This document shows, piece after piece, positions 1 to 33,189 of a DNA stretch of 33,189 bases (position 1 is its first letter; each line of letters begins with the position of its first letter). Both the position numbers and the translations under genes were made by a program. Under the pieces are notes generated by a model. That model was given only the letters and a program-made list of their open reading frames with translations, was not told the origin of the DNA and did no database searches. Source of the DNA: a virus. The DNA is taken from the IMG/VR virus record IMGVR_UViG_3300017773_000066, positions 1 to 33,189 of that record; one strand, written 5' to 3'.

Positions 1-1599
1 AAAAGTGGAGCTGATGCAAAGAAAATGTTTACCGATAAGGTTGTACCAATATCTATTAACTATCCTTTCTTCTTCAAACCCATTCAAGATGGTATGGACA
101 GACCTAAGAGTGAGCTTGCTTATAGGGTTCCTGCAAGTAAGTTTACGCGTAGAAAAATTACTGCGAACGAAAAGCAGGAAGAGCTGGTTGGACTTGACAC
201 TACTATTGATTGGAAGAATACTGGTGATAACAGCTACGACGGTGAAAAGCTTAACCTACTAGTACACGATGAAAGCGGCAAGTGGGAAAGGCCTGATAAT
301 ATTCTAAACAACTGGCGTGTAACAAAGACTTGTTTGCGTCTTGGTAGTAGAATTATAGGTAAGTGTATGATGGGTTCAACGTCAAACGCTTTAGATAAAG
401 GTGGTGATAACTTTAAAAAGTTGTACAGCGATAGTGATGTAACTAAAAGAAATAGAAATGGTCAAACACGCTCTGGTTTATATTCTCTGTTTATCCCAAT
501 GGAATGGAACTATGAAGGCTTTATTGATGAGTATGGACGACCCGTATTTGATACTCCAAGAGGAGAGTGTCTTGGACCTCACGGAGAACTAATAGATATA
601 GGTGTTATATCGCATTGGGAGAATGAAGCAGATGGATTAAGAGATGATCAAGACGCACTAAACGAATTTTATCGACAGTTTCCAAGAACTGAAGAGCATG
701 CGTTTAGAGATGAAACAAAAAATAGTCTATTTAATCTTGTAAAGATATATGAGCAAATAGATTATAATGAAGGTATAACAAGCTCTGCTGTATTATCTGT
801 AGGAAACTTTCAGTGGCAGAACGGAGTTAGAGATACAAAGGTTGTTTGGAGTCACGATCCTAACGGAAGATTTAAAGTTAGCTGGGTGCCTGATTACAAA
901 TTACAAAACAATGTAATAGTAAAAAATGGAATTAAGCATCCTGGAAACGAGCACATGGGCGCCTTTGGCTGCGATAGTTACGATATTAGCGGTACTGTTG
1001 ATGGTAGAGGATCCAACGGATCTCTTCATGGACTAACAAAGTTTTCTATGGAAAATGCTCCACCGAGTACTTTTTTCTTAGAATATATAGCAAGACCACA
1101 AACCGCTGAAATATTTTTTGAAGACGTATTAATGGCGTTAGTGTTCTACGGCATGCCATTACTCGCTGAGAATAATAAACCAAGACTACTATATCATCTG
1201 AGGCGTAGAGGATACAGAGGGTTTAGTATGAATAGACCAGATAAAATTTATAATAAGCTTTCAGTAACAGAAAGAGAAATAGGTGGAATACCAAACTCTA
1301 GCGAGGATATTAAGCAAGCACACGCCGCTGCTATTGAAATGTATATCAACGAAAAGGTTGGGTTAATGCAGGACGGTAGTTACGGAACAATGTATTTTAA
1401 CGACACGCTTAATGACTGGGCAAAGTTTGACATAAACAAAAGAACCAAGTTTGATGCCAGTATAAGTAGCGGTTTAGCTATAATGGCTTGCAACAAACAC
1501 CTGTATAGGCCAAACCAACAAAGAACTAAAACAAGGCTTGATGTAAGCTTTGCTAAATATAAAAACGACGGGGTTAACTCTCAAATAATTAAAAATTAA
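1..1599 (+). CDS. terL: Terminase large subunit, C-terminal part (5' end outside window)
   Basis: The reading frame is open from base 1, so the gene starts upstream and the ATG at 25 is internal. Terminase large subunits are the ATP-driven DNA-packaging motor and headful nuclease. Visible motifs: a Walker B type segment LLVHDE with the acidic pair at 268-273, and a coupling motif MMGSTSN at 367-387. The Walker A loop must lie before the window. A stretch FPRTEEHAFRDE near 675-712 resembles the linker seen in large terminases. The RNase H-like nuclease is suggested by GCDSYDISG with Asp at 973 and 982, and a later Asp at 1453 (KFDAS). Its place directly before the portal gene, two bases apart, fits a standard packaging module. 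Family is firm; the subgroup is not resolved. Confidence 0.9.
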   Translation, partial: KSGADAKKMFTDKVVPISINYPFFFKPIQDGMDRPKSELAYRVPASKFTRRKITANEKQEELVGLDTTIDWKNTGDNSYDGEKLNLLVHDESGKWERPDNILNNWRVTKTCLRLGSRIIGKCMMGSTSNALDKGGDNFKKLYSDSDVTKRNRNGQTRSGLYSLFIPMEWNYEGFIDEYGRPVFDTPRGECLGPHGELIDIGVISHWENEADGLRDDQDALNEFYRQFPRTEEHAFRDETKNSLFNLVKIYEQIDYNEGITSSAVLSVGNFQWQNGVRDTKVVWSHDPNGRFKVSWVPDYKLQNNVIVKNGIKHPGNEHMGAFGCDSYDISGTVDGRGSNGSLHGLTKFSMENAPPSTFFLEYIARPQTAEIFFEDVLMALVFYGMPLLAENNKPRLLYHLRRRGYRGFSMNRPDKIYNKLSVTEREIGGIPNSSEDIKQAHAAAIEMYINEKVGLMQDGSYGTMYFNDTLNDWAKFDINKRTKFDASISSGLAIMACNKHLYRPNQQRTKTRLDVSFAKYKNDGVNSQIIKN

Positions 1600-1601
1600 A
1601 T

Positions 1602-3947
1602 ATGGTTGGAGCAAACAGTTATTTTCCAAGTCAGGTAGTACCTGATGTTGAAAAGTTAAGCTACGATTACGGATTAGATGTTGCTAAAGCAATAGAGACA
1701 GAGTGGTTTGATAGAGCAGACAACGGAGCTCATAGGCGTAGCGCATCTAGATTTTACGCTAATAGAAATGACTTTCATAGATTAAGACTATACGCAAGGG
1801 GTGAGCAGTCAGTGCAAAAGTATAAAGATGAGTTGTCAATAAATGGTGACTTGAGCTACTTAAACTTAGACTGGAAACCTGTACCTATAATTCCAAAATT
1901 TGTAGACATAGTGGTTAACGGTATGTCTGAAAGAAATTACGACATAAAAGTATTTTCGCAAGATCCATACGGCGTTGCTAAAAGAACTGAGTACATGGAA
2001 AGCGTACTCAGAGATTTAAAAGCAAAAGAGTTTGACGCTGCAGCTCAGCAAAACTTTAACATGGATTTTAGAGAGAACGATCCAGAAACTTTACCAGAGA
2101 CAGAGGAAGAGCTAGAGTTGCACATGCAGCTCACTTACAAGCAAGCTACAGAGCTAGCTGAAGAGCAGGCTATAAACGTTTTGCTTCAAGGTAACAATTA
2201 CGAGCTTACAAGAAAAAGATTATACTACGATTTAGCTGTGTTAGGTATAGCTGCCGTAAAAACTACTTTTGATACAGCTAACGGTGTTAGAGTAGAGTAT
2301 GTTGATCCAGATATGTTAGTATACTCTTATACTGAATCTCCTTATTTTGATGATATATATTATGTTGGTGAAGTAAAGTCTATACCTATCAACGAACTAG
2401 TAAAAGAGTTTCCACACTTAACTCAAGAAGATTTAGAAGACATACAAAAGGGAGACTCTCATAAATACGAATACAATAGAGCTAGAAGAAGTAAAGATCA
2501 AAACATAGTTGACGTACTATATTTCAACTATAAAACATACATGAACGAAGTCTATAAGTTGAAAGAAACCTCAACAGGCGGAGAAAAAGCTATAGAAAAA
2601 GATGACTCGTTTAACCCACCTACCGATAAGCAGGGTGACTACGCTAAGCTATCAAGACAAGTAGAAGTTTTATTTGAAGGAGCTAAAATACTAGGATCTG
2701 AAAAACTTTTAAAATGGGAAATGGCTGAAAACATGATGAGGCCAAAAAGCGATATGACTAAGGTTAAGCTTAACTATAGTATTGTTGCTCCTCGTATGTA
2801 TCAGGGTAGAGTTGAAAGTATCGTCAGCCGTATCACTGGTTTTGCAGATATGATACAGCTTACACACTTAAAGCTACAACAAGTAATGTCACGTATGGTG
2901 CCTGATGGTGTTTATTTAGACGCTGATGGTTTAGCTGAAGTTGATCTTGGTAACGGAACAAACTATAATCCACAAGAAGCTTTAAACATGTTCTTCCAAA
3001 CAGGTTCTGTTATTGGTAGATCATATAATGTAGATGGAGATCCAAACCCAGGTAAAATACCTATACAAGAAATAAACACTAACGGTGGTGCGAACAAAAT
3101 ACAAACGCTTATAGGTAATTACAACTACTACTTGCAGATGATTCGTGACGTAACCGGATTAAACGAAGCTAGTGATGGTAGTACGCCTGACAGACACGCT
3201 TTAGTTGGTGTTCAAAAACTAGCCGCAGCAAATAGCAATACAGCTACAAGACACGTGCTTCAAGCGGGCTTGTATTTAACAGCCGATGTAGCAGAGCAAA
3301 TATCTTTAAGAGTTTCAGACATACTTGAGTATTCTCCAACAAGAGATGCTTTCTTGCAACAAATAGGAACACATAATGTTGCTACGTTAGAAGAAATGTC
3401 TGAGCTATATCTATACGACTTTGGTATATTTATAGAACTAGCACCTGACGAAGAGGAAAAGCAAATGCTAGAAAACAATATACAAATGGCTTTAGCTCAG
3501 AAGATTATAAAGCTGTCTGACGCTATTGATATTAGAAACACTAAAAATGTAAAGCTTGCCAACGAGCTTCTTAAAATAAAAGAAAAGAAGAAGACTAAAG
3601 AAGAGCAAGCAATGCAACAGCAAAATATACAAGCTCAACAGCAAGCTCAACAGCAAACAGCGCAAGCTCAAGCTCAAGCCGAAACGCAAAAGCAGCAAGC
3701 GCTCACTCAAAGTCAAATGCAGCTAGAGCAAGCCAAAGCAGAGTTTAAAGCTAAAAACCTAGAGCAAGAAGCTAAAATAAAAGAAAGATTAATGGAGCTA
3801 GAGTTCCAATACAACATGAAGCTAAGAGCTTTAGAAGCTGAGTCTAAGAACGAAATAGAAGACAAAAGACAAGAAGCAGCGAGTAAAAAATTCGAGTCAG
3901 CAGGTAATGATGAACTAGGGACTGGCTTGAATATGAATCAGTTTTAA
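1602..3947 (+). CDS. Portal protein with Gln/Ala-rich coiled-coil C-terminus
   Basis: A 781-residue protein placed between terminase and scaffold/capsid genes, which is the usual portal position. Portals form the dodecameric ring through which DNA enters and leaves the head. The N-terminal part has charged helical sequence and a segment WKPVPIIPKFVDIVVNGMSE that resembles the wing/clip entry of podovirus-type portals. A central region (about residues 390-600) continues as mixed alpha/beta and a helical stretch containing TRHVLQAGLYLTADVAEQIS. From about residue 650 it becomes a long Gln/Ala/Lys/Glu coiled coil, longer than in compact portals, comparable to the barrel/crown helix extension of P22-like portals. 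The start follows the terminase stop by two bases and has no Shine-Dalgarno box. Assignment rests on context and overall pattern. Confidence 0.85.
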   Translation: MVGANSYFPSQVVPDVEKLSYDYGLDVAKAIETEWFDRADNGAHRRSASRFYANRNDFHRLRLYARGEQSVQKYKDELSINGDLSYLNLDWKPVPIIPKFVDIVVNGMSERNYDIKVFSQDPYGVAKRTEYMESVLRDLKAKEFDAAAQQNFNMDFRENDPETLPETEEELELHMQLTYKQATELAEEQAINVLLQGNNYELTRKRLYYDLAVLGIAAVKTTFDTANGVRVEYVDPDMLVYSYTESPYFDDIYYVGEVKSIPINELVKEFPHLTQEDLEDIQKGDSHKYEYNRARRSKDQNIVDVLYFNYKTYMNEVYKLKETSTGGEKAIEKDDSFNPPTDKQGDYAKLSRQVEVLFEGAKILGSEKLLKWEMAENMMRPKSDMTKVKLNYSIVAPRMYQGRVESIVSRITGFADMIQLTHLKLQQVMSRMVPDGVYLDADGLAEVDLGNGTNYNPQEALNMFFQTGSVIGRSYNVDGDPNPGKIPIQEINTNGGANKIQTLIGNYNYYLQMIRDVTGLNEASDGSTPDRHALVGVQKLAAANSNTATRHVLQAGLYLTADVAEQISLRVSDILEYSPTRDAFLQQIGTHNVATLEEMSELYLYDFGIFIELAPDEEEKQMLENNIQMALAQKIIKLSDAIDIRNTKNVKLANELLKIKEKKKTKEEQAMQQQNIQAQQQAQQQTAQAQAQAETQKQQALTQSQMQLEQAKAEFKAKNLEQEAKIKERLMELEFQYNMKLRALEAESKNEIEDKRQEAASKKFESAGNDELGTGLNMNQF
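3630..3680 (+). repeat. Short tandem repeat inside the portal gene
   Basis: Two exact 12-base units CAAGCTCAACAG lie at 3630-3653 and are followed by degenerate copies of CAAGCT to about 3680. They encode alternating Gln-Ala-Gln-Gln residues in the coiled-coil tail of the portal. Being in-frame and of multiple-of-three length, the repeat can expand or contract without a frameshift. Confidence 0.7.
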
Positions 3948-3964
3948 TTATTATATTTTATATT
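3948..3964 (+). promoter_or_regulatory. A/T-only leader before the scaffold-like gene
   Basis: The 17-base gap between portal and scaffold genes is entirely A/T and has no Shine-Dalgarno sequence. It shares the string ATTTTATATTAT (running into the ATG) with the leader at 6681-6700. Bacteroidota initiate largely without Shine-Dalgarno pairing and favour A/T-rich unstructured leaders, so this is best read as a translation-initiation leader rather than a promoter. Confidence 0.35.
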
Positions 3965-5149
3965 ATGGAAGAAAAAAATGAAAACCCAGTCGAAGAAGTT
4001 GTTCAAAAAGAACAACCGATAGTTGACGAAGCAGTAGGCAAAGTTAAAGTTAAACCTAAGAAGTTTTCTAACTACAATGGTGAAGACGATGTCTACAAAG
4101 TTGATATGACTAAAAATGAAGAAACCAAAGATGTTGAAGAAAGTACAACTGACGACGCAGGAGTGGCTGGAAGCGATGAAGCTACCGACACCGCACCGCA
4201 ACAAGAAGAAGTACAGGCGGAAAGTGAAACACAAGAAAGCCCAGTATTAGAAGAGATAACAGAAGAAACTGTTGAAGAAGTAAAAGAAGAAGTTGTATCT
4301 GAAGAAAAGCCAAGCGTAGAGCTTCCTGAAAACCTAGACAAGCTAGTTTCATTTATGAATGAAACAGGTGGTACAGTTGAAGATTACGTTGAGCTAAATA
4401 AAGATTATTCTGAAATGGATAACTTAACAGCTTTGCGAGAATACTATAAAGCTACTAAGCCTCATCTCGACGCTGAAGAAATACAGTTTTTGATGGACGA
4501 AACGTTTAGCTACGATGAAGAGATTGATGAAGCTAAAGATATTAGAAAAAAGAAAATAGCCTTAAAAGAGCAAGTTGCTGAGGCTAAAGCCTACTTAGAC
4601 GGGCAAAAGTCTAAATATTACGATGAGATTAAAGCTCGCCCAACAGTCAACAATGAATATCAAAAGGCTATGGACTTCTTTAATCGACATAACAAAGAGT
4701 CTGAAGAAAGACAAAGCAAGTTTAATCAGGCCAAAGAGGTGTTTGACAACAAAACAAACAACTTATTTTCCGGAGAGTTCAAAGGTTTTGAATTTAATGT
4801 AGGTGAAAAGAAGTTTAGATTTGGTGTTAAAGACACTGATAAGGTCAAGACTAGTCAGAGTGACATTAACAATTTTGTCAAAAAGTTTTTGAGCAAAGAA
4901 GGTGTTATGGAAGACGCTGCTGGTTATCACAAAGGATTATACACCGCTATGAACGCTGACTCTGTAGCCAAGCACTTTTATGAGCAAGGCAAAGCTGACG
5001 CTTTAAAAGAATCTATTGAAAAGTCTAAGAACATTAACATGAATCCTAGACAAGCAAATAAAGAAGTTGAGGTTGGAGGCATTAAGTACAGAGTTTTAAG
5101 TGGAGATTCTTCTTCAGATTTTAAGTTTAAGATTAAAAATAAAAAATAA
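3965..5149 (+). CDS. Putative scaffold (capsid assembly) protein
   Basis: A 394-residue protein directly before the major capsid gene, where phage scaffolds normally sit. Scaffolds guide capsid protein into a procapsid and then leave or are cleaved. The first 140 or so residues are strongly acidic and low in complexity (many Glu, Thr, Val). Residues about 140-260 are helical and charged, consistent with a coiled coil. The C-terminal tail is lysine-rich (ending KFKIKNKK), as expected for a scaffold tail that contacts coat protein electrostatically. No protease motif was seen. The call rests on position, charge layout and predicted helicity; no family motif was recognised, so a head-associated structural protein is the alternative. 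Confidence 0.7.
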   Translation: MEEKNENPVEEVVQKEQPIVDEAVGKVKVKPKKFSNYNGEDDVYKVDMTKNEETKDVEESTTDDAGVAGSDEATDTAPQQEEVQAESETQESPVLEEITEETVEEVKEEVVSEEKPSVELPENLDKLVSFMNETGGTVEDYVELNKDYSEMDNLTALREYYKATKPHLDAEEIQFLMDETFSYDEEIDEAKDIRKKKIALKEQVAEAKAYLDGQKSKYYDEIKARPTVNNEYQKAMDFFNRHNKESEERQSKFNQAKEVFDNKTNNLFSGEFKGFEFNVGEKKFRFGVKDTDKVKTSQSDINNFVKKFLSKEGVMEDAAGYHKGLYTAMNADSVAKHFYEQGKADALKESIEKSKNINMNPRQANKEVEVGGIKYRVLSGDSSSDFKFKIKNKK

Positions 5150-5172
5150 TTAACGCTTAAAATTTAACAATT
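5150..5172 (+). promoter_or_regulatory. A/T-rich leader before the capsid gene
   Basis: This 23-base gap is A/T-rich apart from ACGC and carries no Shine-Dalgarno box. No Bacteroidota-type promoter box (TAnnTTTG) is visible, so the capsid gene is probably read from an upstream promoter and starts by leaderless-type or A/T-rich initiation. Confidence 0.3.
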
Positions 5173-6639
5173 ATGGCAATTACAGGAGCAACTAATACAG
5201 TTGCAGCCCCACAAAAGCAGACGTTATCGACTAACTATATCGATTTTACGTCTGGCACTACTCAAGGTTGGGCACAACAATACTTACCAGACTTGATGGA
5301 AGGTGAGGCCGAAGTATTCGGTTCAAGAACAATTTCAGGATTTTTAGAGCAAGTTGGTGCAGAAGAGCCAATGTCTGCTGATCAAGTTATTTGGTCAGAG
5401 CAAGGTCGTCTACACTTGTCTTACACTGGTAAAGTGACTTCTACAAACGCAGGTACTGCGTCAGGTGGTCAAATTACTATTGAAAACGACATTGATGGAA
5501 CTTCAGACTTTACTGCTACAGCTCACGGTATTCGTCCAGGTGACATTATCTTGTGTGCTCACAACAATCCAGGTGGTGTATTTAGAGCTAGAGTTGAAGA
5601 CGTTGCAAACGCTGTTTTAGACGTAACTCCTTACGGTGTTGCAGACTTAACTGCTCACAACGCTACAGCTGCAGATGCTTTAACTATACTAGTTGTAGGT
5701 TCTGAGTTTAAGAAAGGTGATTCAGGTCGTAGCTCTGCTAACGCTCCAGATTTCAAAACTTTCAACAACAAGCCAATTATCTTAAAAGACTACTACGAGA
5801 TCTCTGGATCTGATGCAGCTCAAATTGGTTGGGTGGAAGTTACTGGTGAAGACGGACAAAACGGATACTACTGGTACTTAAAAGCTGAAGGTGACACTCG
5901 TTCACGTTTCGCTGATTACTTAGAGATGGCTTTGATTGAATCTGAGAAAGGTGCTAACGCGGATAACGTGTCTGAAGGTATCTACGGAACTGGTACAGGT
6001 ACTAATAGTACTGGTACTGAAGGTTTATTCTCTGCTATTGAAGGAAGAGGTAATGTTACTACTGGTGTTACTGGTGTTAACGCTGCTACTGACCTAGCTG
6101 AGTTTGACGCTATCTTAGCTGAGTTTGACAAGCAGGGTGCTATTGAAGAAAACATGATGTTTGTAAATAGAGCTACGTCTCTAGCTATGGACGATATGTT
6201 AGCTGCAATGAACTCTTACGGTGCTGGTGGTACTTCTTTCGGAGTATTCAACAACTCTGAAGATATGGCATTAAACCTAGGATTCTCTGGATTCCGAAGA
6301 GGTTCTTACGATTTCTACAAGTCTGACTTCCGTTACTTAAACGATAAGGCTACTCGTGGATCTATCAACGATGCTTACAAAGCTGAAGCTATCCGAGGGG
6401 TTATTATTCCTGCTGGTGTATCTACAGTGTACGACCAAACATTAGGTAGAAACTTAAAGCGTCCGTTCTTACACGTACGTTATAGAGCTTCTCAGATGGA
6501 AGATCGTAGAATGAAGTCGTTCATCACTGGTTCTGTAGGTGGAAACATCACTGACTCAATTGATGCAATGCAAGTTCACTTCTTATCTGAAAGATGTTTA
6601 GTAGTACAAGGTGCTAACAACTTCATGTTAATGAAGTAA
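5173..6639 (+). CDS. Major capsid protein
   Basis: A 488-residue protein following the scaffold and closed by a strong terminator, as expected for the most abundant virion protein. The N-terminus (LSTNYIDFTSGTTQGWAQQY) and the C-terminal segment with YRASQMEDRRMKSFITGS followed by DSIDAMQVHFLSERC resemble major capsid proteins from uncultured marine tailed phages. An HK97-like fold is expected from the family but not directly visible. Residues about 95-180 form a Gly/Ala/Thr-rich beta segment that could be an inserted surface domain. Codon use differs from neighbouring genes: Asn, Phe and Tyr favour C-ending codons (AAC, TTC, TAC) and Ala favours GCT, a pattern typical of translational selection on highly expressed genes. 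Confidence 0.88.
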   Translation: MAITGATNTVAAPQKQTLSTNYIDFTSGTTQGWAQQYLPDLMEGEAEVFGSRTISGFLEQVGAEEPMSADQVIWSEQGRLHLSYTGKVTSTNAGTASGGQITIENDIDGTSDFTATAHGIRPGDIILCAHNNPGGVFRARVEDVANAVLDVTPYGVADLTAHNATAADALTILVVGSEFKKGDSGRSSANAPDFKTFNNKPIILKDYYEISGSDAAQIGWVEVTGEDGQNGYYWYLKAEGDTRSRFADYLEMALIESEKGANADNVSEGIYGTGTGTNSTGTEGLFSAIEGRGNVTTGVTGVNAATDLAEFDAILAEFDKQGAIEENMMFVNRATSLAMDDMLAAMNSYGAGGTSFGVFNNSEDMALNLGFSGFRRGSYDFYKSDFRYLNDKATRGSINDAYKAEAIRGVIIPAGVSTVYDQTLGRNLKRPFLHVRYRASQMEDRRMKSFITGSVGGNITDSIDAMQVHFLSERCLVVQGANNFMLMK

Positions 6640-6648
6640 TATTGATTA

Positions 6649-6680
6649 GGTCGGGGCTTCGGCCCCGATCTTTTTTTTTT
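6649..6680 (+). terminator. Rho-independent terminator after the capsid gene
   Basis: A nine-pair stem (6649-6657 with 6662-6670, including one G-U pair) closes on the stable tetraloop C(UUCG)G and is followed at once by ten T residues (6671-6680). It starts ten bases after the capsid stop. It should end or attenuate the head transcript and protect the 3' end of the capsid mRNA, allowing capsid to be expressed above the downstream tail genes. Confidence 0.95.
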
Positions 6681-6700
6681 AATTTTTATTTTATATTATT
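6681..6700 (+). promoter_or_regulatory. A/T-only leader before the first neck gene
   Basis: Twenty A/T bases separate the terminator T-run from the ATG at 6701. The string ATTTTATATTAT recurs in the leader at 3948-3964. No Shine-Dalgarno box is present. If the preceding terminator is fully effective, a promoter must lie here or transcription must read through; no clear promoter box was found. Confidence 0.35.
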
Positions 6701-7537
6701 ATGGCAAAAAAACAAACTACAAAGAAGGTAGCTGAAACAGAAATTAAAGCTACTAACGAAACGCAGGAAGTGGTTATTGAAAAACCAAAACCTGTAGCAA
6801 CTCCTAAAAAACCTTCTTGGGAAATAAAAGATAGAATGTACAACCTTAAAGGTAATAGATCACCTTTGAGCTATCAGTTAAAAGCGGCTGGTATATACTA
6901 TTTTGACGAAGGAAAAGGTTATGAAAGAGAGTTAAAGAACACTACTAATCAAAGAACTCCGTTTGTAGATGAAATGCAAGGTGAGCAAAGATTAGAACAT
7001 ATAATTTTTAGAAACGGAGCTTTGTTTGTTCCTAAAAACAAAACGGTATTACAAAAACTATTATCGTTATACCACCCTCACAAAGACTTGATATACAAAG
7101 AGTACAAACCTGTTGAAGAAGCTGCTAGTCAACTAGACTGGTTAGAGATAGAAGCAGACGCTTTAGTGTTAGCTAAAACTCTAGACATCGATAAGATGGA
7201 AGCTATCATGCGAGTAGAATTAGGGTCTAAAGTATCTGAGATGAGTTCTAAAGAACTTAAACGAGATTGTCTACTGTTTGCTAAGAGAAATCCTTTATTG
7301 TTCTTAGAATTAGTTCAAGACGAAAACGTAGAGCTTAGAAACTTTGGTATTAGAGCTACTGAAGAAGGTATATTAAAATTATCTTCTGATCAAAGACACT
7401 TTGAGTGGGGTAACACTGGTAGAAAACTAATGACTGTTCCTTTTGACGAGCACCCATATTCAGCGCTAGCTGTTTGGTTCAAGACTGATGAAGGTATGGA
7501 AGTGTATTCTAACATAGAAAAGCGACTAAGTATGTAA
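6701..7537 (+). CDS. Conserved structural-region protein of unknown function
   Basis: A 278-residue protein of unrecognised function between the capsid and neck genes. The first 40 residues are Lys/Thr/Glu-rich and probably disordered. Residues about 40-130 hold a compact beta-containing segment with RNGALFVPKNKTVLQKLLS, which looks like a small folded domain. The C-terminal half is helical and charged and includes LKRDCLLFAKRNPLLFLELV, then ends in an aromatic stretch (HPYSALAVWFKTDEGMEVYS). It is flanked by a UUCG terminator upstream and a UUCG hairpin downstream, so it may form its own short transcript. By position it could be a head decoration, head-closure or minor virion protein. Confidence 0.75.
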   Translation: MAKKQTTKKVAETEIKATNETQEVVIEKPKPVATPKKPSWEIKDRMYNLKGNRSPLSYQLKAAGIYYFDEGKGYERELKNTTNQRTPFVDEMQGEQRLEHIIFRNGALFVPKNKTVLQKLLSLYHPHKDLIYKEYKPVEEAASQLDWLEIEADALVLAKTLDIDKMEAIMRVELGSKVSEMSSKELKRDCLLFAKRNPLLFLELVQDENVELRNFGIRATEEGILKLSSDQRHFEWGNTGRKLMTVPFDEHPYSALAVWFKTDEGMEVYSNIEKRLSM

Positions 7538-7540
7538 TTA

Positions 7541-7589
7541 CTTTATAGAAGAGTAACCACTCTTCGGGGTGGTTACTTAACTATAAAAG
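7541..7589 (+). terminator. Strong UUCG hairpin without a T-run
   Basis: A 12-pair stem (7551-7562 with 7567-7578, two G-U pairs) closes on a UUCG tetraloop. An outer helix pairs CTTTATAG (7541-7548) with CTATAAAAG (7581-7589, one bulge), separated from the inner stem by a symmetric AA/AA internal loop. No T-run follows, so it is not a classical intrinsic terminator. It could be an mRNA stability or processing element, or a weak terminator. Confidence 0.6.
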
Positions 7590-7597
7590 ATAATTAA

Positions 7598-8344
7598 ATG
7601 GCAGTAAGTGTAGATACGGTATATCAACGTGTACTAGCATTAGCAAATAAAGAACAAAGAGGCTACATAACTCCACAGGAGTTTAACCTTTTAGCCAATC
7701 AAGCTCAACAACAATTGTTTGAGCAATACTTCTATGACTTAAATCAATTCCATAGAAATCCTGGCAACGCTACGGCGTCTGGTGATTCTGTTGATGACAT
7801 TGAAGATAAGTTAAGTATATTTCAAGTATATAATTTTACTTTAACGCAGACTAACGGCAACGAGATATTATTACCTATAAACGACACTATAGGTTATCCA
7901 GCTGGTACTAGCGATATGTATAGGCTTGAAGAAGTAAGACATCTAGAAAATATATGCTCTCAGGTTACGCCTAAGAAACTACACTTAATGAAAAAAGGTG
8001 TTTTTGGTGGGCAACCTTTATTAGAGCACCCAGCTTATATTAGACAAAACAACGCTATACAAGTTTTTCACTTAAACTCTGTAGGCGGTTTTGCAAATAT
8101 ATTTAACGACGTAAGATGCGACTACATAAGAAAACCTAAAAAAGTAGAGTGGGATTATGTTGTCGTAAATGAAAAAGCTTTATACAATGCTAACGGAGCT
8201 GCTGATTTTGAGGTTCACCCTTCAGAAGAAGCTAGACTAGTGTTAAAAATATTAGAGCTAGCTGGTATAGTTATTAACAAACCAGGTCTATCGAGCTATG
8301 GTAAATCAGAGCACGTAGAAGCTGACGCAAAACGTAAATCATAA
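7598..8344 (+). CDS. Neck/connector-type structural protein
   Basis: A 248-residue protein lying before the larger neck gene. The N-terminus (VYQRVLALANKEQRGYITPQ) is followed by a helical EFNLLANQAQQQLFEQYF segment, and I recognise this pattern from structural proteins of uncultured marine phages without an assigned role. The middle is beta-rich (residues 70-170), and residues 170-248 include a short helix EEARLVLKILELAGIVINKP. It overlaps the next gene by one base through a TAATG stop/start junction, suggesting translational coupling and joint assembly. A head-tail adaptor or completion protein is most likely, from position and size; a precise role is inference. Confidence 0.7.
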   Translation: MAVSVDTVYQRVLALANKEQRGYITPQEFNLLANQAQQQLFEQYFYDLNQFHRNPGNATASGDSVDDIEDKLSIFQVYNFTLTQTNGNEILLPINDTIGYPAGTSDMYRLEEVRHLENICSQVTPKKLHLMKKGVFGGQPLLEHPAYIRQNNAIQVFHLNSVGGFANIFNDVRCDYIRKPKKVEWDYVVVNEKALYNANGAADFEVHPSEEARLVLKILELAGIVINKPGLSSYGKSEHVEADAKRKS

Positions 8345-10533
8345 TGAGTGGATTTTGGGACTTAAACAGTGAAGCTGATTACTACAACTACGAAACAAAC
8401 TACGGTAGTTATCAGTATCAAACTTTAAACGATTTAATTAATACGTTTTTAGCTTATTATGTAGGTGAAAATAAAATAATACCTAAAGCCGCTAAAGAAG
8501 ATATTGCGTTTTTTGCAAGACGAGCAGCGCAAGAATTAAGCTATGATACGTTAAGATCAAAGAAAACTTGGGAAGTAGAGGTTAACAACGGTATGTGCAT
8601 ACCTTTACCGCATGACTTTGTAGGCTATACAGATGTTTTTTGGAGCAGCCCTAACGGCATAAAAAGACCTTTGTATCCCACAAGACATACTCAAAACCCG
8701 TTTAACCCTACGCCTACAGACGAGCCGTTTGTTGAAACTATAACTACTGAAACAATAACAGAAGAGCAAATAATAACAAACGAAATACCTTCTAACACTA
8801 AAGTTTATATTTTTTATGACGGTACTTCTATGGGTGTACAGCAGACAGCTGACGCATATTCTTTTGTAACGCAATGGCTAGACGGTTTACCAGGATTTAC
8901 TAGAGACGAAAATAAAACTAGTTCTGGGCATAATGTTTACCATGTTGCTGTAGCTGGTGAAAGATGGTTAGACTGGGCTTCTGTTCCTATGACAGGTCAG
9001 TTTAACAATAGAAATATAAAAGCTCAAATGGACGGAGCGGTTCAAGAAAGCCACTACACTAGTGCTGTAAACGATAATTTCTACAAATATCCTATGGTTA
9101 CAAGTGGTCACGTTGATCACCATAACGGAACAACTATCAACCAAGCAAGCTTATCTTTGTCTGCTGGTTATTGGTCTACTATTAACGCTGGTGATACTAA
9201 CGGAACTGGAGGTGTTAACTACCAATTTTATGATGTAGCTCAAGCGACCGGCAGTGGATTAGGTATTGAAAAAGGTGATACGGCAGATTTAATATATAAT
9301 CTTGATAGTAGCGCGCAAACAATTACGCTGCAAGGAGCTCCTCCTCAAGCTTCGTCAGGTGATGATGTTTTAGTTATCGTATTTGCGGACGAGGCTCACG
9401 CTGCATATCATGGCTTAGCGTCAACAGAAAGCTTCACCAGTCCTACTGGAAGTAACGCTAATGTTTTAGCTCCATTGTTTACTAACGTTGGCGCTAATGT
9501 TATACAACCTACGAGCGTATACAAAAACGACTACGATGAGTATGTGAAAAACTACGATACACATACAGGAAGCTACAACGTGTTTGTTTATCCAAAAGAG
9601 AAAACAACCACTAGTGGAGCATTTGAGTTTGGCACAATAAGAAGACAGTATATACCTCATCTTCTAGCTTCAATAAGTAGCGGTAACCAAGTAGTTCCAG
9701 ATGGTACTTGGCAAAATGGTACAGCACCTATTTTTGATGCTTTAGCAGCAGGTCAACAAGATGGTAATCCAGCTCTTGCTGGTTTAGAATCAACCCCACC
9801 TGTCGGAGGTTATGATCAAGCTAATCCAAACCCAAACCCTTATTGGCAAGGTATGAATCCTCAATTTGGAGGATTAGATCAGCATGGTGTAGGAACAAAT
9901 ATTAGCGGTGGGCAGTTTACTTCTACAGGGTTTGAAGACGATTTAAACGACTTTATATCTGGTGGCGTTCAAGAAGAAATAGTAACTAATACCTACGAAA
10001 TAACTAACGTAGAAACTAGTGGTCAAAACTGGTATAATATAAATCCTGATGGTAGTGTAGCTGGTGACTACAACGGAACTACATTAAACAATTATCAAAA
10101 CAGCGATGCTGGTGAACCGATAATAGCAGACGCTGATTACGATCATGGATATGAAAACATAACACTAGGCCAAAGATATGGGTTGTCACCTGAGACAGCT
10201 CAAGTTAACGGATCATACTACTTCGATTATGAAAATGGTAAGTTGTTTTTCTCTCCAGCTTTAGTTGGTCAGACGGTAGTTTTAGATTATATATCTGATG
10301 GCTTAGACTCTAGCGGAAATATGATTATACATAAGTTTGCTGAAGAAGCTTTTTATAAACACGTAGCTTACGCTATCGCTTCAACAGGATCAAACTATAG
10401 TCCAGCAACTGTACAGATGTTAAAGAAAGAAAGATTTGCTGCTACTAGAAACGCTAAGATCAGACTTTCTAATATGAAGACTGTTGAGATGGAACAAATA
10501 ATGAGAAACAAATCTAAAATAATAAAGCACTAG
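8344..10533 (+). CDS. Neck/head-tail connector protein with a large insertion, possibly vWA-like
   Basis: A 729-residue protein. Residues 1 to about 125 and about 600-729 look like the two halves of a connector family known from marine phages: the C-terminal part contains GQRYGLSPETAQVNGSYYFD, then HKFAEEAFYKHVAYAI, and ends NKSKIIKH. The region between them (about 450 residues) looks inserted. It begins with a Rossmann-like strand VYIFYDGTSMG (Asp159), followed by a strand VYHVAVAGERWLDW (about 198-211) and a third VLVIVFADEAHAAYH (342-353). This order is reminiscent of von Willebrand factor A domains, but DGTSM is one residue short of the classic DxSxS metal site. The insert ends in a Gly/Pro/Asn/Gln-rich stretch that may be a flexible linker. 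Neck role is firm; vWA identity is tentative. Confidence 0.75.
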   Translation: MSGFWDLNSEADYYNYETNYGSYQYQTLNDLINTFLAYYVGENKIIPKAAKEDIAFFARRAAQELSYDTLRSKKTWEVEVNNGMCIPLPHDFVGYTDVFWSSPNGIKRPLYPTRHTQNPFNPTPTDEPFVETITTETITEEQIITNEIPSNTKVYIFYDGTSMGVQQTADAYSFVTQWLDGLPGFTRDENKTSSGHNVYHVAVAGERWLDWASVPMTGQFNNRNIKAQMDGAVQESHYTSAVNDNFYKYPMVTSGHVDHHNGTTINQASLSLSAGYWSTINAGDTNGTGGVNYQFYDVAQATGSGLGIEKGDTADLIYNLDSSAQTITLQGAPPQASSGDDVLVIVFADEAHAAYHGLASTESFTSPTGSNANVLAPLFTNVGANVIQPTSVYKNDYDEYVKNYDTHTGSYNVFVYPKEKTTTSGAFEFGTIRRQYIPHLLASISSGNQVVPDGTWQNGTAPIFDALAAGQQDGNPALAGLESTPPVGGYDQANPNPNPYWQGMNPQFGGLDQHGVGTNISGGQFTSTGFEDDLNDFISGGVQEEIVTNTYEITNVETSGQNWYNINPDGSVAGDYNGTTLNNYQNSDAGEPIIADADYDHGYENITLGQRYGLSPETAQVNGSYYFDYENGKLFFSPALVGQTVVLDYISDGLDSSGNMIIHKFAEEAFYKHVAYAIASTGSNYSPATVQMLKKERFAATRNAKIRLSNMKTVEMEQIMRNKSKIIKH

Positions 10534-10534
10534 T

Positions 10535-13500
10535 ATGCCAGAGTTTATTAGAAATTTTGCGCAAGGTAAAATGAACAAGGACCTTGACGAGCGCCTTGTT
10601 CCAGCTGGTCAGTATAGAGATGCGCTTAACATTGAAATATCTACTTCTGAAGGAAGTAATGTTGGTGCGCTAGAAACTTTACTAGGCAATATAGAACAAA
10701 CACCAAACGGTGTTCCAGCTGATAGTTATTGCGTTGGGTCGATAGTTAATGGAGAAGAGAACGCTATATATTATTTAGTAGCAGGTTCTAGAAACGATAT
10801 ATCTATCAATGACGAAGGTTGTGTAAAAGATTTTATATTAAAATATGCTGTAGACACAAACACTTTAACTTATGTGTTTGTAGATATATACGAAGCTAAT
10901 ATGGTTGTTGCTAGTGTTAGTGCAGGTAATAATCAAACTCCACATGAAATAAAATTTGCAAACAACAATTGCCTTAGACCAGGTATGTCTGCAACAAATA
11001 CAACTAATAACAATGCAGACTTAGGCGACATTATTGACCTACTAGACTCTAACGGCGTTTTAACTAACAACGCTATTAGAATAAGTAATTCTACGCCACT
11101 TCCATCTGTTGGTGATACTATAAAGTTTAGAGGAAGAAGAATATTAGATTTTAGTAGCTTTAGACTTATCACAGGTATAAACATCGTTGACGACTTTATA
11201 ATGTTCACCGACGATTACAGCGAGCCTAAAAAAGTAAATATAAAAAGATCTTATCAAGGTACGGGTAGCAATGCTTTTACTTTGTCAAACTTAAACAACA
11301 ATGCTGAATATCACACTAGGTTAGTATCGAGAAGAGCTGATGGATCATTTGCTGGTGGTGGATTTGAAGTTGTTGAATCTAGATCATCTGCAGTACAACC
11401 AAAATATGCGGAGTTAGAGGATATTACAGTAATTAAAAAATCTCCGTTAACACCTCCAACAATTAGAATGTTTGCTACAGATGATGAGGATAGAGGTAAT
11501 ATATCTGGAACACTACCAACGTTTGGAGGTTTTATAAACAATGGAGTAGAACTACAAGTCGGCGACATAATATCTATAAGCACTTTTTCTCCTGTTGATT
11601 TTAGAATTGGTGACTTCATTATATTGACAAATGACGATGAAGCTGATCAACAAACTTTTACAGACTTTCAAGTTAGACTAAGAGTTACAGGAAGACCAGG
11701 CGGCGCTAATGGCTCTGGAAACACTTCTGGTCCATATACGCTTGAGGTACAAGCTGTAGATCCAGATTTACCTGATGGAACTGGAGCTAATGCTCCTAGC
11801 TTTTTAGTTAGGCTTGAGCAAAACCCAGCTTTATTTGAGTTTAAATTTCCAAGATTTGGATATAGATATAAATATGCAGACGGTGAATACTCTCCGTTTT
11901 CTCCGTTTTCAGAAATAGCTTTTCTTCCTGGTGGGTTTGATTATGAGCCAAAAAGAGGTTGGAACTTAGGTATGGCTAATCAGCTAAGAAGATTGTTCGT
12001 AGAGAACTACATGCCTCAAGACTATAACAGAGCTAAGGATATAGTTGAAGTAGACATACTCTATAAAGAAGAAAACTCTACAACCATATACACAGCTAAA
12101 ACTATAAAGCCTAGTGATGCTGATATTAACAGCTTAAATCTTTGGCCTAGTAGAAATGATTATGCTAACAATAGTAACAGAGGTTCTATACAGATAAAGT
12201 CAGAGTTAATACACGCTGTTGTTCCTTCTAATCAACTTATAAGACCTTGGGATAATGTTCCAAGAAAAGCTAGAGCTCAAGAAGTTACTGGTAATAGGCT
12301 TCTTTATGCTAACTATTTGCAAAACTATAATCTGTATGACACTGGCAACAATTTAATAAGCCCTGATATTGGATTAAGTTTTAATTCTACTTCTTACGAT
12401 AATTTAACAGATGGCAATGGAAATCCTTTAGCTTTAGGTAGACCTAGAAAATCTGTAAAGTCTATGCGTACATATCAGCTAGGTGTAGTTTACAAAGACG
12501 AGTTTGGTAGAGAAACACCTGTATTAGCTGACAAAGAAAGAGGTTCTGTTACTATAGAAAAAGAGTTTTGTAACGACGTAAACGTCTTGACAACTCAGAT
12601 AAGAAACAATGCTCCTAGATGGGCAAAGTCTTTTAAGTTTTTTATAAAAGAAACTTCAGCAGAATACTACAACTTAGCAATGCACAAGTGGTATAACGCT
12701 GAAGACGGTAATATATGGTTATCGTTTAACTCTTCTGATAGAAATAAAGTTGACATTGAAACTTTTTTAGAGTTAAAGAAAGCTCATGATAGTGACACAG
12801 CTGTAGAAGAAAGAGCTAGATATAAAATAGTAGCTATAGAAAACGAAGCTCCTGAAGATTTAAGAATAGACAGGCAGCAACAAGGTGTTGTTATAAACAA
12901 CTTTGCTAGATCTTGGATCGGTAATGTTAACGAAGGTTTTCCATTTGAAGACTATAACTTCATAACCGTAGATCAAGCAGAGTTTGATAGCAGCGTGCCT
13001 AGCAGTGTTATACCTGAAGCAGCCGATCACGCTATACGTATAGTAGGGCAAGGCTCTGATAGAAGTGAATTTTACGATATACTAGGAATAACGGCTACAA
13101 CTAACGGACAATACAGAATACAGATAACAAAAAAGTTTGGACCAGACGTAAACTTCTGCTCAACAGATAACACTTGGGGTGGAAGAGTATCTGGTCTTAG
13201 CGTTATATTCGTTAAAAACAAAAGAATAGACAAACCAGAGTTTGACGGTAAGTTTTTTGTAAAAGTATATAAAGACTTAACGTTGCAAAACTTTGTATTA
13301 GTAACCTCAGATGATGACTTTGTTGTAGACCAAGCGTTTAGCTTAAGATACTTGCATACTACTGGGGCAAACGGAACGCTAACCCACCCTTATGGGTACC
13401 AAGAAGGTGGAGGCACATACCAATGGAACGATAGCGGAGACACCACTAGTCGCATGGGCGTTGTAGGCGTAACTACTAGAGACAGTGGTGGTAATAGGTT

Positions 13501-16060
13501 TTGGCACTTTGGACCAGGTGGAAATGGAGAAGAAAGCGATAGGGTTAGAGCGTATATAGACGAAGCTCCGCCTGCTAGATTATACATACCCGACGCTGAT
13601 GACGAGTCTGTTATTCCTGATGGTTGGGACACTGCTGGAAACGGTATAGCTGACGTGTCTTTTTTTGGATCAAGAAACAGCGGTATATTTGCGCCAAGAC
13701 CTGGTTATGATCCAGACGCAGATGAATTTATAAATATTGGTGGTTTTAATATTCCTAATCCAGCAGCACTAAATCCTTGGATTTCAGTTTCTTCTAACTA
13801 CACTAGCACGCCTAATGAAGACTGGATAGTTGAAGGCAGCACTAACAGAAACTCTTATTCTTGGAGAAATGGACCAGCGGGTATATACAGTGTTAACGGT
13901 GTTGGTATGATGGACGTAAGTATTGCTACTATTAGACCAGGAACGTATAGAGATCCTGCGGGTTTTGCTTGGGATAGAGAGCACGTACGGTCTCTTAGAT
14001 GGCTAGGTTTTGCTGATACAGATAATCCTAATGTAGGTAATTTTGCTGACAACTCAACAGTTGGACAAGTTAAAGCTTTTGTAGATAGACTTCTTCAAAT
14101 AGGAACTAAGTTTAAATTTAGACAAGATCCAGATAGAGAGGTTTATACAGTAGAGGCGTGGAGAGGTCATTACGGTATATTAAACTCTAGAAGAGCTCAA
14201 GGAGCTACTGAGTTTAGACACTTTACTCCCGGAAACAAAAGACATAAGTTTACCGTAGCTTTAGACAAAATAATTGGTGATCCAGCTAATGGAGACGGAG
14301 CAGCATACGATCCTAGAACTGACTTAAGACATGATTTAACTTTCGCAGACAGCTGTCAGTTAGAGTTCTTAGCTCCGTATGTTTCTGAAGACGGTTTTTA
14401 TTCTGAAAATCCAGCTGTATTTGAAACGTATCCAAAAGAAAATATTGAGTTAGATATATACTATGAAGTAAGTAGAGCTTATCCTATAGAGCTAGCTAAA
14501 GACAACGACGAAACCTTAGCCTTAATTGGTGGCAGCGTTACATTGGGAAACAATGTAATTGGTAATATAAGCGATTTTTCTTTTAACGGAGATGCTGCTA
14601 TTGATTTTGCCGCTGGCATACTTCAAGGCGTAAACGTTGGAAATATATTAACTATAGAAGATGGCTGGGGAGGCCTTGTTCAGCTTAGAGTTGCCGCGGC
14701 TCAACCAGCGGGTGCTACTAGAGTTGTAGTAGACTCTAGCGTACACAATCCTTTATTAACGTTTACTTTACCTTGGCACAACTGCTATGCGTTTGGTCAC
14801 GGTGTAGAGTCTGATCGAATTAGAGACGACTTTAACCAACAGCAAATACAAAACGGAGTTAAAGCATCGACAACAATAGCTGAGCAATACAAGGAAGAAA
14901 GAAGAGGTAACGGGCTAATATACTCTGGAATATACAACTCTATATCAGGTGTAAATAGATTAAATCAATTTATTCAAGGTGAAAAAATAACTAAAGATAT
15001 AAACCCAGACAACGGAACTATACAAAAGTTATTTACTAGAAATACAGACATAATAGCGTTCTGTGAAGACAAGGTAATTAAAATACTTTCTGATAAAGAC
15101 GCTTTATTTAATGCTGACGGTAATGCTAACGTAACAGCTACAGCTCGAGTGCTAGGCGCTGTAACACCGTTTATCGGTGACTATGGTATATCTAAAAACC
15201 CTGAGTCTTTTGCTGCAGATCAGTTTAGATGCTACTTTGCAGATCAACAGCGAGGAGCTGTTTTAAGGCTGTCTAGAGACGGTATAACTCCTATATCGGA
15301 TGTAGGTATGAAAGATTACTTTAGTGATATTATGGCTGATCCTTTGATTGCTGGAGCGTCTAGAATGTTAGGTACTTTTGACAAAAGAAAAGATGAGTAT
15401 AATTTAACTATAAGTAAACCACCTGGTTTCAAAAAAGTTATTGGACCATCTTTCGAGCCTGTTACTGTTACGTTTAACGAGGGTGTCAAAGGCTGGACTA
15501 GTTTTAAATCGTTTATACCTGAAAACGGTGTAAGTATAAATAACAACTACTATACTTTTAAAGAAGGTTCTCTTTGGAAGCACCACGATAATCCAGTTAG
15601 AAACATGTTCTATGGAAATATACCTGGATTTAATGAATGGTCTTATGTCGAGCTATTGTTTAACGACATGCCTAGCTCTGTAAAGAACTTTCAGACTGTA
15701 AAGTATGAAGGCACTCAGTCTAAGATAAATCAATTTAGCACTGTAAGCTACAATGGTCAAGAGTATACAGATAAAGAATACTACAACCTTACAAACAAAA
15801 CAGGCTGGTACGTTGATTATGCTTATACTGATCTAGCAGAAGGTAAAGTTCCAGAGTTTTTAAACAAAGAAGGTAAGTGGTTTAATAGAGTGTTTGGTCA
15901 ATGTACTGATCTAGAAAATCTAGATGAAAACGAGTTTCAAGTTCAAGGTATAGGCTTAGGATCTATGACGCATAGTGATCCTGATAGCTTACCACCTAAC
16001 CCACTCTTAATAACAATTAAAGAATCGAGTACTGATATAGACGGTACTAACTGGGATTAA
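10535..16060 (+). CDS. Giant tail-associated virion protein (tail stabilisation/tubular type)
   Basis: An 1841-residue beta-rich protein. The N-terminus MNKDLDERLVPAGQYRDALN followed by STSEGSNVGALE is a hallmark I recognise from large structural proteins of marine phages, comparable in opening to P22 gp10-like tail stabilisation proteins. Residues about 210-240 include GINIVDDFIMFTDDYSEPKK. The C-terminal third contains a propeller-like pattern of short hydrophobic strands with LFTRNTDIIAFCEDKVIKI and YFADQQRGAVLRLSRDG. The final segment has KYEGTQSKINQF and GWYVDYAYTDLAEGKVPEF, also recurrent in this family. No catalytic motif was seen. The gene is much longer than stabilisation proteins of model podophages and probably carries extra tail-surface domains in its middle. 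Confidence 0.8.
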   Translation: MPEFIRNFAQGKMNKDLDERLVPAGQYRDALNIEISTSEGSNVGALETLLGNIEQTPNGVPADSYCVGSIVNGEENAIYYLVAGSRNDISINDEGCVKDFILKYAVDTNTLTYVFVDIYEANMVVASVSAGNNQTPHEIKFANNNCLRPGMSATNTTNNNADLGDIIDLLDSNGVLTNNAIRISNSTPLPSVGDTIKFRGRRILDFSSFRLITGINIVDDFIMFTDDYSEPKKVNIKRSYQGTGSNAFTLSNLNNNAEYHTRLVSRRADGSFAGGGFEVVESRSSAVQPKYAELEDITVIKKSPLTPPTIRMFATDDEDRGNISGTLPTFGGFINNGVELQVGDIISISTFSPVDFRIGDFIILTNDDEADQQTFTDFQVRLRVTGRPGGANGSGNTSGPYTLEVQAVDPDLPDGTGANAPSFLVRLEQNPALFEFKFPRFGYRYKYADGEYSPFSPFSEIAFLPGGFDYEPKRGWNLGMANQLRRLFVENYMPQDYNRAKDIVEVDILYKEENSTTIYTAKTIKPSDADINSLNLWPSRNDYANNSNRGSIQIKSELIHAVVPSNQLIRPWDNVPRKARAQEVTGNRLLYANYLQNYNLYDTGNNLISPDIGLSFNSTSYDNLTDGNGNPLALGRPRKSVKSMRTYQLGVVYKDEFGRETPVLADKERGSVTIEKEFCNDVNVLTTQIRNNAPRWAKSFKFFIKETSAEYYNLAMHKWYNAEDGNIWLSFNSSDRNKVDIETFLELKKAHDSDTAVEERARYKIVAIENEAPEDLRIDRQQQGVVINNFARSWIGNVNEGFPFEDYNFITVDQAEFDSSVPSSVIPEAADHAIRIVGQGSDRSEFYDILGITATTNGQYRIQITKKFGPDVNFCSTDNTWGGRVSGLSVIFVKNKRIDKPEFDGKFFVKVYKDLTLQNFVLVTSDDDFVVDQAFSLRYLHTTGANGTLTHPYGYQEGGGTYQWNDSGDTTSRMGVVGVTTRDSGGNRFWHFGPGGNGEESDRVRAYIDEAPPARLYIPDADDESVIPDGWDTAGNGIADVSFFGSRNSGIFAPRPGYDPDADEFINIGGFNIPNPAALNPWISVSSNYTSTPNEDWIVEGSTNRNSYSWRNGPAGIYSVNGVGMMDVSIATIRPGTYRDPAGFAWDREHVRSLRWLGFADTDNPNVGNFADNSTVGQVKAFVDRLLQIGTKFKFRQDPDREVYTVEAWRGHYGILNSRRAQGATEFRHFTPGNKRHKFTVALDKIIGDPANGDGAAYDPRTDLRHDLTFADSCQLEFLAPYVSEDGFYSENPAVFETYPKENIELDIYYEVSRAYPIELAKDNDETLALIGGSVTLGNNVIGNISDFSFNGDAAIDFAAGILQGVNVGNILTIEDGWGGLVQLRVAAAQPAGATRVVVDSSVHNPLLTFTLPWHNCYAFGHGVESDRIRDDFNQQQIQNGVKASTTIAEQYKEERRGNGLIYSGIYNSISGVNRLNQFIQGEKITKDINPDNGTIQKLFTRNTDIIAFCEDKVIKILSDKDALFNADGNANVTATARVLGAVTPFIGDYGISKNPESFAADQFRCYFADQQRGAVLRLSRDGITPISDVGMKDYFSDIMADPLIAGASRMLGTFDKRKDEYNLTISKPPGFKKVIGPSFEPVTVTFNEGVKGWTSFKSFIPENGVSINNNYYTFKEGSLWKHHDNPVRNMFYGNIPGFNEWSYVELLFNDMPSSVKNFQTVKYEGTQSKINQFSTVSYNGQEYTDKEYYNLTNKTGWYVDYAYTDLAEGKVPEFLNKEGKWFNRVFGQCTDLENLDENEFQVQGIGLGSMTHSDPDSLPPNPLLITIKESSTDIDGTNWD

Positions 16061-16061
16061 T

Positions 16062-18260
16062 ATGGCTATAGACGGAATAACAATAACACAAGAGCAATTT
16101 ACTGCTTTTCAAAATGACGTAGTGCAAGCAGGGTCTGTAAATCTAACTTTGTCTAGTAACGATGGATCTGCGCTAGCTCCAGAAGAATTTTATATACAAA
16201 ACGCTACAGAAGTATCAACTAACGTTTGGCAAGGAGGTAATGTCACTAGTGGTGTAACTAGCGTTGAGTTTGTTGTTGATGGATTAAACGTTGTTGCTAT
16301 AGTTTCCTACGATCAGTTTACAGTAGGAGCTTCGCCAGTAAACTTTCATATAGACATCGATAGAGAAAAACCTATCGATCAAGTTATACCTGTTGCGTAT
16401 TGCGGTAATCCTGGTGCATCAAATTATTACGGAGAGACGCTTCCGCCAGGCGGATATTACGACGAAGAAGTTTGTACTTTTGAGCCTGTTTATTTTTGTA
16501 ATGATCCAAACGCTATTAACGTAGCTAATCCGTTTCCTATATACGGAATACCTGACAATTCACTTTGTATATACGAAGATAAAGAAACAGACGAAGAAAT
16601 AGAGATAGAAGAAGTTGAAGAAGACTTAGGCTATTTTCCTACTTTAAAAATATATTTAGCAGACGGTATGTCTGACAACTATGATCCCAACAACCCAAAT
16701 ACCAACCCCGAAAAAAATATATTCACAGATAGTGATAATTATACTATAACAATAACAGGTGCTGAAGGATCTGCTAGAATACACGGTGGGTTTAGTGCTT
16801 CTCCTCCTCTTAACTTATATCCTGGTGGAGGTGGCCAAGTGTTTGAGCAGCCTGAACTATTTCAAGACTTAGCCATTAATAATAGTATTGCTGGTAGTGA
16901 TTTTTCTAACGATATTGTTTGCTCACTAGATCCGCACTACCGAGCTACAGGCTCTATTAACAACGGATATAATTTACAATGGCTTAACTGGATAGATGGT
17001 GGCGCAACTCATTTCTATACTGTAACATATACAGCTAAAGAAGGCTATGTGTTTGACAACGGTATTCAAAGCCAAACATTTTACTATGATTTTGAAGAGC
17101 CTAAAGACTATCCTACTTCATGGTCTACCCAAACTAACGTACTAGAAGAAGGCCCAGATGGCACTATGACTAAGTTTGAGGTTTTAATATTTTTCCAAGA
17201 AATAACAGGGTTTTATCCAGGTGTTGACTTAGCCAGCCAACAAGAGTTTGTGGCTAGCGCTTTTAACCCAGGAAACATACCATTTGGACCTGTAGATGAG
17301 ATACAGTCTTCTTCTGGCTACGTAGGTATAGATGCGCCTGCTAAAAATAATATAACCTCTAATTATGGTGGAGGTCCTATGATAATACTAAAGACTGAAG
17401 CTAGAAGTATAGCTAACCTACTTCCAACAGTAAAAAGCGCTACGATAAGCAGCTCAACCTACGTTAATAGCACTTCTAACTATAGAAAAAGCCAGATAGA
17501 ATTGAACATAACGGGAGAAAGAGGAGCTCAATTTATAGTTAGAGCTAAAGATTCTAATGGTAGAAACTTTAACCAAGCATTTATTAGCAACGACATAGAA
17601 GACGGTGTTCTTCCAATCGATGAATATATAGAAAAAGGTCTAACTGACGAGTGGACTAACAGGGTAGATGACTCTTATTTTACAATGACTTCATCTAGAG
17701 CTATAATATCTATACCTACAATAGCTGAAGAAGGAGGAGGTTTAAACTCTTATACTGTTTTTTTAGAACCTTTTGGAGACACTGAGTTTGAAGAGGAAGT
17801 TCCAACGCGTGACAATCCTGTTAGCTGCAGAGAAATATCTAATGTTTCTGGTTCTTTTGACATAGTAAACACTAACACTAGTCTTACGGCAACTCTTACT
17901 ACAGATAAATCTGGAAACGCCGTAGAGCTTCCTGTTAACAGATCTTTAGGAAGAGGCTTAAATGACAGCAACGTAATTAATTTTATTATAGAGCTTTCTG
18001 TTTCTAGCGGTGTAATATCATCAAAACATGATAACGAAAACTTTACAGACGGAGACTTTGATATTATATATTACAAAGATTTAAACGGTAATTTCATAGC
18101 TGCAGATGAAGGTTCTTATGAAGTTATGTTGTACGGAAAAATAATAACTTACGCAGATAGAACTAAAGCTACTATAGAAGGAAGTTTGTTTTTTACAAGA
18201 ACTGAAGATGGCGATCTTAAATTAGAACTAGATATAGATAAAATAATAGATGTAACATGA
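16062..18260 (+). CDS. Beta-rich fibre/adhesin candidate with Bacteroidota-type Cys repeats
   Basis: A 732-residue protein just after the giant tail protein, starting two bases after its stop. Residues 1-105 are a beta domain. Two degenerate copies of a Cys-bounded repeat follow: C114 to C138 (CGNPGASNYYG, then EEVCTFE) and C146 to C169 (CNDPNAINV, then NSLCIYE). They match the pattern of repeats of the type CTDPxAxNYxxxAxxDDGSCxY that abound in surface proteins of marine Bacteroidota. An acidic linker (EETDEEIEIEEVEE-like, about 175-190) leads to further beta domains, including ATISSSTYVNSTSNYRKSQI. No enzyme motif was seen. A tail fibre or host-surface adhesin role is inferred from position and domain style. 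It overlaps the next gene by four bases (ATGA). Confidence 0.7.
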   Translation: MAIDGITITQEQFTAFQNDVVQAGSVNLTLSSNDGSALAPEEFYIQNATEVSTNVWQGGNVTSGVTSVEFVVDGLNVVAIVSYDQFTVGASPVNFHIDIDREKPIDQVIPVAYCGNPGASNYYGETLPPGGYYDEEVCTFEPVYFCNDPNAINVANPFPIYGIPDNSLCIYEDKETDEEIEIEEVEEDLGYFPTLKIYLADGMSDNYDPNNPNTNPEKNIFTDSDNYTITITGAEGSARIHGGFSASPPLNLYPGGGGQVFEQPELFQDLAINNSIAGSDFSNDIVCSLDPHYRATGSINNGYNLQWLNWIDGGATHFYTVTYTAKEGYVFDNGIQSQTFYYDFEEPKDYPTSWSTQTNVLEEGPDGTMTKFEVLIFFQEITGFYPGVDLASQQEFVASAFNPGNIPFGPVDEIQSSSGYVGIDAPAKNNITSNYGGGPMIILKTEARSIANLLPTVKSATISSSTYVNSTSNYRKSQIELNITGERGAQFIVRAKDSNGRNFNQAFISNDIEDGVLPIDEYIEKGLTDEWTNRVDDSYFTMTSSRAIISIPTIAEEGGGLNSYTVFLEPFGDTEFEEEVPTRDNPVSCREISNVSGSFDIVNTNTSLTATLTTDKSGNAVELPVNRSLGRGLNDSNVINFIIELSVSSGVISSKHDNENFTDGDFDIIYYKDLNGNFIAADEGSYEVMLYGKIITYADRTKATIEGSLFFTRTEDGDLKLELDIDKIIDVT

Positions 18261-18610
18261 CAATAACAATATCTTTTCAATATCATATACAAGACTCTGT
18301 ATCAGTTGGTGATGTAGCTTACTACGTTACCGTAGGTACAGACGGTGGGTTTGACATTAACTCTGGCGGTGTAGTAGAGATAGGTGAGATAACAGCCGTC
18401 GACAGAGCTAACAAAACTATAACTTGTGATACAGCTTTGTTTGGTAATCAAACGCCAAGTGAAAACGTATTTATTTTGTTTAGTAAAAACAACTGTCAAG
18501 AAGGCGCTTCGTTGCTAGGATATTTTGGTTCATTTAGATTTAAAAACAACTCTACGGATAAAGCAGAGCTGTTTGCTGTTACTGTAGACGCGTTTGAAAG
18601 TAGCAAATAA
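18257..18610 (+). CDS. Small conserved virion-region protein
   Basis: A 117-residue protein whose ATG overlaps the stop of the fibre gene (ATGA), indicating translational coupling. The pattern VGDVAYYVTVGTDGGF, then VEIGEITAVDRANKTITCD, then a KNNCQEGASLLGYFGSFRFK segment is one I recognise from short conserved proteins in marine phage structural modules. The sequence is predicted to be all-beta, with a likely barrel or sandwich fold. No enzymatic residues or export signal were seen. It may be a tail-tip, baseplate-like or fibre-associated small subunit. Function is unassigned. Confidence 0.7.
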   Translation: MTITISFQYHIQDSVSVGDVAYYVTVGTDGGFDINSGGVVEIGEITAVDRANKTITCDTALFGNQTPSENVFILFSKNNCQEGASLLGYFGSFRFKNNSTDKAELFAVTVDAFESSK

Positions 18611-18614
18611 AGTG

Positions 18615-18634
18615 TAACTATACTTATATAGTTA
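18615..18634 (+). promoter_or_regulatory. Perfect 8-bp inverted repeat before the cupin gene
   Basis: TAACTATA (18615-18622) and its exact reverse complement TATAGTTA (18627-18634) flank a CTTA loop in the 35-base gap before the cupin gene. The downstream TTAAATTTAA (18632-18641) is a second, overlapping palindrome. The stem is A/T-rich, with no T-run, so a protein-binding operator or weak mRNA hairpin is as likely as a terminator. Confidence 0.45.
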
Positions 18635-18645
18635 AATTTAATTCA

Positions 18646-19116
18646 ATGAATAATAACATCGAAAAGCGTAAAGAACATAGTGTTTCTACGCATCGAGAAA
18701 TAATATTAGAACTTCAGCAATATCTAGTAGATAGAGCCGATGGGGTAAATATTGTAAAGGGAAGAGTAACGGATTTGTTTCCACTCAAGCATGCGTTTGC
18801 AGACAATATCTATGTTAGACAAATGTCAATGCAGCAGAACTCTTTTCTTGTTGGAGCAATACACAAGCATGAACATGTTTGGTTTTTACTTAGCGGCCAT
18901 ATCACGGTCGTAACAGAAGACTCAGTAGAAGAGTTTATCGCTCCATGTTATACAGTATCAAAACCCGGTAGTAAAAGAGTAATCTTTGCAAATGTTGATT
19001 CAGTGTTTGTTAATGTACACAAAAATCCTGACAACACGCGAGATATAAGCACGTTAGACAAACAAATAGTTTGCGATACGTGGGAAGAGTATAACGAATA
19101 TATTAAAAATAAATAG
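18646..19116 (+). CDS. Cupin-domain protein in the virion gene cluster
   Basis: A 156-residue protein. Residues 70-140 form a single cupin-like barrel: GAIHKHEHVWFLLSGHITVV with His73, His75 and His77 gives the metal-binding His cluster of the first cupin motif, and VFVNVHKNPDNTRD with a later His gives the second. No substrate-specific residues were seen, so any oxygenase, isomerase or sugar-binding role is open. Cupin proteins occur in marine phage structural modules, where some are thought to bind glycans or act in assembly. The gene has its own 35-base leader with a perfect inverted repeat and is immediately followed by the next ORF. Confidence 0.75.
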   Translation: MNNNIEKRKEHSVSTHREIILELQQYLVDRADGVNIVKGRVTDLFPLKHAFADNIYVRQMSMQQNSFLVGAIHKHEHVWFLLSGHITVVTEDSVEEFIAPCYTVSKPGSKRVIFANVDSVFVNVHKNPDNTRDISTLDKQIVCDTWEEYNEYIKNK

Positions 19117-19764
19117 ATGAGTTTTTTAATAGCAGGAGCAGTAGTAGCCGTTGGAGCTGGAGCAGCAAAAGCAATATCAGGTGGCGTTCAAAAAAAGAAA
19201 GCCAAAGCAGCAGCGGCAACAGCACAAGCAGAACTTGAAGCTCAAAAAGAGGCTTTCAAGAATTTAGACAAAAGTAATCCATACGCTAATCTTCAAAATA
19301 CAATGGAAGACTTAACGGTTAACCAAGAAGAAGCTCAGTTTGTAGCTGAGAAACAAGCGCAATCACAAGCAAACATATTATCAGATTTAAGAGGTGCAGC
19401 CGGTGGATCTGGCATTGCTTCTTTAGCTCAGACGTTAGCTAATCAAGGATCTGAAAACGCTCGTAAAGCCGCTATATCTATAGGTAAGCAAGAGCAAGCT
19501 AATCAAATGAAAGAAAGACAGCAAGCTGCAGCAATACAAAAAGCAGAGCGCCAAGGAGAGATTATGTCAAGAAACATGAAGCAGCAAGAAGTTCAAACCT
19601 TAATGGGTATGGCTGGTCAAGACGTAGCTTCAGCTCAACAAGCGGTTGCAGCCGCAGACCAAAAGATGTGGTCAGGTATCGGTCAAGTAGGAAATGTAGG
19701 AATGCAAGTGGCTACTGGCGGTATAGACTTAGGCGGTGGTGTTGGTGGCGGTGCAACTGGATAA
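19117..19764 (+). CDS. Internal-virion-type protein with hydrophobic N-terminus
   Basis: A 215-residue protein starting directly after the cupin stop. Residues 1-22 (MSFLIAGAVVAVGAGAAKAI) are a Gly/Ala-rich hydrophobic segment that could insert in a membrane. Residues 28-180 are Ala/Gln/Lys/Glu-rich helix, consistent with a coiled coil, and the C-terminus is Gly-rich. Size, composition and position before two further helical proteins resemble T7-type internal core proteins that are ejected with the DNA and span the host envelope. No lysozyme motif was seen. Internal virion protein is inferred from composition and context. Confidence 0.65.
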   Translation: MSFLIAGAVVAVGAGAAKAISGGVQKKKAKAAAATAQAELEAQKEAFKNLDKSNPYANLQNTMEDLTVNQEEAQFVAEKQAQSQANILSDLRGAAGGSGIASLAQTLANQGSENARKAAISIGKQEQANQMKERQQAAAIQKAERQGEIMSRNMKQQEVQTLMGMAGQDVASAQQAVAAADQKMWSGIGQVGNVGMQVATGGIDLGGGVGGGATG

Positions 19765-19774
19765 TAAAAGAAAT

Positions 19775-20974
19775 ATGGCAATAGATTATACATCAGGAGG
19801 TCCTAAACTAAAAGGAGGATTAGACGCTAATACCATGAAGATCATGGGTGAAGTTTCACAAGCTAAATATAAAGTTGGTAAATATGCTGAGAAAGGTATG
19901 GGCGATGCTCTTTCTGATCTTGGTAAAGCGGGTTTAGACGCCGCTATAGATGTTACTAAACAAAAGAAAGCAGAAGAAAAGGCTGTAAACGATAAGCTTG
20001 ATAAAGTAAGTGAAGAGGTTTTAGCGTTGCAAGGCGGTCTTGGCGACAACTACTTTGACTCTATACATGATGACCTGGAAGAGTTAAGGCAAAGATATTT
20101 AGCGGCAGACAACGATAAAGAAAGAGCTAGAATATTTAATGAAATGAATGCTTATAAGACTGAAACAGAAGCAGCAAAAACCGCTAGAAACGATTTAGCT
20201 GACAGTCAAACGGGAGGCTTATTTAGTAACAGTATGTCAACAGATGACAAGCATATCATATCTGAGTTTTTAGGAAACAAAACAACAATATCTAAAAATG
20301 CTGACGGTCAAAGAGTACACACTATAAGCATGCCTGATGGAACTCAAATGATGATGACTGCAGACGAGATAAACGGATTATCAAACTTTAAAGCTAATGA
20401 GTTTGATCAAATGCTAACGGAAGATATGCAAACGGCTTTAACCACCGGGCAAAGTAATGGATATTACAATCCAACAGAAACAAAAAGAAAAATAGAAAAC
20501 TCTATAACAGACGATAACATAGGCTCTCTTATAAACGATCCTATGGGCGGTGGTGGTTCATTTAAAGATGATCTAGCTGAAGGATTAAAAAATTCTAACC
20601 TACAGTATAAAGACTTAGGAAACTTGCTAGAAGAAGGCGCTATACAACCTCAAAACGATGAAGAGTTTTGGTACGACAATATAAGCGAAGAAGATATTCA
20701 AGCTATATCAGAAGCTTTAACAAATCCAAACAACCAATACTACGATCCAAAAGTTACTAAGTCAGCTTTAACAAACTACTTTTCTGCTATAGTAGACAGC
20801 AATAATGCTAGTGGTACTGATTTCTATGAAAAATCTCTTGTAGCAGGAGCTGAAGACAAAGGACAAGCTAGTGCAATACAAGATGTTGCTGAAGCGGAGA
20901 AGAAAAAAGAATTAGGTTACAATCCATCTGGTAGCGTAGATGATTATATGAGTATATTACAAGGCGATAAATAA
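19775..20974 (+). CDS. Helical internal-virion candidate
   Basis: A 399-residue protein. I chose the ATG at 19775 because an upstream in-frame ATG at 19736 would overlap the preceding gene and add a 13-residue unlikely leader, whereas 19775 opens with MAIDYTSGG eleven bases after the previous stop. The sequence is charged and mainly helical (residues about 60-150 coiled-coil-like), with Asn/Gln-rich parts near 190-290. No motif or export signal was recognised. Position between the small hydrophobic protein and the giant polyvalent protein suggests it is packaged with them as part of an ejected internal-virion complex. Confidence 0.65.
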   Translation: MAIDYTSGGPKLKGGLDANTMKIMGEVSQAKYKVGKYAEKGMGDALSDLGKAGLDAAIDVTKQKKAEEKAVNDKLDKVSEEVLALQGGLGDNYFDSIHDDLEELRQRYLAADNDKERARIFNEMNAYKTETEAAKTARNDLADSQTGGLFSNSMSTDDKHIISEFLGNKTTISKNADGQRVHTISMPDGTQMMMTADEINGLSNFKANEFDQMLTEDMQTALTTGQSNGYYNPTETKRKIENSITDDNIGSLINDPMGGGGSFKDDLAEGLKNSNLQYKDLGNLLEEGAIQPQNDEEFWYDNISEEDIQAISEALTNPNNQYYDPKVTKSALTNYFSAIVDSNNASGTDFYEKSLVAGAEDKGQASAIQDVAEAEKKKELGYNPSGSVDDYMSILQGDK

Positions 20975-20976
20975 TT

Positions 20977-23900
20977 ATGACTGAAGAAAAAGTTAGAGAG
21001 GTTGTTCAATTAATGATTGATAACAACGAGTCACCAGAAGATATAAAAAGATTTGTTAAAAAAGCTAAAAATTTTTTAGACAGTCAAACAAAGGAAGACC
21101 AAACACAGTCGGATGCCACTGTGACGGAAGAAAGTACGGCATCCACTTTGGAAGATGGTTCTTCGGATTCGCTGCAACTAGATGATGAAGCTCAGCAAAT
21201 TGTAAACAGCTATCACCCTAACTATAAAAATTTAGAAGCCGATATAAAAAGTGGAAAAATAACAAACCAGCAAGTTATTGATTTCTACAGTACTACCAGC
21301 AAAGATGCTGAAGAGCCAAGCGTTACTCTGAAGCCTACTAGAAATCAAGAGCTGCAAGGCTTTTATGACAAGTACAGAAGAGAAGGAGAAACTAATGAAG
21401 AACTCATGCAGCGCATAAGCCCTGTTGAAATGAGAGCTGACGTTACCCAAGGTGAGCCTCTAAGTCTTGAAGAACAAATGCTAGCAGCTGGAGCTCAAAC
21501 ACAAACGTCTTACATGGGTAGTGATGTTAAAGCTCCTGGAAGCATGCCAACAACTACTATAGACGGTGTAGTATATAATCCTAACGATCTTTTTGGAAAC
21601 GCTTATACGTTGGCAGATGGATCTACAGCTAGTCAAGACGATATAAAAAGATTTGAAGAGCTTAAAATGTTATACGAATACCAGCAGTTTGAAATAGCCG
21701 ACCCAAACAGAACAAGGTCTCGATTGGCTGGTGAGTACGATGAAATGTCTGACATAGAGATACAGCAAAAGTTTATTGAAGATCCAAAAAAAGCAGAAGA
21801 GCAAGATCAACAAGTCGCGGTAGTTGAAAACCAATTTAACTTTAAAGACTACCAAAACTATAAAAGTGAAAAAACAACTAATGATTTTTCTAAATATGTA
21901 GCGGAAAACACAGCTGACATAACGGCTAGAATGCAAGCTGAATTTAACGAAAGAGCTATAGGTATAACAGATAAAGCGGAGTTAGAAAAACTAAAAGAGG
22001 TTGTACAAGAAAAATACTCTTCTGAGTATACAGATTTTGCAGATAAAAAGTGGGATGCTTGGGTTGAATCATACAAGCCTAAATACTCTTTGTGGGACGG
22101 AAAGCTTAAAGATATATCGCTAAAGCTAGACGAAAAAGGCTTTGCAGATTTATCTGGCCCTGAAAAAAAGCAGGCTTTGCAAGAAGTCTTAGATGAGCAA
22201 ATGAGGCTTATAGGAGATGTTCCTCAAGCTGAAGACATGAAGAACGAATACTGGGCTCACTTTTATGATAAGCTCTCAACAGACCCCGAGAAAGGCTACA
22301 CTCAATTTGCTATTAAAGATATAGCTACTCAAGTTGGAAACGACGCTGAAAAAGAACTAAAAAAACTAGCTAAAAACTACAAGACTATATACTCTTCTGT
22401 TGGAGGTGGTACTATGGCTGGAAGTAGCACTACTACAACGCCTATGCAACAAGCTGTAAGAGATAATCCTAGTCTTGCTACAGCTATGAAGTATAGAGAT
22501 AGAATATTAGACAACCCAGAGGCAATGTCTGAAAGTGGTTTTGTAAACTACTTTAGAGGTTTAACTTCTATGGAAGGTTACAAATACATACCTTTTGCAG
22601 GTGGAGCTATTGATATGGCTGAGAAATATGAAATATTAAAGCTTTCTAAAAAAGAAAACAGAACTCAATCAGAAGAAGACGCATTAGCTTTATATCAACT
22701 AAACAATTTATCAAACCAAAAAGTATCAGAGCTGTCTACAGGTTACAACGCTGGTAAGCAAACTGCCGAGTCATTACCTTTTATGGCTGAAATAATTGCT
22801 ACTGGAGGTATTTATTCTACCGTTAAAGAAGGTACTCAAAAAGGTATTAAAAAAGCCTTGGTCAAAAGAATAGATGACACTTTAGCTAAAAACATGAGAT
22901 TTAAAAAAGGAACTTCTCAAATGTTGTTTGTTCCTAAAAACACTAAGTTTCAAGTTATAGACAAAGCGTCTGATGCTATAGGTGTTATAGCTGCAGCTAC
23001 AGCTCAATCTACAGCTCAACCTCAAAGATACTTAGCTGGAACATTTGAAAACATGACGCCTCAAATGGCTTTTGCTTATACTGATCAGTCTGATGGATTA
23101 GTAAATACTATAACAGAGCAAGGCGATGGATTTACAAAAGCTTTTTCAAAAGCATACGCTACAAACTCTTTAGAGTATATAACAGAACGTATGGGTACGC
23201 TAGCTCCTAGCGCTATAAAAAAGCTTATACCTAAAGGAACATCAGATGAGTTTGTTAAAAGATTGTCTCTAGGCGTTTACATGCGCAAATTTGGGTTAAA
23301 CAAAGCTGAAGCTGTAGCTCACTTTACAAAAAATCAAGCTGGTTGGAACGGTGTATTAGGTGAAATATCTGAAGAGATGTACAATATACCACTATCTAAC
23401 TTAGTAAACGGGCAAGGTTTAAACTTTGGAGATTTTGGTATGCAAGAGTTTAAAGAGATGGCCATAAGTATAGGCTCAACTTCTTTAGCTTTTGGAGGTG
23501 GTAGTGTTGCATATAATAATTCTATAGGTAGACAAAACCCTGCTTACTACGTGGATAATCAAAGGTTTGAAGATAAAAAAGCAGCATTAAAAAAACTAAA
23601 GCAATTAAAGTCTGATGGCAAGTTAGATGCTAATACAGATATAGAGGTAAGAAATGACTTCGTGGCTTTTGATGAGTTTTCAAATTACTTAGAGCAAAAC
23701 GGCTTGAGTAATGATATTATAAAAACTGGAGGTAAAGGCGTACCTCAAGAAGCTATAACAGCTACAGAAGTAGAAATGCTTAATGAAATAGAAAGCCCAG
23801 AGCTTAGAAGTCAGCTTGAAGAAATAAGTGGAGAGCTTGGTAGTTTAGAACAAAAGAAACAGGATATACTAAACAGACCTACTAAAGGTAAACAAGACGT

Positions 23901-26900
23901 TGCAAAACAAGCTGCACAAATAGAAGAGATAGACGCTGAAATATCTAGACTTACTGAAGCTAAAAACACAGTATTAAGTCCAGTAAAAGAGTCTATAATA
24001 GAATATAAAAAAGAAGAAAGATATAAGCAACAACTAGCTAACGCTAAAGAAGCTCAAAAAAGTTTAAATAAAACTTCACCTATAAAAACTAGGTTTGTAG
24101 AGGCGCCTGACGCAGAATCTGCGGCTGAGTTAATGAGACAAGATGTTTTAAACGCTAACGGATTACAGCAAGTAGAAGGAACTCCAGGTAGTAGCGATGA
24201 TGGTAATCTATACATCGACATAAACACTGGTAACGAAGTTGTGTTAGATCAAGGGTCTTTAAACAAAATTGGACAAGTTATCAACGAATCTAAAACAGCA
24301 CATGGTTTTGCCGGTAATTTTCTTGATCCTACTACTGGAGAAAGACTGCTTGTAATAAACAAGCAAGCAGCCGTAGAGGGTATGGGTATGAACGTAGCTT
24401 CTCACGAGTTCTTTCATGAGTTTTTAAGAAATACATTAAGAAATAATCCTGAAGTTTCTGTGGCCTTAGGAAGAGCTCTTCAAGGTTATTTAGCTAACAT
24501 AGATCCAAGACAAGTTAGAGATAGTGATTTTAGAAATAGATTAGCAGCATATCAAAATGCTCCAGAGTCTATACAAACCGAAGAGACGATGGCTATATTT
24601 GCTGACGCCTTAGCTAACGGCACTATGCAGTACAACGAAAATGCTATGACTAAGCTTGGAGATATTATTAGAAGAATAATGCAGGGCCTTGGTATGCGCG
24701 TTAAGTTTAAGTCTGGTAGAGATGTTTTTAATTTTGTAAAAGATTACAATAAAGCTATTGAGTCAGGAAAAGGTTTAAATAGAGGTTTAAGAAAAACTGC
24801 TATTGAAGGAGCTATAATAAGCGGAAACATAAAAGCTGAAGCTCAGCTTCTTAAAAACATGGTTGCTGGTTTTAATAAACAGATAAAAGCAGACATGCCT
24901 GATGTAGAAGATCTAACACTTGATGATTTAGAAGCTATGGGCGTTAGGTTTTCAAAGGAAGGCTTGCCAGCTGAAAAGATGAGCAAGGAAGAGCTAGCTA
25001 AGTCTGTTAATGATACTATGGCTCCTCTAATAAACCTTAAAAAGAAAAGAAACAACGGCACTATAACAGAGCAAGAAGAGCGTATGCTTGATCGTATGCA
25101 AGCTGACATACCTGGTAGAGCCGCTTTCTTTTACACGGGTATGGCTCAAGATGCTTTTAGCAGATCTTTAAATTTAGCTCCAACAGAAGATATTAGAAAC
25201 GATCTATTAAACAATAAAGAAGACATAATGTCTCAGCTATTGTTTGATCCTGGAACAGCTACAGCTAAAGCTAGAACTGTGTTAGGCTTGCTTCAAGACT
25301 TTGACCCAGCAAAACATAAATATGAAAATGCAGCCGCTTATGTTAATCAGTTTTTTAAAAGAAGATCACAAGAAATATTTGCTAGAAGAGGAGTTGAAGA
25401 TGTAGCTACTAAGTCACAAGATCAAGACGAAGCTATAAAAAAGAAAGTTGAAGGTATGACAGGGCCTAGCTCTGATCAAGTAGAAGCTAAAACTAAAGGT
25501 AGAGTTTTAGGCGCTGATCTTGGTTTACACAAATACGATCAAGACGGAAACAGAGTAGATGATTTAAGAAAAGAAGCTGACAAGCAGTTAGATATGTTAT
25601 TAGAGCAAGACTCTCCTACGTTTGCTGAGTCCCCTTCTTTTACAGCTCCTTTTATATCTGAAGTATCAGGAGTGCCAGCTAAAAAAATAACAGATAAAAC
25701 AGCAAACTTAAATCAACACCTAGGGCCAGCTAGAAGATTTAACGCTAAGTATAAGGACATGCTTATAGCAATGAGACCTAGGCATTACACCGTGAAAATG
25801 GTTCAATCTAAATCTGGTGAGTTTGAAGCTAGACCTGACAAAGCTATTGGTATACCTAACAAAATTAAAAGTTTAGGTTATAACAAAGGCACTAGAAAAT
25901 CTAACTTAACACCTTGGTATATCAAGCCTATAAGCTCGTCAGAGTTTGAAAATTTTATAGCCCCAAGAAATACAGATGGAACTGTAAATGAGAGTGATAG
26001 AAATATAGAGCAAAACAATAAAGGTTGGTTAAGCTTGCTTGATAAAGTTATGAGTAATCAAGAGATACGTATGGCTGCTATAGACAGAGGTTTACCTATG
26101 CAGTGGATTGGTAGAATGCGAGACGGTAACTCTAACTATTTATTTTCAAAAGAAATAAGAGAAATGGGCACAGATAACGAGGCTGTGTTCTACGCTAGAC
26201 TACCTGAGCTTGGTTCTCAACCAATGACGTCTGATCCTAAGTCTATACAAAATGCTTTAATGCTAGTTTATCCAGACATAATGACTAGAGGCACAGCTGG
26301 TAAAATAGCTAAGTCAATATCTAAGTTTATAAAACAATACAAAACAATAGAGCAAGGCTTCGCTGGGCTTGATAAAGTACCGCCAAGAACTTTTGAAGAG
26401 TTTTTAGCAGACAACATAAATTTACCCGAGTTTAATATAACTAAACTTCTTGACGTAAAGCAAGATGGTAAGTTGATGAAAAACTCAGACTTATACGACA
26501 ATATAGAGTTTGTTAAAAACCAAAGAGCTTCTGTAGTTAACATGGGTAATTACATGATACAAGACCTTGGCATGAAACCTTCTGAAGTAATCAGATATAT
26601 GTTAGCTTACTTAAAGCCGATGTATGCTGGTGCTAGTAAAATAGGTAGAGGTAGTATTGGTGTAAAAGAAGATGGAACTCTTTTTTACAAAGAAGGTTTT
26701 GAAAGCGGTACACCTAGAGGCATGGTATTTGAAAGCGTTGGTGATTTTATTAAAAACGCAGTAAACAAAATAGAAGGCGTAAACATCGATATGTCTAAGG
26801 TTACTGACGCCGGCGGAAGTATACAAGGTAAAAAAATGCTAGAAGTATATAGCGCTGATGTATCAGCTTTACCTCAAAGTGCTAAGGGTATGATGAACAA

Positions 26901-29900
26901 GCTGAAAAAGCTTGGTGAAAAAGAATTTTTTAAAGCTGTAGATAAAGAAACAAAAGAGGTTCGCCAGCTTATAGATGTAATGATGAGGTATTTTGTTGAC
27001 CAAGTTAAAGATGGTAATTTAGGTAGAAACGATTTAGCAATGATGATGTTGTCTATGAACGCTGGTTTAGACACGCCTATGAGAAGAGCCGCTAACTTAG
27101 CATATATAGGATCTGATGTTGAAAACATGGATCCTAGCGATATGACTAAAGAAACAGTAGCTTACGAGCACATGATTCCAGCAAATTACATGGCTGTTAA
27201 AATACTAGATCAGTATATGAACAAAGGTGGTATACCAAATCTAGATGAGTTTTATAAAAACTACAACGTAGCTATTATATCAGCAAAGATGGACGATGTT
27301 TTAAAGAAGCAAGGTCTACTTTCTATGATGCCTGTAAATTACGATTTAGATATGCCTTCTTGGACTAGGTATTACAATTTTAGAACTCAAGGGTTTAGTG
27401 ATGTTGTAGGCTTAAAAGCTTTAGACCCTAAAGCCGCAGATGTTTCTAGCACAGAGGCTTTTGAAAAAGCAAACAAGTTGTTAATTGACAGCCCAGTAGA
27501 TTTACAAAATAAAAAGAATTACGATAAAGCTATAAATAATGCTAGACTATTTTCTAAAGAAACACCTTCAAAAGGTATGTCTACGTTTGACTTTGACGAA
27601 ACCTTAATAGACAAAGGTGAAAACTTTATTATAGCTAAAAAAGACGGTCAAGAGGTTAAGATTAGTTCTGGTCAATGGCCAATACAAGGACCTCAATACG
27701 CGGCTGACGGTTGGAAGTTTGACTTTACAGACTTTGTAAATGTTAGAGGCGGTGTTGATGGACCGTTACTACAGAAAATGAAAAACCAAATAGCTAAGTA
27801 TGGATCTAAAAACGTATACGTTTTAACAGCTAGACCGGCTGAAGCTGCTACAGCTATACATGGCTGGTTAAAAACTAAAGGAATTAATATACCTTTAAAA
27901 AATATTACCGGCTTAGGAAACAGCACTGGAGATGCTAAGGCTCAATGGTTCATAGATAAGTACGCCGAAGGCTATAATGATATGTACTTTGTAGATGATG
28001 CTTTACCTAATGTTGAAGCTGTTAAACATGTGTTTGATCAGCTTGATATTAAGGGTAAGTCTGTCATTGTAAGACCTAGGTTTAGTCTTGATCCATCTGT
28101 AGAGCTTGACAATATGTTAGAGCGTAGCAAGGGTGTTGATAGAAACGCTGTGTTTAATAGAGTTCAAGCAAGAAACAAAGGAAAAGTAAACAAAGTAAGA
28201 CAGCTATTTATACCGCCAAGCGCTGATGATTTTGAAGGCCTGATGTATTATAATATGGGTAAAGGAAAACAAGGCGAGGCCGATGCTAAGTTTTTCAAAA
28301 ATATGTTTTATGATCCTTACAATAGAGCAGACAGAGAGCTTGATATGTACAAACAAACATTAAGAGAAGATGTTCAAGCTATAAAAAAACGTTTTCCTGA
28401 AGTAGCTAAAAAATTAAAAAAAGACTTTAGCAATACTGGATATACAAATGAGCAGGCTATGCGTATATACCTGTATCATCAAGTTGGATACGACGTGCCT
28501 GGTATGTCTGAAGCTGACGTCAACAATGTAGCACAAGCCGTAGCATTAGACCCTGAAATGACTATGTTTGCCAACTTAATTAGAAACGCTATGAAACTCG
28601 ACGAGTATGTGCAGCCAACTGTAGGTTGGAACGCTAGCTCTTTTAATGGAGATATGTCAGACGCGGCTAAGATCAAAAGAGATGGATACATGCAAGAGTG
28701 GAACGAAAACATTGAAGCTACGTTTACTCCTGAAATGTTAAACAAGCTAGAAGCCATACATGGGTCAGGATATAGAAGTGCCCTTGAAGACTCTATAGCT
28801 CGTATGAAGTCTGGTAGCAATAGACCTACTATAAAAGATAAAAGAGTTAACGGCTTTTTAGACTGGTTAAACGGCTCTGTTGGTGCTATCATGTTCTTTA
28901 ATGCTAGATCAGCTGTGCTACAAACTTTGTCTACGGTTAACTTTATTAACTTTGAAGACAATAATATATTCGCGGCTGCTAAAGCTTTTGCAAATCAAAA
29001 ACAGTATTGGGCAGACTTTGTTATGCTGTTCAACTCACCAATGCTTAGACAAAGAAGAGGAGGTTTACAATCAGACTTAAACGCTTCAGAGCTAGCACAA
29101 CTAGCAGAACAAGGAGGTGTTAAAGCTGTTATTGGTAGATTACTAGAGTTTGGTTTTACCCCTACACAAATAGCGGACAGCTTCGCTATATCTGCCGGTG
29201 GTTCTACATACTACAGAAACAGAGTAAATAAATATGTAAGCGAAGGTATGAGCCAGTCAGAAGCTGAAGCTCAAGCTTTTATAGACTTTCAAGAAATAGC
29301 AGAGGCTACTCAGCAGTCTAGTAGACCAGACAAAATATCTCAAGAGCAAGCATCAGTGTTAGGTCGTTTAATACTAGCGTTTCAAAACACTCCAATGCAG
29401 TACAACAGACTTATAAAGAAAGCTGCGTTAGACTTAATGAACGGTAGAGGTGATACTAAAGCTAACATATCTAGAATACTATACTATGGAGCTGTGCAAA
29501 ATATTATATTCTCATCTCTTCAAACAGCTTTATTTGCCGTGCTGTTCGATGACGATGATCAAGAAGAAGAGTTTTTAGACACAAAAATAGAACGTATAAC
29601 AAATGGAACTCTTGACTCACTACTTAGAGGTTCTGGTATATATGGCGCTGTATTATCTACAGTTAAAAACACTATCATGAAATACATGAGTGAGAGAGAA
29701 AAAGGTATGCGCGCTGACAACGGTAGAGTTTTAATTGAAGCTCTTAACGTGTCTCCACCTCTTGGATCAAAAGCTAGAAAACTATATTCAGCTATGACCA
29801 CAGACAAGTGGAATCAAGATATTTATGATAAAATACCTTTGTACAATATTGATAATCCAATATGGGATGCTGCAGGTAATACTGTCGAAGCTGTAACAAA

Positions 29901-30378
29901 TGTTCCGGCTGGACGTATACAAAGAAAAATATCTAACTTAAAAGCAGCTTCAGATAATGAAAATGCAACATGGCAGAGATTAGCTTTATTTTTAGGTTGG
30001 GACAAGTGGGGCTTAGGTATTGAAAGACCTGAAGAAATAGAAGAGGCTAAAGAAGAAGTTAAAGAAGAGAAGAAAGAGCAGAAAAAGAAAGAGCGTAAAG
30101 AAAAAGAAGCTGAAGTAAAAGAAGAAAAAGAAAAAGATTACTTAAAAGATCAGCAAAAAGAAAAAGAAGAAAATAAAAAGCCTAGATGCGCGGCAGCTAC
30201 AAGGAGCGGTAGTAGATGCAAAGGCACGCCTGTTGACGGAACGTATTGTACTATACATACAAAAGTAGAAAAAAGAAGTGATGGTAAAGAAGTACAGTGC
30301 AAGAAAGTAAAGTCTAACGGTGACCGCTGTAAAATGAAGACATCAAGTAAATCAGGATTATGTTATTATCACGACTAA
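20977..30378 (+). CDS. Giant polyvalent protein: metallopeptidase-like, HAD-like, LPD38-like, tandem zinc modules
   Basis: A 3133-residue protein, probably packaged and ejected. Residues 1-100 are acidic and Ser/Thr-rich. Hydrophobic stretches at about 589-630, 665-685 and 826-850 could contact membrane. A coiled coil spans about 929-1010. A metallopeptidase-like site HEFFH lies at 1143-1147, with EETMAIFAD at 1202-1210 as candidate third ligand. A HAD-like domain at about 2200-2365 has DFDET (Asp2205, Asp2207), LTARP (2283-2287), Lys2321 (DAKAQWF) and VDDALPN (Asp2340/2341), the full catalytic set. Residues about 2638-3010 (ARSAVLQTLSTVNF; SVLGRLILAFQNTPMQYNRL) resemble domain LPD38. A Lys/Glu linker leads to two CCCH modules: C3071, C3081, C3091, H3094 and C3108, C3118, C3129, H3132. 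Polyvalent proteins of this kind deliver effectors to the host at infection. Confidence 0.85.
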   Translation: MTEEKVREVVQLMIDNNESPEDIKRFVKKAKNFLDSQTKEDQTQSDATVTEESTASTLEDGSSDSLQLDDEAQQIVNSYHPNYKNLEADIKSGKITNQQVIDFYSTTSKDAEEPSVTLKPTRNQELQGFYDKYRREGETNEELMQRISPVEMRADVTQGEPLSLEEQMLAAGAQTQTSYMGSDVKAPGSMPTTTIDGVVYNPNDLFGNAYTLADGSTASQDDIKRFEELKMLYEYQQFEIADPNRTRSRLAGEYDEMSDIEIQQKFIEDPKKAEEQDQQVAVVENQFNFKDYQNYKSEKTTNDFSKYVAENTADITARMQAEFNERAIGITDKAELEKLKEVVQEKYSSEYTDFADKKWDAWVESYKPKYSLWDGKLKDISLKLDEKGFADLSGPEKKQALQEVLDEQMRLIGDVPQAEDMKNEYWAHFYDKLSTDPEKGYTQFAIKDIATQVGNDAEKELKKLAKNYKTIYSSVGGGTMAGSSTTTTPMQQAVRDNPSLATAMKYRDRILDNPEAMSESGFVNYFRGLTSMEGYKYIPFAGGAIDMAEKYEILKLSKKENRTQSEEDALALYQLNNLSNQKVSELSTGYNAGKQTAESLPFMAEIIATGGIYSTVKEGTQKGIKKALVKRIDDTLAKNMRFKKGTSQMLFVPKNTKFQVIDKASDAIGVIAAATAQSTAQPQRYLAGTFENMTPQMAFAYTDQSDGLVNTITEQGDGFTKAFSKAYATNSLEYITERMGTLAPSAIKKLIPKGTSDEFVKRLSLGVYMRKFGLNKAEAVAHFTKNQAGWNGVLGEISEEMYNIPLSNLVNGQGLNFGDFGMQEFKEMAISIGSTSLAFGGGSVAYNNSIGRQNPAYYVDNQRFEDKKAALKKLKQLKSDGKLDANTDIEVRNDFVAFDEFSNYLEQNGLSNDIIKTGGKGVPQEAITATEVEMLNEIESPELRSQLEEISGELGSLEQKKQDILNRPTKGKQDVAKQAAQIEEIDAEISRLTEAKNTVLSPVKESIIEYKKEERYKQQLANAKEAQKSLNKTSPIKTRFVEAPDAESAAELMRQDVLNANGLQQVEGTPGSSDDGNLYIDINTGNEVVLDQGSLNKIGQVINESKTAHGFAGNFLDPTTGERLLVINKQAAVEGMGMNVASHEFFHEFLRNTLRNNPEVSVALGRALQGYLANIDPRQVRDSDFRNRLAAYQNAPESIQTEETMAIFADALANGTMQYNENAMTKLGDIIRRIMQGLGMRVKFKSGRDVFNFVKDYNKAIESGKGLNRGLRKTAIEGAIISGNIKAEAQLLKNMVAGFNKQIKADMPDVEDLTLDDLEAMGVRFSKEGLPAEKMSKEELAKSVNDTMAPLINLKKKRNNGTITEQEERMLDRMQADIPGRAAFFYTGMAQDAFSRSLNLAPTEDIRNDLLNNKEDIMSQLLFDPGTATAKARTVLGLLQDFDPAKHKYENAAAYVNQFFKRRSQEIFARRGVEDVATKSQDQDEAIKKKVEGMTGPSSDQVEAKTKGRVLGADLGLHKYDQDGNRVDDLRKEADKQLDMLLEQDSPTFAESPSFTAPFISEVSGVPAKKITDKTANLNQHLGPARRFNAKYKDMLIAMRPRHYTVKMVQSKSGEFEARPDKAIGIPNKIKSLGYNKGTRKSNLTPWYIKPISSSEFENFIAPRNTDGTVNESDRNIEQNNKGWLSLLDKVMSNQEIRMAAIDRGLPMQWIGRMRDGNSNYLFSKEIREMGTDNEAVFYARLPELGSQPMTSDPKSIQNALMLVYPDIMTRGTAGKIAKSISKFIKQYKTIEQGFAGLDKVPPRTFEEFLADNINLPEFNITKLLDVKQDGKLMKNSDLYDNIEFVKNQRASVVNMGNYMIQDLGMKPSEVIRYMLAYLKPMYAGASKIGRGSIGVKEDGTLFYKEGFESGTPRGMVFESVGDFIKNAVNKIEGVNIDMSKVTDAGGSIQGKKMLEVYSADVSALPQSAKGMMNKLKKLGEKEFFKAVDKETKEVRQLIDVMMRYFVDQVKDGNLGRNDLAMMMLSMNAGLDTPMRRAANLAYIGSDVENMDPSDMTKETVAYEHMIPANYMAVKILDQYMNKGGIPNLDEFYKNYNVAIISAKMDDVLKKQGLLSMMPVNYDLDMPSWTRYYNFRTQGFSDVVGLKALDPKAADVSSTEAFEKANKLLIDSPVDLQNKKNYDKAINNARLFSKETPSKGMSTFDFDETLIDKGENFIIAKKDGQEVKISSGQWPIQGPQYAADGWKFDFTDFVNVRGGVDGPLLQKMKNQIAKYGSKNVYVLTARPAEAATAIHGWLKTKGINIPLKNITGLGNSTGDAKAQWFIDKYAEGYNDMYFVDDALPNVEAVKHVFDQLDIKGKSVIVRPRFSLDPSVELDNMLERSKGVDRNAVFNRVQARNKGKVNKVRQLFIPPSADDFEGLMYYNMGKGKQGEADAKFFKNMFYDPYNRADRELDMYKQTLREDVQAIKKRFPEVAKKLKKDFSNTGYTNEQAMRIYLYHQVGYDVPGMSEADVNNVAQAVALDPEMTMFANLIRNAMKLDEYVQPTVGWNASSFNGDMSDAAKIKRDGYMQEWNENIEATFTPEMLNKLEAIHGSGYRSALEDSIARMKSGSNRPTIKDKRVNGFLDWLNGSVGAIMFFNARSAVLQTLSTVNFINFEDNNIFAAAKAFANQKQYWADFVMLFNSPMLRQRRGGLQSDLNASELAQLAEQGGVKAVIGRLLEFGFTPTQIADSFAISAGGSTYYRNRVNKYVSEGMSQSEAEAQAFIDFQEIAEATQQSSRPDKISQEQASVLGRLILAFQNTPMQYNRLIKKAALDLMNGRGDTKANISRILYYGAVQNIIFSSLQTALFAVLFDDDDQEEEFLDTKIERITNGTLDSLLRGSGIYGAVLSTVKNTIMKYMSEREKGMRADNGRVLIEALNVSPPLGSKARKLYSAMTTDKWNQDIYDKIPLYNIDNPIWDAAGNTVEAVTNVPAGRIQRKISNLKAASDNENATWQRLALFLGWDKWGLGIERPEEIEEAKEEVKEEKKEQKKKERKEKEAEVKEEKEKDYLKDQQKEKEENKKPRCAAATRSGSRCKGTPVDGTYCTIHTKVEKRSDGKEVQCKKVKSNGDRCKMKTSSKSGLCYYHD

Positions 30379-31397
30379 TAGTTTTATTATTTTTATTAAC
30401 TAGCGTTTGTCAAGCGCAAGTGTTAAAGAAAACGTTTAAGTTTTCTACGTTTTATATAGCAGCAAATGGTAATACATCATTGGCTGATAGAGATATATAC
30501 TCTGTTCAAGACGGAGCTGTACTGTATGACACAGTGTTTACCCCGTTTGATTACTCATTAGTTATGGGTATACGCAAGATTAAAAGGTTTGGTTATGAAG
30601 ATATAACTAAGTTTAAAGACGGTACAGAGTCTGCTTATGGCGACGCCGCTAGCGTAGGTCTATCACCGTTTGAGTATTTATTTCAAGCAAACTACAAAAG
30701 GCAAGAAGGCGTTGAGTATTTAGATCAACATCACTTTGTTAGATATGTTAAACCAAAATGGCTTGCTAAAGTAGAATATATTAAAGATGGTTTTGCAGAC
30801 ATAGAGTATTTTGAAAGTACGCAGCGATTAAGATTAAACGGTAATAAAAAGTTGTCGTTTAACATCGGCGCTGTACAAAGATTAGCAGAGCCGTATGGCT
30901 TTGATCCACTAGAGCAATGGCAACTAGAAAACAATTACTTGCATTATACATGCTTAGCAATTGATGAAGGATACAGCGTAGACGTGTATGAAAATGAATA
31001 TAAAGATCCTGATGGTAATATAGTAGCAACTAGCGCTGATGTTTGGAAAGAAGTTGTTATACCGCAAGTGTTGGAAGATTATGTTGAAAAGAAGCGCAAC
31101 GAGCTACCTAATCAATGGCAACACTCTCTAGTAATTGGCTTTGATTATTACTATTATAAAAAGAATTTTTGGTTACACAGCTGGGGTAACTTAATGCCTT
31201 ATCATTATAATGATGGCGGAACGTACTCGTATCACAATTTTAACGATGGTGAACAGTGGTATGATTACTCAGGTGGTTTAATCGTAGGTACTAAGATAAC
31301 TAAAAACTTAGGCATGTTTATAGAAGGTAAGTATAACAAGTACTGGAACAGAGAGTGGTATGACTTTAAGTGCGGTATCAATTATGTAATATTCTAA
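30360..31397 (+). CDS. Exported outer-membrane-protein-like protein
   Basis: A 345-residue protein whose ATG lies inside the last codons of the giant gene (19-base overlap, different frame), which suggests translational coupling. The N-terminus is a classic signal peptide: a positive residue, a hydrophobic core LIVLLFLLTSV, and a likely cleavage between A19 and Q20. The mature part has alternating aromatic and polar residues in short strands (for example YYYYKKNFWLHSWGNLMPYH) and ends in Phe, as outer-membrane beta-barrels do. No lipobox was accepted because Cys17 lacks a proper -1 residue. Outer-membrane protein is inferred. It may modify or block a receptor, aid release, or be a virion surface protein. 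Phage genes of this type are uncommon. Confidence 0.7.
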   Translation: MLLSRLIVLLFLLTSVCQAQVLKKTFKFSTFYIAANGNTSLADRDIYSVQDGAVLYDTVFTPFDYSLVMGIRKIKRFGYEDITKFKDGTESAYGDAASVGLSPFEYLFQANYKRQEGVEYLDQHHFVRYVKPKWLAKVEYIKDGFADIEYFESTQRLRLNGNKKLSFNIGAVQRLAEPYGFDPLEQWQLENNYLHYTCLAIDEGYSVDVYENEYKDPDGNIVATSADVWKEVVIPQVLEDYVEKKRNELPNQWQHSLVIGFDYYYYKKNFWLHSWGNLMPYHYNDGGTYSYHNFNDGEQWYDYSGGLIVGTKITKNLGMFIEGKYNKYWNREWYDFKCGINYVIF

Positions 31398-31400
31398 GAT

Positions 31401-31724
31401 ATGAGTTTCACTTTACCAGGCATAAGCTATAAAGAACCAGACAGTCCTTTAGATAAAAAGAAAAGGAAAAAGAAACCCGATGTTCGCAAAACTACCAAAG
31501 GAAAAGGTAGAAATTTTAGAACAGTTAAAGAAGGTGCTGGTATGACAGCTAAAGGAGTTGCGGCATACAGACGTAAAAACCCTGGTAGTAAACTAAAAAC
31601 AGCTGTGACAGGCAAGGTAAAGCCTGGCAGCAAAGCAGCTAAGCGAAGAAAAGCTTTCTGCGCTAGATCAAAAAGTTGGACTAGCGAAAGAGGTAAAGCT
31701 GCTAGACGAAGATGGAAATGTTAA
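31401..31724 (+). CDS. Very basic small protein resembling DUF6321
   Basis: A 107-residue Lys/Arg-rich protein. The C-terminal half (GAGMTAKGVAAYRRKNPGSK, then KAAKRRKAFCARSKSW and RGKAARRRWKC) matches a small domain I recall as DUF6321, which recurs in marine phages and large viruses; this name is from memory. The N-terminal 40 residues are a Lys-rich disordered tail. The charge suggests binding to DNA or RNA, or packaging with the genome. It begins three bases after the OMP stop and starts a run of small basic genes. Confidence 0.65.
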   Translation: MSFTLPGISYKEPDSPLDKKKRKKKPDVRKTTKGKGRNFRTVKEGAGMTAKGVAAYRRKNPGSKLKTAVTGKVKPGSKAAKRRKAFCARSKSWTSERGKAARRRWKC

Positions 31725-31735
31725 AATAATTAGAT

Positions 31736-31987
31736 ATGTATACACCTTATAAAATGATGGGCTCAACTCTTTATGGTAAACCCATGGCAAAAAAAATGTT
31801 AACTTCTGCTCAAAAAACTCTACCTACAGAGTTAAAAGAAAAAATGATAGATTCAGGAGAGTACGAAGGACCTCTTAATAAATATGTTTCAGATGCTCAA
31901 AGAAAAGCCGTGCATGCTAGCAAAGCAGACGGTGGTAAAGGAGCTCCTACAGCTAAAAAAGGTTGCAAGTCAAAATATAGAAAATAA
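31736..31987 (+). CDS. Small basic protein of unknown function
   Basis: An 83-residue protein with a helical middle (KEKMIDSGEYEGPLNKYVSD) and a Lys/Gly-rich C-terminal tail ending KGCKSKYRK. No family was recognised with certainty. Its stop overlaps the next start by one base (TAATG). It shares its basic tail and position with neighbouring small proteins and may bind nucleic acid. Confidence 0.65.
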   Translation: MYTPYKMMGSTLYGKPMAKKMLTSAQKTLPTELKEKMIDSGEYEGPLNKYVSDAQRKAVHASKADGGKGAPTAKKGCKSKYRK

Positions 31988-32166
31988 TGGCTTACGATAT
32001 TACAAATAGCGGTGCTTTAAAAAAAATCAGTGGAGCTTGCAAAGCTGCGGCTAAACGTAAGTTTAAGGTTTGGCCTTCTGCTTACGCTTCAGGTTGGGGC
32101 GTACGCTGTACTAAAGCTGGTGGACCTAGTAAGTTTGGCGGCGGTAAAAAGAAAAAGAAAAAGTAA
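31987..32166 (+). CDS. 59-residue basic protein with WPSAYAS motif
   Basis: A short ORF, MAYDITNSGALKKISGACKA at the start, overlapping the previous stop and the next start by one base each (TAATG at both ends). Residues about 24-43 contain KFKVWPSAYASGWGVRCTK, a motif I recall from short phage and large-virus proteins, and the tail is a run of lysines after GGG. It contains Cys18 and Cys41. The coupled junctions at both ends and the recognisable motif make it real despite its size. Function is unknown. Confidence 0.75.
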   Translation: MAYDITNSGALKKISGACKAAAKRKFKVWPSAYASGWGVRCTKAGGPSKFGGGKKKKKK

Positions 32167-32552
32167 TGGCCTTTAAAATGAAGGGCTTTAAAGCTCATAA
32201 CATGTTTGATCCTAAGACTGGCAAGAAAATTGTTGCTGATACTTACGATGAGCATGTAGAGCTTGGTGAAAAAGGATATACGCACGAACCTCCTACTAAA
32301 AAAAGAAGTAAAGTTAAAGGTGGAGGTACTAAAAAAGTATGTTTACCAGCTTCTAAGGTTAGAAGTATGAGTAAGTCTGAAAGAGCTAAAGTAGTAAGAG
32401 CTAAACGCAAAGCCGCTAAAGGCGGTAAGTATAAAAGATCTAGCAAGTCTTTTGTTAAAGGTGCTCGTAAAAAAGGCGCTACACTAAGAGACTGGTTTAA
32501 AAAAGAAAACTGGGTACAAGTAGGTAATCCATCTAAAAAATGTGGTGAATAA
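32166..32552 (+). CDS. Basic protein with conserved C-terminal DWFKKENW motif
   Basis: A 128-residue protein, Lys/Arg-rich throughout. The middle (KVRSMSKSERAKVVRAKRKA) is helical and strongly basic, and the C-terminus RDWFKKENWVQVGNPSKKCG resembles a short motif seen in other phage basic proteins. It overlaps both neighbours by TAATG junctions. The first 40 residues are acidic-basic mixed (FDPKTGKKIVADTYDEHVEL). Nucleic-acid binding is inferred from charge only. Confidence 0.7.
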   Translation: MAFKMKGFKAHNMFDPKTGKKIVADTYDEHVELGEKGYTHEPPTKKRSKVKGGGTKKVCLPASKVRSMSKSERAKVVRAKRKAAKGGKYKRSSKSFVKGARKKGATLRDWFKKENWVQVGNPSKKCGE

Positions 32553-32830
32553 TGGCAACTGAAATAGGTAAAGACACTAAAGTAAAATTAAGTTTAGAGA
32601 CTATCATTTCTCTAGGAGTTGTGCTAGTAGGCATGACAGGCATGTGGTTTACGCTTCAAGCAGATATAGCTGAAGCTAAAGAACTTCCTGAACCACCAGA
32701 TCCAGAAGTTACACGCATGGAGTTTGATATGAAAGATCAAATGATACGTAACACTATCATGAACACGCAAGAAGATGTAACTGAAATAAAAGCTACGTTA
32801 GAAAAAATTGAAGATAAACTTTATAAGTAA
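32552..32830 (+). CDS. Small membrane-anchored coiled-coil protein
   Basis: A 92-residue protein with one predicted transmembrane segment at residues 17-35 (TIISLGVVLVGMTGMWFTL) after a short, Lys-rich N-terminus, then a Pro/Glu linker and a charged helix (about 58-92) with heptad-like spacing (EDVTEIKATLEKIEDKLYK). It could be a holin-like or spanin-like protein or a membrane anchor for a complex, but no defining motif was seen. It overlaps both neighbours by one base (TAATG). Confidence 0.65.
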   Translation: MATEIGKDTKVKLSLETIISLGVVLVGMTGMWFTLQADIAEAKELPEPPDPEVTRMEFDMKDQMIRNTIMNTQEDVTEIKATLEKIEDKLYK

Positions 32831-33171
32831 TGAATAAGTTTACTAAATTTTTATATGCGCTTATAATTATAATCGCTTTTACTATTGGCGTAGCTTATAG
32901 TCAAGTTAAAGTAATACACTTCAACGCTGGTTGGAACAAAGCTAACGACGTCGAGTGGTTTAATAAAATATCAGACGCTGGTAAGAAAAACTTAAGTATT
33001 GACAACGCTGACGTACAGAAGAAATACGCTATTGCTATTGTACCTACAATAATAGTGTTTGATGAAGGTGAAGAAGTAAAACGCTTTCAAGCTGATCTTA
33101 GTTTTAAAATGGTTGCTACAAGAGAAGAGATACAGGAATATATTGATGAACTTATAATAAGTAAATTTTAA
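32830..33171 (+). CDS. Exported thioredoxin-fold protein lacking the CxxC pair
   Basis: A 113-residue protein. Residues 1-24 form a signal peptide or membrane anchor (FLYALIIIIAFTIGVAYS), with a likely cut before Q25. The rest follows the thioredoxin fold: strand VKVIHFNAG, then the position of the usual CxxC is occupied by WNKA, and a cis-Pro strand at YAIAIVPTIIVF (Pro72). The protein has no cysteine, so a redox role is unlikely; chaperone, binding or scaffold functions are possible. It overlaps both neighbours through TAATG. Fold call is from strand order and cis-Pro, not from a database match. Confidence 0.72.
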   Translation: MNKFTKFLYALIIIIAFTIGVAYSQVKVIHFNAGWNKANDVEWFNKISDAGKKNLSIDNADVQKKYAIAIVPTIIVFDEGEEVKRFQADLSFKMVATREEIQEYIDELIISKF

Positions 33172-33189
33172 TGAAGTATTTAATTACAC
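33171..33189 (+). CDS. Start of a further coupled gene (partial)
   Basis: An ATG overlaps the preceding stop by one base (TAATG) and opens MKYLIT before the window ends. Only six complete codons are visible, so the product is unknown. The overlap repeats the pattern of the previous junctions, which supports a real gene. Confidence 0.5.

Follow-up and report, generated by a model that had tools for sequence, protein, structure and literature searches.

A candidate binding module in an insertion hot spot of a tail-barrel ring protein from a podovirus resembling crassviruses

The large insertion in a tail-barrel ring protein of this virus, a podovirus resembling crassviruses, occupies an insertion hot spot of the ring protein family and, judged by profile matches and co-linear alignment, is homologous to a domain of the muzzle proteins of other phages. 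On balance, we lean towards the interpretation that the insert serves the tail barrel as an exchangeable binding module, one that probably faces outward and is probably vWA-like. Ring proteins are commonly regarded as conserved plumbing that leads from the portal to the tail tip. Should the loops of these proteins act as cassette sites into which binding domains can be swapped, proteins labelled as 'structural' may hold determinants of host range in these phages, and pairs of nearly identical phages whose main difference is the insert would then allow a direct comparison.

The ring gene lies at positions 8344..10533 (+ strand) of the window, the whole 33,189-nucleotide stretch of DNA analysed here, and is an open frame with an ATG start that encodes 729 amino acids. 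Residues 1-116 (8344..8691, +), with predicted helices and the first beta strands, and residues 605-729 (10156..10530, +), with the remaining beta domain and long helices, match the ring/adaptor family phrog_13977 (E=1.8e-26). The N- and C-terminal family profiles, to which the window contributes one of four sequences, match the protein at 1.8e-56 and 4.9e-57, respectively. The gene stands directly before the muzzle gene. From phrog_13977 homology and gene position, the product is assigned as a ring/adaptor-family protein of the tail barrel, and an earlier note on this DNA had rightly described it as a connector-like protein whose two ends resemble a short family. A match of residues 27-176 to SU10_adaptor (PF24175; E=1.2e-4, 23 bits) fell below the cut-off of 27. 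No match to CrAss_Ring_1 (PF24228) was found at E<=0.1, hhalign detected no match between the ring family and crAss001 gp43, and the window protein has no detectable sequence match to crAss001 gp34, gp35, gp40 or gp43. No structure of the ring family was recovered by sequence search. We infer that phrog_13977-type proteins form rings like those of crAss001.

Immediately upstream of the ring gene, 7598..8344 (+) encodes a second ring-like protein, whose family is related to crAss001 ring 4/5 protein gp34 (hhalign E=8.3e-5 over 171 columns, probability 61%). Immediately downstream, 10535..16060 (+) encodes a muzzle-type tail-tip protein of 1841 amino acids (phrog_14478, E=1.2e-132), in which crAss_MUZ_C scored 20.3 bits against a cut-off of 27 (E=7.9e-4). 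This muzzle protein is without the vWA-like domain, and a domain profile search found no second copy in the window. The other neighbours of the ring gene are a terminase, a portal, a structural protein and one gene that carries no assignment; the putative major capsid protein is encoded at 5173-6639 (phrog_13704, a family labelled only as virion structural protein). Beyond the muzzle gene come five shorter genes and then a single 3133-aa frame at 20977-30378, which has weak Pfam matches only and is probably a giant virion protein comparable to elemovirus gp18. In the corresponding place of the large virion proteins of relatives, Maribacter phage Panino has a 1829-aa frame (PANI_CDS0069, 21569-27058) annotated as a tRNA methyltransferase, a label that is likely to be a partial-domain name. 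The window also encodes a DUF6321 protein (31401-31724, E=2.8e-10) and a protein of 113 amino acids that matches thioredoxin below the threshold (32830-33171, E=0.0065).

Flavobacteriia are the hosts of the nearest annotated phages, in most cases from seawater or the Baltic Sea; the insert was absent from each of the phages examined. The host of the virus is probably a marine member of the Bacteroidota, a marine origin being suggested because the relatives are marine. It should be noted that the Callevirus and Elemovirus records are filed outside Crassvirales, and that elemoF is among those so filed despite a crAss_MUZ_C score of 65.9 bits.

To judge the rarity of the insertion, we used a putative major capsid protein alignment to retrieve 80 loci and scanned stop-to-stop frames with profiles of the N- and C-terminal ring halves, each built from four sequences (window, Panino, ctfjg026 and elemoF); 53 ring-core sequences went into a tree. 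The inserted segment covers approximately residues 117-604 (8692..10155, +) and adds about 430 amino acids net in comparison with relatives. The two conserved halves are separated by 42-73 residues (median 59.5) in 46 of the 53 homologues, against 488 in the window protein, 471 in L009 and 476 in L091; in seven of the 53 the gap exceeds 150. The ring proteins of Maribacter phage Panino (290 aa), ctfjg026 (307 aa), elemoF (286 aa) and phi40:1 (283 aa) are uninserted. The long internal insertion proposed in the earlier note is thus confirmed by alignment with relatives that lack it, and full-length architecture of the window type is absent from most homologues. The ring core of phi40:1 sits on a very long branch (2.17) of the tree, and its placement is unsure.

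Within the tree sample, the vWA-like insert is confined to the window, L009 and L091, which form a long-branched clade (support 100/100); L092 has it too, on a contig that stops within the gene. Identity between the window and L009 is 76% in the N-terminal core and 77.6% in the C-terminal core. An assembly accident is an unlikely source of the insertion, because a 100% identical copy of the window protein occurs on a separate contig (IMGVR 3300017739_000159), three further contigs (L009, L091 and L092) have a 55-58% identical insert in the same place, and the substitutions are of the purifying type (omega 0.18-0.29). Relatives of the insert on the fetched contigs are few, namely four contigs and the muzzle lineages. 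Pattern scans for FADE...YHG and FYDGTSMG recovered the domain in the already known contigs only, all other hits being unrelated proteins.

Insertions recur at the middle site of the ring protein, which makes it a hot spot. In five relatives, the inserts at this site show no detectable similarity to the window insert (L020 10534-11187, L024 10667-11290, L030 10515-11348, L031 10599-11495 and L043 5936-6622), and Pfam searches with these five found no family. The inserts of L024 and L020 are alike at E=4e-17 and those of L031 and L030 weakly so; short matches among some of the middle inserts sit at their edges and include ring sequence. We rejected the idea that all middle inserts go back to one insertion, since they are unlike in content and the middle-insert label needs at least four changes on the tree, although weakly supported branches allow fewer and the starred branches alone force one. 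A second insertion site near residue 15 holds an insert of 80-115 aa in 22 of the 53 homologues (L034, L056, L076, L077, L082, L086 and 16 others). It lies between a YY motif and a GxYQ motif, and by eye the insert resembles a small beta domain; N-terminal and middle inserts never occur together in one protein of the 53-row sample. The L043 middle insert has a sub-threshold match to the CshA adhesin repeat (E=0.049) and, by eye, a likeness to a carbohydrate-binding jelly roll.

Within the window insert, residues 150-545 (8791..9978, +) make up a putative vWA-like domain of Rossmann type, which is homologous to the muzzle-protein domain of phi4:1/phi17:2 and FpV4/Fpv3. With the window insert alone, searches of Pfam, PHROGs and NCBIfam found no family. 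The L009 insert matches phi4:1 gp042 by tblastn (E=5e-3) and its family phrog_37948 in PHROGs (E=3e-6), and the FpV4 domain matches phrog_37948 at E=1.4e-5. A domain profile built without phi4:1 recovered phi4:1 at E=1.5e-4 among 3201 frames, and the aligned domains run co-linearly between the Asp motif and the final F..Dl.. block. A joint alignment of muzzle domains with full ring proteins misplaced the domains and was discarded in favour of domain-only alignments. FpV4 gp29 is a muzzle protein (crAss_MUZ 1.1e-36, crAss_MUZ_C 9.5e-10), with the domain between crAss_MUZ, which ends at residue 1316, and crAss_MUZ_C, which starts at 1775. No Pfam muzzle family matched phi4:1 gp042, and its reading as a probable muzzle protein rests on co-linearity with gp29, assessed by eye, at and after the domain. 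Among 47 searched records, the domain was carried only by the window clade, phi4:1 and FpV4, and the genome contigs yielded no relative of the ring-type or the FpV4-type domain.

The evidence that the domain is vWA-like is suggestive, and we consider this fold reasonably probable on account of the DxSxS motif of the muzzle homologues and the beta/alpha order. DGTSM, at residues 159-163 (8818..8832, +), follows strand 1 and aligns with FDTTSM in phi4:1, FDRSGSF in FpV4 and FDSSGSF in L122; the muzzle homologues FpV4 and L122 thus have a canonical DxSxS, of which the window motif lacks the last Ser. FADE, at residues 347-350 (9382..9393, +), follows the fourth core strand, and its E350 is invariant in the domain family and is followed by an invariant YH (355-356). 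AlphaFold prediction of the domain from an 8-row alignment was of low confidence (pLDDT 43, pTM 0.54), with core strands at 4-11, 50-55, 193-200 and 263-269 in domain numbering; the predicted order of strand, helix, strand, and later strand, helix, strand, helix, fits vWA. A single-sequence prediction of the full protein was useless (pLDDT 31). Foldseek comparison of the domain model with the PDB and BFVD gave nothing significant (best E=0.82). A few chains of Sec23, a protein that contains a vWA domain, were among the matches at E>1 and were not counted as evidence. The three Rossmann-like strands of the earlier note, including DGTSM, are consistent with the predicted core at low confidence.

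No domain member matched PF00092 or PF13519 at E<=10, nor did these families match in whole-record searches, and PDB sequence searches with several alignments found nothing. Against ten true vWA domains, hhalign placed the FpV4-type domain in register at DxSGS (P about 0.006-0.02); FpV4 scored 25.0, above all 250 random frames (23.2), whereas the window domain alone scored at background, below 32 of the 250. The earlier suggestion of a vWA-like domain thus draws its support from the muzzle homologues and the strand order, and none from the Pfam profiles, Foldseek or the hhalign score of the window domain. A literature search, with most subscription papers outside its scope, found no vWA domains in crAss-like phages. 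The domain could instead have another Rossmann-type fold, for example that of a hydrolase or one private to these phages, and act on or bind envelope polysaccharide; the missing profile match, the absent last Ser of DGTSM and the invariant D159, E350, Y355-H356 and D396, which differ from the classic MIDAS set, would all suit such a fold. We rate this as possible but rather doubtful, given that FpV4 and L122 have an exact DxSGS after a hydrophobic strand and before a helix, as in vWA, and that hhalign sets their domains in register with vWA. On the vWA-like reading, the MIDAS motif of the window domain is degenerate; adhesion and metal binding, both raised in the earlier note, are putative functions of the insert.

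The insert diverges faster than its surroundings in L009 and L091, a pattern that comes from one pair of phages. Identity in 150-base windows is 84-100%, mostly >93%, over the approximately 6 kb upstream and drops to 70-87% through the greater part of the insert; it recovers to 95-99% over the last part of the insert and the C-terminal core, with 83-95% at the start of the muzzle gene. In the insert, dS reaches 0.56 and omega 0.29; the corresponding values in the flanking ring core are 0.15-0.23 and 0.07-0.15. Because dS is raised in the insert, segment exchange is indicated rather than faster protein change alone. Fast divergence fits surface exposure, and would also be expected under weak constraint. 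The insert might be a passive decoration or stabilizing domain of little specific function, tolerated in an exposed loop, as unrelated inserts and empty sites among relatives and an insert omega 2-4 times that of the core (L009 vs L091) would allow. This seems improbable to us, since omega of 0.18-0.29 indicates purifying selection across 460 codons, there are long invariant blocks such as AGERWLDWASVPMTG, and the sharp edges of the raised dS speak for exchange and not drift.

The exchangeable binding module that we favour would have arisen when a loop of the ring protein beta domain took up a module of about 430 aa, with a core that is probably vWA-like and has a degenerate form of the MIDAS motif. 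In the cryo-EM structure of crAss001, the muzzle is at the tail tip, with proposed host contact, and the ring proteins form dodecameric rings, of which R1 and R2 bear docking hubs for tail fibres (PMC10172136). The module may point outward, about 12 copies of it would be displayed if the ring is a dodecamer, and it may bind a host-surface component or a part of the tail fibre; recombination may replace the module as host surfaces change. The R1/R2 hubs also raise an alternative, in which the insert has a structural docking role, holding fibres or replacing the tail-hub collar around the barrel, and itself makes no host contact: the window gene, like R1 in crAss001, directly precedes the muzzle gene, and a fast-evolving insert could follow an exchanged fibre. 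However, docking needs no insert, because the ring protein of most relatives is free of any; the homologous domain of other phages is in the muzzle, where no fibre hub is described; and neither crAss_Ring_1 nor gp43 is detectably matched by the window protein. We regard a docking part as unlikely. Returning to the binding module, we tentatively raise the further possibility that a vWA-type module is traded between the barrel ring and the muzzle of Bacteroidota podoviruses, with the ring loop as a cassette site for several unrelated domains and the barrel as a multivalent host-binding collar that evolves by exchange of domains.

Known systems offer partial parallels. Rings R1-R5 of crAss001 (CrAss_Ring_1, CrAss_Ring_2 and CrAss_Ring_3_4) share the order of ring and then muzzle genes, the helical and beta-domain make-up, as judged from sequence, and, if the insert is discounted, a comparable size, but at 225-238 aa they are without such an insert, as is the SU10 adaptor (PF24175, a model of 194 positions with a match below the cut-off). 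The vWA/integrin I-domain superfamily has the same hydrophobic strand, Asp motif and helix, and the same alternation of strands and helices, as the window domain, which differs in its degenerate motif, long insertions between strands, other invariant residues and lack of a profile match. The phrog_13977 relatives (Elemovirus, Panino, Callevirus and IMG/VR) are homologous across the whole ring core at both ends; the uninserted ones have approximately 283-333 aa, and others have different inserts there. In phi4:1 gp042 and FpV4 gp29, the domain is in the muzzle and not the ring and is shorter (~250-265 aa), with a canonical DxSxS in FpV4, but its DxTSM/DxSGS, ES/EA..YH, DY..Y, YP and F..Dl blocks are ordered as in the window.

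Follow-up and report, generated by a model that had tools for sequence, protein, structure and literature searches.

The virus record analysed here, a stretch of 33,189 bases that we call the window, encodes an exported thioredoxin homologue in which asparagine occupies both cysteine positions of the CxxC motif. Hundreds of marine viruses of Bacteroidota, all uncultivated, encode this NxxN protein, and in them its gene is linked to those of an inner-membrane protein and an outer-membrane barrel. The findings suggest a viral tool directed at the host envelope and not a redox enzyme. We give roughly even chances to the explanation that the protein is a thioredoxin homologue that has lost its redox role and serves as a periplasmic protein-binding adaptor, the soluble member of a three-gene envelope module. 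Judged from the sequence, the replacement of the catalytic cysteines by a conserved Asn pair would have removed thioredoxin redox chemistry permanently, and the conserved partner-binding face would be put to use for binding protein. The module would then consist of an outer-membrane barrel, an inner-membrane protein with one TM segment and a helical tail in the periplasm, and the soluble NxxN thioredoxin.

The window and its thioredoxin gene

The window begins inside a terminase gene, followed by portal and virion genes. Relatives of the terminase occur in phages of Flavobacterium, Cellulophaga, Tenacibaculum and Maribacter, so that the window's host is probably a Bacteroidota bacterium, and in MW202828 from a spring. 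The features discussed below are collected in Table 1. The thioredoxin open reading frame starts with ATG, and its translation lacks any Cys. Its first base doubles as the final base of the 92-aa gene's stop codon (a 1-base overlap), and the next gene starts at the base right after its own stop. For the mature part, dN/dS against three close relatives is 0.026/0.50, 0.060/0.93 and 0.055/0.74 (ratio 0.05-0.07). The frame is a real gene under purifying selection.

Table 1. Positions of the module and its conserved elements in the window.
Feature	Position	Strand	Basis
345-aa outer-membrane beta-barrel protein (predicted), Q-rule signal peptide, ends in Phe	30360..31397	+	AF2 pLDDT 86, Foldseek
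92-aa inner-membrane protein, one N-terminal TM, then helical, weakly heptad-patterned tail, predicted periplasmic	32552..32830	+	upstream linkage, flank charge
Exported thioredoxin-fold protein, Asn at both CxxC positions, 113 aa	32830..33171	+	ORF, 225 distinct relatives (among matches listed), AF2 model and structure matches
Signal peptide, residues 1-24 (..GVAYS), predicted cleavage before Gln25	32830..32901	+	Q-rule
N36-K-A-N39, replacing the CxxC motif	32935..32946	+	hhalign and MAFFT register vs E. coli TrxA; NN in 215/225
V71-P72-T73, cis-Pro loop	33040..33048	+	Pro in 224/225 distinct sequences (among matches listed)
A88-D-L-S-F92, conserved loop after last strand	33091..33105	+	ADLSF/ADISF in 100/101 distinct close relatives, SDISL in 1
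Next gene, first 6 codons (MKYLIT), cut by window end	33172..33189	+	equivalent in closest relative L062 at 6314-8278

An earlier note, made from the letters of the window, had described the export signal as retained, and the relatives agree. Among the matches listed, Gln stands at the predicted cleavage position in all 101 distinct close relatives, and [AGSC]Q, the Bacteroidetes Q-rule, is found in 214 of 225 distinct sequences. Gln after the cleavage site is described as a rule for Bacteroidota signal peptides (PMC5837995), and by this rule the thioredoxin-fold protein qualifies as a substrate of Bacteroidota Sec/SPI export. Nearly the same signal peptide (MNKFTKFLYAF..) opens T9SS cargo genes in L047 (483-2342), L078, L081, L088 and L089, and such near-identity between cargo and thioredoxin points to signal peptides that are swapped as modules. 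L051-L060 have free-standing hydrophobic frames of 23 aa with an MNKFTKFLYA start like that of the window's signal peptide; those of L051, L056 and L059 lie among mostly opposite-strand genes, some of them replication-like. No module genes were found in L047 and L051-L060.

A thioredoxin fold with weak single-sequence resemblance

Against Pfam PF00085, the window protein alone scores E 0.0065 and 16.9 bits (cut-off 23.5), over residues 58-90 only. Several longer relatives lie above the cut-off (L170 25.7, L178 28.0, L196 37.5, L221 32.3), and L215 and L302 lie below it. The family profile matches PDB thioredoxins at 1.2e-4. The AlphaFold2 model of the window protein (pLDDT 79, pTM 0.65) is thioredoxin-like: its best Foldseek match among thioredoxins has an E-value of 9e-6, and its best VIA-align match has Z 11.9 and rmsd 1.7 over 82 residues. 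The thioredoxin frame proposed in the earlier note is thereby supported. The protein is a thioredoxin homologue whose resemblance is weak for the single sequence but solid when its relatives are taken together.

The register of the active site rests on the longer members of the family, which keep the first strand and helix and whose FWAEWNKSN aligns with FWAEWCGPC of E. coli TrxA. With hhalign, the long members align to TrxA at a probability of 97.5% and the window's subfamily at 86%, and both alignments place N36 at the first Cys and N39 at the second. One HMMER alignment instead opens a five-residue gap after the Trp. In our view, the short subfamily alone would leave the register of NxxN against CxxC arguable, and the alignment of the long members settles it.

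The family has in common with thioredoxin (PF00085, E. coli TrxA) the fold, a W/F before the active-site pair and the cis-Pro loop, the last of which the earlier note had rightly reported as kept (P72). Unlike TrxA, it has both Cys replaced by Asn, a shortened helix 2 and an export signal, and in the window's subfamily the first strand and helix are missing. In addition, the buried Asp before the active site of TrxA (D26) is mostly replaced by His, Gln or Glu: position 30, which stands in its place, is H in 89, Q in 69, E in 56 and another residue in 11 of the 225 distinct sequences.

An asparagine pair as the family signature

Relatives were collected by several scans. The single-protein scan, whose pattern includes the NxxN region, gave 60 loci, 11 of which (L047, L051-L060) match over the first 21-25 residues only. 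The patterns of the profile scan, which covers the best 80 of at least 346 relatives among 600 stretches, and of the scans anchored on the 92-aa protein do not include that region. The viral-contig scans keep the best 80 each, and the family is larger than this sample, with its far edge undersampled. Duplicates and one incomplete thioredoxin (L038) were dropped before the counts on 101 and 225 sequences; L035 and L036 have no usable thioredoxin frame. One further scan with an NxxN-containing pattern supplied loci used solely in the search for the barrel gene.

Among the matches listed, the two CxxC positions in 225 distinct sequences from viral contigs are NN in 215, LN in 4, AV in 4 and VN in 2, and Cys in none, as the earlier note's reading of a missing CxxC would have it. 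The ten exceptions to NN are L042, L307-L313, L326 and L346. In the 101 distinct full-length sequences (the window with the single-protein and profile scans, among matches listed), 100 carry the pair N,N and 1 carries L,N. The pair holds when close relatives are thinned, with NN in 93 of 100 representatives at <80% identity and 27 of 31 at <60%. Over the 100 representatives thinned at 80% identity, N36 and N39 rank 5th and 3rd in conservation among 113 columns, which is unlike a decaying site; together with the low dN/dS, it argues for a site in use. Comparison of homologues at this position turned up no intact CxxC among the 225 distinct sequences (among matches listed), including those from loci picked via the neighbouring gene. 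A match of L204 to the pattern [WFY]C..C falls inside its signal peptide and not at the active site. In a distant subgroup (L310-L313), both Asn are gone, replaced by A and V, yet an exported thioredoxin-like protein and the 92-aa protein are still encoded.

The earlier note had also stressed the lack of every other Cys. This is correct for the window's frame but does not extend to the family, since the mature part has no Cys in just 27 of 101 distinct close relatives and one Cys in 66. By these alignments, total absence of Cys is a subgroup trait, and the conserved NxxN is the signature of the family. A recent loss of function or a sequencing error in an ordinary thioredoxin could explain why the single sequence falls under the Pfam cut-off. 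Against it stand the absence of Cys at either position in the 225 distinct relatives (among matches listed) and the strong purifying selection, which rule out an artefact or a pseudogene and leave this explanation with a negligible probability.

The rest of the thioredoxin partner-binding face is conserved, comprising W/F35, the cis-Pro72 loop and the A88-D-L-S91 loop. Redox-inactive thioredoxin-fold chaperones are known in ERp29 and E. coli YbbN/CnoX, where the fold serves protein binding and not chemistry, and a YbbN structure (3qou) is among the Foldseek rows for the window model. These proteins differ from the NxxN family in compartment, domain make-up and gene context, and neither is known to have such an Asn pair. 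T7 DNA polymerase is a case in which a phage uses thioredoxin as a binding partner and not for redox; that thioredoxin, however, is a cytoplasmic host protein with its Cys present, unlike the phage-encoded, exported NxxN protein. The NxxN protein is a variant of the known redox-dead thioredoxin fold; taken together, the three genes may form a new module. We found no mention of an NXXN thioredoxin in place of CXXC in the open-access literature, and no report there of thioredoxin-like proteins of marine Bacteroidetes phages or of thioredoxin with T9SS in phage genomes. The change from CxxC to NxxN gives a natural series in which the turn of a redox enzyme into a binding protein can be studied.

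Linkage to two envelope genes

The 92-aa gene lies directly upstream of the thioredoxin gene in 95 of 105 loci, or 95 of the 102 with room for it. The mean charge of its TM flanks is -0.3 before and -2.6 after the segment, which fits an N-in/C-out topology. The heptad pattern of the tail is weak and was reached by 251 of 5000 shuffles. When loci were anchored on the 92-aa protein (best 80), a thioredoxin-family frame was present in 77 of 77 usable loci, all 77 with [WF]NxxN, and anchoring on its most distant relatives (best 80) again gave 77 of 77; each time, 3 of the 80 loci were set aside for too little downstream sequence. Most of these frames directly follow the 92-aa gene, and a few lie farther away, with gaps of 282-350 in the first scan and 415 in L355 in the distant scan.

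The model of the 345-aa protein is a barrel with a helical insert. In Foldseek, both matches at E<=0.001 are to the NanC porin and most other top rows are outer-membrane barrels; PDB matches are weak, and no fitting Pfam family was found. Outer-membrane phospholipase A (OMPLA) is among the many barrels matched, but there is no Ser among the invariant columns of the barrel alignment A6, which speaks against reading the barrel as this enzyme. The gene is present in 84 of 94 loci with >2.5 kb upstream, and a relative occurs in all of the 50 whole records searched, which were chosen from the 160 loci of the profile scan and the distant 92-aa scan (37 and 13, respectively). Of 262 barrel proteins, counted with overlapping loci not deduplicated, 258 have [AGSC]Q following the signal peptide and 181 end in Phe. 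The thioredoxin, 92-aa and barrel genes share a strand in all 85 loci compared and are contiguous in 56. In the window, four small Lys/Arg-rich proteins, one with DUF6321 (41.1 bits vs 28.5), are encoded between the barrel and 92-aa genes (31401-32552), and a 3133-aa protein (20977-30378) with a weak NCBIfam match over 25 residues near its end lies just before the module.

This strict linkage makes phage-encoded partners more likely than a host factor. The earlier note had proposed binding of a host periplasmic factor, which becomes one option among several. In its inhibitory form, the NxxN thioredoxin would mimic a host thioredoxin-like protein and titrate its partners; a partner-binding face that is conserved while the chemistry is gone is what one would expect, but it leaves unexplained why the gene should be tied so strictly to those of the 92-aa protein and the barrel, and we regard this form as quite improbable. 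The envelope function unrelated to redox that the note also proposed is supported, as far as sequence can speak.

Spread of the module and linked histories

In the 50 module records, the window terminase has a match of at least 75% identity in 23, 40-41% in 2 and 20-28% in 12, and was not found in 13; the records may be fragments. The module thus occurs in phages with very different terminases. Conversely, the podovirus MW202828 matches the window in terminase, portal and coat at 68, 52 and 44% and has none of the three module genes, so that virion plan can do without the module. Among the isolated phages of INPHARED, we found no clear match to the window thioredoxin (three weak hits), the barrel, the 92-aa protein or the L062 cargo, and no match to the distant thioredoxins L340 and L329 or the distant 92-aa protein. 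The distant thioredoxin L318 gave one weak match there, in a Staphylococcus phage (28% identity over 55%). Genome contigs of 84,980 species gave only 3 loci, all in Bacteroidota MAGs and all accompanied, next door or close by, by the 92-aa protein and the barrel, which speaks against a host gene.

Without terminase control, the distance correlation between thioredoxin and barrel is rho 0.74 (84 loci), or 0.65 in 52 thinned loci. Likewise without this control, it is 0.65 for thioredoxin and cargo (64 loci), 0.70 for barrel and cargo, and 0.72 for the holin-like protein and barrel (29 loci). The 92-aa protein does not share the history of thioredoxin and barrel (rho 0.15-0.19; 0.19 with thioredoxin). 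These values are suggestive only of a history common to thioredoxin, barrel and cargo from which the 92-aa gene departs. The thioredoxin-barrel correlation may reflect just shared genome history, the thioredoxin-cargo value being comparably high.

The Cys-rich cargo gene

The gene cut by the window end is complete in L062, where its product is an exported, Cys-rich protein of 654 aa that has 36 Cys and a T9SS type A sorting domain. The sorting domain scores above both cut-offs (PF18962, 32.5 bits vs 27; TIGR04183, 30.5 vs 23). The repeats of such cargo resemble GCTDxxAxNYxPxANxDDGSC and often come with a T9SS type A tail. Of 105 loci, 82 have a cargo domain or tail downstream, as do 48 of the 56 with >=5 kb of downstream sequence. 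In the whole records, a T9SS domain is found in 27 of 50 (24 over cut-off) and in 1 of 13 of the distant set. Phage-encoded cargo with a T9SS type A sorting domain is described for Cryophage, where it comprises endoglucanase, glycoside hydrolase 39 and PA14 proteins and where the main text does not mention thioredoxin (PMC7468147). Proteins of ~1200-1400 aa upstream of the module (L078, L081, L088, L089, L107, L111) have similar Cys-rich repeats and no evident signal peptide, and many of them have a YCKDCGIP motif near the end.

The presence of this cargo bears on a chaperone role, in which the redox-dead thioredoxin would keep the Cys-rich T9SS protein and the barrel unfolded in the periplasm, like a PDI-family escort. 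The frequency of cargo downstream, its correlation with thioredoxin and the dozens of Cys in cargo proteins such as that of L062 are all consistent with such an escort. However, a Cys-free protein is itself unable to make disulfides, and the T9SS domain is missing from many records, above all distant ones, in which thioredoxin, 92-aa protein and barrel persist; we consider the chaperone role unlikely. The same record counts rule out T9SS cargo as an obligatory partner, and the lack of active-site Cys rules out the thioredoxin as a disulfide maker for it.

A possible action on the outer membrane

For the adaptor itself, an action late in infection is conceivable though doubtful: the three proteins would span the envelope and work on the outer membrane of the host, a spanin-like role at lysis built from unrelated parts. 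The layout across inner membrane, periplasm and outer membrane, the structural-gene neighbourhood and the nearby holin-like, M15 peptidase and DUF5675 genes (30, 17 and 42 instances over 105 loci) would fit lysis. The holin-like protein scores under the Pfam threshold (19.3 vs 24.8 bits). Against lysis, only a minority of the loci have lysis genes nearby, and most of these do not directly adjoin the module. In addition, the separate history of the 92-aa protein weakens a three-way complex. In its predicted layout, the module resembles the two-component spanins (Rz/Rz1) of phages, which pair an N-in/C-out inner-membrane protein with a helical periplasmic part and an outer-membrane partner. Unlike Rz/Rz1, the module has a beta-barrel and not a lipoprotein in the outer membrane, an extra soluble thioredoxin and high sequence conservation. 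Spanins are described as very diverse (PMC6139136), so the conservation of the module counts against a spanin-like role. In one survey, the only spanins reported for phages of Bacteroidetes are unimolecular (PMC12596118). A crude regex scan of the genes of 107 loci, with flanks up to 8 kb, found no consistent lipobox family or u-spanin-like protein.

The module may instead be used against other phages. It would then serve superinfection exclusion or the remodelling of receptors, with the barrel and a partner in the periplasm altering the host surface or blocking DNA entry by competing phages. Exported surface and outer-membrane proteins would suit this role, as would occurrence in phages with very different terminases, expected of mobile immunity, and for phages of P. 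gingivalis it has been proposed that genes with Q-rule signals alter the outer membrane of the host (PMC10367356). However, gene order puts the module in a structural, probably late, region, and no lysogeny gene is apparent in the window. Exclusion genes of lytic phages are usually early, and we rate exclusion, too, as improbable. Returning to the adaptor, we put forward only tentatively that the module is a phage-specific trans-envelope machine unlike known lysis and exclusion systems, in which the Asn-Asn thioredoxin would couple an inner-membrane helix to the barrel and which would have spread among different lineages of phages of uncultivated marine Bacteroidota. Little is known of how Bacteroidota phages breach or alter the outer membrane, and the module is a concrete, testable candidate. 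A PAP2-superfamily phosphatase is also encoded near the module in L067 (6595-7137; 29.2 bits vs 27.2), with 16 further instances.
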